Shown here: piece after piece, positions 1-64,000 of the stretch | How positions within the stretch are numbered: position 1 is the stretch's first letter | How the letters are laid out: each line of letters starts with the position of its first letter | DNA from: a virus | Strand: one strand, 5' to 3' | IMG/VR virus record: IMGVR_UViG_3300046501_000558 | Span: 1 to 64,000 of that record | Length of the DNA: 64,000 nucleotides | Position numbers and translations under genes: made by a program | The notes under the pieces: model-generated | The model's database searches: none | Told to the model about the DNA's origin: nothing | The model's input: only the letters and a program-made list of their open reading frames with translations

Positions 1-252
1 CAACGGCTTCAGTTTCTACGGCTGCTTCAGCTGCAGGCGCAGCGGTTTCAGTTTCTACGGCTGCTTCAGCTGCAGGCGCAGCGGTTTCGGTTTCCACAGC
101 TGCTTCAGCTGCAGGCGCAGCGGTTTCGGTTTCCACAGCTGCTTCAGCTGCAGGCGCAGCGGTTTCAGTTTCTACAGCTGCTTCGACTGCAGGCGCAACG
201 GCTTCAGTTTCTACAGCTGCTTCAGCTGCAGGCGCAGCGGTTTCAGTTTCAG
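1..252. repeat. 39 bp coding tandem repeat, about six copies
   Basis: Complete units begin at 36, 75, 114, 153 and 192, with partial units at each end. Copies differ at a few bases; for example the unit at 192 changes the consensus Thr-Ala codons. The period is a multiple of three, so copy-number changes keep the frame. Confidence 0.9.
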
Positions 253-325
253 CTGTTTTGTTTCGTGATTTAGCACGAGTAGTAGTAGGTTTTTGTGCAA
301 CTTCAGCATCAATAATTTCAGCCAT
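1..325 (-). CDS. Ala/Pro/Glu tandem-repeat protein (3' end outside window)
   Basis: An open frame starts at ATG 325 and runs off the left edge, so only the first 108 codons are seen. The first ~25 residues are non-repetitive and polar. The rest is a 13-residue repeat of the form TETAAPAAEAAVE, encoded by a 39 bp DNA repeat. The composition (Ala, Glu, Pro, Thr) predicts an extended acidic low-complexity protein. It is the gene directly downstream of the capsid-like gene, behind a terminator, so a scaffold, decoration or virion-linked role is possible but is only inferred from position. I do not recognise a family. Confidence 0.7.
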   Translation of the reverse strand, partial: MAEIIDAEVAQKPTTTRAKSRNKTAETETAAPAAEAAVETEAVAPAVEAAVETETAAPAAEAAVETETAAPAAEAAVETETAAPAAEAAVETETAAPAAEAAVETEAV

Positions 326-351
326 TTTTGTTTCCTTGATTATCTAAATAA

Positions 352-383
352 GAATTAAAAAGAAGGCAGAAAACTGCCTTCTT
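352..383 (-). terminator. Terminator after the capsid-like gene
   Basis: A 10 bp inverted repeat (AAGAAGGCAG / CTGCCTTCTT) with a 4 nt loop is followed by a T run on the minus strand. It lies between the capsid-like stop at 395 and the repeat-protein start at 325. Confidence 0.8.
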
Positions 384-394
384 GATTTCAATAA

Positions 395-2254
395 TTAAGA
401 CATTGCAACGGTTAGAGCTGCTGGTAGATTCATGACATGAAGAACTTCAACCTGATCTGCATAGCGCGCAATTTCATTCACTTGGGCTGCAGAACGCGAC
501 ATGTACCAAACACCTTGTACAAAGTCTTCTGAAGTGACGTCTTTAGTGATAACTGGTACGGCGGTATGACCAACGAATACAGATTTAGCAGGTACAGCAT
601 TACGACCAATAACTAACAATTCCCCAAACTGAGATGTTTCGTTGTTAACTGTTACTTCACCTTCTACTACGATGCCCGCAGCTTCAGGCACGTAGTAATA
701 GTTATCTTGGCCTTTAGAGCCGATACGAGTGATTTCAGTCGGTAGCCCGAAAGTCAGGCTTGAAGGCACAAAGTTTGTATCATTCGCTAGGACTTTCATA
801 AGAGTAGAAAGTGAACCAGTACTGTAAATATCAAAACCATCAGGTTTATGCCCTGTACGTACGATAACACGACGTTTACAGTCTTCGACCGCTGGGAAGA
901 TTTCAGCACCAATCATGGTTGTGCTATTAAACGCTTGCGTCATTTCACTGCCACGCGTTAAATCACATTGGCGTTTAAAACCTAAACCTTTTGCACGCCC
1001 TGCAATTTCTTTCAATAAGCGAACGTTTTGCTCAAGCATTAATTTTGCAATCACAATCGCAACAAAAGCAGAACGCATATCAACGCCAAGCTCATTTTGC
1101 ATTTGCGTTAATGCTTCAATTGTCGCGTGATATACGGCGCGGACCGGATACGCATGTACTTCTGCATAATCTAGATCGATGTCGGCATTTGGGGCTTGTA
1201 AAATCACACTACCGTTTGAATCTTTACGCTGATAATCTGCTACAACTTGGATTGTGACTTCCGCATCGACCGGTAACGCTTTATCAAATTCAATAGTAAT
1301 CGTGTCATTTGAAGCCGTATGGGTTCCCGACTTCAACTTGTAAGTTTCACCATTAATTTTGACTGCAGCATTATCTACTGGAAAGAAATTAGTAATTTCC
1401 TGTGTTTTGCCTCGGACAGCTGCATCATTAGCAATGTGAACGCCGTTTAAGTAAATACGTGAAGCACCGACAATAATCGGCAAGCGGTCGTTACCAACAG
1501 GATTTAAATCAGCATCAACCACACGTTTTGTTGTTAATTTGAAGATCAGATTATCAACAGTTTCCATACGGAATTTATGAACAGAGTCAAAGTATTGAGC
1601 TGCTGCTTTAATACCATCGAGGAATTCACCCTGCCGCGTTTGACCGTAATCACGGCCCGCAATTTGGCGCACATACACAAGTGGTAATGTATTAGTACCC
1701 ATCGGGTTAGGAAGGTATGCAACAAGCGGCGACGAGCTTGCAATCATCATTGTGATTGTAACCATTGCTAATGCTGGCACATCTGCAATATGGCTTGAAC
1801 TGCCAGACGAAACGCTGTCATAGAAAGAACGCGTTTCAGTGTTTACAGTGCGAGCATTCGCACTATCAAACAATCCGTCGGTGTTGGATGGCGTTAAACC
1901 GTCATAGATGATATGACCAGCATCAAGCGCAGCTGCTACAGCTGCAGCCGTTGGCATATTACCGCCATGGGCATTGCGATAAAGTTCAATACCTTTTGCA
2001 ACCGAGTCAAGAAGCTGATTTTTTGAAGCAGGGTTTTCTTTGAAAAGGTCAATTAGGCCCGTTAAAGATTTTGGAATGAGCGCATTAACATTGATATTGT
2101 TTTGAGCGCATTGAGCAACAATACTATCGTACTGAGATACAGAGTTAGTAGGGCGACCATTTTGATACTGCATTGCAGCTAAGAATTTGCCGACGGTTGC
2201 TAAAGTCGTACTTGTGTTTTGAGCATGATCACGTAGTTGTTCGTTGTTAAACAT
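395..2254 (-). CDS. Putative major capsid protein
   Basis: A 619-residue soluble protein with an Ala-rich N-terminus, a long mixed alpha/beta body and no signal peptide or membrane segment. Residues ~265-345 look like an inserted beta-sandwich domain (short strands around LNGVHIAN and TITIEFDKALPVDAEVTIQV), as seen in decorated capsid proteins. The AGG-type ribosome site (ACAGGAACCT) before ATG 2254 supports the start. It is flanked by terminators on both sides, which would allow expression apart from its neighbours, as is common for the most abundant virion protein. The capsid call rests on size, position in the virion block and composition, not on a catalytic motif. A tail or baseplate protein is the alternative. 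Confidence 0.5.
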   Translation of the reverse strand: MFNNEQLRDHAQNTSTTLATVGKFLAAMQYQNGRPTNSVSQYDSIVAQCAQNNINVNALIPKSLTGLIDLFKENPASKNQLLDSVAKGIELYRNAHGGNMPTAAAVAAALDAGHIIYDGLTPSNTDGLFDSANARTVNTETRSFYDSVSSGSSSHIADVPALAMVTITMMIASSSPLVAYLPNPMGTNTLPLVYVRQIAGRDYGQTRQGEFLDGIKAAAQYFDSVHKFRMETVDNLIFKLTTKRVVDADLNPVGNDRLPIIVGASRIYLNGVHIANDAAVRGKTQEITNFFPVDNAAVKINGETYKLKSGTHTASNDTITIEFDKALPVDAEVTIQVVADYQRKDSNGSVILQAPNADIDLDYAEVHAYPVRAVYHATIEALTQMQNELGVDMRSAFVAIVIAKLMLEQNVRLLKEIAGRAKGLGFKRQCDLTRGSEMTQAFNSTTMIGAEIFPAVEDCKRRVIVRTGHKPDGFDIYSTGSLSTLMKVLANDTNFVPSSLTFGLPTEITRIGSKGQDNYYYVPEAAGIVVEGEVTVNNETSQFGELLVIGRNAVPAKSVFVGHTAVPVITKDVTSEDFVQGVWYMSRSAAQVNEIARYADQVEVLHVMNLPAALTVAMS

Positions 2255-2308
2255 AGGTTCCTGTGCCTGATTGTTGGCTTGTGATGAACCTATTTTGAAG
2301 ACAACAAA

Positions 2309-2343
2309 AAGGGGCGAAATATTGAAATTCCACCCCCTTTTTT
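2309..2343 (-). terminator. Terminator between head genes
   Basis: AAAAAGGGG pairs with CCCCCTTTTTTT around a ~16 nt loop. It ends the transcript of the 2357-2923 gene before the capsid-like gene; the A/T tracts on both sides could let it work in both directions. Confidence 0.75.
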
Positions 2344-2356
2344 TACTTAAAAATCT

Positions 2357-2923
2357 TTATTCCCGTAAATCTTCAACTTGTGAATTAAATGGATCTAAAT
2401 ACTCAAGAGAATCACGTACGTTGAACATATATTTCACCCCGTGACTTGTAGGCAGTGATACCCCTGTAGCACCGATACACTCAAGCCACTTTATTGTGTC
2501 TTCAGTAATCAGAAGTGCAAAAATATCCCCCTTTTCTGGCGTCCAGTCGGGAATATTGCGCTGCATCTGCCTAATTACGCCGTAATCATCAAGATTAAAT
2601 GGTTCAACTTGTGCTGAAATGATGGCTTCACCAATATTTACCCCAGAACCATCACTCCACATACTTCCAGCTGCAAAATGATCGAATAACATTTTTGCAT
2701 AACCTTGATCTTCATAATGTGTTGCGTGCTCTTCTTGGCTTCCTAAAACTTCAGCACCAGGATAAACAGTTTCATTTCTTGTTTGCTGATCATTAACAGG
2801 ATCTACTTTTCTACGAAAAACATGGCAATCGACCGCAGAAAGACTTGTTATCACTACAGATCTGGCTGCCATACGGCGTCCATCCATTACCCGGTTAGTT
2901 TCTTGTCGAATCGGTTTTAACAT
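2357..2923 (-). CDS. Unknown virion-block protein, 188 aa
   Basis: A soluble protein with no recognisable family. It opens with a basic stretch (KPIRQETNRVMDGRRMAAR) and is acidic at the C-terminus, ending VEDLRE. It starts 7 bp after the SWIM-finger gene and ends before a terminator, so it is the last gene of the 4287-2357 operon. Its place next to the capsid-like gene suggests a head-completion or connector role, but this is only positional inference. Confidence 0.6.
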   Translation of the reverse strand: MLKPIRQETNRVMDGRRMAARSVVITSLSAVDCHVFRRKVDPVNDQQTRNETVYPGAEVLGSQEEHATHYEDQGYAKMLFDHFAAGSMWSDGSGVNIGEAIISAQVEPFNLDDYGVIRQMQRNIPDWTPEKGDIFALLITEDTIKWLECIGATGVSLPTSHGVKYMFNVRDSLEYLDPFNSQVEDLRE

Positions 2924-2930
2924 GGTTCAC

Positions 2931-4001
2931 TCATTGCAATTTTTTAGATAAAAGTTGGTATTCGTCTTCGCTTAATATTCCTTGTTTACGAAGTACTTCA
3001 AGTTTTCTCATGGCTTGATGTGTGGTCTGCACGGCCTTGGCTTTTTCAGCAATTACTTTTGCACGTTGTAAAGCCTTCTGTTCAAGCTTTTTAACTTCTT
3101 GCTGTACTTTAGGCACAATATGATTTCGCGCTGTATTCGCTCTTACCATTTGTTCTGAAAGATTGCGGCTCAGATCCTTCTTGTTTTGTTTATAACGAAC
3201 ATCCACTTGCTTTGAACGGTCTGACTCTAAAGCTTGTTCTAAGTAACGGCGGCCATGTGCAGATTTGATGAAATGCATTACTCGTAATAAATGCTTGCAA
3301 GCAATACCAGTCAATTGAGGGTTTTTAAGCTTTGGAAAGCCGCCCTCTTTTCGTCCTAAAACAGTTTCCCCAACTGTATTAATGTAGCGATACCAATACT
3401 TAAATTTTCCGCAATCACATTCAAATTTCACTTTGCCTTTTGATAAACGATTTTGGACAGTTGTGGTTTTAATTCGTTCAGGATTAAATATAAGTGAGTC
3501 AAAAGCCTGAAATTCAACATTTACGTGATGATACTTAGCTTCACTTCCTTTGCTTGCATTCGTAATGAAGTGAACAAGTCCACCTTTACGGCGAACGGGG
3601 TGAGCTACATGAATTTGCTGATTGGCTAAATCAATATCGTCTTGCCGACTAAAAGCAATAACCTGCTCGACCGTAATCCCACCTTTGTAGTTTTCAGCAA
3701 TAGTTTCGATATTGTGCTTAAAAGCAATAAGGTCATCTTTGGTTAAAACACGCGTCATGCCCTCAGGTAAGCCTAAAGTCGTCTGTAAGGCACGCTTAAA
3801 ATCATAATCGCCCGCTAGGTCAGAAGGACGCAAGAACATAGGCTTAGAGCCTTTTTTATCGTCTTTGCTCTCACGCTCTTCTTCTGCAGTACGACGTTGT
3901 GAACGGTCGTCTCTTTGGCGATTTTTAAGATCTTTACCGAAGCCACCCTTTAAGATTGTTTCTCTAAACTTGTCGGGTTCAAAATCAGCATCTTTAAGCA
4001 T
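2931..4001 (-). CDS. SWIM-type zinc-finger protein with a SHOCT-like tail
   Basis: 356 residues. The first ~55 are highly charged (R/K/D/E-rich, probably disordered). A CxC pair (CDCGKF, ~residue 195) followed ~40 residues later by CxH (IACKHLLRVM) matches the SWIM zinc-finger pattern CxCxnCxH, which binds nucleic acid or protein. A Lys/Gln-rich helix follows, and the last ~20 residues (LRKQGILSEDEYQLLSKKL) fit the short SHOCT oligomerisation motif. The start overlaps the upstream gene by 8 bp. It sits inside the head-gene operon, so a DNA- or capsid-associated virion protein is plausible. The zinc ligands are seen; the function is inferred. Confidence 0.65.
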   Translation of the reverse strand: MLKDADFEPDKFRETILKGGFGKDLKNRQRDDRSQRRTAEEERESKDDKKGSKPMFLRPSDLAGDYDFKRALQTTLGLPEGMTRVLTKDDLIAFKHNIETIAENYKGGITVEQVIAFSRQDDIDLANQQIHVAHPVRRKGGLVHFITNASKGSEAKYHHVNVEFQAFDSLIFNPERIKTTTVQNRLSKGKVKFECDCGKFKYWYRYINTVGETVLGRKEGGFPKLKNPQLTGIACKHLLRVMHFIKSAHGRRYLEQALESDRSKQVDVRYKQNKKDLSRNLSEQMVRANTARNHIVPKVQQEVKKLEQKALQRAKVIAEKAKAVQTTHQAMRKLEVLRKQGILSEDEYQLLSKKLQ

Positions 4002-4287
4002 TCTTCACCTCATGCAACTTTTGCAATCGTATGATTTCGCTTAGCCGTGGCAGTAAGATAATTTTTTCCTCTAAAGCTTCATGAAAAAATGAGGCATTAC
4101 AGGCTATACGCACCACATCAGAGTGACGGCGTGTTTTATATGCACGTTCACTTATCAATGAATGATCATAAACTTCATCATTTCCTACTTGATACTGAAA
4201 CAAAACATTGGCGTGAGAAGCTTTATTCTTATTGAGTTCGATTAAGCGCCGTATATCGATTAAATATTCATTAACTGACATTTTCAT
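3994..4287 (-). CDS. Small unknown protein, first gene of the head operon
   Basis: About 97 residues, charged and mostly helical, with no recognised family. In-frame starts exist at TTG 4293, ATG 4287 and ATG 4281; none has a strong ribosome site, and 4287 is chosen as the first ATG. The gene begins right after the terminator of the tail-fibre gene and overlaps the SWIM-finger gene by 8 bp, so the two are probably translated together. Confidence 0.55.
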   Translation of the reverse strand: MKMSVNEYLIDIRRLIELNKNKASHANVLFQYQVGNDEVYDHSLISERAYKTRRHSDVVRIACNASFFHEALEEKIILLPRLSEIIRLQKLHEVKNA

Positions 4288-4297
4288 TCGCAATTAA

Positions 4298-4333
4298 AAA
4301 GGGATAACTCATTTTCAGTTATCCCTTTTTTGT
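4298..4333 (-). terminator. Terminator after the tail-fibre gene
   Basis: AAAAAGGGATAACT and AGTTATCCCTTTTTT form a 14 bp stem with a 7 nt loop. Flanking A and T runs make it efficient in either direction. It is only ~5-10 bp upstream of the next start. Confidence 0.85.
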
Positions 4334-4354
4334 GCTTTTGTGGTTATTCCACTA

Positions 4355-5797
4355 TCAAACGCTTATAACCTTAGCAAAACCGTTTACACCAAACTCGCCA
4401 TTAAATCCTTGGGGTACTGTACCACCCGCACCAATGGTCAGAGTTAAGTACATTGTATTGTCGGTCGTATTCGCAACACGAACCTTAATAAATGCTCCTG
4501 AGCCACCACCACCACCAAATGACAGACCATCATCACCATGACCATCCCCCCCATCACCGCCCGCGCCATAAATGGAAATTGGACTAACAGATGACCCGCC
4601 GACATGATCCCCAACCCCACCATAAGGATGACCATTTAAACCATTTGAGGATTCAATAAAGGTAACTCTTGGATCCGCAACTAATGGTTGAGCTATGCCC
4701 GGCTCACCACCACCGTTTTCATTTCCATTAGTAAACGATGAGCCATTACCCCAAACACCCTCAGTACCACCAAAACCACCCGAAGCAATAGCAAACATGA
4801 TTCCATCAAGCGATAAACTAGTATTACTACCATTACCGCCATCTCCATTTCCACCTTCAGTACTCCAACGGAAAGAACCACCCGCGCCGCCAGCTCCGAC
4901 AATAATAATATCTTTAGTGGATTGTGCTGGGATACCAATCATGTAATCCCCTGGTACTGTGTACTCACCATCTCCTAGAATCGCGCTTTCAGGCGACGTC
5001 TGTGTTACATTCCAGTTCACAAACCCGCCATAACCGACACGGCTGGTTCCGGAACGATTAAAAACATTAAAAGCAAAGGTTTTTAGGCCTCTAGAGATAG
5101 TCCACCCTTCATGACCACCTTCTGGGGTAAGTGAAATAACGTATTTGGTGTCACGCATATCTGAGACAATATTGCCTAGATCAATAGTTGCATTGCCGTT
5201 AGAAACACCGCTAGCAATCACTCTTGGATAGAGATCAGCAATCTCTTGTTCAATGTCATCGATTTGATCTTGCAAATGCTGATCCTTAGCATCGACATCA
5301 ACTTTTTTAGCATATTGAGGGTGCGGATCTGCCGCAGTTTCATGCATGACCATTAATTGCTGCATGATAGGTACATCTACTTGCACAATAACGGTAATGT
5401 TTGAAGTAGTCCCAAGAGCTAGACCAAAAGAACCTACAAAAGAGATCCCCTTATCTAAAGTGAAATACATCCCTTCAGGTAAACTTGCTACAGCAAATAA
5501 AGTACCATCCTCAGCATAAACGCCAATTTCACTGACCTGTACAACTTTGGTTGGTACAAAATTTACTGAAAGAATCAGTGTATTTTCGGTCGCCTCAATT
5601 CCACCCGCTGATAAAGCAGCCTCAACTACTTTATTTTCCAATTCTGTACGTTGGTCATTATCAATACTTTCATAATGACCGTTGCCAAATCCAATTTTAT
5701 TTAGAGAGAGATTTAACCCGTTATTGTCTTCACTTAATGCAGCCAAACGCCCCGCTGCCGTGACCTTGAATATAACTTGTACTGTTTCTTCACTCAT
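4355..5797 (-). CDS. Tail fibre/adhesin with phage tail-collar N-terminus and glycine-rich tip
   Basis: The N-terminus (VQVIFKVTAAGRLAAL ... NKIGFGNGHY) is that of the tail-collar fibre family used by contractile-tailed phages to attach fibres to the baseplate. A short helical section (~residues 165-200) precedes a C-terminal half packed with Gly: GAGGAGGS, GGNGDGGNGS, GGAGDGGDG, FGGGGGSGAF and a final IGAGGT. Alternating Gly-rich stretches suggest a polyglycine-helix receptor-binding tip, as in Salmonella phage S16 gp38. The frame is open up to GTG 5866, which overlaps the terminase stop, but residues before ATG 5797 look untranslated and the collar domain begins directly at 5797, so 5797 is used. 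Receptor binding is inferred from the family. Confidence 0.75.
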   Translation of the reverse strand: MSEETVQVIFKVTAAGRLAALSEDNNGLNLSLNKIGFGNGHYESIDNDQRTELENKVVEAALSAGGIEATENTLILSVNFVPTKVVQVSEIGVYAEDGTLFAVASLPEGMYFTLDKGISFVGSFGLALGTTSNITVIVQVDVPIMQQLMVMHETAADPHPQYAKKVDVDAKDQHLQDQIDDIEQEIADLYPRVIASGVSNGNATIDLGNIVSDMRDTKYVISLTPEGGHEGWTISRGLKTFAFNVFNRSGTSRVGYGGFVNWNVTQTSPESAILGDGEYTVPGDYMIGIPAQSTKDIIIVGAGGAGGSFRWSTEGGNGDGGNGSNTSLSLDGIMFAIASGGFGGTEGVWGNGSSFTNGNENGGGEPGIAQPLVADPRVTFIESSNGLNGHPYGGVGDHVGGSSVSPISIYGAGGDGGDGHGDDGLSFGGGGGSGAFIKVRVANTTDNTMYLTLTIGAGGTVPQGFNGEFGVNGFAKVISV

Positions 5798-5865
5798 GAG
5801 CTTATAGATCCAAATTTTTCGGTATTTATAGCCCGTTAAAACAATTAGCCTTGGCAAAAATTCCA

Positions 5866-7845
5866 CTAGCTTAAAAGATCAGAAAACTCATCAGCTTCTG
5901 CAAGTACGGCCTCAGCCTCAATTTGATCTGAAGATCTACCCGCACCTTGATGATTGATATCCTTAGTAAAGCTATCCTCAGCAACCATATAAGCGGAGGC
6001 GGTTAAAAACATAAATGCAAAGGTATCTACCAAATCAGGTGACTTGATCCCGCGTCGTTTCATTTCCTCTTTAGATAGGATCTTATAGCGTGCTTGATCA
6101 TCGAAGGTGTAAGGAATACGTGTTAATTGCTCTTCTATTTTCGACTTAAACAGTAGTGTGCGGATCTTGAACCGGTTCTCGGCAATTGCACGGCCTAAAG
6201 CAACGAAAGCTTGAGCACGCTGATTAACATACATCTTCTTGTCAGTCGTTTGGAAGCACTGACCGCCCCAATGAATACGGCGATATGTAATACCAATTGA
6301 AGTTAGGTATTGAGCTAAACCCGCACCGGTACCATTGGCATCGAGTAGGATTGAAATATTGGGATATTGGATAAGGCAGTTGTTAATGATGCCGGCCAAT
6401 TCCTGAATATTATCGTTATTCTTACAGAGCGGAACGTCAATAATCTCAATACGCCGTGCCCGTTCGCCAAACTTGGCATTACCCCACACACGACCAATAA
6501 CAATAGCTGAATCGTCACGGCCAACACCGCCGCCGACATCGACCGCCATAAAGTAGCCATATTCTTTAAACTTCTTATCTTTAAGACTTCTACCTTGCCA
6601 TGCCTTTCGAGCATTCTTGTATGTAATTAAGAATTCGCCAGCAAGGTCGGGAAATAGTCCACGTATACGAATTAAATATGATGGATCGTCACGACTACCG
6701 TACTGTAATAATGCCTCTTTAATCTTCCTGATACTGACGATCGGAGAATCTTCACTATTGAAGATAAGTGAATTCCAAATACCTCCCGCAGCCATTGAAA
6801 GTTTATGGTGCGTATCATAGAAGAAACCCGTCGGTTTGGCTGGCTGTGAAGTCAGTGCCATACGGTTATCTTCTTCAGTTAATGCGTTTGTTAAAACGTC
6901 AAAAACTGGATCTTCAATACCCGCAGCCTCATCACCCCAAATAAATAGGTACTTAGCATGTAGACCTGCCAAGTTTGTAGGTTTATTTGGTGGCGCAGTC
7001 TTAGCAAAGATATGCCAAGTCTTTTGAAAGCCTTTGATGTATACGCTTTCTGCAAGCACCTCGATGTAGTCAACCATCCACGCCAAACGGCGTGTTTTCA
7101 TCAGGTCTTTACATATCTCAATCTCTTTCCAGACAAGCTTTCGGAGTTGATCAATCTGCGGAGCCGTGAACAACATGATTGAGAAAGGGAAAAAGAGTAA
7201 GTGCCAAAGCGCACAAACGCCCGCTGAGCGGGTTTTACCTGTGTTGTGTAGTACTACATCATCTTCACCCAAAAACATGTGATTATGAAGCAGCTCGAAG
7301 CCGTAGTAGTCACCTTTCCCGATCGATTTAATAGACTGGATTTCTACACGTTCAAAACCCTTTTTGGTCCACTTATAAAAACTAAAACGGCGTTGTTTTG
7401 GTCGCTTAAATTCTAAGAATTTCTTTAATGTAATTGTGAGCCTATGGCCCGCCTCATCAAGCAAGCAAAGTATGTGAGATTCATTGAAAATACCGCATTT
7501 GCCATTTTTGTAGCGGACCTTATAAAGTCTCTCTTTTCCACGTAGAACATGCGTAACAGTGCGAGAACTTTGATTGTCCTCGCCCATTACTAAATCATCT
7601 TCTTCAATATCCTGAACGGGCTTAAAGCTCCCATTGAACATTTTGATCGGTGTATCTATACCAAAACATCCATGTCCTGATGACACACTCGTTCTACTAC
7701 CAGGAACAGCAATAGATGTATAAAGCTCGTATTGCTGCCAAGTAATTTCCATGCCCAAAGCTTCGATTGCAAAGCGTGGCAAGTCGTAGCGATACCGCTT
7801 ACACGCAGCATGCCACTCAGGTAAATCAACAAGACTTTTAAGCAT
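5866..7845 (-). CDS. Terminase large subunit (TerL) carrying an in-frame intein
   Basis: TerL pumps DNA into the prohead and cuts the concatemer. Once residues 60-201 are removed the protein is 517 aa, normal for TerL. The Walker A loop is rebuilt across the splice point as SSGHG+TGKTRS. Walker B is at 299-306 (YLFIWGDE), and the RNase H-like nuclease acidic residues are around D436 (MAVDVGGG), in ILLDANGTG and in DLVDTFAF near the C-terminus. An AAGGTAG ribosome site precedes ATG 7845. Two genes of unknown role lie directly upstream. Stop TAG overlaps a possible GTG of the fibre gene. Without protein splicing the ATPase loop would be broken, so packaging depends on it. Confidence 0.9.
   Translation of the reverse strand: MLKSLVDLPEWHAACKRYRYDLPRFAIEALGMEITWQQYELYTSIAVPGSRTSVSSGHGCFGIDTPIKMFNGSFKPVQDIEEDDLVMGEDNQSSRTVTHVLRGKERLYKVRYKNGKCGIFNESHILCLLDEAGHRLTITLKKFLEFKRPKQRRFSFYKWTKKGFERVEIQSIKSIGKGDYYGFELLHNHMFLGEDDVVLHNTGKTRSAGVCALWHLLFFPFSIMLFTAPQIDQLRKLVWKEIEICKDLMKTRRLAWMVDYIEVLAESVYIKGFQKTWHIFAKTAPPNKPTNLAGLHAKYLFIWGDEAAGIEDPVFDVLTNALTEEDNRMALTSQPAKPTGFFYDTHHKLSMAAGGIWNSLIFNSEDSPIVSIRKIKEALLQYGSRDDPSYLIRIRGLFPDLAGEFLITYKNARKAWQGRSLKDKKFKEYGYFMAVDVGGGVGRDDSAIVIGRVWGNAKFGERARRIEIIDVPLCKNNDNIQELAGIINNCLIQYPNISILLDANGTGAGLAQYLTSIGITYRRIHWGGQCFQTTDKKMYVNQRAQAFVALGRAIAENRFKIRTLLFKSKIEEQLTRIPYTFDDQARYKILSKEEMKRRGIKSPDLVDTFAFMFLTASAYMVAEDSFTKDINHQGAGRSSDQIEAEAVLAEADEFSDLLS
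7243..7668 (-). other. Mini-intein (142 aa) inserted in the TerL Walker A loop
   Basis: TerL residues 60-201. It starts with Cys60 in block A (CFGIDTPIKMFNG), has the block B His in NESH (His124), and ends with block F/G YYGFELLHNHMFLG...VVLHN. The terminal His-Asn (200-201) is followed by Thr202 as the +1 nucleophile. All the residues needed for class 1 splicing are visible. At 142 residues there is no room for a homing endonuclease, so it is a mini-intein. The insertion point lies inside a P-loop, a common intein site. Confidence 0.9.
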
Positions 7846-7856
7846 TCCGCACTACC

Positions 7857-8414
7857 TTAAATAGTGAACGGAACTAAGAAGTCATCTTGATCTTCTTCAG
7901 TTATTTCAACTTTATCGTTGCTTGTAATGGCAGTCGCAGCCATTGCACGAATTGCTGCCCAACAAGATGCTAAAACAGCAATGTGGCCGTTATTTGTTGA
8001 ATCGGGATCTAACTCATAGACAGATCCACCAATATCAAGCTTACGTAGCTGTAAAACCTGTTTAGCGTTATATCTGTTTGCAACTTCTTTCCCGAGTTTT
8101 AAACGACCTGAGCGCTCAAGTTCGTAATAAGCACTTGCGGCTTCAGGCAGATGCAACTTTTCTTGAAAATGGAGATCCCACTTTTTGAAACTGTTAGCAC
8201 TGTCCACCACAATCATCGTATGGCGTTTAAGTACTTTAATTTTTTCAATCTGCTCGGGTGTTTTGTCCTTAAACGTTATTTCTGAGTCGTAAGGTAAAAC
8301 TTTAGAAATCGCTAAAATGCCGTTGATAGTGTCATAGGTGCCCGTTATACGTACTTTCTCTTCATTGTAAGAACCAATACGTACATCGGTAATGATGAAG
8401 CTAGGAGCACTCAT
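7857..8414 (-). CDS. Unknown protein just upstream of TerL
   Basis: 185 residues, soluble, no recognised motif. The middle is rich in Lys/Leu helices and the C-terminus is acidic (EITEEDQDD). The start overlaps the upstream gene by 4 bp (ATGA type) and the stop is 11 bp from TerL, so all three are co-translated. A packaging or portal-proximal role is suggested by position only. It could be a small terminase, but no DNA-binding HTH is evident and a better TerS candidate lies at 20916-21869. Confidence 0.55.
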   Translation of the reverse strand: MSAPSFIITDVRIGSYNEEKVRITGTYDTINGILAISKVLPYDSEITFKDKTPEQIEKIKVLKRHTMIVVDSANSFKKWDLHFQEKLHLPEAASAYYELERSGRLKLGKEVANRYNAKQVLQLRKLDIGGSVYELDPDSTNNGHIAVLASCWAAIRAMAATAITSNDKVEITEEDQDDFLVPFTI

Positions 8415-9175
8415 ACGTTTGTACTCCCCTTAATCACCACTTCTAAACTACGTTTACCCGAGTACTTATCAGCTTTTAAACGTGCGAAGAACGGTGCAGG
8501 TCTGTCTTTAAACATGTCTGCTTCAACAACAACCGACCAAGGTGCAGGCTGATTAGGGTCTAATCCCCCCGTGACTTGGGGCAATAATCCTTGGCATACA
8601 AAATCAAAAATGCCTATTGTTAGGTTTGTCTCTTCGACCGATGCGCTGTCAGGAAATAACGAGTTATCTAGAACTGTGAGAGCCCATGAGTCAGAAACAT
8701 CTTCGGCAAAATGATAGATCACAGGGAAACGGCGCTTTTCCTGTAATTCGAAATAATTACTGAATTGATCAGTTATGCTCGATGCGCTGTCAGGATCATT
8801 CACTACAAAAGCGATTTGAACTCTAAAGGCCCGAGCTAAAGCGCGAATAGTGATATTTCGTTTTTGTGGATCTGTAGGAATACGTGTTTTTAAATCGTAT
8901 GGAACAGCGTGCAAGCTGCTTGCATCTGGTTTTTCTTTAATACGTTGGAGTGCCAAAAATAGCCGTGGCAAGCGAGCTGTACCAGTTTTCCGATAACTGT
9001 CCAACATCGATTGAACATCATCAATCATGCGCCCTTCAACAACTACCGTAGGCATAGGATCTTGTTTCCAAGCCTGTAATGCAGCTGTATCGGGCATCAT
9101 CCATTTTTGAAAATCTAGAATGACGTTGCATAACGCCGTTTTAACAAATTCACGTGTAGAACATTCTTGATTCAT
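8411..9175 (-). CDS. Unknown virion/packaging-block protein, 254 aa
   Basis: A soluble protein with several predicted beta strands in its C-terminal half (WSVVVEADMF, SLEVVIKGST). No family is recognised. The ribosome site AAGGTAGAG precedes ATG 9175. It lies between a protease-like gene and TerL, where neck, portal-adaptor or head-completion proteins are usual; this is inference from order. Confidence 0.55.
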   Translation of the reverse strand: MNQECSTREFVKTALCNVILDFQKWMMPDTAALQAWKQDPMPTVVVEGRMIDDVQSMLDSYRKTGTARLPRLFLALQRIKEKPDASSLHAVPYDLKTRIPTDPQKRNITIRALARAFRVQIAFVVNDPDSASSITDQFSNYFELQEKRRFPVIYHFAEDVSDSWALTVLDNSLFPDSASVEETNLTIGIFDFVCQGLLPQVTGGLDPNQPAPWSVVVEADMFKDRPAPFFARLKADKYSGKRSLEVVIKGSTNV

Positions 9176-9186
9176 TACGCTCTACC

Positions 9187-10035
9187 TTAGAAAAAGTTAA
9201 AAAAGCCGCCCAAAAGCTTCGGCTTTGCTTCAGACTGAGTTTGATTATTAGGTTTTGGTTGCTGCCCCATCTCAAGAAAACGATTTGATTCTTCTAAGAA
9301 CTCATCGAGCTTTACTGTTGGACATAAAGCACTGTCATAAACTTCATTTTGGCGTTCTTTTTGTAATAAACGTTGACGCTCAATACGTGCCTGTTTTTGT
9401 AAAAATGTATTTTCAAGCTGCATGGCTTGTAAAAGGCGTTCATTTGCGTCTTCAAGCGTGAAATTGGCGTATTGCACATCATTGATACAGTCAAGGATTG
9501 CAGCTAAACCAAATTCCAAAGACTCACGAATTAACGGCGTTTGAGTGATTGCCGAATCAAGCACATAACCACGATTATCGACATAGTTTTGCTGTAAAAC
9601 ATAATCCATACCGCCCATGATGGTCGGCATGAAACGCCCACCTACAGGCTGAGCATCTACGGCCATGGAAAAACCGCCCACTTTTGCCTTAAAGTTCTTA
9701 AATGCGTATTCCCCTGAATCTGTTTCTAAGAACTCTTCACGATGAGAAACGTTACCTGAACGATCAGCACTAAACTCAATGGTCCGAACTGCTGGGCTCA
9801 GACGGTATTCTTTACCAGCTAAGAACGCCGTTTCCGGCGGGGTCATTCCAAAAAGTTGCCTAACTTGGTGGCCGTAATAACCGAAAAGGCCGCCTGTTTT
9901 CACCATTTCTTGCGTTGCTGGTGAATTAATAAGATCTACCCATGCTTGGACATCAACATCTGAACGATCTTGACCAGTAAACTTTCGGCCCCGATCATTT
10001 AAGTTAAACGTGATTAGTTGCGTAACCCGTGACAT
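9187..10035 (-). CDS. Possible prohead protease/scaffold protein
   Basis: 282 residues. Residues ~45-115 contain GGLFGYYGHQ, a strand rich in acidic residues and KVGGFSMAVD. A His in a GxxGH context followed by a Ser in a GGFS context is reminiscent of assemblin/gp21-type prohead proteases. The C-terminal third is a Gln/Glu/Arg coiled coil (NERLLQAMQLENTFLQKQAR) like the scaffold parts of protease-scaffold fusions. It ends in an unusual GGFFNFF. The catalytic assignment is by eye and weak. A portal-like or neck protein is the alternative. The AGGG that would serve as ribosome site lies inside a terminator-like hairpin just upstream. Confidence 0.4.
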   Translation of the reverse strand: MSRVTQLITFNLNDRGRKFTGQDRSDVDVQAWVDLINSPATQEMVKTGGLFGYYGHQVRQLFGMTPPETAFLAGKEYRLSPAVRTIEFSADRSGNVSHREEFLETDSGEYAFKNFKAKVGGFSMAVDAQPVGGRFMPTIMGGMDYVLQQNYVDNRGYVLDSAITQTPLIRESLEFGLAAILDCINDVQYANFTLEDANERLLQAMQLENTFLQKQARIERQRLLQKERQNEVYDSALCPTVKLDEFLEESNRFLEMGQQPKPNNQTQSEAKPKLLGGFFNFF

Positions 10036-10036
10036 A

Positions 10037-10070
10037 AAAAAAGCCCTAATATCAATATTTAGGGCTATTT
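10037..10070 (-). terminator. Hairpin abutting the protease-like start codon
   Basis: AGCCCTAAATATTGATATTAGGGCT is followed by seven T and then directly by ATG 10035. It looks like a terminator for the upstream oxygenase-like gene, yet its 3' stem holds the only AGGG near that ATG. Confidence 0.75.
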
Positions 10071-10099
10071 TGTTTTAAGCAATTAAAGTGACTTTTTCA

Positions 10100-10588
10100 T
10101 TATTCCACCTGCATACAGGCATCTGTAAATTTTGGTATGACCGTTTTTAAGAGATAATCCTCAGTGATGAACTTCTTGTTTACTGGTCCTAAAAAGGCTG
10201 CAACAACACGGCCACTACCCTCGGTTGAATGTGGTATACGGTCATTAACGGCGTAAATAGTGCCTACTTCGAGCTTGATACGCTCTGTTTCTTTAACTTT
10301 TGGGTCAATGGTTGGCTTCTCAACTAATAGAAAATCTTCTGATTCCATGTTAATCGGCATAAAGAAAATATAGCCCGAGTTATCCTGGTGCTCCTCGATT
10401 GGAGACTTCCACCCGTAATATTGAATATGGTCACTTTGCGTCGTAGTAATGATATTTAAACCGGGCAGATCTTTATGAAGTATCTGATTGACTGTCGAAA
10501 TAACAGGGAGAAGAGTTGTTGTAATCGTTGGTACAGTTCCAACTACAAAAACTTGTTTTAATTTGCCTTTTGAATCAAAAATTTCCAT
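10100..10588 (-). CDS. Putative 2OG-Fe(II) oxygenase / double-stranded beta-helix protein
   Basis: 162 residues from ATG 10588 (GTG 10600 is an in-frame alternative; neither has a good ribosome site). The order HxD (EEHQDNSG), a hydrophobic strand (YIFFMPINM), then a distal His (RIPHSTEGSGR) followed by Arg matches the HxD...H...R iron and 2-oxoglutarate ligands of the 2OG-Fe(II) oxygenase fold. The stretch VGTIYAVNDRIPHS reads like the core jelly-roll strand before the second His. Such enzymes hydroxylate proteins, nucleic acids or small molecules; the substrate is unknown. It is bounded by terminators on both sides, so it is probably an independent or moron gene in the virion block. Confidence 0.5.
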   Translation of the reverse strand: MEIFDSKGKLKQVFVVGTVPTITTTLLPVISTVNQILHKDLPGLNIITTTQSDHIQYYGWKSPIEEHQDNSGYIFFMPINMESEDFLLVEKPTIDPKVKETERIKLEVGTIYAVNDRIPHSTEGSGRVVAAFLGPVNKKFITEDYLLKTVIPKFTDACMQVE

Positions 10589-10629
10589 TAGGGGCACCAC
10601 TTTAATTTAGTGGTCTTATTATTTAGGTT

Positions 10630-10671
10630 TTAAAAAAGCCCGCTTGGTCGTTATTCCATAGAGGGCTTTTA
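10630..10671 (-). terminator. Terminator
   Basis: AAAAAGCCC pairs with GGGCTTTT across ~25 nt, just downstream of the small gene ending at 10678. Confidence 0.7.
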
Positions 10672-10677
10672 TATTAA

Positions 10678-10896
10678 TTAATTTAGCTTTTCTTCTCTTG
10701 GGCCATTATATTCAAAATCATTTAATCTTTGCTGATGTTCTAAGAATTCATTTTCAGAGATTATTTCTTCACCAAATAGCGCTGATACATAACCCATAAT
10801 ATAAGCTTTAGTTGCAATAAACATTTCTGGGCTTTCATGAGGTTTCATTAGTGAAGTGAAACGTTCATTCAGGATTTGCCGCGTCATACCTTTCAT
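10678..10896 (-). CDS. Small unknown protein, 72 aa
   Basis: Charged, helical, soluble; no family recognised. It begins MKGMTRQ and ends in an acidic/basic tail EEKLN. It is the last of a run of small genes (12247 to 10678) and is followed by a terminator. Confidence 0.5.
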   Translation of the reverse strand: MKGMTRQILNERFTSLMKPHESPEMFIATKAYIMGYVSALFGEEIISENEFLEHQQRLNDFEYNGPREEKLN

Positions 10897-10941
10897 TCAA
10901 TAGCCCTTATAAAAATACTGCTTTTAAATTAAAAATTTCAG

Positions 10942-11202
10942 TTAAATTTTACTCAACACATTAAGAGTTGATTCAAGATCAGTAACGCTAACTTCAAGCT
11001 TTTGAGCTAGTCGTATCATATTGTTATCATCTAATATTCTTAATGCTCTATGTAAAGCGGCATAGTTACTAAGTTCAGAAAATTCTTCGATTTTCTCGTC
11101 AATATAATATTGATCTAAACCAGCATCTTTAAAGCACTCTATTACTAGCTTACCAACATATTTTAGTTGTGCTTCTTTTTCCTGTATTTCAGATAAACTC
11201 AT
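10942..11202 (-). CDS. Small unknown helical protein, 86 aa
   Basis: Mostly Glu/Leu/Lys helices with no Cys-rich or catalytic motif. The ribosome site AAGGAATGATAA in front of ATG 11202 fixes the start. It sits between the membrane-anchored coiled-coil gene and another small gene in the same direction. Confidence 0.55.
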   Translation of the reverse strand: MSLSEIQEKEAQLKYVGKLVIECFKDAGLDQYYIDEKIEEFSELSNYAALHRALRILDDNNMIRLAQKLEVSVTDLESTLNVLSKI

Positions 11203-11259
11203 TTATCATTCCTTTATAAATTATCAAGTTTATGCCCAAATTGTATTTAGGGCAGGTTG

Positions 11260-11871
11260 TTATTTAGGAGTTGAAACAGCTGACGGCGTATCAGTAGGTA
11301 AATATTTCTTAGTAACATTATCTTGAGCAGATTGACCTTTATTAATAAGAATAAAAATTCCCCAAAGTAAAAAAGTAGAAGCTACAGTAATTACTGCTGC
11401 TTTACCTATTTCTTTAAGCCAAGCACCCCAGCCTTCCTCATTTATTTTTCCTAACTTAGTCATGACAGAGGTATGTTTTTTATCCAAGTCACTATCTAAT
11501 CTAGTTTGGTTTTGATTAACGGCGGTTTTAAGAGCATCTAGCTCCCTTTTCATTTCTGCATTTGCTTCTTGATCTAGTCGCGCTTCAAGGTCAGTAATTT
11601 TTTTCGCTAATGTAATATTTAAAATATCAGTAACAATAATACCTGCTTGGTCACGCAAAGCTTGTAATTGACCAGGCATCATAAAAATATCATGAAAACT
11701 ATTGATTTGTTCTTCAGTAGGGTTGCCTTGATGTTTTTCATAAAATTCAATTTTACGTTGCTTATAAATAATATAAGCAACGTTATTTACTAAATTGAAA
11801 TCGTCACCATCGAATTTTGTTAGTTCTTGATATACCCAACTATACTGCGGGTTGTTGGGTGTATTAACCAT
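11260..11871 (-). CDS. Coiled-coil protein with one C-terminal membrane segment
   Basis: 203 residues. The first ~130 are helical and charged, with a likely coiled coil (LEARLDQEANAEMKRELDAL). One membrane segment follows at ~160-182 (AVITVASTFLLWGIFILI), then a short polar tail. This topology (long cytoplasmic coiled coil, single tail anchor) is common in small phage accessory proteins and some spanins. The start overlaps the upstream stop by 8 bp. No function is claimed. Confidence 0.6.
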   Translation of the reverse strand: MVNTPNNPQYSWVYQELTKFDGDDFNLVNNVAYIIYKQRKIEFYEKHQGNPTEEQINSFHDIFMMPGQLQALRDQAGIIVTDILNITLAKKITDLEARLDQEANAEMKRELDALKTAVNQNQTRLDSDLDKKHTSVMTKLGKINEEGWGAWLKEIGKAAVITVASTFLLWGIFILINKGQSAQDNVTKKYLPTDTPSAVSTPK

Positions 11872-12247
11872 GATTTTGCTTCATTGCTCTGTCAAATGCA
11901 TAATTAACTGTATCTAAATCGATATCCACATCACGTAACACTTCAGCACCCAAGCGAGTACGGGGTTTTCCTAGATGACCCTCAACCACTGCAACTTTTG
12001 CAAGCTTAATGTAAAGCGCTGCAGCTTCCTCTGCATTAGCATATTTTTGTGATCCTAATATTTCATCAATATTAGGAGGCAAGCTAGAAGACTTTTCGAG
12101 TGCTTCCATCAATTTTGCTACATCAGAATTAATGTTTAACTCTTCAGAGGGCTTTACTAAACTTTCTAATTTTGTTCGCAAACGTTTGGTTTTGGCTTCA
12201 AGAGCATCTCGAAGTGTGAAGCCTGTTGTTTTAACAGTCATCTCCAA
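11864..12247 (-). CDS. Unknown helical protein, first gene after an operator site
   Basis: 127 residues, soluble and helical, with an N-terminal basic segment (LEAKTKRLRTKLESLVK). It overlaps the next gene by 8 bp. Upstream, at 12295-12308, lies a perfect ATRCA-N4-TGYAT palindrome, so this is probably the first gene of an operon under that control. Confidence 0.6.
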   Translation of the reverse strand: MEMTVKTTGFTLRDALEAKTKRLRTKLESLVKPSEELNINSDVAKLMEALEKSSSLPPNIDEILGSQKYANAEEAAALYIKLAKVAVVEGHLGKPRTRLGAEVLRDVDIDLDTVNYAFDRAMKQNHG

Positions 12248-12294
12248 ATCCTCATTTAAATATAATTAAATATGTATAACTATCTTTGATCATT

Positions 12295-12308
12295 ATACAT
12301 GTTTGCAT
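12295..12308. promoter_or_regulatory. Dispersed 14 bp operator palindrome
   Basis: ATACA-TGTT-TGCAT, a perfect match to ATRCA-N4-TGYAT, 48 bp upstream of the start at 12247 in an AT-rich gap. Confidence 0.6.
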
Positions 12309-12353
12309 AATTGTAGTATGTAATGTACTACAAAAAGGGTAATTTTTAACAAT

Positions 12354-12385
12354 AAAAAGGGATGAAGAAAACCTCATCCCTTTAT
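12354..12385 (-). terminator. Terminator
   Basis: AAAGGGATGA / TCATCCCTTT, a 10 bp stem, just downstream of the gene ending at 12399. Confidence 0.8.
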
Positions 12386-12398
12386 GCAGGACTTACCC

Positions 12399-13517
12399 TT
12401 AAACAAAGTACGGCGCTACCACCTCGCTATATTTCGCCGTTGTGCTATATGTGAAATAGATATTTGAATCAAACTCTTGTTTAGAAATTACTTCACCCGT
12501 CAATGGGCAACCGAACTCACCCGTTTCGGGTTCTGGTTTGCAGTAATCAGCATATCGCTCTTCTGTCAGTGTTAGGTCTTCACGATACCCTTCATATGGC
12601 TCATCATCATATGCGTTGTAACGAATGCATCGAGCCAATATGTTTAGTTCGATCAACTTACCAACCATTTTATAAAAATCTTCATCAGATTGAGCGCCCA
12701 AGCAATCATAGACAATGCCAGCATTTATATGGTTGCTTCCTTCTTGTATCCGCTGAACAAATGCGGTGAAATCCAATTCAGTGACATCAATGCCTGAGAT
12801 GATCTGAAGGTTCTTAGCTGCATTTTCACTTTGAGTATTCCTCACATCCTTAATTAAGCTACGTATTCGACTCTCTTCACGCTGTAGCTCTTCTAAACGT
12901 TCATTTAAACGTTTGACAGTACTCGGTTCGCTTTTCTCTCTATTCTTCAATTTAAGCGCTGAATATCGTCTCTCATTCAGTACACTTGGCTCTACTGCTT
13001 GAAGGTTATCAAGAGTGAATTTTACCTCAGTGAATCTTCGTTCTAAATCTGCTAATAAATATCCGCTTCGGCCTGCTATCCCCATTTCTAGGGCTTCAGC
13101 GCTGGTTTTAATATAAACGCCCATCGATTGAATAGTTGCAACTAACATTTCTTGCATAAGTGGCTGATCGATCTCTTCAAGAGCTTTGACATAATCAGAC
13201 ATATAATTTTCTAACTTGTTGAAATCTACAAACGTTTGATCTTCATATGCTTTGCATGTAACTACTTGGGCATTTATCCAAGTTTTAGAGTAAGGACACC
13301 AACAATCATAAGTATATAAATAAGTTTCATTTCCTTGCTCTAATTCCTCAGCAGTACGTTCACGAAAGTTTTTACTAAATTTAGAACAATCCCAAAACTC
13401 AGCGCCGTCAGGTTTGTCGTTTAATAGCTTCTCTGCCTGAGACAAACTTAAAATTGCATTTTCACCAAATTTGAACTCAAAAATTAAACGGTATGATCCA
13501 TTATTTAATGCTTGCAT
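12399..13517 (-). CDS. Unknown 372-aa protein with central coiled coil
   Basis: No family recognised. The middle (~190-235) is a charged coiled coil (LNERLEELQREESRIRSLIK). Scattered Cys and Trp residues (WDCSK, CWCPYSKTW) lie in the N-terminal third, and a Cys pair (EFGCPLTGEVI) near the end could bind metal. The frame is open to TTG 13529, but ATG 13517 has a strong GGGGAA ribosome site 5 nt upstream and is chosen. It overlaps the previous gene's 3' end by 17 bp. It lies in the small-gene part of the virion block; a structural role is possible but unsupported. Confidence 0.6.
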   Translation of the reverse strand: MQALNNGSYRLIFEFKFGENAILSLSQAEKLLNDKPDGAEFWDCSKFSKNFRERTAEELEQGNETYLYTYDCWCPYSKTWINAQVVTCKAYEDQTFVDFNKLENYMSDYVKALEEIDQPLMQEMLVATIQSMGVYIKTSAEALEMGIAGRSGYLLADLERRFTEVKFTLDNLQAVEPSVLNERRYSALKLKNREKSEPSTVKRLNERLEELQREESRIRSLIKDVRNTQSENAAKNLQIISGIDVTELDFTAFVQRIQEGSNHINAGIVYDCLGAQSDEDFYKMVGKLIELNILARCIRYNAYDDEPYEGYREDLTLTEERYADYCKPEPETGEFGCPLTGEVISKQEFDSNIYFTYSTTAKYSEVVAPYFV

Positions 13518-13977
13518 AGTGTTCCCCAAGGTTTAGGTCTTTAAATTCCTTTAAAGGTGTTACTGTCATTGTATTTTTGGAAAGGTTCTCTTTTACCCAC
13601 CGTATATATTCAGGATCCATGTTAGAAACATCAACGACAAGAATAGGCGGCTGAATGGCGTATATCGCCTTTTTAGCGAGAATATGACACATAGCTTGTC
13701 GCATATCATTCATGTAAAGATCCTCATGAGCGGCTCTTAATAAATGCTCTATAGCAACATCATTCACAGACTCACAAATTGCTCTACATTCTTCGCAATA
13801 TTGCTTGAGAGCATTAAAGTACTTTTCATCTGTTTCTTTAATTATTTCATCCTCAGGTTTGTTAAATGAATCGGGCATCCATCGTATGCCTGCGGTGTAT
13901 GAGGTGTATAAAGCTTGATGGAAATTACCCCGTCTTAAATGTTCTGAAAAGATTATTTGCTTAAATTGCTTAGACAT
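13501..13977 (-). CDS. Unknown protein downstream of an octad array
   Basis: 158 residues, soluble. The C-terminal half has an alternating hydrophobic core (IQPPILVVDVSNMDPEYIRWV). Cys residues cluster at YCEECRAICE. No family recognised. Immediately upstream (13987-14050) is one of the GATC octad arrays, with the nearest octad ~10 bp before the start codon, so transcription or translation of this gene may be controlled by whatever binds there. Confidence 0.55.
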   Translation of the reverse strand: MSKQFKQIIFSEHLRRGNFHQALYTSYTAGIRWMPDSFNKPEDEIIKETDEKYFNALKQYCEECRAICESVNDVAIEHLLRAAHEDLYMNDMRQAMCHILAKKAIYAIQPPILVVDVSNMDPEYIRWVKENLSKNTMTVTPLKEFKDLNLGEHYASIK

Positions 13978-13986
13978 AAAAACCTA

Positions 13987-14050
13987 TGATCATATTTACA
14001 AATGTGCAAATGATCATTTATCCATTTAACAAAATGATCATTTGCACATA
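13987..14050. repeat. GATC octad array A
   Basis: Read in 8 bp steps from 13987: TGATCATA, TTTACAAA, TGTGCAAA, TGATCATT, TATCCATT, TAACAAAA, TGATCATT, TGCACATA. GATC occurs at 13988, 14012 and 14036, exactly 24 bp apart. The array lies in the gap upstream of the 13977 start. Confidence 0.8.
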
Positions 14051-14078
14051 TATTAATTACTTATTAAGTATCTGAAGT

Positions 14079-14648
14079 TTATGGAGTTGATCTATGGGTA
14101 TGATTAGCTTCAATCATTAATTCACCTACGACTTCATCAGGAGTCTCTAGGATTGCTGGAAAAACATCCTTCATATTACCTCTCCACAAGTTGTCATAAT
14201 TAAAATCAAAAACACCCATGGCCGCAATGAACATTGCCTTAACAAATGATGGTTCAATTTTTAATTCTGAAAGTTCTTTAGGTAATTGCTGATCTGTTGC
14301 TTTTACTACACGGCGATAAAATGCTTGTGCAAAGTTGTAAGTGTCTTGAACATTAGGATTCTTGATGCGATTGATTTTATCCTGTAACCGTTTACATTCA
14401 CTTCTAAGCTCTTCCACTTCATTTTGACGAATCTGCCAAGCTTGCCAAGCGCCGTTTATTCTAAAAAGCGTCTGTTCACTTACACCTCTTTTATTAATGA
14501 AGTACTTATTTTGAGTTGAATCAAAAATTAGAAAATCTAGCAAATCTACTACATACTCTTGTGCCTCAAAGGTTCGTCGACATTGTTCTTTCATGTGCTT
14601 CTCAAGAAGAGCATTAGCCAAATCATCAACACTCAAAATCGGTTTCAC
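14079..14648 (-). CDS. Unknown protein with a coiled-coil segment
   Basis: 189 residues, no family recognised. A coiled coil lies at ~75-95 (VEELRSECKRLQDKINRIK). Its start overlaps the upstream gene by 4 bp and its stop is followed by octad array A, so it ends one transcription segment of the packed 18518-14079 run. Confidence 0.55.
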   Translation of the reverse strand: MKPILSVDDLANALLEKHMKEQCRRTFEAQEYVVDLLDFLIFDSTQNKYFINKRGVSEQTLFRINGAWQAWQIRQNEVEELRSECKRLQDKINRIKNPNVQDTYNFAQAFYRRVVKATDQQLPKELSELKIEPSFVKAMFIAAMGVFDFNYDNLWRGNMKDVFPAILETPDEVVGELMIEANHTHRSTP

Positions 14649-14890
14649 TTCATCACCCCTGTACCTTTAAATCTTCTAGTTGAAAACAAACGAAGATCTA
14701 ACTTCTTACCTAAACCTATCTCACGGCCATCAGCTTTTCTTAAACCAGTCTTACCAACAACTATTTTTCGATGTTTAGACTGCAGCTCGTAACGCGCACT
14801 TTTTCCATCAGTAATTTTTGTAAGTTGATATAAGGCGTTATCAGCAGGGTTGCGACGGACAACCACATCACCAACTCTATAATTTTCCAT
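14645..14890 (-). CDS. Small basic beta-rich protein, 81 aa
   Basis: Begins MENYRVGDVVVRRNPADN and is rich in Lys/Arg and short strands, like a small SH3/KOW-type barrel. No family is certain. It overlaps the next gene by 4 bp (ATGA). A nucleic-acid-binding role would fit the charge but is only a guess. Confidence 0.55.
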   Translation of the reverse strand: MENYRVGDVVVRRNPADNALYQLTKITDGKSARYELQSKHRKIVVGKTGLRKADGREIGLGKKLDLRLFSTRRFKGTGVMK

Positions 14891-14956
14891 TGTTTAATCT
14901 CAAATACGGCATAAATTTACTATGCAAATTTACAGGGAGAAGTAACTTTGCATATT

Positions 14957-15664
14957 TCAACAACTTGGGCTTAAATCGCAATTAAATCGCTTTGCCTTTG
15001 CTTCAGCGGTGTTTTTTATAGCCCGATCTACATTCTTGTTTAGCTCAGGGCGTGAACAACTAAAAGTTGCATCTTCATCACGCCATTCAATACGTTTTGC
15101 ATATTGTTTCAGCCATAAATAACGCTCACTATTCTTGTGAATATCGGATTCATCCAATAAAAATGAAACAGTCGTATTAAAGTGATTAGCGAGTAATTTA
15201 AGGGTATTAAGCGTCGGGTTATCTTCAGCACCAATTTCTAATCTATGAATGATTTCGTTGTTAAGACTTGTCTTTTCAGCTACTTCAGATATTGATTCAC
15301 CTTTTTTACTGCGCAATTCATACAAGTTATGGCCTAAGATGCCGCGGACAATAATGCTAATAACATTCAGCGCTATATACGGTTTGCTATGTAAACGCGT
15401 GTTATATGGATAACCATCATCAACGCCTATCCAATGACCGCAGCCGTACATACCTGCACTTTCCCAAGTCATTGCTGGCCCGTCTTTTTGTTCAGTCTCG
15501 GCAAAATAATGATAATGATTGTTTTCAGGAAATAGTTCGACAAATAAATCATTGATATCACAAGGCGGCGCGGACTCAATGACTTCACCCAAATAAACCA
15601 TTAGCTCTTGCTCTGATTCAAATACAGAACCATCTAACCCCAATTTTTCGATAATATTTTTCAT
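14957..15664 (-). CDS. XRE-type helix-turn-helix protein, 235 aa
   Basis: Residues ~113-175 form a Cro/C1-type HTH (NLYELRSKKGESISEVAE ... RLEIGAEDNPTLNTLKLLA). The N-terminal ~100 residues are a separate domain with a Trp/Gly/His-rich segment (GMYGCGHWIGVDDGYP) that I do not recognise; the C-terminus is Lys-rich. The start codon overlaps the stop of the 39-aa gene upstream (ATGA). It lies inside a long operon rather than divergent to a target, so it may act on distant sites. It is one possible reader of the dispersed 14 bp palindromes. Confidence 0.65.
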   Translation of the reverse strand: MKNIIEKLGLDGSVFESEQELMVYLGEVIESAPPCDINDLFVELFPENNHYHYFAETEQKDGPAMTWESAGMYGCGHWIGVDDGYPYNTRLHSKPYIALNVISIIVRGILGHNLYELRSKKGESISEVAEKTSLNNEIIHRLEIGAEDNPTLNTLKLLANHFNTTVSFLLDESDIHKNSERYLWLKQYAKRIEWRDEDATFSCSRPELNKNVDRAIKNTAEAKAKRFNCDLSPSC

Positions 15665-15780
15665 TTCTTTCTACCCTTCTTTTTTTTCTTAGCCTTTTTA
15701 CGTACTTCATTAGAAGGTTGAGTAAGTTCCCATCTGTTTTGTGGGCAATAAAAATCCCGCGCCATTTCACTAAAATTCAT
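15661..15780 (-). CDS. Very small basic protein, 39 aa
   Basis: The frame from ATG 15780 to TGA 15661 encodes 39 residues with a polar N-terminal half (MNFSEMARDFYCPQNRWE) and a C-terminal run of Lys (VRKKAKKKKKGRKK). It starts 3 bp after the stop of the upstream gene and its TGA overlaps the ATG of the HTH gene. That tight coupling on both sides is the main evidence that it is real. The Lys-rich tail suggests nucleic-acid contact. Confidence 0.55.
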   Translation of the reverse strand: MNFSEMARDFYCPQNRWELTQPSNEVRKKAKKKKKGRKK

Positions 15781-15783
15781 AGC

Positions 15784-16362
15784 TTATTCCACGCCCTGAT
15801 TAATAACTAAGTCCTGTTTCTTAGATAAGCCTTCTTTTCTAGAATGGTTCCAAACAAAAGGAAATTCGACAATCATTAAGAAAACAGTTACTACCAATAA
15901 AGCAATAAGAACTACAGGTTTCAAAACTAACGGCGCAACATGAAACATCTTGATCGAACTATTCAAATGCTTTGAAAACCATTCTTGTATAGGCTGTTTT
16001 AATTCAATAGTTTCTATTGGATAACACGCATTAAAATCACGTATAGCCTGTTTTAACATTGCTGTTTGATACTGATGTTTTGTACCTGCTATGTTTAATC
16101 TTTCACTTAAAATTCTTTGCGCTTCTCCATACCCTCCAAGGTCTTTAAGGATTGTGAGGGATAACAAAACACGCCGTAATTCGGGAACGGTAAAGCCGCC
16201 TTCTTGGGGACTGACCCAACTGCTACCAATTATTTTGAAACGAATTGAGTCAGGTAAATGAGACTTTTCAAGATTACGAAGAATTTTTTCACATTCTGGA
16301 ACGCCTTTAGTGCGAACTAATTCAAAGACACTAATCCCCACATCACTATGCATTTTCTTCAT
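15784..16362 (-). CDS. Unknown protein with one C-terminal membrane segment
   Basis: 192 residues. The first ~140 are soluble and helical. A long hydrophobic segment (VLIALLVVTVFLMIVEFPFVW, ~157-177 counting from the first Met) is followed by a short positive tail, predicting a C-terminal anchor. It overlaps the upstream gene by 17 bp; the second Met (MHSDVG) would shorten the overlap. No family recognised. Confidence 0.55.
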   Translation of the reverse strand: MKKMHSDVGISVFELVRTKGVPECEKILRNLEKSHLPDSIRFKIIGSSWVSPQEGGFTVPELRRVLLSLTILKDLGGYGEAQRILSERLNIAGTKHQYQTAMLKQAIRDFNACYPIETIELKQPIQEWFSKHLNSSIKMFHVAPLVLKPVVLIALLVVTVFLMIVEFPFVWNHSRKEGLSKKQDLVINQGVE

Positions 16363-17086
16363 TTTCTTGTTCCCAAATGAATAAAGCGACCTGTAAATCG
16401 AATAGATCTACTTTTAAAACTTTGTTAATAGTGAAATTGGTACGTTCATTTACAACACCATAGATTTCCCACATTTTTTCTATCATCTCTTCATAAGAGT
16501 GAAATATCTCTCCAACTGGTTCAAAACGACCCTCTAAAGAAACCTTAATAACAACGCCATCGCCCATTGAATAGAAAGTGTCAACATTGTGGGGTTTCAT
16601 ATCCCAATATGTTCTAATCATCACAGCAGCTTGTTTAGGAGCAGATTTGAATATCTGTTTAGCACTTTCCAAGCCGCCAGCCTCTTTAATGACTGTGGCT
16701 GCAAAGGCCAATGAAATAGCAGGGACATTGATTAGATTTGGATTGGATTTATCACGGTGCTCACTAAAAGTTTTGGTTGTTTCGTCATACCAATTGTCAA
16801 TGAGCAGATTACGACTACTAAAAATAATTTCCCGAGCACGCGCATAACCAAACTGTTTTATGAATGCTGGATAATCGTAATCAGTCTCAACATTTGTGCC
16901 GCAGAATGGGCAATGTGAAATTAGTGTTTTATCGCGGCCATGTGGACCAACCGCAATTGTCAGGCGCTTCAAGTCTAGAATTTGATAGCTAAACACTTGT
17001 TCATGAAAGCCAAAACGTTGAGGCACTACAGCATCAGCCAGAGGCTCACACATATTGATCCAATTACCCGTATTAATGCAGCTCAT
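16346..17086 (-). CDS. Unknown 246-aa protein with a CxxC knuckle
   Basis: Residues ~60-65 (CPFCGTN) form a zinc-knuckle half. The rest is mixed and soluble. The start overlaps the upstream gene by 4 bp and the end overlaps the membrane-anchored gene by 17 bp, so the three are translationally coupled. Function unknown. Confidence 0.55.
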   Translation of the reverse strand: MSCINTGNWINMCEPLADAVVPQRFGFHEQVFSYQILDLKRLTIAVGPHGRDKTLISHCPFCGTNVETDYDYPAFIKQFGYARAREIIFSSRNLLIDNWYDETTKTFSEHRDKSNPNLINVPAISLAFAATVIKEAGGLESAKQIFKSAPKQAAVMIRTYWDMKPHNVDTFYSMGDGVVIKVSLEGRFEPVGEIFHSYEEMIEKMWEIYGVVNERTNFTINKVLKVDLFDLQVALFIWEQENEENA

Positions 17087-17676
17087 ACCACACCTTTAAG
17101 GGCATTACCCAATTCAGATAAAACAACTAGATTAGTGGTAGTACCACGCGGAATTTTAAGCCATTTGAAATCAACGAAATGACGCCAAGCATGATCATAA
17201 CGAACATATTTTTGAGTACTTAGGTCGTAATGAGTGGAAGTAATAGCCTGCTTTTCAAAAACTGTCTTAGCTTCATTTAGATCAGTAAAGCGACCTAACA
17301 ACTGCGTTTCATAAACCTTCATGCTTTCTTTCACATGATCAAGAGTGAACTCAACCCCAAAATAATTGAATTCAGAAGCCCCTTTAGTCAGACATTCGCT
17401 TAATTTTGTATAACCAAAACGATGAATCAAATACTGAATTTTTGCATTACGTGAAAGCAGCTCATAGTTTTGAATTGCGTAACGTAAATCTTGAACTCGA
17501 TATACACGGCGACCTTCTTCAGCAGAGATTTCATTCAGGCCAATAACTTGAAAATTGTCTTGTTTAAAATATTCAAAAGTCCCCATCTTTTCCAAACAAG
17601 TCAAGATCGTTGAAGCATTAACTAAATCGCCGAGTGTATCGATCAGCAAGAGGCCCGTTAAAAATCTGCGTTCCAT
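17083..17676 (-). CDS. Unknown 197-aa protein
   Basis: Soluble, mixed helix/strand, no recognised motif. It follows the 17677-18039 gene with no spacing and overlaps the next start by 4 bp (ATGA). Part of the packed 18518-14079 operon. Confidence 0.55.
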   Translation of the reverse strand: MERRFLTGLLLIDTLGDLVNASTILTCLEKMGTFEYFKQDNFQVIGLNEISAEEGRRVYRVQDLRYAIQNYELLSRNAKIQYLIHRFGYTKLSECLTKGASEFNYFGVEFTLDHVKESMKVYETQLLGRFTDLNEAKTVFEKQAITSTHYDLSTQKYVRYDHAWRHFVDFKWLKIPRGTTTNLVVLSELGNALKGVV

Positions 17677-18039
17677 TTATTTCCCCTTAATAATTAGTTC
17701 GCCACGAACACGGCGAGCTAAATACAAATGTTTTGCTAACTTAAAAACCCGCATAGGGGTATTGATATATTCAATGTCAGAAAACGAACGCGTATATCCG
17801 TAAAAAACCAAATGCAATTCGTCTTGTAAGTAAATTTGAAGCTCTTCAAAAGCTGGTGTTGTATCCCACCCTATTGCATACCACTCAACTGAACGGAACC
17901 AAAACATAAGATTTGGACCACCATCACGGGCAAAATCTTCAGGAAGGGCGTAACCCAACTTGATAAGCATTTCAGCAGCGCGAACATGCAATTTCTTTGT
18001 AATACGCGGCTTTCTTTTGTTCTTCACTTTCAATGCCAT
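17677..18039 (-). CDS. Unknown basic protein, 120 aa
   Basis: Begins with a strongly basic stretch (MALKVKNKRKPRITKKLHVR), then helices and a C-terminal ARRVRGELIIKGK. No family recognised. It starts 2 bp after the upstream gene and its stop abuts the next ATG. The basic ends suggest nucleic-acid binding. Confidence 0.55.
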   Translation of the reverse strand: MALKVKNKRKPRITKKLHVRAAEMLIKLGYALPEDFARDGGPNLMFWFRSVEWYAIGWDTTPAFEELQIYLQDELHLVFYGYTRSFSDIEYINTPMRVFKLAKHLYLARRVRGELIIKGK

Positions 18040-18041
18040 CT

Positions 18042-18518
18042 TTATGCAACCGCAGTAACACCACGGATAATATGAAGGACTGCTTCATATGCTTCACGTT
18101 GAGCCTTCCAATATTCCGTATTGTTGCTTTGTCCCATACGTAAAGCACACGTATCAATATGGCCTTTAATTTGATCCGATATTTCTTTAATAGGATTTGC
18201 GAAAGTACTGTCTGATAAGTTCAAGAGCTTCAATTCAAGCTCTAATAATTTGGCATTAACAATTAAGTAACCCGCGATTTGTAAATCACTTTTTAGATCA
18301 TAGAAATCTTTATATCGAGTAAAAGTAAAACCTGCGCCGTCCAGATAGTCTACTTTGATCTGTTTACCTGATGTGTCATAAACAATTGAGCCTGCTCGAT
18401 CTTTATGAAAAGCGACAAAAATAGATTCTGTTTTTGAATCATTTTGAATAATTTTGGATAGTGTGGTTGTAATCCGTTTTGGATCTACAAGCTCAATAAT
18501 CAATTTTGCATTAGACAT
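18042..18518 (-). CDS. Unknown protein, first gene of the 18518-14079 operon
   Basis: 158 residues from ATG 18518. The frame is open up to 18587 but that extension would cover the two operator palindromes at 18551 and 18582, so the shorter start is preferred. The protein is mixed alpha/beta with a likely helix at NAKLLELELKLLNLSD. No family recognised. The operators 30-80 bp upstream make it the regulated first gene of a long run of small genes. Confidence 0.55.
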   Translation of the reverse strand: MSNAKLIIELVDPKRITTTLSKIIQNDSKTESIFVAFHKDRAGSIVYDTSGKQIKVDYLDGAGFTFTRYKDFYDLKSDLQIAGYLIVNAKLLELELKLLNLSDSTFANPIKEISDQIKGHIDTCALRMGQSNNTEYWKAQREAYEAVLHIIRGVTAVA

Positions 18519-18550
18519 GGGTTTGATTCTCAATAAAACCCGTGCATTAT

Positions 18551-18595
18551 ATACATTTGTGTATATTTTTAAATACAATTTATGCATTAATGTAT
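18551..18595. promoter_or_regulatory. Two dispersed operator palindromes at the operon promoter
   Basis: Perfect ATRCA-N4-TGYAT sites at 18551-18564 (ATACA-TTTG-TGTAT) and 18582-18595 (ATGCA-TTAA-TGTAT), 31 bp apart, upstream of 18518. A third perfect site (ATGCA-CTTA-TGCAT) at 18644-18657 overlaps the stop codon of the tail-lysozyme gene. Confidence 0.65.
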
Positions 18596-18603
18596 TTTTA
18601 TGC

Positions 18604-18643
18604 TTAAAAAAACCCTCTAGTGATTAAACTAAAGGGTTTATTT
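18604..18643 (-). terminator. Terminator after the tail-lysozyme gene
   Basis: AAACCCTTTAGT / ACTAGAGGGTTT with a T run on the minus strand, between 18650 and the operators upstream of 18518. Confidence 0.8.
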
Positions 18644-18649
18644 ATGCAC

Positions 18650-20686
18650 TTATGCATTATAACTAGAGCCTAAACCTCCCGTTATGACATGAGCTAAATT
18701 ACGGTCAGAAATATTTTGAGCAATCATTCCATCTTGCTTATTAATTACTACCTGCGCTTGTTGAGGTGCCGGGCTATTCACTTTTGATAATTGATTAACT
18801 TGAGGTACTTGGAGTTTTTGACCCTTTGACGCTTGTGGGCTTGGTTTTGAATTAATTATGCCTCTTTGTTCTGGTAGCGCATAAGGGACTTTCACATCAG
18901 TTCGAACGTTTTTACTTGAGATGTTTGAATTGTTTTTATCTTGTAGTTGAGCATCAATGCTATCTCGATAGTTATATTCCTTAGCAAGATGTTTTCGATA
19001 ATCGAATGATTTCCCATTTCTTAATCTCGTTTGGCCGTATGCCCACTTCACAAAACGTTTACCCATCACCCGTGCAATATCTTCCTCTGAAGCATTAGGG
19101 TTATTCTTTATATATTCTCTTACATCTGCATACTCGGGTTTTGTATCAATTTCTTGTTTCAAGTAAGCGCCTTGGGCATTTAAAGCGGCTTGACCTCTAA
19201 TAATATTACCATTGCCATCAATCAAGCCCCGTTGACTCATATAGTTGGCTAAACCCTGTCTACGCGGACCCTGCCATGAAATCATGCCCATGTTTGTACC
19301 GCCAGCTTTATCCTGGTGTTTACCAAAAAGGTACTTATCTTGATAATCATTTTCTCGACCAATCGTCGCCGTAATACCAGCGGCCCAATTTTCATTAAAC
19401 CCTGCACCTTTCATGGCATTAAATACGGCCATCTGCTTTTCTTTGGTTTTGCGACCGATAGGAGAATTAGAAGCAGCAACGTCTGTGCCTATTGCACCAC
19501 CAGAAAGGTTGTATGCTCCTTGGCTGGTTTTTTCCCATAGTGACTTCCCCCATCCCGCAATTGATTGAAATGGATGAGCCGCAAATTCTTTTGTACTTTT
19601 TCTAATTGATGAAATGGCATCGGTAAAGAGTTGACCAAAGTCGATTTTTTTCAGGTCATCAGTCCATTCACCAACTTTTTGACCAAATATACCGCCTAAA
19701 TAAACCCCCAAACCGCCGCCAGCAATAGTTCCAACTGGTCCGAAAAAAGTACCTAAGGCAGATCCTACTAATCCCCCTACAATTTCCCCAATACCTTTCC
19801 CTTTCCCGCCTGAATTTAGCGTATTCCAATCTTTAGCCAGTAACCCTCCACCAATTAAGGCACCAAGCAAAGGTAAGCGTTTAAGCACGCCACGACCTAA
19901 TTTAAGTAATCCTTTGCCTCTTCCTACACCTCCACCTAACAAACTAGATAATAGATCCGTTGGCTTTAAATGACTCTTAGCACCTCGCACCACATCAATT
20001 AACCGTTTAAGAAGCTTATTACGCTCCTTATCACTGGCTTCTTCACGGCGGTTAGATTTCGCTTGCTCATCAGGAAGTATTTCATCAGAACGTCGTTTAC
20101 GCATACGACCACGAAATAAGCCTACCGCTTTACCTGTCATTTTAGAGAAAACAGACCCGACCGGTGATACAACATCTTTTAATTCTGTTAGCGCGTCTAT
20201 TGTTGGATCATACCCATGTACATCACCATCGATACGACCAAAATTAACAATGTCTTTTACTTGGTTAATCAGGTTTCCATTGTCTTTGTTCTGCCCAATA
20301 AAACGACCTTTCTCGTCTCGTTGTCTCTCGCGTGAAGCTTGTGCCCGGTCTGAGGCGCTATTTGTTACCCGTGGTCGCTCAGAGGCATCCTGAGGTATAA
20401 CAATTGTAGTTTTGCTTTCTTTATTGCTGTCTCTTACAGGTACTCTTCGCTGTGTAGGTTCATCACTTAGCTTGTTATTATTCTCAGTGCTGTCAATCGC
20501 ATCAATGACTCTGTTTATTACTCTATTAAAGCCCTGTCGGTCACTATCTACTGCCTCTTTTAAATTACTTACTAAGACATTGAGAATGTTCTCTGTATTG
20601 TCACGTGTCTGATCAATACTCGCTGCCATTTCCTTGAATTGTTTTTCACCAACGATAAAACCTAAATCATCTGATTGAATTGCCAT
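18650..20686 (-). CDS. Tail-lysozyme (virion-associated peptidoglycan hydrolase)
   Basis: 678 residues. Residues ~1-70 are helical, ~70-230 are charged low complexity, and ~255-335 are a Gly-zipper hydrophobic region (LLGALIGGGLLAKD, IVGGLVGSALGTFF) able to insert in membranes. The phage tail-lysozyme domain follows at ~415-560 (FNAMKGAGFNENWAAGITA ... GRENDYQDKYLFGKH ... GMISWQGPRRQGLANYM). The order, hydrophobic region then lysozyme domain, fits a protein ejected through the tail to open the cell wall during infection. The Glu in TIGREND is the probable catalytic acid by family analogy. A terminator follows. The family call is firm; its place in the tail is inferred. Confidence 0.8.
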   Translation of the reverse strand: MAIQSDDLGFIVGEKQFKEMAASIDQTRDNTENILNVLVSNLKEAVDSDRQGFNRVINRVIDAIDSTENNNKLSDEPTQRRVPVRDSNKESKTTIVIPQDASERPRVTNSASDRAQASRERQRDEKGRFIGQNKDNGNLINQVKDIVNFGRIDGDVHGYDPTIDALTELKDVVSPVGSVFSKMTGKAVGLFRGRMRKRRSDEILPDEQAKSNRREEASDKERNKLLKRLIDVVRGAKSHLKPTDLLSSLLGGGVGRGKGLLKLGRGVLKRLPLLGALIGGGLLAKDWNTLNSGGKGKGIGEIVGGLVGSALGTFFGPVGTIAGGGLGVYLGGIFGQKVGEWTDDLKKIDFGQLFTDAISSIRKSTKEFAAHPFQSIAGWGKSLWEKTSQGAYNLSGGAIGTDVAASNSPIGRKTKEKQMAVFNAMKGAGFNENWAAGITATIGRENDYQDKYLFGKHQDKAGGTNMGMISWQGPRRQGLANYMSQRGLIDGNGNIIRGQAALNAQGAYLKQEIDTKPEYADVREYIKNNPNASEEDIARVMGKRFVKWAYGQTRLRNGKSFDYRKHLAKEYNYRDSIDAQLQDKNNSNISSKNVRTDVKVPYALPEQRGIINSKPSPQASKGQKLQVPQVNQLSKVNSPAPQQAQVVINKQDGMIAQNISDRNLAHVITGGLGSSYNA

Positions 20687-20760
20687 AAATCTAGAACCAC
20701 TTTTACTGATATAGGCATTATCAGTCTTTAAAATTATGTGGCTTTTTCTAAGTTCCAGAC

Positions 20761-20800
20761 AAAAAAAAGCCTCACTAAAAAATTGGAGTGAGGCTTACTT
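20761..20800 (-). terminator. Terminator after the TerS-like gene
   Basis: AAGCCTCACT / AGTGAGGCTT with T8 on the minus strand. The remaining gap 20687-20915 shows no gene. Confidence 0.85.
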
Positions 20801-20915
20801 TAAAACGTAAATTGGATATAGCCATGACCAAATGGCTATGATGCAATTTTACTAAACTTTATATAAATATAAAACGTATTTTTTTACTTAACCCAAAGAA
20901 ATAAAACAATTTTTA

Positions 20916-21869
20916 CTATTCCTCTAAATCTTCATCACTTACATCAGCGCCGTCGTCCATGGCTGCCATTTGCGCCCTTACATCTGCCATGACTTCCTCC
21001 TCCATCTGACCAGACTCAATGTACTCACGCCGTGTACGGACCATCCTTACTTGTTCGTCTAATTTACGTTTTTGGGCTTCATATGCTTCGTCGTCGTTTA
21101 GATCTTGCATACGATTACCTGTTTCGGGTTCTTTCAGATCTTCAGGTGTAAGACCGTAGAGAGCGAAATCAGACTTATGCAGTTTTTCAATACTTGCGAC
21201 CGTTAAATTGATTTTATCCAAAAATGACATATTGAGGTTTAAAGTCATTTCTAGATTCGATTTATCAATATCATTGCTTAATAGTCTGTATTGAACATTC
21301 GTCATAAGCTCTTTGGACAAAACAATATTGTCCAATGTATGAGCAAGAATAAGATGCGCTCTATCTGACAAATTACGAGCGCGTTTTATGACTTCGGCTT
21401 TATTTTTTTTACGATGTGTGTAGTTAGACAGTAACTTTTTGACTCCATCACCAGCAGCATTAATAATGTTCTGCCTCTTCTCATGATAGAGCGTGTCTGA
21501 GTTATACGCATCTAGCGCCATTTGCTGTTCATAATGTTGATTATCTTCGTGATTTTCCTCTTGCTCAGGTTCATTGCTTACACCGATCAAATCAAAGTAC
21601 CCCCTACATCTTTGAATGATTTTTTCCAGTTTGGCCGTAGATAATTGCACTAAACTATCGGGGCGCAGCCATTTTTCACGCTTTGCCCGAGCGACTACAG
21701 TAGATCTTGAGGGTAAATCGAAGATTTGGGTTGTATTTCGTACAATATCGAGTATTCGCTCAACACTACTTCCCCCATCAGCTTCATAAACGGCGCGTAT
21801 ACATGCCCAAACATCATCTGAATAACGCTCTGTATTACTCTTCTTTGTCTTAGCTTGTACTTTTTGCAT
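20916..21869 (-). CDS. Possible small terminase subunit
   Basis: 317 residues. The N-terminal ~75 (WACIRAVYEADGGSSVERIL ... LPSRSTVVARAKREKW) read as a DNA-binding HTH of the kind that opens many TerS proteins. A long helical middle follows and an acidic C-terminus (DDGADVSDEDLEE). TerS recognises the packaging site and hands DNA to TerL. It is ~13 kb of sequence away from TerL, which is unusual. A non-terminase regulator with the same HTH is the alternative. It is 24 bp downstream of the XRE gene and ends at a strong terminator. Confidence 0.45.
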   Translation of the reverse strand: MQKVQAKTKKSNTERYSDDVWACIRAVYEADGGSSVERILDIVRNTTQIFDLPSRSTVVARAKREKWLRPDSLVQLSTAKLEKIIQRCRGYFDLIGVSNEPEQEENHEDNQHYEQQMALDAYNSDTLYHEKRQNIINAAGDGVKKLLSNYTHRKKNKAEVIKRARNLSDRAHLILAHTLDNIVLSKELMTNVQYRLLSNDIDKSNLEMTLNLNMSFLDKINLTVASIEKLHKSDFALYGLTPEDLKEPETGNRMQDLNDDEAYEAQKRKLDEQVRMVRTRREYIESGQMEEEVMADVRAQMAAMDDGADVSDEDLEE

Positions 21870-21893
21870 TGGATTAGTCAGTATCGGTTAAAG

Positions 21894-22562
21894 TTATATT
21901 TGCTCAAGCTGAGCAGGTACGGGCTTGTTAAGCTGATCTCTTGTTATCGAGAGATTCATTTTTTCATAACCTTCAACATGCTCAACCATATTCAGTTCTA
22001 TGGCTCGTTGATATTTAGCCATCATCGTTTCAAAAGCAATTACATGTGTTTGAAGTTCATGAGCGCCTTCAATTAAATCGCCATATACACCCGAAAATGC
22101 TAAATCATTGGTATGCATTAATATTTCTTTTACCAAGTTCTTAGCAGCCATATGAAGCATTGCGCCCTGAAATCTAGGCAAGTTCTGCATCGTTTTTGAC
22201 ATAGAGTGGCTAATAACATCAGCAACTTCTAAGGCTGTACTTCTCATTGTTTCGAGTATTAGGCCATTGTGAGAAGCCGCTAGATTTGGCTCAATTTCAT
22301 TACTGATTCCAAAGAGGAAATCGATACTGCATTTATATGCAAGACTTACTTTATAAAGTGTATGAGTCGAAATAGGTTTAGATCCTTTCTCAAGCTCAAC
22401 AATTCGATTGAGTTGCTTTTCATCTTTATAACCAAAGATCAAATGCATTGCTTCAAATCGCGTCATGCCATGCCATAAACGTGCTCGCTTACAGTTTTCA
22501 CCAATTAAGCGCTGTAAACGTTCTTTATCTACTGAGTCTCTATAAGTGATTGCTACAGTCAT
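21894..22562 (-). CDS. XRE-type helix-turn-helix protein, 222 aa
   Basis: Residues ~13-80 are an HTH_XRE domain (NCKRARLWHGMTRFEAMH ... IVELEKGSKPISTHTLYKVS) ending in CSIDFLFGIS, the usual close of that fold. The remaining ~140 residues are helical and lack a peptidase motif. Its ATG directly follows the stop of the nuclease gene (TAAATG). A regulator of the late operon is likely; the ATRCA palindromes at 23272-23337 lie upstream of this gene cluster. Confidence 0.7.
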   Translation of the reverse strand: MTVAITYRDSVDKERLQRLIGENCKRARLWHGMTRFEAMHLIFGYKDEKQLNRIVELEKGSKPISTHTLYKVSLAYKCSIDFLFGISNEIEPNLAASHNGLILETMRSTALEVADVISHSMSKTMQNLPRFQGAMLHMAAKNLVKEILMHTNDLAFSGVYGDLIEGAHELQTHVIAFETMMAKYQRAIELNMVEHVEGYEKMNLSITRDQLNKPVPAQLEQI

Positions 22563-23045
22563 TTAGATTTCCAAATAAGCCTTAATTGTATCGATCGCAT
22601 CTGCCACTGAGCGGCATACAACTACTTTGTTTCCTAACATTTGTAGTAAAGGAATTTGTTCAATTTGAGAGTCCAGAAAATCACCATCCTCTGTTTTACA
22701 TTCCATCCATAGAGCGATAAAACCATGTTTACCGACTGGAAGTAGTAAATCTGGCGTGCCTGCTTTAACCCCCATTCTTTTGAGCCTAGCCGCTTCTGAT
22801 TTACTTCTAAGGCCACCATTAGGAATATGCCTAATAATTTCAGATACTCGAAAACCCTTATATTTAAGGTATTGGCACTCATTAATGATTTGAGTCTGAA
22901 TTTCATCTTCAGACGGTTTCAAGCCTAACGCTGCACGCTCCTTAGGAGTAAGGCGTTTCTTTTTAGTTGTCCTTTTTAATTGATCCATGGGCTTTTTAAA
23001 TGGGTCCAATTTGAAGCGTGGTTTTGAGTTCAATCTAACGCTCAT
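22563..23045 (-). CDS. VRR-NUC domain nuclease
   Basis: 160 residues, with a basic N-terminal tail (~50 residues) then a VRR-NUC fold of the PD-(D/E)xK superfamily: EIQTQIINECQYLK (catalytic Glu helix), HIPNGGLRSKSEAARLKRMG (the family's signature loop), TPDLLLP (catalytic Asp), and MECKTEDG (ExK). The complete domain at ~55-160 matches phage stand-alone VRR-NUC enzymes, which cut branched DNA. That would fit resolving replication or recombination intermediates before packaging. The start overlaps the membrane gene upstream by 4 bp. Confidence 0.85.
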   Translation of the reverse strand: MSVRLNSKPRFKLDPFKKPMDQLKRTTKKKRLTPKERAALGLKPSEDEIQTQIINECQYLKYKGFRVSEIIRHIPNGGLRSKSEAARLKRMGVKAGTPDLLLPVGKHGFIALWMECKTEDGDFLDSQIEQIPLLQMLGNKVVVCRSVADAIDTIKAYLEI

Positions 23046-23260
23046 GATTGACCTGTCTTTTCTAAGTTTTGTTCTGAACGGCGAAAAGCTAAATCATTCA
23101 TTTTCTTGATCTGCTTTGGACTAAATTTTCTTTTTTGTTTAATTCTATGGGCTTTATATAACAATCCACAAATTATGATGCGCCCAATATAGAAAAGAGC
23201 TTTAAGCCCTAGAACCCCCAACACAATTCCGAAGAAAAGAATGAATAAATTATCTTTCAT
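23042..23260 (-). CDS. Small membrane protein, 72 aa
   Basis: A hydrophobic N-terminal segment (LFILFFGIVLGVLGLKALF) and a second weaker one (IIICGLL) are followed by a basic tail (HRIKQKRKFSPKQIKK). It is the first gene of the 23260-20916 operon, directly below three operator palindromes. Function unknown. Confidence 0.6.
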   Translation of the reverse strand: MKDNLFILFFGIVLGVLGLKALFYIGRIIICGLLYKAHRIKQKRKFSPKQIKKMNDLAFRRSEQNLEKTGQS

Positions 23261-23271
23261 ATATCGCCTAT

Positions 23272-23337
23272 ATACACTTATGTATAAATTATTTAATAAT
23301 TATACATTAATGCATTTAAAATCATACATAATTGTAT
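23272..23337. promoter_or_regulatory. Three operator palindromes upstream of the late operon
   Basis: Perfect ATRCA-N4-TGYAT matches at 23272-23285, 23302-23315 and 23324-23337, within 80 bp of the start at 23260. The cluster is the densest in the window and overlaps the expected promoter. Confidence 0.7.
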
Positions 23338-23344
23338 TTTATAG

Positions 23345-23385
23345 CGCAAAAAAAAGGCTACCCATTTGAGTAGCCTTTTTCTGAA
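23345..23385 (+). terminator. Hairpin terminator in the 23261-23642 gap
   Basis: AAAAGGCTAC and GTAGCCTTTTT form a 10 bp stem with A/T runs on both sides. The rest of the gap holds operators and a 36-codon frame lacking a start codon (ending at 23424 on the minus strand), but no supported gene. Confidence 0.8.
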
Positions 23386-23518
23386 TCTTTTTTAACGATG
23401 CCGTCAATGATAGCCGATTCATACTATCCATCGCACTTCAAGCCTTGCTTAATCTCAGCTTGCCCGAAGTTTTCACCGATGCAAGCTACATATGGTAATA
23501 GCTTGCAAAGCCAATAAT

Positions 23519-23554
23519 ATACAATAATGCATATTAGTCAATACACAAATGCAT
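23519..23554. promoter_or_regulatory. Two operator palindromes upstream of the DUF2441 gene
   Basis: Perfect sites at 23519-23532 (ATACA-ATAA-TGCAT) and 23541-23554 (ATACA-CAAA-TGCAT), 22 bp apart (two helical turns), ~90 bp before ATG 23643. Confidence 0.65.
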
Positions 23555-23642
23555 AATTTTGCGATTCTGATAATTAATTTAATAGATTGCTTAATTAAAA
23601 GAATTCTAATAATTTCTCAAAAGTAACAGAGGTCCTTAGCAT

Positions 23643-24254
23643 ATGCATACTTTTTATCATGTAAGTTATTCAAAACCCTACAATCATTTTCCTGATTTTA
23701 TAGAAAACACACAAATTAAAATTGGTGAACAAATTAATCCTTTTTTTAATTATTTTTATAATACTAATGATATGCGAATTGTACCCGCAGGTGGTCAGCA
23801 GCAAGAAGTACATTACTCGACTCTCCTAGAACATTTAGCAAAGGGTGAAGGAATTATTCAATATCCCCGTCCTGACGTAATTCTCCCTTATATGTACGGA
23901 AAATTCTTGGATTTATATAATTTAAATCGAGAGATGATTTTAGAAAATATTCGTTTGCAAGATTATCCTCATATGCCTTCACGAACGAAATGCTTGTGGG
24001 TAACTACAACGCCTGAAGAATGTGCGGTTTGGTATAGTCTTTTTTCTGATGAGGTTGATAAAAAACTCATAACTTTTGAAAGTGAAAATGAACCCAAGAT
24101 TGTTGATAGTAAATTTGTACCTAATAAAAATGATTCATTAGCTGAAAAAGAAAGAAAAGCTCATGCCTATTGGTCTGGTGAAATGAGTGAATCACCTATG
24201 ATTGAACATCTTTTTGTTGGAACTGCTACAGTTAAACGTATCGAAGCAGCGTGA
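23643..24254 (+). CDS. DUF2441-family protein
   Basis: 203 residues. The start FYHVSYSKPYNHF, the middle ENIRLQDYPHMPSRTKCLWVT and PEECAVWY match the DUF2441 pattern (N-terminal YHVS, then E-x-I-R...YPxxPSR, then an aromatic strand and W). Some DUF2441-like proteins have been suggested to share an ADP-ribosyltransferase-like fold, but no catalytic triad is shown here. Ribosome site AGAGGT precedes ATG 23643. It stands alone between two minus-strand operons with its own operators, the layout of a moron gene expressed from the lysogen. Function unknown; a toxin, effector or defence role is conjecture. Confidence 0.6.
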   Translation: MHTFYHVSYSKPYNHFPDFIENTQIKIGEQINPFFNYFYNTNDMRIVPAGGQQQEVHYSTLLEHLAKGEGIIQYPRPDVILPYMYGKFLDLYNLNREMILENIRLQDYPHMPSRTKCLWVTTTPEECAVWYSLFSDEVDKKLITFESENEPKIVDSKFVPNKNDSLAEKERKAHAYWSGEMSESPMIEHLFVGTATVKRIEAA

Positions 24255-24261
24255 AAAGTAT

Positions 24262-24292
24262 GAGGAATAAGGTTTAAGTCCTTATTCCCTCA
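24262..24292. terminator. Bidirectional terminator between convergent genes
   Basis: GAGGAATAAGG / CCTTATTCCCTC with a 7 nt loop, between stops at 24254 (plus) and 24296 (minus). There is no long T run, so it may be weak. Confidence 0.6.
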
Positions 24293-24295
24293 CCT

Positions 24296-24742
24296 CTAAC
24301 GAGTAGCTTCTAATATTGATTGAGGGATACTCTTATCAACTTCTTGATTAGGTATTTCCTCACTTTGAACTAAATGCAATCCTTTAATAGTCATCCTCAA
24401 TAATGCCATTTGTTCATTAGCTTGCTGTAATTTAGCCTCAGATGAGCTACACCTCAGCTTAAAAGAATCAATTTCTGACTGCATTTGTGTCTTATATTCA
24501 GCTATAGCGCGTTTCTCAGCCTTAGCGACCGCTAAGCGTACCTTAGGATGCCAACTTAAATCATGATCTGACCAAGCATATTTAGAGAATAGATCAAAAA
24601 CACTTTTCTCATTTGTTTTGTTCAAGTACAAGATCTGAAAAAACAAAAAGCTAATACACCAAAACTTAGGCATATCCCGCAAATTAAACTCATGTTTCAG
24701 TTCAACACGTATACCCGTCCACCCGAAAAAGATAAGAAACAT
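24296..24742 (-). CDS. Unknown protein, 148 aa
   Basis: A hydrophobic N-terminal third (MFLIFFGW ... FWCISFLFFQILYL) suggests a membrane-near segment. The C-terminal two thirds are a charged helix (AEKRAIAEYKTQMQSEIDSF) with heptad character. It starts 3 bp after the secreted-protein gene, so both are one small operon. Function unknown. Confidence 0.5.
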   Translation of the reverse strand: MFLIFFGWTGIRVELKHEFNLRDMPKFWCISFLFFQILYLNKTNEKSVFDLFSKYAWSDHDLSWHPKVRLAVAKAEKRAIAEYKTQMQSEIDSFKLRCSSSEAKLQQANEQMALLRMTIKGLHLVQSEEIPNQEVDKSIPQSILEATR

Positions 24743-24745
24743 GTA

Positions 24746-25144
24746 TTAATCCCGATCTATACAACGCCAGCCATTAAAATTCATCGTTCTATATGGGATA
24801 CAGTCATTAAATGGATAGTATTCATATTCAATGCCTTTTCGTCTTAATAAGTTACTTCTTGAACTTGGTTTACGATTGGCTGAAAGGTTGTTACTGACAG
24901 GTTTTGAAGGTAGTTTGCTTACTGGTTTTAAAGGAAGGTTTTTAGGGCCAGAACTTACAGGTAAAGGGCTAATACTACGGATAGTTGAGGGTTTAATTAC
25001 TGTTACAGTAGGTCGGGAGGTTGAGACGGATGCCCGCGAAAAAGAACTAGATGCCCGTGATACTGAAACGGCTGCCATTGCGGTCGTTGGTACTGCGACA
25101 AGTACAGCAAGAATTAAAGGTGTTAAACGATATAAACGGCGCAT
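24746..25144 (-). CDS. Secreted Ser/Pro-rich protein
   Basis: 132 residues with a clear Sec signal peptide (MRRLYRLTPLILAVLVAVPT then AMA cleavage ~residue 24). The next ~75 residues are a Ser/Arg/Pro/Lys low-complexity stretch (VSRASSSFSRASVSTS). The last ~25 hold two Cys (DCIPY, WRCIDRD) that may form a disulfide in the periplasm. It is transcribed divergently from hicAB. A surface or periplasmic moron protein is plausible. Confidence 0.6.
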   Translation of the reverse strand: MRRLYRLTPLILAVLVAVPTTAMAAVSVSRASSSFSRASVSTSRPTVTVIKPSTIRSISPLPVSSGPKNLPLKPVSKLPSKPVSNNLSANRKPSSRSNLLRRKGIEYEYYPFNDCIPYRTMNFNGWRCIDRD

Positions 25145-25259
25145 ATTAGTCCTATTTAACGAATGTGATAAACAGGACCTAATATATTTTCAGTTCAAAT
25201 ATAAAATTTAATGTAATTCCACGTATGAAATTCAGATTAATCAAAACATTTTTAAATTT

Positions 25260-25303
25260 ATAACTCTGGGGTTATTGCATTAATATAACTCTGGGGTTAT
25301 ACT
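25260..25303 (+). promoter_or_regulatory. hicAB promoter with paired direct repeats
   Basis: -35 TTGCAT (25275-25280), 17 bp spacer, -10 TATACT (25298-25303). Two identical 16 bp imperfect palindromes (ATAACTCTGGGGTTAT) at 25260-25275 and 25285-25300 overlap the -35 and -10 elements, 25 bp apart. This is the expected place for an autoregulating HicB to bind. Confidence 0.75.
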
Positions 25304-25332
25304 AGCTACATCATGATTGATATGGTGATGTT

Positions 25333-25515
25333 GTGAAAAGCCAAGATTTGATCAAGATGATCGAAGCCGATGGTTGGTATCAAGTTAGAGTGAATGGTAG
25401 TCACCACCACTTCAAACACCCTTCAAAGTCTGGACTGGTAACGGTTCCACACCCAAAGAAGGATTTACCGCCAAAGACTAGAGATAGTATCTTGAAGCAG
25501 GCAGGTCTTAAATGA
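25333..25515 (+). CDS. hicA: HicA-family mRNA interferase toxin
   Basis: 60 residues, the typical HicA length. It shows the dsRBD-like HicA pattern: KSQDLIKMIEADGWYQVR, then the catalytic GSHHHFKHP with the active His, then a Lys-rich C-terminus. HicA cleaves mRNAs when free and is neutralised by HicB. The start is GTG 25333 with GGTGA 8 nt upstream. The stop overlaps the upstream boundary of the antitoxin leader, and the pair is coupled. On a plasmid this acts as an addiction or anti-phage module. Confidence 0.9.
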   Translation: MKSQDLIKMIEADGWYQVRVNGSHHHFKHPSKSGLVTVPHPKKDLPPKTRDSILKQAGLK

Positions 25516-25565
25516 CCTGCCCTTTTAGGCTAGGCACTTCAAAGCCAATTTCGGAGATTAGAGAT

Positions 25566-25970
25566 ATGTATTATCCTGTTGCCATTGAAAAAGGTGATGA
25601 AAATAATGCTTTTGGTGTAACCGTACCTGATATACCAGGATGCTTCTCTGCAGGAGATACTTTTGAAGAAGCCATCAAAGGTGTTAAAGAGGCCATCGCA
25701 GGGCATTTAGAGCTACTTGCTGAAGAAGGTGATGAGATTCCTCTTGCATCGAATGCAAGTAAATTTATAGATCTTGAAGAGTACCAAGGCTATATATGGG
25801 CTGTTGTTGATATAGATGTTGGACGTTACTTAGGTAAAGCTGAAAAAATCAATGTCACTTTACCAAGTCGCCTCATTCATATGATCGATGACAAAGTAAA
25901 AGCAGATGCTCGCTTTAAAAGCAGATCAGCTTTTTTAGCGGCTAGTGCTGAGCAACTATTAAAAGCATAA
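25566..25970 (+). CDS. hicB: HicB-family antitoxin
   Basis: 134 residues from ATG 25566 (GGAG ribosome site ~9 nt upstream). A longer open frame from 25512 overlaps hicA but begins before the conserved MYYPVAIEK start. The N-terminal HicB fold (FGVTVPDIPGCFSAGDTFEEA) binds HicA, and the C-terminal ~45 residues (INVTLPSRLIHMIDD ... RSAFLAASAEQLL) form a ribbon-helix-helix that binds DNA. It probably represses the paired repeats at 25260-25300. A terminator follows immediately. Confidence 0.9.
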   Translation: MYYPVAIEKGDENNAFGVTVPDIPGCFSAGDTFEEAIKGVKEAIAGHLELLAEEGDEIPLASNASKFIDLEEYQGYIWAVVDIDVGRYLGKAEKINVTLPSRLIHMIDDKVKADARFKSRSAFLAASAEQLLKA

Positions 25971-25995
25971 AAAATGCCCTAACAGGGGCATTTTT
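25971..25995 (+). terminator. Terminator after hicB
   Basis: AAAATGCCCT / AGGGGCATTTTT, a 9-10 bp stem followed by T5. Confidence 0.8.
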
Positions 25996-26019
25996 ATGTT
26001 TCTGATCCAAAGTACTGAA

Positions 26020-26057
26020 TTGCTGTCTATCACAATCTTAGACAGCAATTTTTTTGG
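26020..26057. terminator. Second hairpin, convergent with the minus-strand operon
   Basis: TTGCTGTCTA / TAGACAGCAA followed by T7 on the plus strand. It lies just after the stop at 26058 of the opposing gene. Confidence 0.75.
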
Positions 26058-26432
26058 TTAAACTATGTCAAAATTATTCATAATTTCCTTAATTTCACGT
26101 TTAACAAACTCTGTTGCCCATACCATAGGCTGATTACCCGTCTTTAAAGCATTCTGATACTTATCTGCCATCATAAGAAAATTACCCTTCAACCTTGACA
26201 CCATCAACGTTTCACGCATTTTAAGATTTGATATTTCCTCTTCTAATTCTGTGATTTTTGCTAGTGCTTTTTCTGGATCTGTCCAAGGATTAGTAAAGCA
26301 AACACCGTCATACACACAAACTTTTTGCTCGGCACATACCCACGGCGCACCTGATGAACATTTACCTATAGCTTTGCCCCATGTTTCATGATCTTCACTA
26401 TGTAAATCTGCCTCACAAGGTTTTAAGCTCAT
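26058..26432 (-). CDS. Unknown Cys-rich protein, 124 aa
   Basis: The first ~45 residues hold five Cys (KPCEADL, GKCSS, WVCAEQKVCV, GVCF) in a pattern that could bind zinc. The rest is helical (KALAKITELEEEISNLK) with a coiled coil. No family recognised. Last gene of the 31196-26058 accessory operon, of which it may be a separately translated end. Confidence 0.5.
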   Translation of the reverse strand: MSLKPCEADLHSEDHETWGKAIGKCSSGAPWVCAEQKVCVYDGVCFTNPWTDPEKALAKITELEEEISNLKMRETLMVSRLKGNFLMMADKYQNALKTGNQPMVWATEFVKREIKEIMNNFDIV

Positions 26433-26450
26433 TTCAAAGTTCTCTATATT

Positions 26451-26663
26451 TCATAGGAGGCTCACAGGTATTTTAAAAAAGACGTTAGATGATCCGGTAT
26501 ATACTTTGTCTTTAGAATCCTTAGCACTAATGACCGTTGCATATTTGCCTTCTTTCAAAGCAACAACCTTTAATGTACCGCATGGGTTCCATGCTTTATT
26601 CGTTGTTCCTACGCGATCCCCGACTTTCCAAGCACGTGATTGATTTATAACTTCAAGATTCAT
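26451..26663 (-). CDS. Small beta-rich protein, 70 aa
   Basis: Begins MNLEVINQSRAWKVGDRVGT and has several short strands ending in VFFKIPVSLL, like a small SH3/KOW-type barrel. Overlaps the next gene upstream by 4 bp. Function unknown. Confidence 0.5.
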   Translation of the reverse strand: MNLEVINQSRAWKVGDRVGTTNKAWNPCGTLKVVALKEGKYATVISAKDSKDKVYTGSSNVFFKIPVSLL

Positions 26664-27091
26664 TCTTTGCTCAACTCTGGCTGTGTTAAACGTGCTTTAA
26701 GTTCTTCAAGCTTTGTGGGGTTTTCTATACGCCAATCACTCCAACTTTCATGAGTTTCTACATGATTAACCCATGTCGGATGCTCTTTATATTCGATTTC
26801 CCCATGTTGACAGCGAATAATGCCATCGTCTTCCTGAGCTTGCTCATCACGATCAAGTTTTAATGATTGAAGTTCCTCATCGCCCATATCCTCAAGTTCA
26901 TCTTCAAAGATATAATTATAACGATGCTCTTCACAGTAAAAGCCTCCGCAATGTTGGGTATGGCTTGGATTTTCACAGCATGCATACCCCATACCCCGAT
27001 CAATTTCGTTTAAACAACCTGAATGATCACAAAATGCAGGCACGCTGTATCCTTGAAAACGTCCGTTCTGTTCGTAAACCCCATAACCCAT
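26660..27091 (-). CDS. Zinc-ribbon-like Cys/His-rich protein
   Basis: 143 residues from ATG 27091 (TTG 27097 is an in-frame alternative). It has two Cys/His clusters: FCDHSGC, then YACCENPSHTQHCGGFYCEEH, and later IIRCQHGEI. The spacing suggests two zinc sites. The middle is very acidic (EDELEDMGDEELQSL). No known family. It overlaps the 26451 gene by 4 bp. Confidence 0.5.
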   Translation of the reverse strand: MGYGVYEQNGRFQGYSVPAFCDHSGCLNEIDRGMGYACCENPSHTQHCGGFYCEEHRYNYIFEDELEDMGDEELQSLKLDRDEQAQEDDGIIRCQHGEIEYKEHPTWVNHVETHESWSDWRIENPTKLEELKARLTQPELSKE

Positions 27092-27181
27092 ATACAAACC
27101 TATTAAATTGAAATAAAAACCATGGCAAAAAAATAATAAGGTGGTATCTCACTTGAAATACCACCTCTCAGAAACTAAATG

Positions 27182-27751
27182 TTAAGAATCCATCCCTACG
27201 CCGTAACCCTTGAGCATTTTTGTAGATTTAAACTCTCGTTCATGTGCAAAACTTTTAAAACTTGTGAAGCAAGTTAAACAGCAATGATTAGTTAGTAGTC
27301 TTAGCTGTTTACCGCCACTTACTTCATCAAGAAACGCAAATAACTCGCCGTGAAAACCAAGCCACTGCTCACCGTTTTCTAAGAAAATTTCAGCATCCTC
27401 ATCCCCTAAAAATTCCCAAAGCTCTAAATGGGCAGGTGAAGCCACTTGAATTTCATAATCCGATGTTTCGCCTGTAACCTCATCTATCGCATGCACTCGA
27501 CTAACTATATGAAAGCTTTGGGCCGAACTGATAGTTTCTGTTTTTAATGCAAGAGCCAAATCGCCTTTATAAGCGTTCATCCATACATTCAACGGCGTCA
27601 CAACATCCTCGGTTGCATTAAAACCACCAAGTAAGTGATGAAGCTCAATTACTCGATTTGCATTATTAGCTTCCCAAGTCATTTGCAGTTTATGAACCTT
27701 TTGCTTAACGACCTGCTTAGGATCATATTTTTTATTTCGCTTTTTCTGCAT
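27182..27751 (-). CDS. Unknown protein next to a C5 methyltransferase, 189 aa
   Basis: A basic N-terminus (MQKKRNKKYDPKQVVKQKV) is followed by acidic residues (FLGDEDAEIFLENGE) and a Cys pair (NHCCLTCFTS). No recognised family. It lies 44 bp after the stop of the 27796-29457 methyltransferase. The basic N-terminus would fit a DNA-contacting accessory protein. Confidence 0.5.
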   Translation of the reverse strand: MQKKRNKKYDPKQVVKQKVHKLQMTWEANNANRVIELHHLLGGFNATEDVVTPLNVWMNAYKGDLALALKTETISSAQSFHIVSRVHAIDEVTGETSDYEIQVASPAHLELWEFLGDEDAEIFLENGEQWLGFHGELFAFLDEVSGGKQLRLLTNHCCLTCFTSFKSFAHEREFKSTKMLKGYGVGMDS

Positions 27752-27795
27752 TTACTTAAACACCCAATGAAAATATGGATTTAACGAAATTAAAG

Positions 27796-29457
27796 TCATG
27801 CTACAGCTCTCATTTGTGAATCTGATTTATCAAAAGGATTATTTGCACGTGCGATCGACATCATTGGGTACGGCGAAACACTATTACCGACCATATTGAC
27901 TTGATCCTTTTTAGAAAATGGCTTCCCATCATGGCCGTGCTCGATGATGTAAGAATCAGGAAAGCCTTGAGCCTTATACAGCTCTCGCGGGTGAAGCATT
28001 CGCATTCGAATATCGACTATTAGCCATGGCTCCCCTTTTATCCAAACCGTTACTAACGCTAAGCGGTCTTTTGTAGTAACTGTATCCATTGGTTGCGTAA
28101 GGTCCCGTGCATCCCCATTACCGTAAAAATTGATAAGAAAAGATGCGACACGCAAAGCGCCGTCTAAATTTTCTTTACTTAACGTTGCAGAGACTAGCTG
28201 CTGCTGACTCCCTGAATTTGTTATTGTTGTTAAAGGTTCATTTAAAGTGCGCCCATCTATTTCATTAAAACCACCGTTAGCCTGCATCATGTATGCCGCT
28301 ACTACAGCATGATGCCCCCCTTTAACTTGAGCGCATATAGTCGAAAGAGGGTCTTCAACTGACCAATTTCTTTGCTGTGAAGCGTTAGCAAACTCGGTTA
28401 GATACGGAGCCAAAATTGGACTAACCAAAGCACTATGCCCGCCGTATGCGGATGTCGTTGTAGCTAATGGATCCTTAATACTGTGACCTACACCAGTTCT
28501 AAAGTCTCTACTGATAAACGGCGCTGCTGTATTAACAAAAAAAGGATCTTTTGCATCAATCACAAACTTCTGCAAGCCGCGTGCAATGCGTTTCATAGTG
28601 GCATCAGCTAAATGCTTTGGCCTACCGAATATTGATTTTCCGAGATCTGAAAAATCTATACATTCCGCTGCCGCTTTCCATTTCGTTTGACCACGTTTCG
28701 GATCCTTATGTAAAAGTGGATCTTCCCAATTAATAGGCTGGCCGTCACAGCGTGCAACCAAGAAAAGGCGGTCCCGAGTTGTTGGCGCACCAAAGTCCGA
28801 AGCTTTTAATCGTTTCCAATCGACCACGTAGCCAAGTTTTTCAAGACTTTTGACAAAATGACGCCATGTTTTGCCTTTTAATTTTGGATTAGGTACTAAA
28901 AATTGATTATGTCGCGGTACTCGCTCTCCTGGTTCTGCAACCCGATTAATGAGTTTGTTATTCACTTTTATTTTTTCGAGTGTGACAACGCGACCTGTAT
29001 CTTTATCTCTTTTTGCTATTAAAGGCCCCCAATTAAGGATCTGTCTTACATTTTCCATGCTAATCAGATCTGGCTTAACCTTACCCGCAAACTTAATGAC
29101 TACCCAACTAAGATCCCTTATTTCTTTCTTACGTGGTTGCCCACCTGCAGCTTGAGAGTGATGAGTGCAATCAGGACTTGCATGGAACCAGCCAACGGGG
29201 TAGCCGTCACATATTGCAATGGGATCTACTGCAAAAACATCTTGTACGTAATGCTTTGTGTGTGGATGGTTCGCCGCATGCATCGAAATGGCTTTGGGAT
29301 TATGGTTTACCGCTGCATATACTGTACGGTTTAAGCCCATTTCAAGGCCTGTGCTTGCTCCACCACCACCAGCAAAGTAGTCGATGATAATCTTTTCACC
29401 AAAATTTAAAGCAAACTGAGTTTTAAAGGTTTTCGAGCAATCTACAAAACTGGTCAT
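27796..29457 (-). CDS. C5 cytosine DNA methyltransferase
   Basis: 553 residues. Motif I DYFAGGGGASTGLEMGL binds S-adenosylmethionine. Motif IV is SPDCTHHSQA, with the catalytic Cys in DC rather than the usual PC. Motif VI is SMENVRQI (ENV), motif VIII is TTRDRLFLVARC, and motif X is NMVGNSVSPYPM near the C-terminus. The region between VIII and X (~230-400) is the target-recognition domain and is long. No restriction enzyme lies beside it, so it is probably an orphan that protects the element from host restriction or marks DNA epigenetically. The ATG overlaps the upstream gene's stop by 4 bp. Confidence 0.9.
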   Translation of the reverse strand: MTSFVDCSKTFKTQFALNFGEKIIIDYFAGGGGASTGLEMGLNRTVYAAVNHNPKAISMHAANHPHTKHYVQDVFAVDPIAICDGYPVGWFHASPDCTHHSQAAGGQPRKKEIRDLSWVVIKFAGKVKPDLISMENVRQILNWGPLIAKRDKDTGRVVTLEKIKVNNKLINRVAEPGERVPRHNQFLVPNPKLKGKTWRHFVKSLEKLGYVVDWKRLKASDFGAPTTRDRLFLVARCDGQPINWEDPLLHKDPKRGQTKWKAAAECIDFSDLGKSIFGRPKHLADATMKRIARGLQKFVIDAKDPFFVNTAAPFISRDFRTGVGHSIKDPLATTTSAYGGHSALVSPILAPYLTEFANASQQRNWSVEDPLSTICAQVKGGHHAVVAAYMMQANGGFNEIDGRTLNEPLTTITNSGSQQQLVSATLSKENLDGALRVASFLINFYGNGDARDLTQPMDTVTTKDRLALVTVWIKGEPWLIVDIRMRMLHPRELYKAQGFPDSYIIEHGHDGKPFSKKDQVNMVGNSVSPYPMMSIARANNPFDKSDSQMRAVA

Positions 29458-29708
29458 ATTGAGAACCCACCAATAAGAACAGCATTACTTGGGCATTTCT
29501 TTAAAAAAAATATTTGGTCCCGAACCCACTGATCAAGATGCCTTTCTATTTGCTCATTGCTTTGAAAAGTTGGTCGCTTAAACGTTATAGCAACGTTATC
29601 AAATTGGTTTTTAACTGATAGAACGGCGTTACTATATTTTGATAAAACTAAGTAACGAATATCTTGTGAAACACTTTCATTATTGAAAATTAACGGTTTT
29701 TCTTTCAT
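29454..29708 (-). CDS. Small unknown protein between an octad array and a methyltransferase
   Basis: 84 residues, mixed, no motif (starts MKEKPLIFNNESVSQDIRYL). It overlaps the methyltransferase start by 4 bp and is preceded by octad array B (29725-29780), so array B sits at the promoter of a small-protein + methyltransferase operon. Confidence 0.5.
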   Translation of the reverse strand: MKEKPLIFNNESVSQDIRYLVLSKYSNAVLSVKNQFDNVAITFKRPTFQSNEQIERHLDQWVRDQIFFLKKCPSNAVLIGGFSI

Positions 29709-29724
29709 AAAAGCCTCTTAAAAT

Positions 29725-29780
29725 TGATCAATCAACCAAATGATCATTTATACATATGTGCAAATGATCATTTGTACCTA
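29725..29780. repeat. GATC octad array B
   Basis: 8 bp steps from 29725: TGATCAAT, CAACCAAA, TGATCATT, TATACATA, TGTGCAAA, TGATCATT, TGTACCTA. GATC at 29726, 29742 and 29766 (spacing 16 and 24). Just upstream of the 29708 start. Confidence 0.8.
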
Positions 29781-29843
29781 TTTTTAATACCTTGATTTGT
29801 GGATCAAGCTCCCTAAACTTGATCCTTAATCTTGCTTAGGCTA

Positions 29844-31196
29844 TTAATCCATCACTTCATTTAAGTAACTTACAATTTGCTCACCAATCCATTTCATAAC
29901 TGGTACAGCCATGGAGTTACCTAACGCCGCATATCTTCGAGTGTCTGGACAATCACACTCTTTCTTTCCGCGGTAAGGTATCTGTGTGTAATTATCAGGG
30001 AAACCCTGAAGCCGCTCGCATTCGAGCGGAGTTAAACGCCGTACAACACCTTCATGAATAAAATTCTGACAGTGCGTACCTTGTGAAGCAGTTAAAGCAC
30101 CAGCAATATTTCCATCGCCTCCGACTGGTCTAACTTCATCACGGCTATTCTGTTGATAGCTCACCCCATGAACGTCAGTTCTTGTTAAACAAGCTGTTCT
30201 CTCCAAAGTTGGCGTAACAGAGTTACCGCCATTTTCAGCTTTACGGCCAATCCAATTACCAGGAAAACCAAAAACATTAGAAATTGGTTTTGTGCCTGTT
30301 GAAGCCCTTAATGTTGGTGCTCTTTCAAGCGCCACATCATCTGCAGCATTACTATTACTGCAAAAAATAAGATCTTCATTAAACAAAATCTTTCCGTCTT
30401 CAACGGATTGATTGCCTAAACCTTTCTCATCGGACTTACATAAAGTACCAATAGGATCTTTATGGCTTATCCAGCTATTTGTGCTTGAATTTTTAGCGCT
30501 TGCTCGAATGGCTCGGGCAATCTCTTTCCGCGTTTTGCGGACCGGCGCAGAATCCCGTCGCACGCCGTTGAACTCAAATAATATTTTCTCGGCACGGAAC
30601 TCTTCTCTAGCACTTCCGACAACAAAGAGACGCCGCCTACGTTGGGGAACTCCGAAATATTGGGCATCGAGGATCCGCCAAGATGCTGACCTTTGGGGTC
30701 CAAACAAAAAACCTGCGTTTTTCCACTTCTTCCCTGCTGGTTGAAGCTCAATATCTTCTCCGGCAAGTGCTCCCAGAAAGCACCCGTATGCATTGTCTTT
30801 TGTAGACAAGACTCCGGGGACGTTTTCCCACACAACAATAACGGGTTCTTTTCCATTCTTAATTCTCACTTCATCAATTGCATTAGCGATATCAATAAAC
30901 ACAAGTGACAGCTGTCCTCTTGAGTCATTTAACGAGTTTCTAAGTCCCGCAACACTAAAAGCTTGGCACGGCGTGCCACCTATTAAAATGTCAGGAGCTT
31001 CGATTTCCTCATTCCTAATTTTCTCCGCAATACTTGTCATATCACCGAGATTAGGCACATTAGGGTAGTGATGATCTAAAACAGCACTTGGAAATTGTTC
31101 AATTTCCGCAAACCATATCGGATCCCACCCAAGGCTATGCCACGCAACCGTCGGAGCTTCAATTCCCGAACAGACAGAGCCATACGTCAAAACCAT
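29844..31196 (-). CDS. Second C5 cytosine DNA methyltransferase
   Basis: 450 residues. Motif I is SVCSGIEAPTVAWHSLGW, motif IV is GGTPCQAFSVAG (classic PCQ), motif VI is WENVPGV, motif VIII is VPQRRRRLFVVG, and motif X is GNSMAVPVMKWIGEQI. It is not closely similar to the 27796-29457 enzyme outside these motifs and has a different motif IV context, so the two probably recognise different sites. Again no restriction endonuclease is nearby. It may help the element evade several host restriction systems. Confidence 0.92.
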   Translation of the reverse strand: MVLTYGSVCSGIEAPTVAWHSLGWDPIWFAEIEQFPSAVLDHHYPNVPNLGDMTSIAEKIRNEEIEAPDILIGGTPCQAFSVAGLRNSLNDSRGQLSLVFIDIANAIDEVRIKNGKEPVIVVWENVPGVLSTKDNAYGCFLGALAGEDIELQPAGKKWKNAGFLFGPQRSASWRILDAQYFGVPQRRRRLFVVGSAREEFRAEKILFEFNGVRRDSAPVRKTRKEIARAIRASAKNSSTNSWISHKDPIGTLCKSDEKGLGNQSVEDGKILFNEDLIFCSNSNAADDVALERAPTLRASTGTKPISNVFGFPGNWIGRKAENGGNSVTPTLERTACLTRTDVHGVSYQQNSRDEVRPVGGDGNIAGALTASQGTHCQNFIHEGVVRRLTPLECERLQGFPDNYTQIPYRGKKECDCPDTRRYAALGNSMAVPVMKWIGEQIVSYLNEVMD

Positions 31197-31286
31197 GAGT
31201 TTTCTATCCTAAAATTTGGGGCGGGGATCGTGCTCCAACTCCAAATATTCAAGAAATGAAAATTCCATGCTATTTCAACTCTAAAA

Positions 31287-31301
31287 ATGCATTAATTGCA
31301 T
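31287..31301. promoter_or_regulatory. Operator-like palindrome with 5 bp spacer
   Basis: ATGCA-TTAAT-TGCAT, one base longer than the usual N4 spacing, ~90 bp upstream of the 31196 start, with more half-sites up to 31350. Confidence 0.4.
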
Positions 31302-31366
31302 AATTATGCATTTAAGTATATTACATAATACGCATTATGCAATATCGCATATAAACTATTTTAAAT

Positions 31367-31402
31367 ATAAAAAAACCTCCACTTAGGGAGGTCTTTTTTA
31401 TT
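31367..31402 (-). terminator. Terminator after the Rep gene
   Basis: AAAACCTCC / GGAGGTCTTTTTT, a 7 bp GC-rich stem with a T run on the minus strand. Confidence 0.8.
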
Positions 31403-31416
31403 TGGCATATCTTCTT

Positions 31417-32673
31417 TTAAATTTCTAACTCATTAACACTACTTTCAATGTCATCCTCTGTACCATCTCGCTCCTTCTCATTTTTCTGAAGGTTTAAAAG
31501 GCCATTGTTTAATTGACAGTGAACATAATAATCAAAGTCGATTAGCTTGATGTCATTTAACAGGCTTGGCTTACTTCTCAAAAGGGTGGCAAGAATCTCT
31601 TTTGCAAGTTTTCGATTACTTACTTCATCATCTGTTGTTGAACCTGCATAAAACTCACTGTAATCATTCAAGAATTGTGGGCATGACACCAAGAACCCGA
31701 TTTGCTTAGGTGTAAAGGAATCAATACGGTTAATATACTTCTCACGATCAGGTGATTTAAAGTGAGAGCCATCGTCGTTGTAAGGTATACCCGCTTTTAA
31801 CAGCTTAGTTTTGAATTCATGTAACTTATCTTCAATCTTCTTAATACGATCTGAAGCTTTGTATTCGTAATTAAATCTCAGACCAACAATACTGAGGCCA
31901 CTTTTAATATTCTCGACCTTTAGAATTGTAATATTAGATAAGTCATTAATTTCTTTTATTGAAGGCTTAATAATACGGCGCTTTAAATTATCGATGTCAT
32001 TGTAAGAAGGCTTATCTTCTAAATCTAATGCAAATTTTAGATCATCTAAGGAAATTTCAAGAATATTTGATTTCCATTTATTTTCAATTAGCATTCGATA
32101 GATTCTCATTGAATAAAAGCCATCAAGTTGTGTCACTTGCTTTAATTCATGTGAAAAATATCCATCAAGCTTTTTATCATCTGCTTGATCAACTAATACC
32201 CGATAAAAGTATTCATAAAATTCTGGCGCAAAACGAATATCGATACTTTTACTTTTGGCAATATATTTGCAATAAGTAATCATCGGTACTTTTGCTGGCA
32301 CAGGTGAATCTGGTTCTTTGACTTTCATTATTAGTGGCTGGAATTTGTTATAAATTCGAAGCAATGCTTTGTCTGCAGTCTTTTCTATAAGCTTTAATTC
32401 AGCTTCTTCTAAAGCAGTTGCTTCGCCACTAATGACTTTTTTATGTGTAAGTTCAGCGTAATTACGCGCAGAGATACGAATCTTTGAATTAGGATCAATA
32501 GGGCCTTTATTTTCAAGCTCTAACTTCCGTATAACAATCATAGCCGCAAACATTAGCTTTTCTTGGTTTGGATCGTTACTATAGCTTGCGTAAGCCATGG
32601 TGTTGCGAGTTACTACAAGAGAGTCTTTCTTTACTCGTTTAGCTATTATTAGCTCATCTTTTTGTTCGCTCAT
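31417..32673 (-). CDS. Rep_3-superfamily plasmid replication initiator
   Basis: 418 residues with the two winged-helix domains of RepB/RepA initiators. WH1 has TRNTMAYASY, the RNYAELTHKK region and the helix of FYSMRIYRMLIE. The second domain has NLKRRIIKPSIKEINDLSN followed by NITILKVENIKSG, the family's signature. A charged C-terminal extension follows. The upstream region carries the iterons it should bind and a DnaA box. It initiates plasmid-mode replication and probably autoregulates. It is transcribed away from the origin. Confidence 0.9.
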   Translation of the reverse strand: MSEQKDELIIAKRVKKDSLVVTRNTMAYASYSNDPNQEKLMFAAMIVIRKLELENKGPIDPNSKIRISARNYAELTHKKVISGEATALEEAELKLIEKTADKALLRIYNKFQPLIMKVKEPDSPVPAKVPMITYCKYIAKSKSIDIRFAPEFYEYFYRVLVDQADDKKLDGYFSHELKQVTQLDGFYSMRIYRMLIENKWKSNILEISLDDLKFALDLEDKPSYNDIDNLKRRIIKPSIKEINDLSNITILKVENIKSGLSIVGLRFNYEYKASDRIKKIEDKLHEFKTKLLKAGIPYNDDGSHFKSPDREKYINRIDSFTPKQIGFLVSCPQFLNDYSEFYAGSTTDDEVSNRKLAKEILATLLRSKPSLLNDIKLIDFDYYVHCQLNNGLLNLQKNEKERDGTEDDIESSVNELEI

Positions 32674-32788
32674 ACAGAAAACCCCAACAAAACCTACAAA
32701 TTATCATTTTGTACGTTTATAACATCTTTTTAGTTATCATACTTCATTAAGTTAGAATATTTACATACAGAAACACCGTTAATTTCGA

Positions 32789-33290
32789 GACATATTGTAC
32801 GGTTTCTCTAAGAATCTCTTTTTTTAGCCCCCTCCCCTCCCGTTTTTAGCCATTTTTTGAGACATGTTGTACGGTTTCAATGTTCAGCATGGCTCTATAT
32901 CCAGATAAAAAGCTTATTTTTTATTATAGTTTGTGGTGCTTTCCCCCTAAATGCAGTATTTGAGACAAGTTGTACGGTTTTAAAATAATTAAGACAAGTT
33001 GTACGGTTAATCAATTTTGAATAATTTTTATATAGAAAATGCTCTAAATCATCGATTTGATTACTTTTTATCTTAATGTGGATAATTCTGTTGATAAAAT
33101 GAGACGTTTTGTACGGAGAAAAGACAAGTTGTACGGTTTCTGAGACATGTTGTAGGGTTTCACAGACACGTTGTACGGGTTTAAAGACGTCCTGTACGGT
33201 CATCAAGACATGTTGTAGGGTTTTAAATACACCTTGTACGGTCTTTGAGACATGTTGTACGGGTTTGGAGACATGTTGTACGGAGGTTGG
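32789..33290 (+). repeat. Replication origin iterons (13 copies)
   Basis: The core GACATGTTGTACGG and its variants occur in the same orientation. Dispersed copies have their GAC at 32789, 32861, 32964 and 32993. A clustered series has its GAC at 33103, then exactly every 21 bp at 33123, 33144, 33165, 33186, 33207, 33228 (degenerate TAC), 33249 and 33270. Exact 21 bp spacing is two helical turns and is typical of iterons bound by a Rep_3 initiator. This region (32674-33510) has no gene. Confidence 0.93.
33077..33085 (-). promoter_or_regulatory. DnaA box
   Basis: TGTGGATAA on the plus strand is the complement of the consensus TTATCCACA, with no mismatch. It lies between the dispersed iterons and the clustered iterons. 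Confidence 0.8.
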
Positions 33291-33329
33291 ATTGTAAGAT
33301 GTTGATTAATATAAATTATTTAACACTCT

Positions 33330-33409
33330 AAAACCATACCTAAAACCTTCTAAAACCCTCTCTAAAACCTTTTAAAACCCTTCTAAAAACTATTTAAAAA
33401 TATATAAAA
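33330..33409. other. Phased A-tracts (curved DNA) next to the iterons
   Basis: Eight runs of four or five A start at 33330, 33342, 33352, 33364, 33374, 33385, 33396 and 33406, a mean spacing of about 11 bp, close to the helical repeat. Phased A-tracts bend DNA. Many origins have such a bend beside their iterons. Confidence 0.7.
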
Positions 33410-33510
33410 CCCTCATATTTTTTTTAAATTCATTTTTAAATTTATTTCACACGAAAGATACACCTCGAAAGGCATATCCATCAGATCTTAAAAAATATTG
33501 CTATGTAAGC

Positions 33511-34056
33511 TTACATACTAGTAACTGTGCTTAGCAATGAATCCAGTGATACAAATTTTTCAATTAAGTCTGTATTGCAATGTGCTGACCCTACCCAACC
33601 TGAATTTGAAAAATAAATTTCAGAATCACTAGGCCCTGCTCTGTGATAACACGATGAAAGAAAATTGAAATGAGTTGCACCAACTGGTGCTTTTTTAAGA
33701 ATGGAAAGAATATTGTTTTTTGAAAAAAGTTCTTTTATCCATAATTTGAAATAAGCATGTTTAAAATCTGTAGTCTTAATGATACTTCTTCCTTTAACAA
33801 ACTCATTCCATTGTTCATAAGTAAGATCTAATGCAAACCAATCATTACTCACTTTATTGAAACAATGAGGGATCTTAAATTGCCCCATTTTTTGTTCAGG
33901 ATCAAATTTATAAAAATACACTCCGGTTGTATCAATACATACATCGGTCGCATCTACAGGCATGTTTTTATAAATTTGATGATCAAATAAAAATACTTTA
34001 TTCATTGCTTTATTCCGCATCTGAGGTTTTAAAAATTGGTTTAAGACATTTAGCAA
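33511..34056 (-). CDS. Unknown protein upstream of the origin, 181 aa
   Basis: Soluble, aromatic-rich (YFKLWIKELF, NDWFALDL), no family recognised. Several Met residues near the start allow other starts; Met18 (MNKVFLFDHQ) is the main alternative. It overlaps the previous gene's end by 7 bp and is the last gene before the origin. Confidence 0.5.
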   Translation of the reverse strand: MLNVLNQFLKPQMRNKAMNKVFLFDHQIYKNMPVDATDVCIDTTGVYFYKFDPEQKMGQFKIPHCFNKVSNDWFALDLTYEQWNEFVKGRSIIKTTDFKHAYFKLWIKELFSKNNILSILKKAPVGATHFNFLSSCYHRAGPSDSEIYFSNSGWVGSAHCNTDLIEKFVSLDSLLSTVTSM

Positions 34057-34412
34057 TTTTTTAACCTTTTTAACCGAGCATTTTGATATGTGGCCGTTAG
34101 GAATGTACAGATATTACATCGACAACCCACATGATAGCCATTACGCCCATGTTTAAGATTAGGTGGTAGAACCCCCTTTTCTTTAAACTCATTTTTATAG
34201 TTTTCCAATCTCTTAGAATTAGCTTGGATGGTTTTATCTTTAATTTCTTTTTTATAAAAATCTACACAGACCGAACATCTGCATTGATAAATATTAAAAG
34301 CCGTGTAAGAGCCATGTTTTGTTCTTTTTGTGGCGAACTCTCCTGTTTCTTTAAACTTTTGTTGTAGTAAAGCCCTAGAAGCTTTTTGATTTTGTGGTTT
34401 ATCATGATTCAT
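34050..34412 (-). CDS. Double KHG...CRCxxC zinc-motif protein
   Basis: 120 residues from ATG 34412; the frame is open further, but that would place octads inside the gene, and a GAGA element precedes ATG 34412. Two copies of a motif are present: TKHGSYTAFNIYQCRCSVC and LKHGRNGYHVGCRCNIC. Each reads KHG, ~10 residues, CRCxxC. This is like the HGT...CRCxxC zinc-motif proteins common in phages of actinobacteria and elsewhere. A nucleic-acid-binding role is likely; the target is unknown. It is preceded by octad array C. Confidence 0.65.
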   Translation of the reverse strand: MNHDKPQNQKASRALLQQKFKETGEFATKRTKHGSYTAFNIYQCRCSVCVDFYKKEIKDKTIQANSKRLENYKNEFKEKGVLPPNLKHGRNGYHVGCRCNICTFLTATYQNARLKRLKNC

Positions 34413-34492
34413 GATCATTTTCTCAATTGGGTAAAAGTACATTTGTGTAAATGATCATTTGTACATATGTTTATAAGTGCAAATGATCATTT
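34412..34492. repeat. GATC octad array C
   Basis: GATC at 34413, 34453 and 34485 (spacing 40 and 32). Intermediate octads include TGTGTAAA, TGTACATA and AGTGCAAA. Fills the gap between 34412 and the gene ending at 34497. Confidence 0.75.
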
Positions 34493-34496
34493 TTGG

Positions 34497-34904
34497 TTAA
34501 ATAAAATCTCTAATGTTTTTCTCTATTTGAAACATTCCATCACGAATATTTTGAACACCGTATTTAATAAGATTGTATTTTCCTTCACCTTTGGCATATC
34601 CAATCTTTCTTAAAGCTACAGTAGTAATTCCCAAGTAATCAGCTAGAGCTTTTTGTCTTCCACTCCCCAATTTAATCCAGACCTTTAAACGATTATGCAA
34701 ATCTATTGCCTGACGTTCTTCACGCTCAATTTTCTTGATATTTACCTTAATTTGTTGCATCAAATCATGATCAACGCGATAAGTGAAGATCCTGGTATGT
34801 AAAGTCTGCCGCTTAATATCCAAAAGGGCAGATAGTTGTGACAAACGTCCACGGCGTTTGCTGATCCATTTATTTAAAAAAATATAATCTTTAATTAAGG
34901 ACAT
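34497..34904 (-). CDS. Putative tandem-HTH DNA-binding protein
   Basis: 135 residues from ATG 34904, 3 bp after the Dam stop; an upstream in-frame start would overlap Dam. Two similar segments, RGRLSQLSALLDIKRQTLHT and GRQKALADYLGITTVALRKI, both look like Cro-type helix-turn-helix units separated by ~60 residues. That suggests an internal duplication able to read two adjacent DNA sites. Its position between Dam and array C makes it an alternative reader of the octads. Regulator call by eye. Confidence 0.6.
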   Translation of the reverse strand: MSLIKDYIFLNKWISKRRGRLSQLSALLDIKRQTLHTRIFTYRVDHDLMQQIKVNIKKIEREERQAIDLHNRLKVWIKLGSGRQKALADYLGITTVALRKIGYAKGEGKYNLIKYGVQNIRDGMFQIEKNIRDFI

Positions 34905-34906
34905 TT

Positions 34907-35725
34907 TTAAATCCCATAAAACAAATCTTGTTGACGTTCGGCCTGAGGATTTATCCAAAGAATTTCCTCACGACCAACTGAACCTGCTTGACTAGTAGCA
35001 GCAACATTTTTTACAGCCTTTTGCCAGCCTAACCGGTTATATAGATCATTTTCATAACCACACAAAATGACCTGTCCTTTAACATTTTTAAGAACATCTA
35101 TTAATTGCTCATGCTCTGCAAAAGACATCTCATGTTTATAGGCAGTACCTGCAGTGTTGCGAACATCTAATAAATAAGGCGGATCAATAAAGAATAAAGT
35201 GTCTAGTCGGTCATGATCTTGAATGACCTGAAGGGCATCACGATTTTCAATCATGACCTTACTTAAACGTTTAGCTGCCTCAAGAATTAAGTTTGGTTGC
35301 CGTTGCCAGATAGTTACTAAGTCTGTACAACCTCGACCAGTATCCAGCCTAAACCCCGTATTACCATTTGAAGCCCCAACGCTACTGAAACCCATTTGTG
35401 CCCTAATAACTAAACGTCTTGCGCGTTCTACAGAATCTTCAGCCACTTCACGAGAAAGGTTAAATTCAGTTCTAGAATAAGGTGTAAGTTGAATTTGACT
35501 AGCCAACGTCTTAGAAAGATTAGGATCACGAAGCACTTCAAAAAAATTAACTACTTCGTTATCTAGATCGTTATAAACCTCGCAGCGACTTGGCGTTTTA
35601 TTCAAGAGAACAGAAGCACCGCCACCAAATGGCTCAACGTAAGTGTCATGCAATGGAAAATAAGAAAGTATCCAATTAGATAATCTATATTTACCGCCAT
35701 GGTAGCGAATTAGAGGATGATTCAT
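34907..35725 (-). CDS. dam: DNA adenine methyltransferase (Dam-like, GATC type)
   Basis: 272 residues, class D12. The N-terminal YHGGKYRLSNWIL precedes motif I YVEPFGGGASVLLNKT (S-adenosylmethionine pocket) and NDLDNEVVNFF. Catalytic motif IV FIDPPYLL lies near residue 180, followed by CGYENDLYN. That order is Dam-like and most such enzymes methylate GATC; the exact site is inferred. GATC is the core of the octad arrays on this same element, including array C next door. Confidence 0.88.
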   Translation of the reverse strand: MNHPLIRYHGGKYRLSNWILSYFPLHDTYVEPFGGGASVLLNKTPSRCEVYNDLDNEVVNFFEVLRDPNLSKTLASQIQLTPYSRTEFNLSREVAEDSVERARRLVIRAQMGFSSVGASNGNTGFRLDTGRGCTDLVTIWQRQPNLILEAAKRLSKVMIENRDALQVIQDHDRLDTLFFIDPPYLLDVRNTAGTAYKHEMSFAEHEQLIDVLKNVKGQVILCGYENDLYNRLGWQKAVKNVAATSQAGSVGREEILWINPQAERQQDLFYGI

Positions 35726-35738
35726 ATTTCTTATCCTA

Positions 35739-36701
35739 CTAAATCACAGGAATTGGTTTGCGCTGGCGATAACTGCCCCAATCGCATTTAATAACAAGAA
35801 TGCGATCGGACTCTAAAAATCGATCAGCTGAGCGGCTACCTATCAATTGATACAATTCATCATGAGCAACATTCGATGTCATGATAGTCGGTAAGTGTCG
35901 TTTATATCTTTCATCAAGAATTGTTGAGTAGGCTTCAAAAAGATGAGTACTAGATTCTAGGCTGCCGATATCATCAATGCACAATATAGGCACACTTGAG
36001 AGCCGCTGGATAATGGCTTTAACAGTGTTGTTACTTGTGTTGCTCCATGTCTCTTTGATGTCATGGATAATTTGAGCTTCTGTAATGAATAAACAGCGCA
36101 ATTTATTCTTATACTTTATGTCATTTGTGTCATGACTCGTACAGGTAACAGACCGCTTTATGATGTTTTGCATAAATATCGAAGCCATGGCTGTTTTACC
36201 TGTTCCCATAGCACCGCCAAGATAAATATTTCGATGATTTAGAGCATCCCCTTTCCCCAACAAATTTTTAATGTCTTCGATCAATGTTGAGACAATCAGT
36301 GTTTGTTTAGAACTTTGAGATAAATCCAAATTTTCAAAAGACATATTCAAAGAGTTTTTAGGTAAATTTGCGTTTAGGTACTCATCTTGAATACGTGAAT
36401 TTATTGCTGCTTCAATAGCTGGCTTCTTTTCAAGTAAACGACACTCATCACAAGTATTTTCGACTTTCTCAGAAATACTTGAAGGAATTTGTATTTCTTT
36501 AAAGCCATGTATTAAACAACCTACTTTCACAGTTTTGATCGAAAGTAGAGATTGAATTGGGTGGTGATTTTTTAGAGTGTCAGCTTTTGCATCAGCTTGG
36601 GCACAATAAGGACAATTAGTATTTTGATCACCATCAAACTTTCTATATTCACCATGTGCAAGGCATGAAAAGTTTTTAAATAAATTATGCATAGCGCCCA
36701 T
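35739..36701 (-). CDS. DnaC-like helicase-loader ATPase with an N-terminal Zn region
   Basis: 320 residues. The N-terminal 100 contain two Cys/His pairs (CLAHGEY ... CPYC and CLIHG ... CDEC), resembling zinc fingers. The AAA+ core has Walker A YLGGAMGTGKTAMAS, Walker B ILCIDDIGSLES and a sensor region (IMTSNVA). The arginine finger region includes GSRSADRFL. This matches DnaC/phage helicase loaders, which place the host replicative helicase at the origin. It follows the replication HTH gene by 2 bp, and together they are a lytic-type replication module separate from Rep. Confidence 0.85.
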   Translation of the reverse strand: MGAMHNLFKNFSCLAHGEYRKFDGDQNTNCPYCAQADAKADTLKNHHPIQSLLSIKTVKVGCLIHGFKEIQIPSSISEKVENTCDECRLLEKKPAIEAAINSRIQDEYLNANLPKNSLNMSFENLDLSQSSKQTLIVSTLIEDIKNLLGKGDALNHRNIYLGGAMGTGKTAMASIFMQNIIKRSVTCTSHDTNDIKYKNKLRCLFITEAQIIHDIKETWSNTSNNTVKAIIQRLSSVPILCIDDIGSLESSTHLFEAYSTILDERYKRHLPTIMTSNVAHDELYQLIGSRSADRFLESDRILVIKCDWGSYRQRKPIPVI

Positions 36702-36703
36702 TC

Positions 36704-37675
36704 TTAAAAGCCCTCAAAATTAGTGATGTTTGGAGCTGCTACAGGTTCCGGAATTTGCTGTGACATTGGAGTTTGTATTGTTTGAGGCAAAATAAATCGA
36801 TCAAAATTTTTAGTTTTTGAAGAAGTGGGTTTCTTAACATCATTATGAGCAGTACTACCAAGGGCTTTAAGTCTGGCAACATGTGCTCTTTGGCCTGATG
36901 TCGAATGATGAATTTTCAAAAGAAATTTAATGAAGTTATTCAAACGTTGATGATCAGAGATCTTTTTGTATTGATGATGATTAACGTTGAAATCAATAAG
37001 CAAAGCATCAAGTTGCTTTTGTGTTTGAACTAACAATCCTAAACCAGCCATCTTTATGCGTGCTGCTACAATTGGATCATCTAGTTTTAGATGGTAACGC
37101 TGCAATAGATCATTTTCGTTTTCCATATCCCCCACCCTCTTATTAAATATTAAATTACTTCTTAACTCATTGTATTTATTAGTTAAGGATTTACCGTCAA
37201 CGGGAAACCCGTTTGCGGTTTCATCTTTTGGATCATTAATCTGTGCTTCAAAGTCGAAGCCGAGTTGAGCCTTTTCAAGCAATTTTGCAGCATCATTTTC
37301 ACAAGACTGGCCGTCTTCAATTACAGCCATAATTTTTCCATCTTGAGCGCTTTCAAAAATTTGATATACGACTTTGCCAAAGGTCCCATCAGAATTTTTA
37401 ATTTGGGTTTTTTTGATATAACCCGCTTCATCAAGACGGTTAAGCATGCCTTGAATGGCATCTCTCCCCTCTTTACCTCGATTGATTAAAGCTTGAACAC
37501 AAACCCGATGTTTATCACCCCATGAAAGGAGTTCAACCAGTAGGCCTTTATCAGACCGTTTAATATTTGGGTCCCTCAAAAGTTTGTTCGAAATTACCGT
37601 GTAAGGGTTGTCTTTACTATGTTCGGCACGAAAGATCGTCCGTTCTAGGATTTCTAGTACAGCTAAATTGGTCAT
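36704..37675 (-). CDS. Replication initiation HTH protein (phage O/DnaT-like)
   Basis: 323 residues. The N-terminal ~120 contain a winged-helix found in phage replication proteins (NKLLRDPNIKRSDKGLLVELLSWG then GMLNRLDEAGYIKK). The C-terminal part has a polar linker then basic residues. Such proteins recognise a phage origin and recruit the DnaC-like loader encoded just downstream. The origin it binds is not identified; it could lie within this gene, as in lambda O, but no iteron set is visible. Confidence 0.7.
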   Translation of the reverse strand: MTNLAVLEILERTIFRAEHSKDNPYTVISNKLLRDPNIKRSDKGLLVELLSWGDKHRVCVQALINRGKEGRDAIQGMLNRLDEAGYIKKTQIKNSDGTFGKVVYQIFESAQDGKIMAVIEDGQSCENDAAKLLEKAQLGFDFEAQINDPKDETANGFPVDGKSLTNKYNELRSNLIFNKRVGDMENENDLLQRYHLKLDDPIVAARIKMAGLGLLVQTQKQLDALLIDFNVNHHQYKKISDHQRLNNFIKFLLKIHHSTSGQRAHVARLKALGSTAHNDVKKPTSSKTKNFDRFILPQTIQTPMSQQIPEPVAAPNITNFEGF

Positions 37676-37691
37676 GTTTATATCCGGTTGA

Positions 37692-37973
37692 TTAGCTTCT
37701 TATTAGTTGCTCTACAGTCACAGCACCTTTTGATGCTTCGGAGAGTGCTTTTGCAGCTGAATATGAAATTGCTGTTTCACCGCTTAAATATCTACTCATT
37801 GTTCCCTGAGAAACTTTTAGCTTCAAAGCTGCCTCTTCTTGGCTACGAAATAACAATCTAAAGTTAGTCTGTAAAAGCAAAAGCTTCTCTTGATTATCAG
37901 TAGAAAGCCCCATAAAAATTTTATTCAAACGAGCTTCACGTGACGCTCGTCTCACAGTATTAACATTTTGCAT
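37692..37973 (-). CDS. Cro-like repressor
   Basis: 93 residues with one HTH (RSQEEAALKLKVSQGTMSRY then LSGETAISYSAAKALSEA), near the size of a Cro. It is divergent from the C1-like gene and begins the replication operon. It should be the antirepressive arm of the lysis-lysogeny switch; its operators would lie in 37974-38201. Confidence 0.75.
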   Translation of the reverse strand: MQNVNTVRRASREARLNKIFMGLSTDNQEKLLLLQTNFRLLFRSQEEAALKLKVSQGTMSRYLSGETAISYSAAKALSEASKGAVTVEQLIRS

Positions 37974-38201
37974 ACTTGTATTATATATACCAATTATGTA
38001 TAAAACTGTTTAATAATATGCGTTTGTGTATAAATTTACAATGCCTTTAATTCTACGTACGTACTTTTCTGTCTATATGAAAATGTGTATTAAATGCATA
38101 AAATGCGAATGTGATTATACGCTAGTGCATTTATATGGTTTTATAATGCCTTTTATAACGTATTGTATTAATTATAATTCTTTGACTTTCGAGGATACAA
38201 A
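37974..38201. promoter_or_regulatory. Lysogeny-switch control region
   Basis: 228 bp between divergent Cro-like and C1-like genes, very AT-rich. Two single-mismatch ATRCA-N4-TGYAT sites lie at 38018-38031 (ATGCG-TTTG-TGTAT) and 38117-38130 (ATACG-CTAG-TGCAT), plus an imperfect one at 37987-38001. Divergent promoters are expected here but no clear -35/-10 pair was assigned. Confidence 0.7.
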
Positions 38202-38921
38202 ATGTCAAATATTAACTCTCTTCCTGATAATAAAAATTTAATAGCAAATACAATTGGCGATCGTATTGAAGCACTAATGTTAAAGAATAAAATTGATCAA
38301 GAAACATTGGCTAAAAGTGCTGGAACAACACAACCAACTATAAGCAGAATTATGTCTGGTAAGACTTCCAATAGTAGAACCATTCCTAAAATTGCGAACG
38401 TTTTAAATACAACTGTTGAGTATTTAGTCTTTGGAACGGGAATTGAATCTCTTTCTTCATCAGAAGCGTCGGAAAGTTTGCGTATAAAAGAAAATGATTT
38501 TATGCTAATTCGCATGTATGACAATGTGTCCGAGAACACAGACCTGCATACGAATAAAAATGCTGAGGACATTTTAATGTTAGAAAAGAGTTTGATACCA
38601 CTGGGGTCCTGTTCAGATGATTTACGTTATTTAAAAGTTGATGATAATTCTATGTCGCCTAAAATACCTGTGTCAGCGCGAGTATTCTTCAATATGAAAG
38701 ATACTAATGTTATTGCGGGTAAAGCATATGCTATAAAATACGGACACTTACGTGAACAAGTAAGAATTTTATATCCTCTACCAGACGGTGGTTATCGAGT
38801 TAGAGTAACTACAGAAATGTCAGAAGAATTTCCAGAAATTCAAGTTAGTAAGCAAGAAATTGATAATCAAACCTTCAAAGTTTTGGGGCGGGTATTTAGT
38901 GTTACTTCCCTATGGGAATAA
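38202..38921 (+). CDS. C1/LexA-like repressor with S24 domain
   Basis: 239 residues. The N-terminal HTH is at ~20-75 (RIEALMLKNKIDQETLAKSA ... RIMSGKTSNSRTIPKIANVL) and a C-terminal S24 peptidase-like domain at ~140-235. The Ser-containing DDNSMSP is present. The matching catalytic Lys usually lies in a VKRL-like strand; here the strand reads EQVRILYPLPDGG with Arg at that place, and no Ala-Gly or Cys-Gly cleavage pair was found in the linker. It could therefore be an S24 repressor that does not self-cleave, or one induced another way. It represses lytic genes in the lysogen/plasmid state. Confidence 0.8.
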   Translation: MSNINSLPDNKNLIANTIGDRIEALMLKNKIDQETLAKSAGTTQPTISRIMSGKTSNSRTIPKIANVLNTTVEYLVFGTGIESLSSSEASESLRIKENDFMLIRMYDNVSENTDLHTNKNAEDILMLEKSLIPLGSCSDDLRYLKVDDNSMSPKIPVSARVFFNMKDTNVIAGKAYAIKYGHLREQVRILYPLPDGGYRVRVTTEMSEEFPEIQVSKQEIDNQTFKVLGRVFSVTSLWE

Positions 38922-38935
38922 TGTTTTATGAATAG

Positions 38936-38958
38936 AACGGGCGAAAGCCCGTTTTTTT
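38936..38958 (+). terminator. Terminator after the repressor
   Basis: AACGGGC-GAAA-GCCCGTT followed by T7, a textbook intrinsic terminator. Confidence 0.92.
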
Positions 38959-38982
38959 ATGCATACAAAGGTGAATAATTAA

Positions 38983-39091
38983 ATGCTTTTATGTATACAA
39001 ATCAAAAATATTTACAAATTGTTACGTTTATAAATGCGCATAAAAATAAAACTATTTATGCAAGCTTGCATAAAAATATGCAGTTATGTAT
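38983..39091. promoter_or_regulatory. Operator cluster upstream of a membrane-protein gene
   Basis: Sites at 38983-38996 (one mismatch), 39058-39071 (ATGCA-AGCT-TGCAT, perfectly palindromic) and 39078-39091 (perfect). The last two are 20 bp apart. They precede ATG 39122. Confidence 0.65.
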
Positions 39092-39121
39092 ATTTAAGAC
39101 CTGTTACTTAGGAGCTTAAAT

Positions 39122-39469
39122 ATGCAAACAACCCTACATGTACAAGAACCTGTACAGGTTCATGTACAAAAATCTAATTCTGTTAAGCTAAATTTAATTT
39201 TAGTGCAAATCATTTTATTTGTTTTAACTTGCATTATTCACCTTATTTTAGTTCTTCGTTCAATTAAGTCATTTTTTACGTATGTATTTACTATCCCTTT
39301 AGTTGGCTACGTTTCTGTGTATGTAATTTTAAGTGCCCTCTCCTTCTTATTTGTTGTACATGTGGTCGATGCTAATGAAATCGAACAAGAAGGACGATTT
39401 CAAGCTAACCAGCATTACATTCAACTAGTTGAGACAAAGAACCCCGAAGGAATATTTATTTATAAATAA
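39122..39469 (+). CDS. Small membrane protein, 115 aa
   Basis: Two hydrophobic segments (LILVQIILFVLTCIIHLILV and a second at ~65-85 ending in LFVVHVV) predict two membrane passes. Its first residues (LHVQEPVQVHVQ) come from a short DNA palindrome AACCTGTACAGGTT at ~39150. The stop TAA is followed directly by octad array D. Function unknown; a superinfection-immunity role is a guess. Confidence 0.6.
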   Translation: MQTTLHVQEPVQVHVQKSNSVKLNLILVQIILFVLTCIIHLILVLRSIKSFFTYVFTIPLVGYVSVYVILSALSFLFVVHVVDANEIEQEGRFQANQHYIQLVETKNPEGIFIYK

Positions 39470-39470
39470 A

Positions 39471-39567
39471 TGATCATTTTTCCGTATGTGCAAATGATCA
39501 TTTACACATTTGATCAAATGTTCATATGTGCAAAGGATCAATCCTAAAAACACACAAAAGATCAAAT
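39471..39567. repeat. GATC octad array D, upstream of the ERF gene
   Basis: Twelve 8 bp steps from 39471: TGATCATT, TTTCCGTA, TGTGCAAA, TGATCATT, TACACATT, TGATCAAA, TGTTCATA, TGTGCAAA, GGATCAAT, CCTAAAAA, CACACAAA, AGATCAAA. GATC at 39472, 39496, 39512, 39536 and 39560 (spacings 24, 16, 24, 24), and the degenerate GTTC at 39520 is also in phase. Confidence 0.85.
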
Positions 39568-39594
39568 TTATATTATTAATTTTAAGGAGCGTTT

Positions 39595-40338
39595 ATGAAC
39601 CAATTTATACTGCAACAAGATGTCCAGCTTGAGACGAAAGGTTTCGCCGTTTTGAATGGGCTTTTGAATATTCAAAAAAAACTAGCAATCACGGGTATAC
39701 CAAAAGATAGACGTACAAAAAGTACAAACCAACGTTTTCAAAACTTCAATTTCCGAAGTATTGATGATTTTTATAATGCCATCTCACCTTTATTGGCTGA
39801 AGAAAGCATTATATGTATGCCTGATGTTCTTGAACAAACACAGACAACAATCCAAACTCCTAACGGAAGTACTCAGCGTTTTTCATTTGTAAGAGTTAAA
39901 TATACTTTTATTTCCTGTATAGATGGTTCATACAAATCAGGTGTATGTGTAGGTGAAGCTATGGACTCAGCTGATAAGTCTCTTTCGAAAGCAATGAGTA
40001 TTGCCCAAAAAACTTTTTTTGAACAAGCCTTTTCTATTCCTACGACGCCACAAGAAAATAATCGATTTTTTATGGGTAGCGAAATAGTTCAAATAAACAA
40101 TCATCAGTTATCTGAAAACAATACAATTAGTTCAAGTAGTACCTTCCCGACCCAAGAAGAATTTGATCAATTTATAAAGCTGCTAGGTGCAATAGGAAGG
40201 TCTTATCAAGCATATTTAACAAAACGTCAGTTAAGACATGAGCAGATAACGCGAGACATTCTTAGAGTAGAAACTTCTAAGATTGAAAAATATATCAATA
40301 ATCAAAATTCCAGTAATTGTGTTGCTGTGTACCAATGA
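39595..40338 (+). CDS. erf: ERF-family single-strand annealing recombinase
   Basis: 247 residues. The ERF core is FQNFNFRSIDDFYNAISPLL, then a beta region, then VGEAMDSADKSLSKAMSIAQ followed by KTFFEQAFSIPT, as in P22 Erf and relatives. ERF proteins pair complementary single strands for recombination or end repair. Strong ribosome site AAGGAG 7 nt before ATG 39595. The C-terminal ~70 residues are less conserved. The stop codon TGA is the first bases of octad array E, so the gene flows into the array. Expressed under control of array D. Confidence 0.85.
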   Translation: MNQFILQQDVQLETKGFAVLNGLLNIQKKLAITGIPKDRRTKSTNQRFQNFNFRSIDDFYNAISPLLAEESIICMPDVLEQTQTTIQTPNGSTQRFSFVRVKYTFISCIDGSYKSGVCVGEAMDSADKSLSKAMSIAQKTFFEQAFSIPTTPQENNRFFMGSEIVQINNHQLSENNTISSSSTFPTQEEFDQFIKLLGAIGRSYQAYLTKRQLRHEQITRDILRVETSKIEKYINNQNSSNCVAVYQ

Positions 40339-40840
40339 TCATTTTTTTATATGTGTAAATGATCATTTGCACATATGATCATAAATACATTTGATCATTT
40401 ACACGGTTGAGTGAATGATCAGTATTGGATTTGATCATTAGGAGATATGATTTTTTAGCCAATAGAGAAAATGATCAGAAGACCGAATGATCATTTAAAC
40501 AAAAGATCATATGTTGTTTTGACTTAGTGATCATTATAAGAACTGATCATTTGTGGAAATGATCTTTTATCCAAAAGTTAAATTGATCAGAAGTTCGAAT
40601 GATCATTTAAACAAAAGATCATAGGTAGTTTTGAGTTAGTGATCATTATAAAAACTGATCATTTGTGGAAATGATCTTTTATCCAAAAGTTAAATTGATC
40701 AGAAGTTCGAATGATCATTTAAACAAAAGATCATAGGTAGTTTTGAGTTAGTGATCATTAGTTAATTATTGGCTTTGTACAAAAGTGTAAATGATCACAA
40801 GTGTAAATGATCATTTGTATGTACTACCAAGGGATCTTTA
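40336..40840. repeat. GATC octad array E (main array, upstream of parA)
   Basis: Twenty-five GATC at 40337, 40361, 40377, 40393, 40417, 40433, 40473, 40489, 40505, 40529, 40545, 40561, 40585, 40601, 40617, 40641, 40657, 40673, 40697, 40713, 40729, 40753, 40793, 40809 and 40833. All share the same phase: every distance is a multiple of 8. There is no gene in this ~500 bp. It is the best candidate for the partition centromere. Confidence 0.85.
40473..40760. repeat. 112 bp tandem repeat inside array E
   Basis: Units begin at 40473, 40585 and 40697 (about 2.6 copies). Each is 14 octads long and holds six GATC spaced 16, 16, 24, 16, 16 and 24 bp. Copies 2 and 3 are nearly identical, while copy 1 differs at several positions. 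Confidence 0.9.
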
Positions 40841-40962
40841 TTTAAGTGGAATTTTTTGGAAATAAGTTTAACTCCATAAATATGGATTATTTTCCGTCTA
40901 CCTTATTTGGAGGTGTAAAAGAACTAAAGATTTAGCGGTCATAAGTAGTTGTAAATTTAAAT

Positions 40963-41050
40963 TGATCAAAAACATAAATGATCATATGTACAAATGATCA
41001 TTTGTAAAATTGATCTTTTGTGTAAATGAACTATTGTACAAGTGAACATA
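40963..41050. repeat. GATC octad array F, in front of parA
   Basis: GATC at 40964, 40980, 40996 and 41012, exactly 16 bp apart, followed in phase by GAAC at 41028 and 41044. Other octads include TGTACAAA and TGTGTAAA. It lies in the probable parA promoter region. Confidence 0.8.
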
Positions 41051-41182
41051 ATGAGTAAAATGATTAAACCCGATGTACATGGCACTGCAAATACCTGTTT
41101 TAAAAATGCTTGTATTTGCCTAATTTGTAAAAACGTCAAAAGCAAATTGATAAGTGACTATGTAAACAATATGGATTTCCGC

Positions 41183-41818
41183 ATGAAAACAAAATATATC
41201 TCGTCGTTACAGCTAAAGGGTGGGGTTGGTAAATCAACTCTAGCTACTAACCTTGTTGGTTATTTCATCTCAAAAAAGAAAAAAGTATTAGGTATTGATG
41301 CAGATATGAAACAGGGGACTATGTTCGCATGGTCTAAAATGTTCTCTCATGAGAATTATAAATCTGTTGGTGTTCGCAACATTGATGAGTTATTAGAAGT
41401 TCTACGTGATGCTAACGGCGTTTACGATATCGTCATTACAGATCTACCTCCGCGTATTGAAGAACTTGCGAGTTCTGCACTTTTGTTTAGTGACTTAGTC
41501 TTATTGCCTGTCCCGATTTCTGCTCCCGATGTATGGGCTGCCTCTGATCTTGAAAAACTAATAACTGCTGCAAAGCAAGAGGGTGACGTTACTCTTCGTG
41601 TTGTTTGGAATAAATTTAAAACAACGAAACGAAATGTTGAAATGAAAGACGAAGTTAAAGATCTTTTAGGGCATGAAGAAATCAAACAAGTTATTTCTGA
41701 TTATATTGCTTATAGATATGTAATAGGTATTGGCTCTTGGGTGGGTGAATATACTCACCAAAAAGCTAAAGCTGAATTTTTAGAATTCTGTAAAGAAGTT
41801 GAAAAGTTAATTAAATAG
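41183..41818 (+). CDS. parA: ParA-family partition ATPase
   Basis: 211 residues from ATG 41183. The deviant Walker A KGGVGKSTLATNL starts ~13 residues in; the Walker A' / switch-I region VLGIDADMKQGT and the Walker B IVITDLPPR follow. The size fits the short type Ib ParA, which pairs with a small ribbon-helix-helix centromere protein. The frame is open upstream to GTG 41042 and ATG 41051; a 47-residue Cys-rich extension is possible but has no ribosome site, so the shorter start is used. Stop TAG is followed directly by TGA. It segregates plasmid copies at division. Confidence 0.85.
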   Translation: MKTKYISSLQLKGGVGKSTLATNLVGYFISKKKKVLGIDADMKQGTMFAWSKMFSHENYKSVGVRNIDELLEVLRDANGVYDIVITDLPPRIEELASSALLFSDLVLLPVPISAPDVWAASDLEKLITAAKQEGDVTLRVVWNKFKTTKRNVEMKDEVKDLLGHEEIKQVISDYIAYRYVIGIGSWVGEYTHQKAKAEFLEFCKEVEKLIK

Positions 41819-41828
41819 TGAGGTTGAT

Positions 41829-42095
41829 ATGACGACGACGAGGCCGAAGCCGCAATTTCAGAAACCAGGAGATGCTAACGATCGTTTTTCTAGTGCAGCT
41901 CAATTTGCTAAGTCTACAAAAGAAATTGACTCTACAACTTCTATTGTTGATGAGGGGCGCGAAAGCTGGGAGTGCCCGAACGATTTGCGCAAGCAGTTGA
42001 AGCACTTTATTGTTGACTCCAGCAAGTTTAAAACCAAAAAAGAATTTTTAAATCAATGCCTCAGAGATGGTCTGGAAAAATACCAAGGCAAATAA
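41829..42095 (+). CDS. Ribbon-helix-helix centromere-binding protein (ParB-like)
   Basis: 88 residues: ~50 flexible, basic and polar residues then an RHH-like C-terminus (WECPNDLRKQLKHFIVDSSK then FKTKKEFLNQCLRDGLEKY). GAGG ribosome site 5 nt before ATG 41829, 10 bp after parA. In type Ib systems (ParG, omega) this protein binds centromere repeats, represses its own operon, and uses its flexible tail to stimulate ParA. It is the natural reader of the octad arrays. RHH fold assigned by eye; DNA target is inferred. Confidence 0.7.
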   Translation: MTTTRPKPQFQKPGDANDRFSSAAQFAKSTKEIDSTTSIVDEGRESWECPNDLRKQLKHFIVDSSKFKTKKEFLNQCLRDGLEKYQGK

Positions 42096-42100
42096 AAAGG

Positions 42101-42129
42101 AACCTAGGCTGAAAACCTAGGTTTTTTTT
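42101..42129 (+). terminator. Terminator after the partition operon
   Basis: AACCTAGG / ACCTAGGTT stem with T8, 6 bp after the RHH stop. Confidence 0.92.
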
Positions 42130-42145
42130 CAATAATAGTTAATTT

Positions 42146-42177
42146 ATACAATAATGTATTATATGCGTTTTACGCAT
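42146..42177. promoter_or_regulatory. Operator palindrome downstream of the partition operon
   Basis: Perfect ATACA-ATAA-TGTAT at 42146-42159, followed by ATGCG-TTTTA-CGCAT (5 bp spacer) at 42163-42177. It lies between convergent genes, so its target promoter is unclear. Confidence 0.5.
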
Positions 42178-42214
42178 ATAGCCTAAGAAACATATGCAAT
42201 TAAAAAAATTAAAA

Positions 42215-42326
42215 AGATCAATCGTACATATGTACTAATGATCAAATGTAAAAAAAATCATAATGAACTTTGATCAAATGATCAAATGATCAAATGATCA
42301 AATGATCAAATGATCAAATGATCATT
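42215..42326. repeat. GATC octad array G, perfect TGATCAAA tandem
   Basis: GATC at 42216, 42240 and 42272, then every 8 bp at 42280, 42288, 42296, 42304, 42312 and 42320. Six copies of TGATCAAA (42271-42318) are tandem and identical and are followed by TGATCATT. This is the clearest demonstration of the 8 bp unit. Confidence 0.92.
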
Positions 42327-42346
42327 AGTAAATTATTGATTATTAG

Positions 42347-43555
42347 CTAATTAATTACAGAACAAAACTTATTATCTAAGTAATCTGCCCACCATTGCAT
42401 CATTTTGGAACGGTGCTCAACATACTCAGCATGGTTGTATGTGCCGCGTACTTTGTTTTCGTCGGCATGTGAAAGTTGTGCTTCGATCCATTCGCGTTTA
42501 AATAATCCTGAATCATTTAGTACTGTGCTCATGGTTGCTCGTAATCCATGGGGAGATAATTCATCGTTTGTATATCCCATTCGACGTATAAGTTGACAGA
42601 AAACATTGACGCCCATTTGCTTATTTGCTTTGTAAGGGCTATTGAAAAGGTACTTTTCGCCAGCGCTCCAAGCCTCAGCTTCCTTAATAATTTCTATAAC
42701 TTGGTCTGAAAGCGGGATTAGATATTCTGGAACATTTGGATCTATAAGAGCCAGTTTTCTAAGCTGCTTTACATTCTCAGGTGGGATTCGCCAAACCTTT
42801 TTATCTAAATCAAACTGAGTTATTTGTGCTTGTCGGACTTCGGCACTTCGAACACCGGTATATGCTAAAAGTCTCAAAGCACGTTTAGTAATTGGAAATG
42901 CTTCAGCTTGTTCAAGTCGCGGACCAAAATCACTAAGCTCTGAATCTCTTAAATGCGGGTAATTACGTTTTACTGTATTGATTGCTATAAGTGATCTTAA
43001 ATTGTCTGCAAGGTTGTATTCACAGTATTCATGCAGAACGGCGAATTTATAAATATCTTTAAGATAAGTACATGTCTTTTCGACCGTATTTTTTGCTTCT
43101 CGTACTTCAATTGATCTAATTAGTTGGATTAAATCTAATTTGGTCACTTCACTAAAAGTTTTTTCTCCTAAGGCTGGCAATATGTCAAAATCAAGTGAAT
43201 TCCTAGAAGTCTTTATCATTCCAGCCCGAGGAATTTCACCAAGGTATTTTTTTTGTCGGAATGCATGCCAGCTTTCTGCCACATCTCCAAAAGTTAGAAT
43301 CTTTGGTTTAATAATAGGTTCAACGCTTTTGTTTTTTTGAAAATTGTCTCTTAATGTGCGGGCTTCTTTTAGGCTAATCTCTGGGTACATGCCAATTTTA
43401 ACAAGTGGTCGTTTTCCCGATGAATCTGTATATCTAACTTTCCATGTTTTTTTCCCAGAGATGTTAATGTATAGATATAAGCCATCACCGTCATTCACAC
43501 AGAAAACTTCTGTTGACGGTTTGAGCTGGCGTATCTTAGTTTCGGTAAGAGCCAT
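42347..43555 (-). CDS. int: Tyrosine recombinase (phage integrase)
   Basis: 402 residues of the P4-type. An arm-binding N-terminal domain (KIRQLKPSTE, DGDGLYLYINISGKKTWKVR) is followed by a core-binding region and a catalytic domain containing YTGVRSAEVRQAQ (Arg I), SPHGLRATMSTVL (HxLR) and LSHADENKVRGTYNHAEY (His and nucleophile Tyr). It integrates or excises the element or resolves multimers. Its neighbours are plasmid genes and array G. The host attachment site is not visible. Confidence 0.92.
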   Translation of the reverse strand: MALTETKIRQLKPSTEVFCVNDGDGLYLYINISGKKTWKVRYTDSSGKRPLVKIGMYPEISLKEARTLRDNFQKNKSVEPIIKPKILTFGDVAESWHAFRQKKYLGEIPRAGMIKTSRNSLDFDILPALGEKTFSEVTKLDLIQLIRSIEVREAKNTVEKTCTYLKDIYKFAVLHEYCEYNLADNLRSLIAINTVKRNYPHLRDSELSDFGPRLEQAEAFPITKRALRLLAYTGVRSAEVRQAQITQFDLDKKVWRIPPENVKQLRKLALIDPNVPEYLIPLSDQVIEIIKEAEAWSAGEKYLFNSPYKANKQMGVNVFCQLIRRMGYTNDELSPHGLRATMSTVLNDSGLFKREWIEAQLSHADENKVRGTYNHAEYVEHRSKMMQWWADYLDNKFCSVIN

Positions 43556-43623
43556 TTAGAAAGTAGTTAATTGTTTGACGGTATGGCTACGATATTTTAT
43601 TTTTATTCAAAATACAAGAAATC

Positions 43624-43652
43624 ATCGTGATGCTTATTATAAGCATCACGAT
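43624..43652. promoter_or_regulatory. Perfect 13 bp inverted repeat beside int
   Basis: ATCGTGATGCTTA, TTA, TAAGCATCACGAT: 13 bp arms with a 3 bp centre, ~70 bp upstream of the integrase start. No T run follows, so it is not a simple terminator. It could be an attP core, an operator for int, or a hairpin. Confidence 0.55.
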
Positions 43653-43704
43653 CTATAGTACGACTGTTTAATATAAAGGGTTTTGTGCTGGTGTATAAAT
43701 AAAA

Positions 43705-43746
43705 GTAGCCGCAAAAGTTGCCAATTAATCAACGGCCACTTTTTTA
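43705..43746. terminator. Bidirectional terminator
   Basis: AGTAGCCG / CGGCCACTTTTTT with an internal loop and T or A runs on both sides, downstream of the 43757 gene. Confidence 0.6.
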
Positions 43747-43756
43747 TCAAATTACC

Positions 43757-44467
43757 TTATGACGCGGGAGCAAGACAGAATGATAAGTAAGGATAACCAT
43801 TGTCATTTTGTGCAATGTAAGAAGCAGAAGGGTTTGCAGGTATTTCAAATGTTGAAGGCTCACTAGCGTCTACAATCTCAATTCGAATACGAACATATTT
43901 ATCAGATGTATTTTCGAAACGGGCACCTTGGGCACCATTGTAGTAACCGTTAACGTTTGCCACTGGTTGCCATGCAGCATCTACAGCTGTAAGAACTACA
44001 CCATGAACGTTCATTAGGTAATTTTTAAAATCATCACCTCTAAATATTCTAGTATTAGAGAATTGATCGTCATTCACGTATAAGAAATAAGTACCTCCAT
44101 CTGAAAGAATTTGTGCCCCCATTCTTGAAGTGGCATTAGCACAACCGATAGGTATTACCGTATCGCCATTATTACCTGTATTTCCGTTATTGATGGGTTC
44201 TCCATTTACTCGCAATACTTGAATGCTCGGTATATTGGTATCAAGTGCATCTTGTACGGCGACATAATCTAGATTTTTAGGATCAAAGCCAAGCATACCG
44301 CGAATGTTTGCTTTAGTAATAGTCATTGGTCGATCTAAGCGACCACGCTTAAACTTACCGATCAGAATATTATTAATTGATGCGGATCCTGTAGAACCTG
44401 TTTTGTCTGTAACGCCCTGGTATTGGATACCGGGTTCGTTGCCTAAAATTGATGTGATTTGTGGCAT
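43757..44467 (-). CDS. Tail-sheath-like N-terminal-domain protein
   Basis: 236 residues. The N-terminal ~80 follow the tail-sheath opening pattern: INNILIGKFKRGRLDRPM (strand, Gly, F-K-R-G, turn, P) then TKANIRGMLGFD, VAVQDALD and SIQVLRV. Full sheath proteins are ~400-700 residues, so this is a shortened relative or a different tail protein with the same domain. Residues ~85-236 do not look like a sheath core. AGAGGT ribosome site before ATG. It shares ~55% of the N-terminal domain by eye with the gene at 44712-45005. Confidence 0.55.
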   Translation of the reverse strand: MPQITSILGNEPGIQYQGVTDKTGSTGSASINNILIGKFKRGRLDRPMTITKANIRGMLGFDPKNLDYVAVQDALDTNIPSIQVLRVNGEPINNGNTGNNGDTVIPIGCANATSRMGAQILSDGGTYFLYVNDDQFSNTRIFRGDDFKNYLMNVHGVVLTAVDAAWQPVANVNGYYNGAQGARFENTSDKYVRIRIEIVDASEPSTFEIPANPSASYIAQNDNGYPYLSFCLAPAS

Positions 44468-44536
44468 AAGTTTTACCTCTGTTTTTTTTGTATTTTGAGG
44501 TAGTTCTTTTGAGCTGATTTATTAAAATTCCTTATA

Positions 44537-44558
44537 AAAAAGAGGGTAGGACCCTCTT
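44537..44558 (-). terminator. Terminator
   Basis: AAGAGGGT-AGG-ACCCTCTT followed by T6 on the minus strand. Confidence 0.8.
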
Positions 44559-44577
44559 GAGAGATGCACAAAAAATA

Positions 44578-44673
44578 CTATATTTTAATAAGTTGCCCCA
44601 TCTTATTTACCACATTAAAAGTAATTTTTCCGATCGTAGCCCCTTCGGTGCCATTAGTCATTCTATAAGTCAT
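44578..44673 (-). CDS. Very small protein, 31 aa
   Basis: ATG 44673 to TAG 44578 encodes 31 residues (begins MTYRMTNGTEGATIGKITFN). Its start overlaps the TGA that would end a read-through of the gene upstream. Polar and short-stranded. It may be a relic of a longer sheath-like gene rather than an independent gene. Confidence 0.35.
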   Translation of the reverse strand: MTYRMTNGTEGATIGKITFNVVNKMGQLIKI

Positions 44674-44711
44674 TGAGGTTCTGGCTCTCCTGGTTGTAGT
44701 TCAGGTTGCGG

Positions 44712-45005
44712 CTAGGGATCTTCTGGGAAAAATTGTTCGGTATAAATGCGTAAAACTGATATTTCAGCGATCCCATTATCTAGAGCATCATGAACGGCAA
44801 CGTAATCAGGATTCCAAGGCTCATGACCTAATACGGCGCGAACATTGGCTTTTGTCACTTTCATTGGCGTATCAAGACGACCGCGTTTAAATTTTCCAAT
44901 AAAGACATTGTTAATAGGAGCTTTAGGGGCGTTATCATCGATAACGTTTACCCCATTGTTTTGAATTCCTGATTCGTTTTGAAGATAGGTAGTTATATGA
45001 GCCAT
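44712..45005 (-). CDS. Truncated tail-sheath-like paralogue
   Basis: 97 residues from ATG 45005. INNVFIGKFKRGRLDTPM, TKANVRAVLGHE, VAVHDALD and ISVLRI line up with the 43757 gene. It ends at an amber codon (44712). In the same frame beyond the amber is a Pro/Gln/Glu stretch (PQPELQPGEPEPQ) and then TGA at 44670-44672. So the gene may have been shortened by a CAG to TAG change, or read through at low rate. A shortened paralogue is the simplest reading. Confidence 0.5.
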   Translation of the reverse strand: MAHITTYLQNESGIQNNGVNVIDDNAPKAPINNVFIGKFKRGRLDTPMKVTKANVRAVLGHEPWNPDYVAVHDALDNGIAEISVLRIYTEQFFPEDP

Positions 45006-45050
45006 GATTATCAAATAAATGAGCCCTGCAATTCAGGGCTTTAAAAATAA

Positions 45051-45662
45051 TTAAGATACAAAAAGCTGTTTCTCTGCAGTACGGCGGTTTGCTAAACCTT
45101 CCACCTTTCTGCCTGCATCAAACACCCAGCGATCAAACTGTTCAGCTGCGGCGCGACCTTGATTTGCATTGATCAAGCGTAGCATCGTACTTTTGGTAAA
45201 TTGGGTTTCACCCACGTTATAGACAAAGCTTGCTAGTGCATCGAATTGATTTTGTGTAATGCTTACAGTCACATATCGATCAAGACATGCATCAACCCAT
45301 TTACAATCATTAATAAGCCATTGTGTCGCTTGATCTTCTGTACATGTGTCGCCCTGTTTTACTGAACGGCCATCAGGATATTTAATAGTACCGAAGCCAA
45401 TAGTCCAAACATTGCCTGTATCCAAATATGCGCTTGCTCGAAAGCCTTCTAACTTTTTGATTAGTGCATAACCTTTAGGTGAGATATCTCGAGAACCTGA
45501 AACACCGTTTAGCGTAAAGCTAATTGATTTAGCAAAAGTCTCTAAACCTACGGCTGCAATAATTTGGTCGCTTGCCGTAACCTGATCATGTGTTAATACT
45601 CCGCCAGACATGGCTTTTAACCACGAAAAAGCTGCAGCAATTTGCTCTTTATTTCCGTTCAT
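45051..45662 (-). CDS. Endolysin (GH24, T4/R21-type lysozyme)
   Basis: 203 residues from ATG 45662, which has GGAAGG 9 nt upstream; ATG 45671 is directly against that site. The catalytic triad pattern E-x8-D-x5-T is present in EGFRASAYLDTGNVWT, then the GFGTIKY strand, and later NQFDALASFVYNVG, the GH24 hallmarks. The N-terminal ~60 residues before GYALIKKLEGF are an extra domain. No signal peptide, so it needs a holin; two membrane-protein genes are just upstream. It degrades peptidoglycan at lysis. Confidence 0.92.
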   Translation of the reverse strand: MNGNKEQIAAAFSWLKAMSGGVLTHDQVTASDQIIAAVGLETFAKSISFTLNGVSGSRDISPKGYALIKKLEGFRASAYLDTGNVWTIGFGTIKYPDGRSVKQGDTCTEDQATQWLINDCKWVDACLDRYVTVSITQNQFDALASFVYNVGETQFTKSTMLRLINANQGRAAAEQFDRWVFDAGRKVEGLANRRTAEKQLFVS

Positions 45663-45919
45663 AAGTCGCATCCTTCCAATTTTTTAAAATAAGTAGCTAG
45701 GAAGTGAATAAATAACGTAACTAGCAGAACTAAAAATATGAAAGTTCCAAGTAGATTTTTATTTGCAATGAAGCTACATGAGGAAAGGATTGTTAAAACA
45801 ATGATCCAACTTCTTTTACAGCTGGCCGTATATAAAATATGGTCGGGTAAAAAAGTACATATACCTGTGATGAGAATAATCGTTAAACAAATAACGTTTT
45901 TAAGTGTGAAAAAGTCCAT
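45659..45919 (-). CDS. Small membrane protein beside the endolysin
   Basis: 86 residues with three hydrophobic segments (NVICLTIILITGICTFL, SWIIVLTILSSCSF, LLGTFIFLVLLVTLFIHFL). GAGG before ATG 45919. The stop overlaps the endolysin ATG (ATGA), so the two are co-translated. A holin, antiholin or inner-membrane lysis helper. Confidence 0.6.
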   Translation of the reverse strand: MDFFTLKNVICLTIILITGICTFLPDHILYTASCKRSWIIVLTILSSCSFIANKNLLGTFIFLVLLVTLFIHFLATYFKKLEGCDL

Positions 45920-45921
45920 GA

Positions 45922-46416
45922 TTAAGCCTCATCACGAAAGGTTTTTTTGATTCTTTCTAGATCTTCTTCAGTTACACCTGTTTTCTCTTCTGCTTTTTTG
46001 ATCATTGCAGCGTGGAATAAATGAATAATTGCAGGTGAAACGAAAGAAACGCCAGCTACCCAAAAAATGACACCAGTTGTAATTTCATTCTCTGAATGGA
46101 TGTAATACACGAATGCAATAAAACCACAGGTGATAGAGATGAGTAATTTTATTGGCTTAGGTATTGGCTTTGCGCCGTATTGTGGCGTAGGAAAGAAGTA
46201 ACCGATTGTTGAGCCTAAGATCAATACAATCACGCAAGCCACAGTCAGAATAAAATCACTATGGCTTGCGGTAGATTCTCGAAGGACTTCATTTGTTAGC
46301 AATGAAGCTGTTTTAGTGTCCTTGTTGAAGGCTGCAAAAGCAGCCTCGGTACAAGGGAGAAATAACCAGACGATGCGCCAAAGCAATGCACTGATTAGTT
46401 TTAAATTGTCGCTCAT
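45922..46416 (-). CDS. Putative holin
   Basis: 164 residues. Hydrophobic segments at ~53-77 (FILTVACVIVLILGSTIGYFF), ~87-105 and ~113-135 with a charged cytoplasmic C-tail (KKAEEKTGVTEEDLERIKK). Position directly before a small membrane gene and the endolysin, and the hydrophobic-then-charged layout, suit a class I-type holin. It could also be a general membrane protein. Confidence 0.5.
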   Translation of the reverse strand: MSDNLKLISALLWRIVWLFLPCTEAAFAAFNKDTKTASLLTNEVLRESTASHSDFILTVACVIVLILGSTIGYFFPTPQYGAKPIPKPIKLLISITCGFIAFVYYIHSENEITTGVIFWVAGVSFVSPAIIHLFHAAMIKKAEEKTGVTEEDLERIKKTFRDEA

Positions 46417-46427
46417 TATTAGCTCGC

Positions 46428-46694
46428 TTATCTGTAATTCGTTAAAAGTCGAATTAATTCAGCGTTCATTTGAGCATTCTTCTTATCTTCCTCTTTTTTA
46501 ACCTTCCACGCCTCTGACGCATAATATTCATCAATAAAGTTAAAAGGCAGATCTAAAACAGCATCTAAGTTGATATTACTATCAATACTAAACTGTTGTA
46601 TTTTCCTCCACCATGATTTCAAAAAGCCGTTTTGCTGGTCCCGTGATTGCAGAATTAATGCGAAATCGAACGGGTGCATCATCTGTACCCCCAT
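46428..46694 (-). CDS. Overlapping ORF, possible tail-chaperone extension
   Basis: 88 residues, helical and charged, overlapping the last 107 bp of the upstream gene in another frame. The overlap could allow a programmed frameshift, as used for tail-assembly chaperones; the in-frame direction would be +1 (or -2), which is rare. A separate start with GGGGG nearby is the simpler reading. Confidence 0.5.
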   Translation of the reverse strand: MGVQMMHPFDFALILQSRDQQNGFLKSWWRKIQQFSIDSNINLDAVLDLPFNFIDEYYASEAWKVKKEEDKKNAQMNAELIRLLTNYR

Positions 46695-47307
46695 TAATCT
46701 TGTTTAATACAATTCCTTTGTAATAACTGATATTTACAAGAGTTTGCAGCTGCTCTTCTAAATTGCGAAATTTATAAATTAATTCGTTTAAAACTGGCTG
46801 ATCAAGTTCATTTAATATATCAATTCGGTTTTTGATCATCTTGCCTGTATTGCCGACATCTTTTAATAGATCTGGTCGGATTGGTGGAAGTTCATCGCAA
46901 CCAATTTGCATGCTCATGGCTCCTAAGATCCAATCCGCTGAATTTTCACAGCCAATTTCTAAAGCCTCTGCTTCAATACCTGTTAAATGTCTAACTTGAA
47001 TATTATCGTCTTCAATTGGATCTCGTTTAAAAACACTCAGATCAGAATGAAGGAATTGCTTAATATCGATCGACTCATCAATGTTTTTATCTTCAATAGC
47101 ATCTAAGTAGGTTAGAAGGATTGCGTAACGCTCTTGAGTTGTTAGAGCACGGGCATTAACGTCTGAGCCTATGATTGCACCCAAACCCCGAGTAAGCATA
47201 GCTTCGAAGTGCGTTGATTTGAGTTTTGCCATATCTTGAATGACACTATTTTTTAAGTGATTAAATTTATAGTTGCGATTCGCAATAGACTCTTGCATGA
47301 AGCTCAT
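46588..47307 (-). CDS. Unknown structural-region protein, possible tail-assembly chaperone
   Basis: 239 residues, soluble and mostly helical (LTTQERYAILLTYLDAIE, NRIDILNELDQPVLNELI). The order 47311 protein, this protein with an overlapping small frame, then membrane and lysis genes resembles a myophage tail-chaperone cluster. No signature is specific. Starts 3 bp after the gene upstream. Confidence 0.5.
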   Translation of the reverse strand: MSFMQESIANRNYKFNHLKNSVIQDMAKLKSTHFEAMLTRGLGAIIGSDVNARALTTQERYAILLTYLDAIEDKNIDESIDIKQFLHSDLSVFKRDPIEDDNIQVRHLTGIEAEALEIGCENSADWILGAMSMQIGCDELPPIRPDLLKDVGNTGKMIKNRIDILNELDQPVLNELIYKFRNLEEQLQTLVNISYYKGIVLNKINGGTDDAPVRFRINSAITGPAKRLFEIMVEENTTV

Positions 47308-47310
47308 AAG

Positions 47311-48087
47311 TTACCCCAAATAAAGTTTAGAAATATTGTTTTTATCCCAAGCTTCTCGGCTCAAGAAATTGACAGGTATCGTGACAAACATTCGATTCCC
47401 TTCAGAATCCTTGGGCATGGTTAAAGATTCTGAATAGGTCTGAATAAGTAGTGGTGCATATCTTTTACCGCCGTAATACAAGGCAACGAACGGTGGAACT
47501 AGAGAAGGAAATAGTGATTCAAGTGTTTTTTCTTGCGCAAAGCTTGATAAAAGCGATTGGTCACTTAGATACTCTGGTAAGGACCACTGTTTTAATACAT
47601 CTAATTGATCTTCTACTTCAGCCTTTGCATCTTCCCATGTCTCAAAATACAGGGTGAATGGAATGCTCACAGGATTTGTTGATGTGTAAATTTGCGTAGA
47701 GTTTTCTTTAGTTAAGTTGCTACGGCCAGCGAGTGAATTTAATTTTTCTTTAGTCGTATCACTCATATCAAAACCAACTGTGCCGAGTACAGTATCAAGT
47801 GTATCGGCCCAATTACCAGACTGCAGCTGTCCCATCATAGTAGGAAACTTTTGCTCGGGATTCGAGTTTTCAAATGGTGATGAGTACTGATTATCAATAT
47901 TCAGTTCACCATCTAAACCCAATGCTGTTACTTGATCGGCTTCACCTTCGATTAGGTTGCCTTTGTTGTCACAACGGCGGATCCTAACTAATAGATGGTC
48001 GTTTATAGATCCAAAATTAGATGAGTTTTTATATTGGGTTGATTCTTTGGGCGTGTTTTCAGGTTCAACTGGTGGATTATAAGCCAT
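47311..48087 (-). CDS. Putative tail or baseplate protein
   Basis: 258 residues. The N-terminal part is polar and proline-rich; the centre has beta strands (VSIPFTLYFETWEDA) and the C-terminus ends LFVTIPVNFLS-like strands. Nothing identifies it specifically. Its place beside the chaperone-like, sheath-like and lysis genes suggests a tail-tube or baseplate component. Confidence 0.45.
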   Translation of the reverse strand: MAYNPPVEPENTPKESTQYKNSSNFGSINDHLLVRIRRCDNKGNLIEGEADQVTALGLDGELNIDNQYSSPFENSNPEQKFPTMMGQLQSGNWADTLDTVLGTVGFDMSDTTKEKLNSLAGRSNLTKENSTQIYTSTNPVSIPFTLYFETWEDAKAEVEDQLDVLKQWSLPEYLSDQSLLSSFAQEKTLESLFPSLVPPFVALYYGGKRYAPLLIQTYSESLTMPKDSEGNRMFVTIPVNFLSREAWDKNNISKLYLG

Positions 48088-48160
48088 GATGCACCGATAA
48101 AATGAATAATTAAACCCATCTTATCGGCTAACAAACTGAGGTTTTTATTAAGATTCCATT

Positions 48161-48496
48161 CTATTTTTTAACATAGTTTGGAAAGGCTTTTAAAATATCT
48201 TTGCATAATTGGGCTTTAGGTGTTTCATCTTCGCGTTCTTCGAACTGACTAATACCAAATTTCAAAACTTCTTCAGTGTACTTATCGCCTAGCTCATGTC
48301 TTGAACATTTACCAACATCATGCATGAATTCTTTTGAATAATACCGATATTTACATTCATATTGTGCGCGGCTTAAAAAACCATGTAGTGCTACAATTTG
48401 CTCACAATATGTTGGCTCTTCCCCGTTTTTAGGTGCCAGCGCATATACTGATGTTCCAATGAATAAAGTACAAACCATAATTAAGAATTTACGCAT
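48161..48496 (-). CDS. Secreted Cys-containing protein, 111 aa
   Basis: A Sec signal peptide (MRKFLIMVCTLFIGTSVYA) precedes a mature ~92-residue domain with Cys at CEQIV, YECKYR, GKCSR and QLCKD, consistent with two disulfides in the periplasm. Stop TAG. Similar small secreted proteins are common moron genes. Function unknown. Confidence 0.6.
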   Translation of the reverse strand: MRKFLIMVCTLFIGTSVYALAPKNGEEPTYCEQIVALHGFLSRAQYECKYRYYSKEFMHDVGKCSRHELGDKYTEEVLKFGISQFEEREDETPKAQLCKDILKAFPNYVKK

Positions 48497-48587
48497 TATT
48501 TTCCCCGATAAAATTATTAGAAAGTAATAGTGATAATGTTGCGGGGCGTATTAAATAATAATTGTTTTTAAGTGTCTATTAATAAAA

Positions 48588-48616
48588 GAAAAAGAGGGGA
48601 ATTCCCCTCTTTCTAA
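48588..48616 (-). terminator. Terminator
   Basis: AAAGAGGGG-AATT-CCCCTCTTT palindrome with a T run on the minus strand. Confidence 0.85.
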
Positions 48617-48636
48617 TGAATACTAAGTCACAAAAT

Positions 48637-48846
48637 CTAATTTATTACCTCTGTGACATACTTCATTTCCCAAGTTGGATGAAAAAATTTTGATTTATTT
48701 TCACCATCAAGTTTTATTGTTAAATGCATTGTGCCATCTTTACGTGTGCCAGTGATAACACCCGGTTTACCTGATGCAACTACATGCATGCCGCGCTTTG
48801 CGGGTACGCCGTACATTTTACGGATTGCTTCCATTGTGCCTTTCAT
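48637..48846 (-). CDS. Small KOW/SH3-like protein, 69 aa
   Basis: Pattern GMHVVASGKPGVITGTRKDG then MHLTIKLDG and FFHPTWEMKYV reads as a small all-beta barrel of the KOW/SH3 type. AGGGGAA ribosome site before ATG 48846. Followed by a terminator. Function unknown. Confidence 0.55.
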   Translation of the reverse strand: MKGTMEAIRKMYGVPAKRGMHVVASGKPGVITGTRKDGTMHLTIKLDGENKSKFFHPTWEMKYVTEVIN

Positions 48847-48877
48847 AACATTCCCCTAATAATTTATGTCACCCTAA

Positions 48878-49168
48878 TTAATCCTTCTTTTTGGGCTTTG
48901 GTATTTCTAAAGAACTAATTGTTTCCAAAATTAAAACCACAGCTTCATACTTAAGCTTATTTAAATCGTCATGAGGGGGATTAAAAAAACTAATAAAACC
49001 CGAAAAACTTGAGCATTCATCTTCCTCTTCAAGATGTATATTGTATTGATACGCTAACTCGAAAACTTCTTTGCGAAATCTTAACGTTGCATTTTCATGT
49101 TCTATTTCAGCACGGCGATCAAGTATTAAATCCCGCTCTTCATCAGTTAATTCCATCATTGTAGCCAT
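48878..49168 (-). CDS. Unknown acidic protein, 96 aa
   Basis: Starts MATMMELTDEERDLILDRRA, acidic and helical, with a C-terminal KPKKKD. No family. Separate from the next gene by ~115 bp containing a hairpin. Confidence 0.45.
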   Translation of the reverse strand: MATMMELTDEERDLILDRRAEIEHENATLRFRKEVFELAYQYNIHLEEEDECSSFSGFISFFNPPHDDLNKLKYEAVVLILETISSLEIPKPKKKD

Positions 49169-49227
49169 TAAAAACTTACTCTATTTGTAGGAAGCATAAT
49201 TCCTATAATTAACATTAAATATTCTGG

Positions 49228-49266
49228 TGAAGCAGTATTAATCTTAGTTAAAACTGCTTCACCAAT
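49228..49266. other. 12 bp inverted repeat hairpin
   Basis: TGGTGAAGCAGT and ACTGCTTCACCA with ~16 nt between. No T run, so it may be a regulatory hairpin or a weak terminator after the 49284 gene. Confidence 0.5.
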
Positions 49267-49283
49267 AGAATCAATTTAAACCT

Positions 49284-49541
49284 TTATTTTTTGGTCATAA
49301 CAAATTGGTTCGCATTAAAAGCCATATGAACTTTGGCTCTTGCTTGCCATGAAATCCACCCAAAATTGAAACGTTCAGCTGCTTGCATAACAATTAAGTG
49401 GTCTGCATATTGATATTTTGGCATATAAGCATTTAATGCAGCTATATACTCAACACGCTCGAATAGCAGATCAGTTTTTTGTTCCTGAGCTAATTCAAAA
49501 AGTTTTCTTTCCTGAAGCAGATCAATTTGATTACTGCTCAT
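49284..49541 (-). CDS. Small unknown protein, 85 aa
   Basis: Helical, soluble (LLQERKLFELAQEQKTDLLF), no motif. Overlaps the next gene by 11 bp. Part of the 52994-48637 accessory operon. Confidence 0.5.
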   Translation of the reverse strand: MSSNQIDLLQERKLFELAQEQKTDLLFERVEYIAALNAYMPKYQYADHLIVMQAAERFNFGWISWQARAKVHMAFNANQFVMTKK

Positions 49542-50109
49542 TTTTAGATTTCACCATTGTTTGACCTGATTCAATGAGTGCTTTATAAGCCTTTAAGTAC
49601 TTTTCAGGATTACCATATTTAAAAAACCAAAGAGCATTTAATAAATTAAACCAATCATCTTGTGTTCCAAATTTCGGCAACCAATAACAAGAAATTTTCT
49701 CTTTTAACCTTTCTATGTAAACTTCTTCGCCAGCTTCCCATTTACCCTTATCACCTGTTCGCAAGTAATTTAAATAACGTTCAACAATGACCTTAGATTT
49801 ATCAGCGCAGCATGAACCGCCTTCAAAGAGGGTGCTTAGTTTTTCTATATGATCTTCGTAAAACTGAAAGTCGAGAAATATATCTGTATATTCTTCCTTA
49901 ACCCCTTTTACAGTTTTAACTGCTTCCTCAATCGCGTTATTCATCTTATATAAGAACATGAACTTGAAAGTAGTTGGTGATTCAAATAGTTCAGGTTTAC
50001 CGTTTAGTAGTTTAAATAGTGGATGGGTTTGGGCCTCTAGGCTCTGATGTTCCAATAATGCCCCAAAAATTGAATTTAAGCCCTGTTCGATGTTTTCTGT
50101 TTTAGCCAT
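49531..50109 (-). CDS. Unknown protein, 192 aa
   Basis: Charged, helical, with a Cys pair (GGSCCADKSK). No family recognised. Overlaps the following gene by 11 bp. Confidence 0.5.
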   Translation of the reverse strand: MAKTENIEQGLNSIFGALLEHQSLEAQTHPLFKLLNGKPELFESPTTFKFMFLYKMNNAIEEAVKTVKGVKEEYTDIFLDFQFYEDHIEKLSTLFEGGSCCADKSKVIVERYLNYLRTGDKGKWEAGEEVYIERLKEKISCYWLPKFGTQDDWFNLLNALWFFKYGNPEKYLKAYKALIESGQTMVKSKNEQ

Positions 50110-50141
50110 TGCTATGATGTTCCTAATTTAAAAATAATGGT

Positions 50142-50675
50142 TTACCAAGGAAAAATTACCGCTTCATCAGCTGGGTAATAGCAAAGAGGCGTTATACAGT
50201 TTTTGATTTTTTCGTTTAGCTCATTAAAAGCCTTTTGAATCTCTTCTGGAAGATCAATGCCATCAGGTAAATGTTCATCGTAAATGTCTTCAGGTTTGAT
50301 TTGATCAGCATATTGAGGTGTTACAAAGACAAGCATTAAATCCCTTTCGTTTTGCTGCATTTCCTCCATGTAATCAAGTAAAGCTTGGCGACTTTCAGAA
50401 AAAAACCATTTATCTGCTGCAATTGAATAAATATGCTCCCCTTCCCATACGCGCTTAGGGAACTTCTCATAATTTTCACGCTGGTTTATAACCTGACATT
50501 CTTCACATGGGCTCTTTTTAGGAATGGTATGACCGCGGTGGCATTTACGGTGTGTAGAACCATCATAGCGAGCTAAAGACTCATCTAAATATGATTTACC
50601 GCTTCTTGATACCCAAATTGTAGTTTGAACAGGATTCGCTGAGATTTGATCCGTTGGCAATATAACTTCAGACAT
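50142..50675 (-). CDS. Protein with a zinc-ribbon-like N-terminus
   Basis: 177 residues from ATG 50675 (strong GGGGAA ribosome site 6 nt upstream; an upstream ATG at 50687 would overlap further). STHRKCHRGHTIPKKSPCEECQ contains C-x2-H and C-x2-C, a probable zinc site. The rest is helical and acidic. Function unknown. Confidence 0.6.
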   Translation of the reverse strand: MSEVILPTDQISANPVQTTIWVSRSGKSYLDESLARYDGSTHRKCHRGHTIPKKSPCEECQVINQRENYEKFPKRVWEGEHIYSIAADKWFFSESRQALLDYMEEMQQNERDLMLVFVTPQYADQIKPEDIYDEHLPDGIDLPEEIQKAFNELNEKIKNCITPLCYYPADEAVIFPW

Positions 50676-51267
50676 TAGTTTCCCCATTAGTGCAATAAAA
50701 TGTTTCTTTCATGGCCTTTTGAAAAGCCTTTATATATTCCTCAAGCTGAATAAACTCGGGGTTAATTTTTTTCTGGAAAACTGAACCTTCATACCAATTT
50801 GAACCAAATAATTTTTCGAAAAATTCATATGTAGATTCATTGTGATAGATGAAGTCCATGCCTAAACAATGCTCGTTATTTATTACCGCATCATAGGCAT
50901 AACGTAGGATATCGTGAAAGTTCGAGTCCTCATCTTCATCACTGAACAATAGTTCTTTAATACGATCCCGATATTCTCGATATATGAACTTTAAAAAACT
51001 TTCGAGGTCTGTATCATCAACTTGATACGGCTTTTTAAATAGCTTTTCGACTAAATATGAAGGTGTTGCGGTCGCTAGAAATTCTTTCATAGGCATACCC
51101 ATATTTGCCCAAGAGTATGAACCTAGATAATCATCATCAATATTAAAAAGAACTTTTCCGCTTTTCTCACCTGTAGGCATCAGGGTTACAGTTATCGGTA
51201 TATAAAGTTCACGGTCATAAAAGTTAATAACTTCTTCAGTCGTCACAGACAAATTATACTTTTTCAT
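50668..51267 (-). CDS. Paralogue pair member 1, unknown
   Basis: 199 residues. Shares its overall pattern with the next gene (51254-51859): EFLATATPSYLVEKLF vs AFLADTNTSSIVTRLF, an acidic helical middle, and a late aromatic strand plus AFQKAMK vs AFQQFLK. That is a probable tandem duplication. No family recognised. Its stop region overlaps the 50142 gene by 8 bp. Confidence 0.55.
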   Translation of the reverse strand: MKKYNLSVTTEEVINFYDRELYIPITVTLMPTGEKSGKVLFNIDDDYLGSYSWANMGMPMKEFLATATPSYLVEKLFKKPYQVDDTDLESFLKFIYREYRDRIKELLFSDEDEDSNFHDILRYAYDAVINNEHCLGMDFIYHNESTYEFFEKLFGSNWYEGSVFQKKINPEFIQLEEYIKAFQKAMKETFYCTNGETNV

Positions 51268-51859
51268 TCATTTGCCCTTTTAAAAATTGTTGGAATGCGG
51301 CAATCATCTTGTATTGATATTTATATGCTTCGCATGGTTTTTCAGGGCTAATTGAAGACCACCAAAAATCCTCCCCAAACATTCTATTTAGGATTTCATT
51401 TGTCTCAGTGGTTAAGTCCTTACATGCAACATTGGGATCATCAAACTCGCCAACTTCCTTTAGTTCATCAAAAACAAGACGCAGCTCATTTTTAGAAATT
51501 TCGCCCGACTGTCTCGCTTCAAAAATCAATTCACGATTATTTGAATAAGCCCATTCTATTAATTCTTCACCGTTTTCAACATTTGTGGTGCCATAACTCC
51601 CAAATAATCGGGTAACTATACTGCTTGTATTGGTATCAGCAAGAAACGCTTTCAAAGTGGTGTTATCGCCGTTGGAATAATACGTAGTACCAACATGATT
51701 AGGCAGAATGACCGTAAAATTACCGCCTCCTGTACTACCATCTTTTACAGTGGCATCATTCGGTTCAATCATGACTTTCATCCACTCTTGACCGTTTAAC
51801 ATTTTAGTAAGAGTGAAACACTCAATTAGCTTTAAGTTAGCTTCTAATTTAATTGTCAT
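51254..51859 (-). CDS. Paralogue pair member 2, unknown
   Basis: 201 residues. See the pattern shared with 50668-51267; here a Gly-rich loop (GSTGGGNFTVILP) is added near residue 40. Overlaps its partner by 14 bp. The pair may form a heteromer or bind related ligands; nothing is known. Confidence 0.55.
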   Translation of the reverse strand: MTIKLEANLKLIECFTLTKMLNGQEWMKVMIEPNDATVKDGSTGGGNFTVILPNHVGTTYYSNGDNTTLKAFLADTNTSSIVTRLFGSYGTTNVENGEELIEWAYSNNRELIFEARQSGEISKNELRLVFDELKEVGEFDDPNVACKDLTTETNEILNRMFGEDFWWSSISPEKPCEAYKYQYKMIAAFQQFLKGQMNEKV

Positions 51860-51862
51860 TGA

Positions 51863-52009
51863 TTAATACCGGTATTGAGATTCTTTAAAACGTACGTGGG
51901 CGCAATATCTTTCCACTTCATGCAAAGAAACATCCTGAAAGATCCACGGTGTAGCTTTTTTACTATTTATCGTTAAAACACGACTTTTAGAGCTATATGT
52001 AAAACCCAT
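51863..52009 (-). CDS. Very small protein, 48 aa, coupled to the exonuclease gene
   Basis: ATG 52009 to TAA 51863, 48 residues (starts MGFTYSSKSRVLTINSKKAT). Its ATG overlaps the TAA of the exonuclease gene (TAATG) and its stop is 3 bp before ATG 51859, so it is embedded in the operon. Possibly a missed small gene. Confidence 0.6.
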   Translation of the reverse strand: MGFTYSSKSRVLTINSKKATPWIFQDVSLHEVERYCAHVRFKESQYRY

Positions 52010-52695
52010 TACGACACCTGCTCTAAAGCTTTTCTTATGAACTGATCAAGATCATTACGACCAAGCATGTAATGCACGTAATCCTTTGGCAACTCTACAA
52101 TTGGAATACCTTTATGCTTGCCAAATGGCATGATTGAAGGGGTTTGAATGGCTTCAGCTGTAATCACAAAGCTATTTAAATCTTGTACGGCTAACTTCTG
52201 GATAATCTGATTTAGTACACCAGCTGTAAGCATAATATCGACGGCGGCTGAATGAGCCCCACGGATATAATTACGTATCTTTTCTTTGTCCTTAGCAAAG
52301 TAATATGACAATGCGCTAAGCGAGTGAGAGTCTAGCTCGGGCCACAATTTGCGGGCTAAGGCTAGTGTGCAAATTGCTTTGATTTGCTTAGTATCTGTGC
52401 CTGCACGATTTAAACTTTTAATATCATAATCAATGTTATGGCCGATCATATAAATCGTTTCAGGTGGCAGTTTAAAAGTGCTGCAGTGCGGTTGCCCTTC
52501 TATTTCCGATTCTAAAATGTGATGAACTGCCATGGCACCAAGCTCGATAGGTTCACCACAAGAATAGTATTTTTGAAATATCTGCTCTTTTTCGGCTTTA
52601 ACCTTTCGGTCAACGATGACGCAAGGCATATATGCAATTTCGATTGGCAAGCCATTAAGTTTATGCGTTTCGGTATCAAGAATGATGGCTTTCAT
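52009..52695 (-). CDS. ExoX-like DEDDh exonuclease
   Basis: 228 residues. DEDDh motifs: AIILDTETHKL (Asp-x-Glu), MIGHNIDYDIKSL (Asp) and RGAHSAAVDIML (His...Asp). A C-terminal DUF3820 (MPFGKHKGIPIVELP then YVHYMLGRNDL) matches the family often fused to exonuclease X-like proteins. It degrades single-stranded ends in a 3'-5' direction and would serve in DNA repair or protection during phage replication. Stop overlaps the small gene ATG. Confidence 0.85.
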   Translation of the reverse strand: MKAIILDTETHKLNGLPIEIAYMPCVIVDRKVKAEKEQIFQKYYSCGEPIELGAMAVHHILESEIEGQPHCSTFKLPPETIYMIGHNIDYDIKSLNRAGTDTKQIKAICTLALARKLWPELDSHSLSALSYYFAKDKEKIRNYIRGAHSAAVDIMLTAGVLNQIIQKLAVQDLNSFVITAEAIQTPSIMPFGKHKGIPIVELPKDYVHYMLGRNDLDQFIRKALEQVS

Positions 52696-52994
52696 TGCGT
52701 AACCTCAACAACTGGTGAGGCTGAATGTACTACGCAAACTTCAGCATGCAGCGTGAAGTCGTTATAAAACTCTTCATTAATAAAAACGCTGATTGTTGAA
52801 GTAAAGCCTTTCTTTAAGCTTTCTTTATCCTGACTAGCCTTTTCGTCTGAATATAGCTGAATAGCTGCAGAAATATATTCATCGTCTAGTCGACCAGCTT
52901 CATGAAGCAATTCCAAATACTCATTTTCAATGGCAACGGCGTCTTTAAATTCCCGTAGTCCAGAAAAATCAACGTGCAATTTTTTAATTTTCAA
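52692..52994 (-). CDS. Unknown protein, 100 aa, TTG start
   Basis: A TTG start with AGGGGAAA upstream; no ATG in frame nearby. Helical, acidic, then a beta strand (SVFINEEFYNDFTLHAEVCV). Overlaps the exonuclease by 4 bp. First gene of the 52994-48637 operon, below the operator cluster at 53037-53101. Confidence 0.5.
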   Translation of the reverse strand: MKIKKLHVDFSGLREFKDAVAIENEYLELLHEAGRLDDEYISAAIQLYSDEKASQDKESLKKGFTSTISVFINEEFYNDFTLHAEVCVVHSASPVVEVTQ

Positions 52995-53036
52995 TGATTT
53001 CCCCTATTAAAGTTAAATGAAAAATTATTCAAACGA

Positions 53037-53101
53037 ATACATTAATGCATATATTATGCATTAATGTATAAAATGTATAGATAAAAATGCATTTAATGTA
53101 T
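53037..53101. promoter_or_regulatory. Three operator palindromes between divergent operons
   Basis: Perfect ATRCA-N4-TGYAT at 53037-53050 and 53056-53069 (19 bp apart), and an N5 version at 53087-53101. Lies between the minus operon (52994) and the plus-strand DUF4209 gene (53232), so it could control both. Confidence 0.7.
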
Positions 53102-53231
53102 TTTTTAAGGTGGGTATTGGGTTTTATTAAGAATAATTGTTTAGAAATCACATAAGTCGTTATAAATATTTATAATATTTTATGATTTAAAAAATTAATT
53201 CAATTATTTAGAACTTAGATAAGAGACCAAG

Positions 53232-55058
53232 ATGACTACTGACGAAAAATCAAAAAGGGATTTATTTTTAGAATGTGATTGGACTTATGATCTTGAAAAA
53301 TATAAAAACTATAACTACACATCACTTTGTTTGAGCCTTCATCAAGCTGCAACTGGTATGCAGGAATCGGGAAAGGTTAAACATTATGAAGTTCTTTTAT
53401 TTCTTTCATATATTGCATCTCTATCTTTTGTTCCTGAAAGACAACATGAGCCATATAAGCATGCTTCAGAGAGTCTAAGGGAACAATTAGCGGCTTTTAG
53501 GCCAGACCATATGATAGATGAAGATTTTATATTTTTAGAGTCAATTTTAGATGATGTTAAACATCCCCTGCTAAAGGCAAGATTAGCGGATTTGCTATGG
53601 GTTTATAATAAACCTAAAAATCATCTTCATGCCCGTAAAGCAATTGATGCTTATATAGAATTACCCATAGATCACCATTGGAATGATGGTATTGATATAG
53701 GTTGGGACCGAGCGATAACGTTAAGTTTGCAATTAAGAGATAATTCTCGTTTAGATAGGATTAAAGCAGAAATGTTTGATGCTCTTAAAAGAGAAATATC
53801 AAATCCTGAAAATCATTTTTTAAGCCTTACAATTGGGAGAATGCTTAATAGAACTGGGATAGATCAAGATTATAGAGAGCTGCTTGCAGAATTATTTTTT
53901 ACTCATGGGGAATGTTTGAAAGGCAAACATAGTTATGGGTTAGCGAGACAATTCTATGATTTGGCAGTTAAGAAATATTATCAGGTTAAAGATGAAGAGA
54001 GCTGGGCTAATTCACTATTAGCCATTGCAGAATGTTTTGAATTGGAAGCTGAAGCTTATCCAACCCCAATGCAAGCTCATGAATCATATGAAAGAGCATT
54101 ACTTGCTTATAGAGCAATTCCTAACGAGAATCGAAAAAAATTAGGGATAGAAGATAAAATAGACGATATTCAGAGAAAAATAGCCCAAGCTGGTAAAGAC
54201 TCCTTAGCTTATATGGTTCGAATTCCATATCCAAAGGCTGATTTCTCAGATATTGAGTTAGAGGCCAAAAACTATGTTAGTGAAAAGAGTGCGCCAATTA
54301 ATGCTTTATTTTCTTTTGTAAAATTATACCAAGGTCCTAATTGTGAAGAGATTGAAAATATTGCAAAACAATCGTTACAACAATCATTTTTTTCAGGTTT
54401 ATCACCAATAAAACTTTTAGATCGAGGGGGGCGTGTTTTAGCTAGAACTCCTGCAGCTCACAAATTTGGACCATTGGACGGTTCAATTAATGAAGAAGCA
54501 TTAGAAGATAAAATATACGAATTATTTAAATTAGAAGTTTCAAGAATTGTTCAGCATTTGATTATGCCTGCTTTAGAGCAACTAACTCATGAATATAGAA
54601 TTAGCAAAGATCTATTAAGGGCTATTTGTGAAGCATCACCGATTATTCCACGTGACCGGATCATGTTAATGGTTGATGCACTTTGGTATGGGTTTGAATA
54701 CGAATTTGCTGCTTCAATACACTTACTTTGCCCACAAATTGAAAATATAGTCAGAAATGAGTTAGATAAAAGAGGTGCAATAACCCTAACACGTGGTGAG
54801 GATGGCGCAACAAATGAAAATGGATTAAGTACATTAATGAAAGACCCCAAAATTGTAGATATTTTGGGTAAAAATCTTTCTTTTGAAATTGAATTTATTT
54901 TTTGTAAAGTACATGGTTTTAACTTAAGAAATAATGTTGCTCATGGTTTATTGGATGATGCTGAGGCTACAAGTTCAGTTGGATGCATATACGCTTGGTG
55001 GATGACGTTAAGAATAATTTTAAAGAACTGGCATTATAAACAAATTAACTTTGGTTGA
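53232..55058 (+). CDS. DUF4209-domain protein with HEPN-type RxxxxH motif
   Basis: 608 residues. The N-terminal ~330 are helical and TPR-like with a spread of helices (ARQFYDLAVKKYYQV, SLLAIAECFELEA). The C-terminal ~250 match DUF4209: FEYEFAASIHLLCPQIENI, then GAITLT, and NLRNNVAHGLL. The motif R566-x4-H571 (RNNVAH) is the HEPN RNase signature. HEPN proteins are often defence or toxin RNases. A host-derived or phage-defence role is an inference. Its promoter holds the operator cluster, so it may be silenced in the lysogen. Confidence 0.75.
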   Translation: MTTDEKSKRDLFLECDWTYDLEKYKNYNYTSLCLSLHQAATGMQESGKVKHYEVLLFLSYIASLSFVPERQHEPYKHASESLREQLAAFRPDHMIDEDFIFLESILDDVKHPLLKARLADLLWVYNKPKNHLHARKAIDAYIELPIDHHWNDGIDIGWDRAITLSLQLRDNSRLDRIKAEMFDALKREISNPENHFLSLTIGRMLNRTGIDQDYRELLAELFFTHGECLKGKHSYGLARQFYDLAVKKYYQVKDEESWANSLLAIAECFELEAEAYPTPMQAHESYERALLAYRAIPNENRKKLGIEDKIDDIQRKIAQAGKDSLAYMVRIPYPKADFSDIELEAKNYVSEKSAPINALFSFVKLYQGPNCEEIENIAKQSLQQSFFSGLSPIKLLDRGGRVLARTPAAHKFGPLDGSINEEALEDKIYELFKLEVSRIVQHLIMPALEQLTHEYRISKDLLRAICEASPIIPRDRIMLMVDALWYGFEYEFAASIHLLCPQIENIVRNELDKRGAITLTRGEDGATNENGLSTLMKDPKIVDILGKNLSFEIEFIFCKVHGFNLRNNVAHGLLDDAEATSSVGCIYAWWMTLRIILKNWHYKQINFG

Positions 55059-55072
55059 GTTTTGCAGTAATT

Positions 55073-55094
55073 GCCCTCCGTAGAGGGCTTTAAT
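55073..55094. terminator. Terminator between DUF4209 and TetR genes
   Basis: GCCCTC-CGTA-GAGGGC followed by TTT, between convergent stops. Confidence 0.75.
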
Positions 55095-55662
55095 CACAGC
55101 TTTTTAGCTCAAATGCAGCCACTAAAAAATATCTAAATATACTTTCTCTTTGGTCAAGGTTATCTGTACTTAGTAGTTGCGTTAAGGTTCCATCCATTAT
55201 ATATAACAACAATAGTGCATCATGTTTGGTTGCACTTACTTTTATCGGGCTAATCAGTTCAAAAATCTCATTTATTAACCATTTTCTATATGAAATGATA
55301 AAATTATAAGCATCAGGAAAATCATTTTTAATTTCATAAATTCCTTTGAAGAGTAAGAAATAATCACCTTTCAAGTCGGTATGAGTAAAAAATATCTTTT
55401 TTAGTTTATCAACTTCCGAAATATCATGAGTTAAATCTTTGATATGAATGATTTGTTCGGTTAGTTTTTCTTTTTGATATTTTACACATGCATTTATTAA
55501 TTTCTCTTTGGAGGGGAAATATTTATAAAGTGTCATTTTAGAAATACTTCCCTCATTTACAATTGTATTTACGCCTACATTATGAAATCCATATTGAGTG
55601 AAAAGCATGCAAGATGTTTGAAATAAATTTAATATTTTATTATTACTTATTTTGTTAGACAT
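55090..55662 (-). CDS. TetR-family regulator
   Basis: 190 residues from ATG 55662 (AAGGA 8 nt upstream; ATG 55686 is a weaker alternative). N-terminal HTH (FTQYGFHNVGVNTIVNEGSI then SKMTLYKYFPSKEKLINAC) is typical TetR. C-terminal ligand domain helical. It probably regulates a nearby or chromosomal target; no efflux gene lies next to it. Confidence 0.85.
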   Translation of the reverse strand: MSNKISNNKILNLFQTSCMLFTQYGFHNVGVNTIVNEGSISKMTLYKYFPSKEKLINACVKYQKEKLTEQIIHIKDLTHDISEVDKLKKIFFTHTDLKGDYFLLFKGIYEIKNDFPDAYNFIISYRKWLINEIFELISPIKVSATKHDALLLLYIMDGTLTQLLSTDNLDQRESIFRYFLVAAFELKSCD

Positions 55663-55869
55663 ATTTAACGTCCTTGACGAACTCAATCAGTAAAAAATAC
55701 ATGTAGAAACTCGTTAGGTTGTGATTAAACACAACCCAAAATTAATATTGGATTTATTGAAATAAAACGACAAAAAGTTTGGCAACAATAAAATTGCCAA
55801 ACAAAAAATAATTACTAAGTTGTGTTGTATTTAATGATCACGGCGGTAGTTCTCCAATACTTAAATTTG

Positions 55870-56118
55870 GATTTCTGCCATGACATTATGAAACTGGTGG
55901 CAGAACGGAAGAAGGTTGACGGACCAGTAACTCTCTACCAGCACACCCGAAGGTGTCCCTCTCCCGTCCTACCGCTACGAGAGGGGACGAGTGGTACATC
56001 TAAGACAAATCCTCAGAAAAGGATAAGCTCTGATGCGAGAGTTAAACAGTCCGTCAAGACTGCCTGGCAATGTGGCCAGAATGTGAAGAATAATGATCGG
56101 TTTAACAACTGTCAATAA
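55870..56118. other. GC-richer hairpin island, possible structured RNA
   Basis: Within 55663-56171, ~250 bp of much higher GC than its surroundings hold at least six short inverted repeats: TCTGCCA/TGGCAGA, ACACCCGAAGGTGT (a cUUCGg tetraloop if transcribed from the minus strand), CCCTCTC/GAGAGGG, ATCCT/AGGAT, CAGTC/GACTG and CTGGC/GCCAG. The open frame 55822-56118 (98 codons) looks unlike a protein. No gene is claimed here. Confidence 0.5.
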
Positions 56119-56171
56119 TTCATATTTTTTAATTGTAAAAAAAAATTGACAATAAATAAATACTTAACAAT

Positions 56172-56819
56172 CTAAGTGTTCTGTATTTGGTCGTATATGG
56201 ATTGATCTTTAGTCTGAAAAAACACATCAAAGCTTTGACTCATTAGCCAATCTTGTTGACTTTGTTTTTTAAAAATCGGAGCTAAGCGCTTAATATAGTA
56301 ATTAATCCATTCATTATTATTATTAAAAAAAGCCCTATCTTTTAAATCTTCGTATAAATCTTGCAAATTGACTGCAATCGTTTCAATAGAAGGATTAAAT
56401 AACCATATGGTTATATCCATTGGCTCCGCTGCCGTGACCTGATACTTATCTTCAGGGTTAAATGCTTCAATCCGATAAAGCTGTGCGCCTTTTTCAGTGT
56501 ACGATGAATACATAAGTTTAGTATTTGCAACTTGATAATAGCCCTTACCAATTTCAAATTCACGTAATTTTCTGGAAACATCTAAGCAATCTGATAAATA
56601 TTGAGGTGGTAGATCTTTATAATTATTAAATATTTTTACACTTCGACTAATAACATAATATTCACCTGTGCCTGTAATTATCCCTTTTTTCCATAGAAAC
56701 ATTTTTGAGAGATTTCCATTAGATATATTTAAAGATCCATCATTTGATATAGTAACTTTCTTATTATCTGAAGCAATGATAATGCTATCGTTTAATTGAA
56801 TTGCAACAATAAATGTCAT
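56172..56819 (-). CDS. Proteasome-like Ntn-hydrolase-fold protein
   Basis: 215 residues from ATG 56819 (GTG 56840 is the upstream alternative). After Met removal it would begin Thr-Phe-Ile-Val-Ala, then LNDSIIIASDNKKVTI, ISNGNLSKMFLWKKGIITG and GEYYVISRSVKIF. That is the strand-nucleophile-Asp33-Lys pattern of proteasome beta/HslV-type enzymes with an N-terminal Thr. Whether it is active is unknown. It is divergent from the VgrG-fragment gene and may belong to the secretion cargo module. Fold call by eye. Confidence 0.5.
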   Translation of the reverse strand: MTFIVAIQLNDSIIIASDNKKVTISNDGSLNISNGNLSKMFLWKKGIITGTGEYYVISRSVKIFNNYKDLPPQYLSDCLDVSRKLREFEIGKGYYQVANTKLMYSSYTEKGAQLYRIEAFNPEDKYQVTAAEPMDITIWLFNPSIETIAVNLQDLYEDLKDRAFFNNNNEWINYYIKRLAPIFKKQSQQDWLMSQSFDVFFQTKDQSIYDQIQNT

Positions 56820-56915
56820 AAAGAAGGTGGAATTAATCACGTTTAAATACTATTATTATGCAGATTATAGTTTAATTTTAAATCTTTTTAATAAAATAAT
56901 AGGTAATTCTTAATC

Positions 56916-57116
56916 ATGGCTGGTGGTTCACAGATCATTATCAATAAAAGCGGTATTACTGTTATTACGCCGTCTAAATTCGAGGTTAAAGCAGGTCAGC
57001 ATCTATTTAAGCCCGGTGCTCAAGTACAAATGCCTCAGATTGCACTTCCCCAACCTATTTGTATTGAATGCCTTGTGAAAGCGGCCAAAGAAGGTGCAGG
57101 GATCGTAAGAAGATGA
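56916..57116 (+). CDS. Stand-alone VgrG C-terminal (DUF2345-type) fragment
   Basis: 66 residues (MAGGSQIIINKSGITVITPS then KFEVKAGQHLFKPGAQVQ), the C-terminal tip pattern of type VI secretion VgrG spikes. Full VgrG is ~600+ residues, so this is either a remnant or a mini-gene kept for cargo binding. It has its own ATG with AGGT upstream, and its stop overlaps the Tap-like gene's ATG, a layout typical of vgrG-tap-effector modules. Confidence 0.75.
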   Translation: MAGGSQIIINKSGITVITPSKFEVKAGQHLFKPGAQVQMPQIALPQPICIECLVKAAKEGAGIVRR

Positions 57117-57610
57117 GTTTTAAGAATCAAAATTTAGAAAGTTTTATTGCTAATCATCATAAAGATGGACAATTATTTTTGCTTGTCGATGGCGCACAGA
57201 TTGACCACGACCATATATCAAATTTAGAAGACTTGTACGGCGATTGTTTCTACTTATTTCAAGGTACATATGAAGAAGAAGCCTTTCAGTATGGCCCTAT
57301 ATTGTTCGATTTAAGTCAGTTAAATCTAAAGCAAGTAGAAAGCCAAATTAAGCTCATGAAATCCAAGGATTCTATGATTTTGATTAAAAGTAAATTAGAC
57401 ATTAAGCAATTGAAAAATAAGCTTCTTGAAAAGCTCTATATTGAACTCGATGACGGCGGCATAGGTATTCTTCGTTATTACGATCCACGTGTGTTAAATC
57501 GCCTCTCTCTCATCTTTACCAGTGAACAAAAAAAGCAATTGCTTGAAGGCTTTGAGTCCATTTCTTTTATGCTCAACGAATTAAGCTATGAGTTGAAATA
57601 CAATGATTAA
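57113..57610 (+). CDS. DUF4123 (Tap/TEC) effector adaptor
   Basis: 165 residues from ATG 57113 (the stop of the VgrG fragment overlaps it). GQLFLLVDGAQI near the start, an acidic centre, and GILRYYDPRVLNRL match DUF4123 adaptors, which load effectors onto VgrG. The longer frame from 57068 lies inside the VgrG fragment. Overlaps the next gene by 8 bp. Confidence 0.8.
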   Translation: MSFKNQNLESFIANHHKDGQLFLLVDGAQIDHDHISNLEDLYGDCFYLFQGTYEEEAFQYGPILFDLSQLNLKQVESQIKLMKSKDSMILIKSKLDIKQLKNKLLEKLYIELDDGGIGILRYYDPRVLNRLSLIFTSEQKKQLLEGFESISFMLNELSYELKYND

Positions 57611-57947
57611 GTTAGATAAAAATCAGATTGATAGCCTTGAGAAAGTAAAAGATAGAGAAGAACTCTGTGAAAAAATTTATCAGTATTTAGTAGATAAAAA
57701 GGAATCTTTCAAAGCCTACCCGGTTAATTATGAACAGCTGAAGCCTGATATATACAAGAGCTTTGATTTATTGATATCGCTTTTATTGACGGACAATGAG
57801 GTCATTTGTCAGTTGATTGTATGGAACACAATCATGAGAAAAGGTGTTCTAAATGATCCTGGTATTCAAAGCTTTGTTAAAGGCTCAAATGCCCGTGGAA
57901 AAGACCTAATAGCAGCTTTTGAATATTACGAACTGAGAGATAAATAA
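57603..57947 (+). CDS. Unknown protein in the secretion-cargo module, 114 aa
   Basis: Helical, acidic; no family recognised. It lies between the adaptor and the toxin gene with near-zero spacing (1 bp to the toxin), so it belongs to the module. A co-adaptor or accessory immunity factor is possible. Confidence 0.55.
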   Translation: MIKLDKNQIDSLEKVKDREELCEKIYQYLVDKKESFKAYPVNYEQLKPDIYKSFDLLISLLLTDNEVICQLIVWNTIMRKGVLNDPGIQSFVKGSNARGKDLIAAFEYYELRDK

Positions 57948-57948
57948 T

Positions 57949-58587
57949 ATGTGGGGTTTGATTGCACGAGGATTAGCGACCGCTGGCGCGAGAGTTGCCG
58001 CCCCTGCTGCTGGTGAAGTTGTAGCGACTCAAGGTGGGCGGGTGATTGCTACTGAAGCTGCAAAGGGTATGGCTACGATTGTTTTAGCGAAAGAAGTAAG
58101 TAAAGACATAACAAAACAACAGCGTTGTAATAAATGCGAGCCTTACCAAAGAGGTAATAAACATGAAATTGAACGCTCAATGGGCAATGAAATTAATACA
58201 CAATATCAGTTCAAAATTGCCAACCTATCTAGCTATCCTTTAACGTTTAGAGTGTCCGAACCTTTTTTAAAAACGGGGAATAAAAAGCCAACTACAAAGG
58301 TCCAAGAATGGGTAGTTGGAGGGGTTTCATTTGATGGGTTATGGCCTATGGAATGTATTTTAGTTGAGGCAAAAGGAAGATATGCCCAATTTTTGGACCC
58401 TAAAATGAAAGAGTTCATTACAGATAATGTTTTTAAACTTATGGTTAAAGAAGCTAAGAGCCAAACGGCCGTTGTTTTGACGCTCAAGGGGGCTAAATTA
58501 CAATGGTATTTTTATGAAAAAGAAACCAAGGATTATGTAGATGACCTTCTTTTTAATTCGGTTCATACAATTTTTATGCCTATGTAA
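57949..58587 (+). CDS. Tox-REase-5 nuclease toxin
   Basis: 212 residues. N-terminal Ala/Gly-rich 60 residues may be a pre-toxin region. The Tox-REase-5 domain at ~85-212 shows EWVVGGVSFDG (Asp129), ILVEAKGRYAQF (Glu140, Lys142), the PD-(D/E)xK nuclease core, and LKGAKLQWYFYEKE further on. Such toxins cut DNA in target cells after type VI delivery. All catalytic residues appear intact. Confidence 0.85.
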   Translation: MWGLIARGLATAGARVAAPAAGEVVATQGGRVIATEAAKGMATIVLAKEVSKDITKQQRCNKCEPYQRGNKHEIERSMGNEINTQYQFKIANLSSYPLTFRVSEPFLKTGNKKPTTKVQEWVVGGVSFDGLWPMECILVEAKGRYAQFLDPKMKEFITDNVFKLMVKEAKSQTAVVLTLKGAKLQWYFYEKETKDYVDDLLFNSVHTIFMPM

Positions 58588-58601
58588 AACAGGAAATTAA
58601 A

Positions 58602-59294
58602 ATGAAAAAGTTTTTCGTTAGTACACGTATACCCAAAGCGCTTGGTAATTCATCTTCGGAAATTGAATCCCAATTAAAAATACTAGACAAAATAGTTAGA
58701 GAAATATCTGTCATTGATCCTATTTTTGCTAATTGGTATGTCAATAATTATGATGAGACTGCACCTGAAGCGCCTTTAGAATATTCGTTCCCTTCAGACC
58801 AAGGATTTCAATATCTTTTTGATAAAAAAAGTGCTGACCAATTTGAAAGCTTCTCATTATGGAATGGCTCAGAAGAAAATAATGATTATGCCAGTATAGA
58901 TTTGAGTAACCTTGGCCTACTCCTGAAATTTCAGAAAGTCCTATCAGCTGATCAAATTGTTCAAATTTTTGAAGTGCTTTTAAAATATTTAAAAATTGAT
59001 TATTTATATGTAAATTATAAATTTTTTAAAGATATTAATGTTTTTGAACATCGTTTACCTACGACCTCAATTTGCTATGTCTCTTTAAATGTAGCCGCTG
59101 ACTATCTCCCACATCTTTATAAAAAAGTAGATGTAGATAATGAAAATAATAAAGGTACAATCTTGGTATTTGATGAAAATTGGGTTTCTGAAACTGAAGA
59201 TTTAAAGAAAAAAGTGCAAGAAAATTCTATTGCTCTAATAGAGGTCGGTGCAATTCCTGAAGCTATGATCCCTGATTCTTTTTATTTAAACTAA
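58602..59294 (+). CDS. Imm52-like immunity protein
   Basis: 230 residues, acidic, following the toxin by 14 bp with AGGA ribosome site before ATG 58602. The N-terminal KKFFVSTRIPKALGNSSSEI and an ANWYVNNY segment resemble the Imm52 family, which is known to pair with Tox-REase-5. Self-protection in cells carrying this element. Family call moderate. Confidence 0.65.
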   Translation: MKKFFVSTRIPKALGNSSSEIESQLKILDKIVREISVIDPIFANWYVNNYDETAPEAPLEYSFPSDQGFQYLFDKKSADQFESFSLWNGSEENNDYASIDLSNLGLLLKFQKVLSADQIVQIFEVLLKYLKIDYLYVNYKFFKDINVFEHRLPTTSICYVSLNVAADYLPHLYKKVDVDNENNKGTILVFDENWVSETEDLKKKVQENSIALIEVGAIPEAMIPDSFYLN

Positions 59295-59345
59295 ATCATT
59301 GTAAATTAAGTCTATAATCACTTAAAAATATGCATTGGAATATAT

Positions 59346-59897
59346 ATGCTACTTCAAAATTTACATATTGATGTAAAAGTAATTGCTTTTGATCAAGCGA
59401 GACTAACAACCATTTATTCTTTAAATAAAGATAGTAACGGCGAAATTTTTAATGGTGAAATCAAAGTAGTCGATGCAGATTTGCAAAGTGAAAGCGCCGT
59501 ATCTGGTTTGGTTGAATTAACACCTAAGCTTTTAGGGTTAAGTATTATTCCTTTTGATACTCATACAGATGAAGCTTATACAAACTTTAAGAATGAATTT
59601 AGCAAAGGTCTATTAATAGCTCATAAGCACTCAATTGATGACTTTAAGATTATAGTTTCTCAAGCTGGCTATAACTTTAAGCTGAATGGAATTGAAAGCA
59701 CTAAAATTCAAAGATTTAAAGCCGGCGATAAAGTGATGATGGTCGGTAGTCATGAAGCAACTTTTCCGGAAAATGAATCTAAAGTTTGGACGTGTCTAAA
59801 TGATAGTTTCATTGATAAAGGTAAAGACGAGTGTGTTCACTTAGAAGGCTTTAGTGGAGCATATTTTTGTAAATACTTAGCTTTGGTTAAAAGTTAA
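59346..59897 (+). CDS. Unknown protein downstream of the immunity gene
   Basis: 183 residues, soluble, mixed alpha/beta; no family. Same direction and 51 bp after the Imm52-like gene, so it may be a second immunity or an unrelated gene at the module's end. Confidence 0.5.
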   Translation: MLLQNLHIDVKVIAFDQARLTTIYSLNKDSNGEIFNGEIKVVDADLQSESAVSGLVELTPKLLGLSIIPFDTHTDEAYTNFKNEFSKGLLIAHKHSIDDFKIIVSQAGYNFKLNGIESTKIQRFKAGDKVMMVGSHEATFPENESKVWTCLNDSFIDKGKDECVHLEGFSGAYFCKYLALVKS

Positions 59898-59948
59898 TAT
59901 TTTAGGCACTATTGCAGGCAGCACACGCTTTATTCTTCAAGTACACCA

Positions 59949-60191
59949 ATGATTGATTTAGACGAAAGTCACCCCTTAACTCCTAAGCAGCTCGAACAGA
60001 TTGGAAATTAGCTATTTGGTGAGAAATATAAAATAGCTTTGGCCTACTTTTTGAGTGTAGATAGACGGCTTATCAATCATTGGTTAGATAGGGATCGGTC
60101 GATACCTGCTGGTATAAGAGATGAAATCATTAAGCTTTTAAATCTAAAAATTGAGTATATGGCTAAGCAATTAAAAAAAGAAAATGAGTAA
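59949..60191 (+). pseudogene. Broken HTH regulator gene with an in-frame amber codon
   Basis: ATG 59949 to TAA 60191 would encode 80 residues, but codon 21 is TAG (60009-60011). With that codon read as Gln the product is QLEQIGNQLFGEKYKIALAY then a helix-turn-helix (SVDRRLINHWLDRDRSIPAG), an XRE-like small regulator. A single CAG to TAG change explains it. The rest of 59898-60308 shows no other gene. Confidence 0.7.
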
Positions 60192-60308
60192 ATTAACGAA
60201 AAAATGAACTTTCTTCTTAGACTGAAATACCACTCATCGGCTTAATTTGAAATCTACAAAAACACCCCTTACGATTCACTTGAATATGTTACGTAATCAA
60301 GTTTTATC

Positions 60309-61604
60309 ATGGAAAAAAAGGTCTTCGCTCTCGCTGATATCAACAACGCATACTGCAGTTGTGAGAGAGTTTTTAATCCTAAATTATTGGGTAAGCCTTT
60401 GATTATATTGAGTAATAATGATGGATGTGCAATAAGTCGTTCAGATGAGGCCAAAAAAATTGGCATAAAAATGGGGGTTCCACTCTTCAAATTAAAAGAC
60501 ATTATCAAAGAACATAATGTAATTGTTCATTCGAGTAATTTTCCTGTTTACGCTGAAATGTCTCGCCGTTTTATGAATGTGTTAGCCGAATTTGTGGGCG
60601 ACAAAGAAACAGAAATTTATTCTATTGATGAATGTTTTCTTGATTTAACGACCTTCCAAAATTTATATGATTTAACAGACTACACAAGAATAATGAAAAA
60701 CCGAGTCTATCAGTATCTTGGTTTACCTATTTGCATTGGCATTGGCCGTACGAAAACTGAAGCAAAGCTTGCAAATTTTATTGCGAAAAAAAACAAACAT
60801 TACAAAGGTATATGCAATCTACTTGATATAGATTTAACTAATCTTGAAGCTATTTACCAAAGTATACCAGTTGATGAGGTGTGGGGTATTGGCTCTCAAC
60901 ATGCGAAAAAATTGCACGCTATGGGGCTAAATACTGTTTATGACTTAGCTGTGAGTGCTAACCCCCAACATATACAACAATTGTTCTCAGTCGTAGTAAA
61001 ACGTACTGTTTTGGAGTTACAAGGTACTGCATGCATTGAGCTTGAACATACTAAACCTGATCAGAAACAGATTATTTGTTCCCGTGCATTTGGCCGTCCG
61101 GTTATGAACATTGATGATTTAGGTGAAGCGATATCGCTCTATACACAAATCGCAGTGAGAAGGCTTAGAAAACAAGGTCTACTTTGTGGAGCAATAACAA
61201 CTTTTGCACATTCAAACCCATTCGACGAAAACGTTAAATTTTTTAGGTCCACGGCGTCGATTGGTATGCCCACACCTACTGATAGCGCGATTATTTTGGT
61301 AAAAGCTGCAATGCATACGCTACCAAAACTTTTCAAAGATGATATTGCATTCAAAAAATGTGGTGTATTACTTACGGCGTTAGAGCCCAAGACTGGCTAT
61401 ATTCATGATTTACTTATTGATCTTGATTTCATTGAACAACAAGAAAACATAATGAAAGCTTTTGATAAAATTACCGATCGTTTTGGCAAGAAGAAAATCG
61501 GAATTGGCAGCTGTGTTTTGCCTGATAGAAACTGGTCAATGAATCAACAATACAAGACTCAAAATTATTTCAGTTTGGAAGGTCTGCCGCTAATAAACAA
61601 CTAA
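60309..61604 (+). CDS. umuC: UmuC-like Y-family DNA polymerase
   Basis: 431 residues. Catalytic acids Asp10 (FALADINNAYCSCERVF), Asp107 and Glu108 (YSIDECFLDL) are present. The little-finger and helix-hairpin region (VWGIGSQHAKKLHAMGLNTV) and the C-terminal domain with PIDRLP-like loops are intact. It is the UmuC/RumB subfamily, the error-prone polymerase V that copies damaged DNA. No umuD is next to it; it would rely on a host or distant UmuD. Confidence 0.9.
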   Translation: MEKKVFALADINNAYCSCERVFNPKLLGKPLIILSNNDGCAISRSDEAKKIGIKMGVPLFKLKDIIKEHNVIVHSSNFPVYAEMSRRFMNVLAEFVGDKETEIYSIDECFLDLTTFQNLYDLTDYTRIMKNRVYQYLGLPICIGIGRTKTEAKLANFIAKKNKHYKGICNLLDIDLTNLEAIYQSIPVDEVWGIGSQHAKKLHAMGLNTVYDLAVSANPQHIQQLFSVVVKRTVLELQGTACIELEHTKPDQKQIICSRAFGRPVMNIDDLGEAISLYTQIAVRRLRKQGLLCGAITTFAHSNPFDENVKFFRSTASIGMPTPTDSAIILVKAAMHTLPKLFKDDIAFKKCGVLLTALEPKTGYIHDLLIDLDFIEQQENIMKAFDKITDRFGKKKIGIGSCVLPDRNWSMNQQYKTQNYFSLEGLPLINN

Positions 61605-61662
61605 AAAACAGATAGTTAAATGTCATATTTGGTCAATGTAATATATTTTATTCTTAACTATA

Positions 61663-62088
61663 TTGATCAAAAAACATCAGCTTAATTTAGTTTTGGATAA
61701 ACTCATGGGAAAAAACGGTGTACCTTTGGGCCTTATTATTTTTGGTCTATTATCTGTTGCGGTAATATATTCAATTGCTCAATTTTTTCAAGATTCTTTT
61801 ACTTTGAGCGATTCAATTGCTTTACTTGTCGGTCTAAAATTTAGCGTTTTTGTAGTACTGATCGGCTTACTTTCAATAGGGTTTAACAGTGTTTTTACTG
61901 TTCTGTTTACCGTTGCCATTCCTACTTCAATTTTTTGGTATCGACCGATACTGAATGAAAAAGCATTACAAACTTTTGAAAAAACACTAGAAATGCCTTT
62001 CTACGGAACAAATAATGGTCAAATTATAATATCTTTAGTTATCGCATTAGCGTCCTATGGTTTTTGGATATATAAAAAATCTAAGTGA
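61663..62088 (+). CDS. Small membrane protein, paralogue 1
   Basis: 141 residues (TTG 61663; ATG 61705 is an alternative start). Three or four hydrophobic segments (LIIFGLLSVAVIYSIAQFF, ALLVGLKFSVFVVLIGLLSI, SVFTVLFTVAIPTSIFW). The C-terminal W-Y-R-P-I-L ... NNGQIIISLVIALASYGFWI resembles the next membrane gene. Function unknown. Confidence 0.55.
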   Translation: MIKKHQLNLVLDKLMGKNGVPLGLIIFGLLSVAVIYSIAQFFQDSFTLSDSIALLVGLKFSVFVVLIGLLSIGFNSVFTVLFTVAIPTSIFWYRPILNEKALQTFEKTLEMPFYGTNNGQIIISLVIALASYGFWIYKKSK

Positions 62089-62103
62089 GCATAAACAAGT
62101 ATT

Positions 62104-62134
62104 AAAAAAGCCCTCATTTTGAGGGCTTTTTTAT
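62104..62134 (+). terminator. Terminator
   Basis: AAAAAAGCCCTC / GAGGGCTTTTTT, strong stem with T run. Confidence 0.9.
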
Positions 62135-62215
62135 AAAGTAAAAGTTAATATTAGCCAGTGTATTATATGTTTTTATAAAGTATATTCCGCCAAAATTACT
62201 TTATACCTATTAGAA

Positions 62216-62599
62216 ATGTTAAACGTATCAAATCCAGCAAATATCATCGTTATTACTATTGTTTTACTAATGACATTAATAAATACAATAACCTTTAATT
62301 TTTGGGAATTGATAGGAATCGATATCTATACAAGCCATCAGGTCTTATTTAATACCCTCATTTATGCAGTTGTTACAGGTCTGTTCAGCTTCAAATTTCG
62401 GTATACCGTTAAAGTCCGTACATCCTTAATTCTTTCATTACCTATCTATTTTTTTTGTATACGACCAATCTTAGAATATAAAGAAAATCATTCGATTGGA
62501 GTGATTCCTATGTATGTGACACATCAAGGACAAGGATTAATTTTATTGAGTGTTTCTCTGTTGGCTTGTGCTTTGTGGGTTTATATAGCAGATACATGA
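62216..62599 (+). CDS. Small membrane protein, paralogue 2
   Basis: 127 residues with four likely membrane segments. The end (FFCIRPILEY then THQGQGLILLSVSLLACALW) lines up with paralogue 1, so the pair are probable duplicates. Function unknown. Confidence 0.55.
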   Translation: MLNVSNPANIIVITIVLLMTLINTITFNFWELIGIDIYTSHQVLFNTLIYAVVTGLFSFKFRYTVKVRTSLILSLPIYFFCIRPILEYKENHSIGVIPMYVTHQGQGLILLSVSLLACALWVYIADT

Positions 62600-62600
62600 A

Positions 62601-62629
62601 TGAAAGCCCTCATTATGAGGGCTTTCTTA
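62601..62629. terminator. Bidirectional terminator
   Basis: GAAAGCCCTCAT / ATGAGGGCTTTC between convergent stops at 62599 and 62635. Confidence 0.85.
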
Positions 62630-62634
62630 TTAGG

Positions 62635-64000
62635 CTAAAGCTGCTGCATAGCTTCATCTTCAATTAGTTTGGTGATTAGAGCGCCTAAAGCTACAGGATC
62701 AACGGGATGACCTGCCAACTTAATAGCAGCATTGACTGTACTCCAACTAACCTCAGAACTTTTAAAAATAATGGCTGGTACCATTCTTTCATTACGATCT
62801 TTAGCGAGGGTTAAACGTTCAATACCGTGGACTAAAAAGTACTTACTTCCATTTTCAAGTACAACTATAGGATCTTCGAGAGAAATTCTACTTTCTTGCA
62901 ATTTTGGGGCTTTGGCCGTGTTCACTTTACTCACCATGACATGTTCATAATGACCGTCTTGCGACCAGCTGTCATAGATACCCTTTAACTGCTTATTCTC
63001 TTCAGTAATCTGGTTAAGCCATTGGACAAACTCGTCAAAGCTGTACTGTTCAATATTACCCATACCCGAAAAATTTTCATCATAATGATTTTGGTACAGT
63101 AAAGTAGCCTCAGCTTTGCTATTCGCGCCGATAATGACTTTATGTTCATCAAAGTCACCATGTTCATCATTCTGGTGAACAACAAAAATAGGTCCCGCAT
63201 AATCCGATTGAGTACCAGGAACAACGAACACATCGACTTCATCACCATCATGGCCTAGAGAGTCTGTAAAGAATCCGTAGTGAGCTAACATTTTGGTTTC
63301 CCAAGTCTCGCCGTCAGCCCCTACCCCTGACCGTACGCTACCCGCAGGATTCTCTATATGAACATGTAATTCATTAATTTTTAACTTGCCAGTAGTGTAA
63401 TCACCACTCTGCAATTGTTGCTCATTTGGCTCTTGTCCTTGATTTAAACTGCTTGTAGCGGCAGATTGGGCAAGAATGTCATTAACACCAAGCTGGTCAT
63501 CGTCAGTGAAGTTATTAGTGCCAGAGCTACCAATACCATCAAGCAATTGAAAATTTTCATTAGAACCTATGACCATTTCAAAATCAGGATCATGGAATGC
63601 ATGCGTAAATAATGCATCCATGAATGCTTTATTTTGACTTGCTGTTTCAAGAATTTTTTTCTCTTTAATTACATGAAAGAGCTGATCGAATGCAGCATTT
63701 ACAGCTTCACGTTCAACGCCCTGCGGGTACGCAACTTCACCAACACGATTATTGCCCCCTTGTGTTGAGTAAGCTAAATAATCATTTTTACGGCCCATAG
63801 TAGCCAAACGATCTTGTAAGTATGCAGAAAACGAACGCGCAGCCATTTCAAGTTCTTGGGACCAATATTTGCCCATTTTGCCTTGATCTAAAAGTAATGC
63901 TTTATTATAAAAATCACTATGAGAATCAAAACCCTCTATAGCGATTTGTACACCGCCGTCAGCTGTAAGAGAAACGTCGCCTTTTATAAAATGGCGAGCA
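62635..64000 (-). CDS. C-terminal part of a large polyvalent protein (pyrophosphatase-like domain)
   Basis: The frame stays open to the right edge, so at least 454 residues are visible and the N-terminus is missing. An LPD1-like helical region (WSQELEMAARSFSAYLQDRL) is followed by a polar linker. A domain like the inorganic-pyrophosphatase-like domain of phage/plasmid polyvalent proteins comes next (INELHVHIENPAGSVRSG, YGFFTDSLGHDGDEVDVF, FDEHKVIIGANSKAEATLLY). Polyvalent proteins are long multi-domain proteins injected with DNA or expressed early. Stop TAG 62635. Domain calls by eye. Confidence 0.7.
   Translation of the reverse strand, partial: ARHFIKGDVSLTADGGVQIAIEGFDSHSDFYNKALLLDQGKMGKYWSQELEMAARSFSAYLQDRLATMGRKNDYLAYSTQGGNNRVGEVAYPQGVEREAVNAAFDQLFHVIKEKKILETASQNKAFMDALFTHAFHDPDFEMVIGSNENFQLLDGIGSSGTNNFTDDDQLGVNDILAQSAATSSLNQGQEPNEQQLQSGDYTTGKLKINELHVHIENPAGSVRSGVGADGETWETKMLAHYGFFTDSLGHDGDEVDVFVVPGTQSDYAGPIFVVHQNDEHGDFDEHKVIIGANSKAEATLLYQNHYDENFSGMGNIEQYSFDEFVQWLNQITEENKQLKGIYDSWSQDGHYEHVMVSKVNTAKAPKLQESRISLEDPIVVLENGSKYFLVHGIERLTLAKDRNERMVPAIIFKSSEVSWSTVNAAIKLAGHPVDPVALGALITKLIEDEAMQQL

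Follow-up and report, generated by a model that had tools for sequence, protein, structure and literature searches.

Our analysis indicates that the terminase large subunit (TerL) of this element is interrupted by a resident class 1 mini-intein that splices constitutively, that the intein descends from a LAGLIDADG homing intein which has lost its endonuclease, and that its carrier is a P1-like temperate phage (phage-plasmid) of Acinetobacter. We put the probability of this reading, which is built on sequence comparison and predicted structure, at about 0.9. The source record comprises 81,477 bases, and the stretch analysed here (the window) corresponds to its bases 1-64000. The features of the terL locus are listed in Table 1.

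Table 1. Coordinates (window positions) of the intein-bearing terL gene and its parts
Feature	Position	Strand	Evidence
terL precursor (P1 PacB-like terminase large subunit), 659 aa	5866..7845	-	ORF, P1 PacB tblastn, PHROG, fold match
N-extein, TerL residues 1-59, ending ...RTSVSSGHG	7669..7845	-	alignment with intein-free TerLs
class 1 mini-intein, 142 aa	7243..7668	-	PF05203; AlphaFold and Foldseek Hint fold; invariant residues in 64/64 homologues
C-extein, TGKTRS... (+1 Thr), remaining ATPase and nuclease domain	5866..7242	-	alignment with intein-free TerLs, fold match

The interrupted protein belongs to the P1 PacB-like TerLs, with homology across both the ATPase and nuclease regions and a Walker A motif. 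P1 PacB aligned with residues 200-614 (tblastn, 33%, E 2e-55), PHROG family phrog_2 ('terminase large subunit') matched with an E value of 1.1e-35, and the predicted precursor structure matched the folds of Sf6 gp2, T4 gp17 and other TerL proteins. Pfam recognized the protein weakly (Terminase_6N, E 0.011) and an NCBIfam search returned no match to either TerL or the intein, so TerL was identified through PacB homology, PHROGs and fold. A second PHROG family, phrog_34449 ('unknown function'), already groups the intein-bearing N-termini of TerLs from this P1 PacB-like group.

The gene content of the window is that of a P1-kind temperate phage-plasmid, including a Rep3/RepM initiator, an S24 repressor, a tyrosine integrase, DNA methylases, a UmuC-like polymerase and tail genes. 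Acinetobacter plasmids (71-79 kb) and the Acinetobacter baumannii phage ABMM1 carry the nearest TerL relatives, which points to Acinetobacter as the probable host genus. Assignment to the AB_1 phage-plasmid type was dropped, as AB_1 is SSU5-related and not P1-like. The plasmid initiator and the integrase (window 31417-32673 and 42347-43555, respectively, both on the minus strand) occur together, so that the element may persist as a plasmid, in integrated form, or in both states. Two C5-cytosine methylase genes adjoin one another in the same orientation (27796-29457 and 29844-31196, minus strand), a D12 adenine methylase lies at 34907-35725, and a plus-strand gene at 53232-55058 encodes a 608-aa protein with DUF7380 and DUF4209 that strongly matches PHROG phrog_31613 (unknown function). 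Some related genomes carry an additional gene after terL: in Acinetobacter defluvii plasmid p1_010030 (locus L009, 5049-6752) and two Acinetobacter genomes (loci L049, L050, L055 and L056), an ORF of 568-576 aa appears to encode a permuted TerL paralogue, in which a nuclease-like half precedes an ATPase-like half, with neither P-loop nor intein. In four or more further genomes (L051-L054), terL is followed by shorter TerL-like ORFs. The permuted paralogue is absent from the window.

The insert spans TerL residues 60-201, starting with Cys60 and ending with His200-Asn201, and is followed by Thr202. Block B reads N-E-S-H, with its His at intein position 65, and block F reads YYGF. The Pfam Hint family Hom_end_hint (PF05203) matched residues 60-145 with an E value of 1.4e-9 and 38.7 bits, above the cut-off of 32.1. 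An AlphaFold model of the intein, built from 18 natural sequences (mean pLDDT 86, pTM 0.81), matched the mini-inteins of Cryptococcus Prp8 in a Foldseek search (E 5e-12, rmsd 1.6, TM 0.80/0.92), as well as dozens of other inteins. These results bear out the first-pass annotation, which had recognized, from the letters alone, a 142-residue intein with Cys1, a block B His, a penultimate His, a terminal Asn and a +1 Thr; together with the Hint fold and the existence of intein-free homologues, these residues place the insert in class 1. At 142 aa, with Hint the only domain matched and no homing endonuclease domain, it is a mini-intein, and a scan of the 81,477-base record found only this one Hint domain. 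Cys1, the terminal His-Asn, N-x-S-H and Y(Y/F)GF are invariant in all 64 distinct inteins at the TerL site, and conservation of this extent shows that the anatomy of the insert is not a product of chance.

The position of the insert is equally well defined. It starts and stops precisely where the sequence of intein-free relatives runs on as VSSGHG-TGKTRS, which supports the split of the Walker A loop described in the first-pass annotation, and 44 distinct intein-free TerLs, P1 PacB among them, read SGHG-TGK(T/S) without interruption. The model of the full precursor had a pTM of 0.48, too weak for domain placement, and was used solely as a check on the TerL fold and for the secondary structure around the insertion site. 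There, the insert lies between a beta strand (residues 51-56) and a helix (204-218), the usual beta1/P-loop/alpha1 arrangement of a P-loop ATPase, in agreement with the earlier suggestion that splicing is required to join the Walker A loop. We propose that the Gly59-Cys60 bond would be attacked by Cys1, that the N-extein would then be transferred to Thr202, and that cyclization of Asn201 would be followed by ligation of the exteins as SSGHG-TGKTRS. Removal of 142 of the 659 residues leaves a TerL of 517 aa, the length anticipated by the first-pass annotation, and the released intein would be of approximately 16 kDa.

The intein could instead have kept its Hint fold while being dead or capable of cleavage only, leaving TerL non-functional and the element a defective prophage or plasmid. 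Two substitutions might be read in this way, the usual block B Thr being Asn and the usual block F Asp being Gly, but both are common to all relatives at the TerL site, where the block B His is invariant. Furthermore, the TerL of A. baumannii phage vB_AbaM_ABMM1 (OQ471969) contains a homologous intein of 149 aa at the identical site, which is not annotated as an intein and is about 35% identical to that of the window; the catalytic positions of the two are the same and all are intact. Phage ABMM1 was isolated as a plaque-forming phage; in LB at 37 C its latent period was approximately 30 min and its burst approximately 284 PFU per cell (PMC10345192), and the word 'intein' is absent from the text of that paper. 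From what is known of TerL biology, a terminase with a split Walker A motif could not give such a burst, and the ABMM1 intein therefore almost certainly splices efficiently, without a special trigger. None of the 64 inteins at the TerL site is broken.

Selection on the inteins also argues against loss of function. By the Nei-Gojobori method, applied to pairs unsaturated at synonymous sites, intein dN/dS was 0.022-0.110 in nearly all usable pairs, compared with 0.013-0.064 for the exteins; the exception, the pair L044-L046 with an intein value of 0.80, has hardly any synonymous change. Pairs that include the window are themselves saturated, but third positions account for most of their differences (72 of 123 against the nearest relative). 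In the usable pair nearest to the window (L064-L065), the intein and extein dN/dS values were 0.029 and 0.036, respectively. The mini-inteins thus bear the signature of strong purifying selection, like the extein, a protein-level constraint that is expected if TerL needs the insert to splice. On this evidence, a dead intein is the least probable of the readings that we weighed, and the window intein is almost certainly functional and ordinary for its kind. The first-pass annotation had reckoned with its reading failing if relatives lacked the insert and the copy in the window were non-functional: relatives without the insert do exist, but the sequence of the window copy bears every sign of function.

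Six-frame reading of all fetched loci yielded 108 distinct TerL rows that included the insertion site, comprising 44 empty sites, 61 mini-inteins (139-151 aa), one intein of 241 aa and two full-length inteins (343 and 349 aa). Exact empty sites occur in P1 and in Pseudomonas, Burkholderia, Vibrio, Moraxella and some Acinetobacter genomes. The full-length inteins, in an Acinetobacter genome (L038) and a viral contig (L216), match LAGLIDADG_3 with E values of 4e-7 and 5e-7, and their endonuclease sits where the aligned mini-inteins show a gap. The 241-aa intein, from a Pseudomonas atacamensis plasmid (L012), gave no LAGLIDADG_3 match in Pfam, and by eye the region of its second LAGLIDADG motif reads GLVGETARYF rather than GLIDTDGSL; we therefore read it as an intein with a decayed endonuclease. 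As judged from these alleles, a single TerL codon position of P1-PacB-like phage-plasmids displays the intein homing cycle in all four of its states. Among 176 Acinetobacter genomes searched, 20 have a P1 PacB-like TerL, of which 15 carry the intein, four are empty and one is cut off.

In the extein tree, mini-inteins were clustered, yet several gains or losses are required (six changes for mini-intein and eight for empty states; none of 500 shuffles was as low). Mini-inteins are present in the window and in each of its five closest relatives, and the neighbours of the full-length and decayed alleles are empty. In the intein tree, the window's own clade of four was recovered with 100/100 support and the TerL inteins stood apart from phage-helicase inteins; the deep branches of this tree are weak, and the two trees together are compatible with endonuclease losses that were independent or shared among mini-intein clades. 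Third-position GC content (GC3) was 0.394 in the window intein and 0.397 in its extein, compared with 0.224 and 0.342, respectively, for the full-length intein of L038. The match in the window and the mismatch in L038 suggest that the window intein has been resident for a long time and that the L038 intein arrived recently; a recent invasion by the window intein was accordingly rejected.

These alleles bear on whether the mini-intein might still be mobile, relying in trans on the endonuclease of full-length copies or of a free-standing gene. Related phages do carry full-length LAGLIDADG inteins at the identical site, but when the whole 81-kb record was searched for an endonuclease that could act in trans or be encoded by a free-standing gene, LAGLIDADG_3 had no match; the composition of the window intein equals that of its extein, and mini-intein clades largely track extein clades. 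Continued mobility is, therefore, highly improbable. The resident mini-intein would instead derive from a LAGLIDADG homing intein that targeted the Walker A codons of the P1 PacB-like TerL family and has since lost its endonuclease. We suggest that it is retained because precise loss is rare, and because imprecise change would break an essential packaging ATPase.

The first-pass annotation had raised a further possibility, that splicing responds to redox, temperature or another aspect of cell state, such that TerL becomes active and DNA is packaged only when conditions are suitable. There is precedent in the P-loop mini-intein of Mycobacterium smegmatis DnaB, which is inhibited by oxidation (PMC6195587); the TerL mini-inteins have been kept without an endonuclease, and an internal Cys at intein position 68 is retained in 63 of the 64 inteins. 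However, extein positions -3 to -1 are GHG in all cases, with no Cys near the junctions to act as a redox trap, and Cys68 lies at H+3 of the block B strand, probably pointing away from the active site. A redox toggle was given low weight, and there was no sign of Cys68-Cys1 pairing. Many TerLs of the same family, including Acinetobacter ones, are intein-free, the need to splice alone predicts purifying selection, and a strict gate fits poorly with the efficient packaging of ABMM1 in plain LB at 37 C. The proposal that conditional splicing gates virion production thus gained no support here; an environmental gate is not needed to explain the allele pattern, and we consider it very unlikely. Its more specific form, in which the mini-intein is kept because cell-state-sensitive splicing, for example via Cys1 and the nearly invariant Cys68, postpones packaging of the phage-plasmid to conditions favourable for virion assembly, is likewise very unlikely.

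P-loop inteins in TerL are known, and finding one here is no surprise. The value of the find lies in its setting: within a single phage-plasmid family, empty, full-length, decayed and mini-intein alleles share one TerL codon position, and one mini-intein allele belongs to an A. baumannii phage that has been isolated and grows fast. With this allele set and a laboratory phage, it becomes directly testable whether mini-inteins are retained through drift or usefulness.

TerL Walker A inteins as such were published in 2016 for mycobacteriophages, in which TerL1-a and TerL1-b interrupt the P-loop of the terminase large subunit (Kelley et al. 2016, PMC5050341); that study demonstrated both splicing and cleavage of empty sites for TerL1-b, and had already raised environmental sensing. 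The window intein shares the insertion in the TerL P-loop, but TerL1-a separates the Lys of GKT from its Thr and TerL1-b is displaced by one residue (PMC5050341), whereas the window intein is inserted three residues closer to the N-terminus (G-T of GHG-TGKT), a position apparently new relative to published ones. It also differs from the mycobacteriophage inteins in its host protein, a TerL of the P1 PacB family, and in being an endonuclease-free mini-intein. Cyanophage Mic1 likewise has an intein in the TerL ATPase domain with a +1 Thr, but its P22-like TerL contains two inteins, one with an endonuclease, for which packaging control and a 'biosensor' role were speculated (PMC7156551).

Outside the terminases, the phage-helicase LAGLIDADG inteins of Salmonella, Klebsiella and Vibrio phages have related Hint and endonuclease domains and a P-loop location, but branch separately in the intein tree and are inserted at GK-T, not G-TGK, so that a common insertion position was rejected. 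The P-loop helicase of Vibrio phage 13VV501A (L059, 2393-4894) apparently carries two inteins, a mini-intein at GK-T and another in the DEC-H Walker B motif, and a related 139-aa mini-intein-like insert occurs in the tail tape measure protein, not an ATPase, of Ruegeria phage vB_RpoS-V18 (L061, 887-5417). The Cryptococcus Prp8 mini-inteins (PDB 6mwy and 6mx6) are the closest solved structures by sequence and fold, in a spliceosome factor rather than a P-loop ATPase. M. smegmatis DnaBi1 is also a mini-intein in an ATPase P-loop, with demonstrable inhibition of splicing by oxidation (PMC6195587), but it is of class 3, lacking Cys1 and using a block F Cys, and has a disulfide toggle, features that the window intein does not share. 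The ABMM1 intein, although divergent in sequence and carried by an isolated, plaque-forming phage, is alike in site, size class, conserved residues and TerL family.

Follow-up and report, generated by a model that had tools for sequence, protein, structure and literature searches.

The DNA analysed here (the window, 64,000 nucleotides in length) is part of an 81,477-bp IMG/VR virus record which encodes portal, large terminase, tail sheath, baseplate, head morphogenesis and endolysin families. The same record also encodes a Rep_3 initiator, ParA, ERF and an integrase, and on this content the element is therefore a phage-plasmid. Its host is probably Acinetobacter, because the plasmid records with similar DNA are all from this genus (280/280). 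A phage collection contained no DNA match and no match to the small protein encoded downstream of parA, while its ParA matches, in 21 records, were all below 60% identity; a DNA search with 32674-34500, the repeats upstream of rep, gave no plasmid match. The partition and replication genes and seven arrays of 8-bp repeats (octads) lie at the following positions:

31417-32673, minus strand: Rep_3-type plasmid replication initiator (family match)
41183-41818, plus strand: ParA-type partition ATPase, 211 aa from the ATG at 41183
41829-42095, plus strand: presumed centromere-binding protein (CBP), 88 aa; PHROG 26557 (function unknown)
13970-14057: array of octads at the 5' end of gene 13501-13977 (minus strand)
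29724-29787: array between the cytosine-methylase gene 29844-31196 (minus strand) and the 5' end of gene 29454-29708 (minus strand)
34411-34490: array A, octads across the 5' end of gene 34050-34442 (minus strand)
39462-39573: array D, octads upstream of the ERF gene (39595-40338)
40335-40838: array E, 63 octads in one register, 25 with a GATC core, between the ERF gene and parA
40962-41049: array F, 11 octads in a second register, immediately upstream of the parA reading frame
42214-42333: array G, octads between the convergently oriented CBP and integrase genes

ParA contains KGGVGKS near its N-terminus, its Pfam matches are to P-loop families with no HTH, and its best NCBIfam family is ParA_partition at a score under the cut-off of that family (115.8 of 180 bits). 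Translation could also begin in frame further upstream, at 41042 (GTG) or 41051 (ATG), and such a leader could add about 44 aa. The CBP gene starts 10 bp past the parA stop codon, and the two genes are found in all nine elements compared below. The locus thus displays features of type Ib partition, namely a small Walker-type ParA without an N-terminal HTH domain, a small CBP gene directly downstream of parA, and centromere-like direct/inverted repeats upstream of parA.

The seven arrays score 40-208 in a position-weight scan whose weights were trained on five of them, whereas ten Markov samples reach 16.1 at most and the rest of the whole record does not exceed 12.8. The scan itself delimits array E at 40335-40822. 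The five arrays besides E and F were missing from the initial annotation. Six of the seven coincide with the 5' end of a gene or precede it, E doing so behind F; the exception, G, lies between convergent gene ends and contains 6.8 perfect tandem TGATCAAA units at 42271-42324. A motif-free scan of the whole record gives 10 period-8 places, 7 of which are the arrays; period 7 gives 6 further places and period 9 gives 14. A promoter scan of 38900-42400 was uninformative (8 predicted against a shuffle mean of 18.1).

The initial annotation had described 25 GATC sites between 40337 and 40833 as lying in a common 8-bp register, and all 25 are indeed congruent to 1 modulo 8, with gaps of 16, 24 or 40 bp. 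When the residues of all 29 GATC sites in 40300-41100 are computed they fall into two constant phases with no scatter. The four sites of array F (40964, 40980, 40996 and 41012) are 16 bp apart and each congruent to 4 modulo 8, and two GAAC sites (41028 and 41044) keep the same phase, as had been proposed. The phase of F is separate from that of E, with a gap of 131 bp between the two sets. The 25 sites are not independent, because array E contains a previously overlooked 112-bp tandem repeat (2.9 copies at 40432-40760) in which each copy is 14 octads long. Without the repeat copies (40545-40752) there are 14 GATC sites left and 14/14 are in phase, for which the probability is 8^-13 = 1.8e-12 if uniform placement is assumed. 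GATC pairs elsewhere in the record show little preference for 8-bp spacing (1 pair at lag 8, 1 at 16, 3 at 24, 0 at 32 and 4 at 40), in a count for which five arrays were masked and the two found later were still included. A motif-free lag test comparing periods 5-12 with 200 shuffles places period 8 on top for arrays E and F together (z = 11.6; 0/200 shuffles equal it) and likewise for D and G (0/200 shuffles as high), while period 7 is at background level in E+F, D and G.

Alignment and weighting of the octads confirm that the degenerate copies between the GATC sites share the lattice, with G in the third column and C in the sixth kept in register, and that the unit is 8 bp with TGATCA as its commonest and strongest form in this record. 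After the repeat copies at 40545-40752 had been dropped, the seven arrays contained 64 octads lacking GATC; G occupies column 3 in 37, C occupies column 6 in 34, and both are present in 19. As a control, seven shifted readings of the same 64 octads give the two together 0 or 1 times. The unit is therefore an 8-bp box of the TGNNCA type and not GATC itself. The consensus is roughly WTGNNCAW, with GATC the commonest core (51/130 octads of the record, repeat copies included) and degenerate forms that include TGTGCA and TGTACA. Nor is GATC essential, because relatives with the same gene order carry TGAACA or TGATTA cores in like arrays.

We compared nine distinct elements: the window record; L5 (G002), a partial contig (first 48,967 of 50,805 bases); pGFJ2 from A. 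soli (a name that appears in PMC10974035); G003; G004; G001 from Acinetobacter sp. CFCC 10889 (80,000 of 80,025 contig bases); G029; G121; and G119. Loci L009 and L010 were excluded beside L002 and L004, with identical CBP genes. All eight relatives also carry dispersed arrays, six at an 8-bp pitch and two at 8+9 = 17 bp, and each element has essentially one core class: TGATCA, TGAACA/TGTTCA or TGATTA. When 6-mers are ranked by their pairs in 8-bp register (figures give pairs on/off register), TGATCA leads in the window record (41/18) and comes second in L5 (18/6). The top 6-mer is TGAACA/TGTTCA in pGFJ2 (15/3), G003 (48/7) and G004 (42/1), and in G001 and G029 it is ATCATA/TATGAT, a portion of the TGATTA octad. 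TGAACA is first in G121, yet with more pairs off register than on (10/22), and fourth in G119 (10/46), so that the lattice core ranks first or second in 8/9 records. Core copies in G121 and G119 are spaced 8, 9 and 17 bp apart, so that pairs with an 8-bp offset repeat every 17 bp.

Chains of at least three cores in register, searched with core 6-mers picked after inspection of the earlier rankings, number 7 in the window record, 6 in L5, 3 in pGFJ2, 9 in G003, 8 in G004 and 6 in G029; the 15 overlapping chains of G001 amount to eight arrays, several 6-mers of one octad having been counted. With steps of 8, 9 or 17 bp there are 6 chains in G121 and 9 in G119. The reversed sequences of all nine records contain no chain of three or more cores, and the cores of the other classes and three control core sets give none either, save one three-member TGATTA chain in L5. 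Chains at a pitch of 7 or 9 are formed just by the AT-rich core of G001 (3 and 5) and, in a single chain, by GAAC in G119. A local lag test of 13 regions finds period 8 best in 12 (the exception, L004, gives 7), with at most 2/200 shuffles as high in 10. The result was not significant in L014 (73 bp; 55/200 shuffles as high), L025 (159) and L004 (199), the last two of which belong to the 17-bp class. The motif-free whole-record scan, which is unspecific and misses some arrays, shows none of the core arrays of G029, G121 and G119, so that the evidence for these three elements rests on core chains. The octads of G003 and pGFJ2 were trimmed by eye for the octad reading, and their octad counts therefore favour that reading, while the rankings and chain counts are independent of them.

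Several arrays recur at the same gene borders. By the chain criterion an array is located directly upstream of parA in 8/9 elements, and in pGFJ2 the octad reading places one upstream of parA at 5005-5084. An array follows the small membrane gene upstream of ERF in 5/9 (L5 has no ERF match) and stands beside the first cytosine-methylase gene in 4/9; in 6/9 one is found no more than 0.5 kb from gene 153 or the KHGT gene. Several arrays thus hold their place between genes while the set as a whole has another core; seven of the nine elements have lattices and no GATC chains in register. What is unusual here is that from one relative to the next the arrays of an element differ as a whole set, and their presumed reader differs with them.

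That reader is most likely CBP, on the prediction set out here. The protein has no significant Pfam or NCBIfam match, and an hmmsearch of its profile against PDB chain sequences gave 0 matches at E<=10, and so none to omega or ParG; homology to solved proteins including MetJ is likewise not seen by sequence among these chains. It is also rare, being present in 4/348 genomes of the family of G001, the same four as among 175 of its genus. Single-protein scans for close relatives found one viral locus or none, and queries with alignments did better. In the alignment the C-terminal half is conserved and the N-terminus is variable, yet K12, P13, R19, F20, A23, F26 and A27 are invariant; R19, found in 9/9 CBPs, lies within an N-terminus of low pLDDT. 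An AlphaFold2 monomer (pLDDT 64, pTM 0.30) has helices at 51-63 and 70-85 after a presumed strand at 44-49. In the relative G001 (L014) two CBP repeats are found within one chain, and this tandem protein was modelled with a pLDDT of 64 and a pTM of 0.45; both models are of low confidence, and DSSP assigns no strand.

Foldseek listed one match for the single CBP (E 8.7). Against the sole two chains that Foldseek offered for VIA comparison, the model gave Z 4.8 with 4p7d, the HicB3 antitoxin (rmsd 1.4, 37 aligned), and Z 4.2 with 8c24 chain E of the ParDE1 complex (rmsd 2.2, 43 aligned). We take the latter chain to be the ParD1 antitoxin, and both antitoxins are presumably ribbon-helix-helix (RHH) proteins. 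For the G001 tandem, for which sequence searches likewise gave no believable match, the first four Foldseek matches are F-plasmid relaxosome chains (top match E 0.28, prob 0.94), from entries in which TraY is present at three chains each on average. Its best eight VIA entries comprise six relaxosome entries at Z 6.9-7.2 (rmsd 2.7 over 80 residues for the first) and two DndE entries at Z 6.2 and 5.8, after which the next row drops to Z 3.0; rows at 3.0 and below were not taken as relatives, and any Z under 8 can reflect a common arrangement. According to PMC10853773, DndE consists of two RHH domains in tandem, and TraY is built on the same duplication. Every VIA entry well above the rest is thus a tandem-RHH protein, which supports an RHH-like fold for CBP, a reading drawn from two low-confidence models and their structural matches and not from sequence.

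By convention, alternate residues of the RHH strand, here 44, 46 and 48, are taken as facing the DNA. These are R-S-E in the elements with TGATCA (2/2) and R-N-D in those with TGAACA (5/5), whereas the two TGATTA elements have V or A/I at 46 (2/2; R-V-D in G029, and P-A-D and R-I-K in the two repeats of G001). RHH proteins are reported to contact bases through arginines and polar residues of the strand (PMC10853773). On the ParA tree the three core classes need just two changes, with weak support for the placement of the GAAC group (48/44), and the correlation between core and strand is suggestive because it rests on those two changes. We put forward tentatively, as an idea that could well go either way, that a change in one or two CBP strand residues is accompanied by a recoding of all arrays of the element together, with S46 reading GATC, N46 reading GAAC and V/A/I46 reading TGATTA, at a pitch of 8 in seven elements and of 8+9 in one deep branch. 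If so, each lineage would be its own partition-incompatibility group and the table of residues and cores would amount to a readable RHH recognition code.

Several known systems resemble this one in part. The closest analogue offered by the initial annotation was omega of pSM19035, and the comparison survives in how the system would work, with several arrays, some of them over promoters, and one dimer per repeat; the 7-bp repeat of that system is absent here, and with period 7 tested and found at background the lattice is therefore not an omega-type heptad array. As described in PMC9499535 and PMC5016525, pSM19035 delta/omega likewise combines a small ParA with a small DNA-binding partner and dispersed arrays of consecutive short repeats in mixed orientations. 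Its repeat is the 7-bp, non-palindromic WATCACW, whereas the octad here is 8 bp with a palindromic TGATCA core. One omega dimer is reported to bind each 7-bp repeat, with at least four contiguous repeats required for full activation of the ParA ATPase (PMC9499535), whereas here degenerate boxes stand between the strong ones. TP228 ParF/ParG is also a small ParA with an RHH partner, and the flexible N-terminus of ParG with its arginine finger may be compared with the invariant R19 of CBP. Compared by description, the degenerate tetramer boxes and AT-rich spacers reported for parH (PMC7308502) resemble the GNNC boxes and AT-rich 4-bp spacers here. TP228 differs in having one continuous site and an operator rather than seven dispersed arrays.

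The RHH protein MetJ (PMC10853773) is described as binding with one homodimer per 8-bp box, at least two adjacent boxes being needed (PMC3228920). Its metboxes share their 8-bp spacing with the octads, and since MetJ already places one dimer on each 8-bp box the period itself is not new. The F-plasmid TraY and DndE, the best structural matches of the two-repeat CBP of G001, have relaxosome and phosphorothioation roles and not partition roles. MetJ for its part is a chromosomal methionine regulator with no ParA, short operators and another recognition sequence. In N15 the centromere sites are dispersed, as the arrays are here. N15 is a phage-plasmid whose partition is reported to use more than one centromere site (PMC7205306); it differs in having SopB of the ParB type and four IR sites, not an 8-bp lattice. 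Overall, the system would work like type Ib partition, whose gene order and centromere place are found here and whose CBP binding is predicted.

We consider it probable that the lattice serves a type Ib-like partition module in an Acinetobacter-type phage-plasmid as its main centromere/operator array, with one presumed RHH dimer of CBP per octad. The dimer would insert its two-stranded ribbon into one TGNNCA box, and neighbouring dimers 8 bp apart would polymerise along the lattice; with this spacing, strong (TGATCA) and degenerate boxes could jointly nucleate a continuous protein-DNA filament. Such a filament would serve as the cargo handle for ParA and would repress the promoters beneath the arrays, and the five further arrays may be extra centromere copies and operators. 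Type Ib CBPs are reported to double as repressors, with the parS arrays of pSM19035 overlying promoters of copy-number and maintenance genes (PMC5016525), and a repressor role of this kind fits the arrays at gene starts here.

The same positions could be taken to mean that the arrays are operators alone, an element-wide repressor regulon of CBP or another protein with no centromere role. This we regard as unlikely: the six arrays at gene 5' ends agree with it, but array E, at about 500 bp, is far beyond the needs of repression, array G lies between convergent gene ends, and the largest arrays flank parA and CBP, the place of type Ib centromeres according to PMC5016525. Operator and centromere roles coexist in pSM19035 and TP228, and so the two are not exclusive. 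It is very improbable that the sites serve GATC biology as targets of Dam-type methylation or SeqA-like binding, perhaps with the element's own D12 methylase (34907-35725). The tetramer is indeed GATC and the element encodes a Dam-family methylase, at a match below the family cut-off, but the lattices of relatives use GAAC or TGATTA cores, the register is kept by octads lacking GATC, and the methylase gene is present in the GAAC-class pGFJ2, G003 and G004 and not found in the GATC-class L5, a partial contig. Carriage of the methylase gene does not track the core class. One source states that Dam is absent from the genus Acinetobacter (PMC10287943), and another mentions Dam in A. baumannii ATCC 17978 (PMC10483419).

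A reader other than CBP among the DNA-binding proteins of the element is similarly hard to credit. The candidates, a cI-like HTH/S24 protein (38202-38921), a Cro-like protein (37692-37973) and the integrase, bind DNA or are likely to and belong to the same element, but 0/7 arrays are in the cI/cro interval, and a homologue was undetected for the integrase in 7/9 elements, for the Cro-like protein in 3/9 (one of the three being the partial L5) and for the cI-like protein in 1/9, even though lattices are present in all nine. Adjacent 8-bp boxes in a lattice also suit RHH dimers rather than HTH palindromes. Least probable of all is a neutral slippage expansion of an 8-bp microsatellite with no reader. 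Perfect tandems do occur in array G and in several G001 arrays, array E contains the 112-bp duplication, and TGNNCA tandems are present in unrelated phage contigs too; against this, most octads are not mutual copies and nonetheless keep G3/C6 in register, the arrays stay between the same genes while the core differs, and each element has one core class over its dispersed arrays.

Two DNA patterns for similar lattices matched 2 + 23 contig loci, 4 of them in the family records G003 and G004; the remaining 21/25 had no match to genes of the window, and neither did the 13 loci of a third pattern. Of these 34 non-family loci, 23 (the 21 and 2 of the 13) had their records searched for CBP, with 0/23 positive, a weak test whose emptiness alone is uninformative, and a ParA-like P-loop reading frame was present at 1/34, 11.8 kb from the array. 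With octad tandems at 21 loci outside the family, TGNNCA tandems by themselves therefore do not identify the module. Among the literature titles listed on Acinetobacter phage-plasmid partition, centromeres, RHH proteins, the named relatives and the PHROG, we found no such CBP family, array spread or set-wise difference of cores.

If the reading of the lattice as the centromere/operator array of a CBP-based partition module is right, PHROG 26557, whose function is so far unknown, would gain a role as a partition protein. The nine elements would then form a natural series, spanning at least two core changes, across which the presumed centromere protein varies along with its arrays, and both base choice by RHH proteins and the divergence of partition specificity (incompatibility) would become directly testable. 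The finding also bears on how a phage-plasmid may tie the segregation of its copies to gene control through dispersed arrays.

Octads of the TGNNCA type held in 8-bp register also occur in phage contigs outside the family (TGATCACC/TGCTCACC, TGTTCAAA, TGTTCACT and others), forming lattices at:

L061:8095-8212, non-family octad lattice
L064:6876-6937, non-family octad lattice
L067:2310-2371, non-family octad lattice
L068:1738-1767, non-family octad lattice
L071:8198-8227, non-family octad lattice

Neither a CBP (the presumed centromere-binding protein) nor a nearby ParA was detected for these lattices. Distinct from the octads is a set of tandem repeats with a 21-bp unit that precedes the Rep_3 gene (window 33120-33283), probably replication iterons; at the window start, 4-250 holds 6.3 copies of a 39-bp tandem repeat.

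For the ERF gene, located between arrays D and E (window 39595-40338), no match is found in L5, a relative known from a partial contig. Octad arrays still flank its place there (L005 about 1420-1733) on both sides, and the gene seems to have decayed.

Between array F and parA lies a short reading frame, MSK..P..HGT...CxCxxC (window 41051-41182), which is in frame with parA here and forms a separate ORF ending at parA in locus L002. The gene adjoining array A (window 34050-34442) contains two copies of a similar HGT/HGR...CxCxxC motif. This single element also carries three methylase genes:

27796-29457, cytosine-methylase-type gene
29844-31196, cytosine-methylase-type gene (by a 63% homologue so annotated in the related element pGFJ2 of A. 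soli)
34907-35725, Dam-family gene

In G001, the relative from Acinetobacter sp. CFCC 10889, the CBP (G001:C1, L014:6654-7133) is a naturally fused form, 159 aa long, with two CBP repeats in a single chain. This element also has the most perfect tandem arrays among the nine elements compared.
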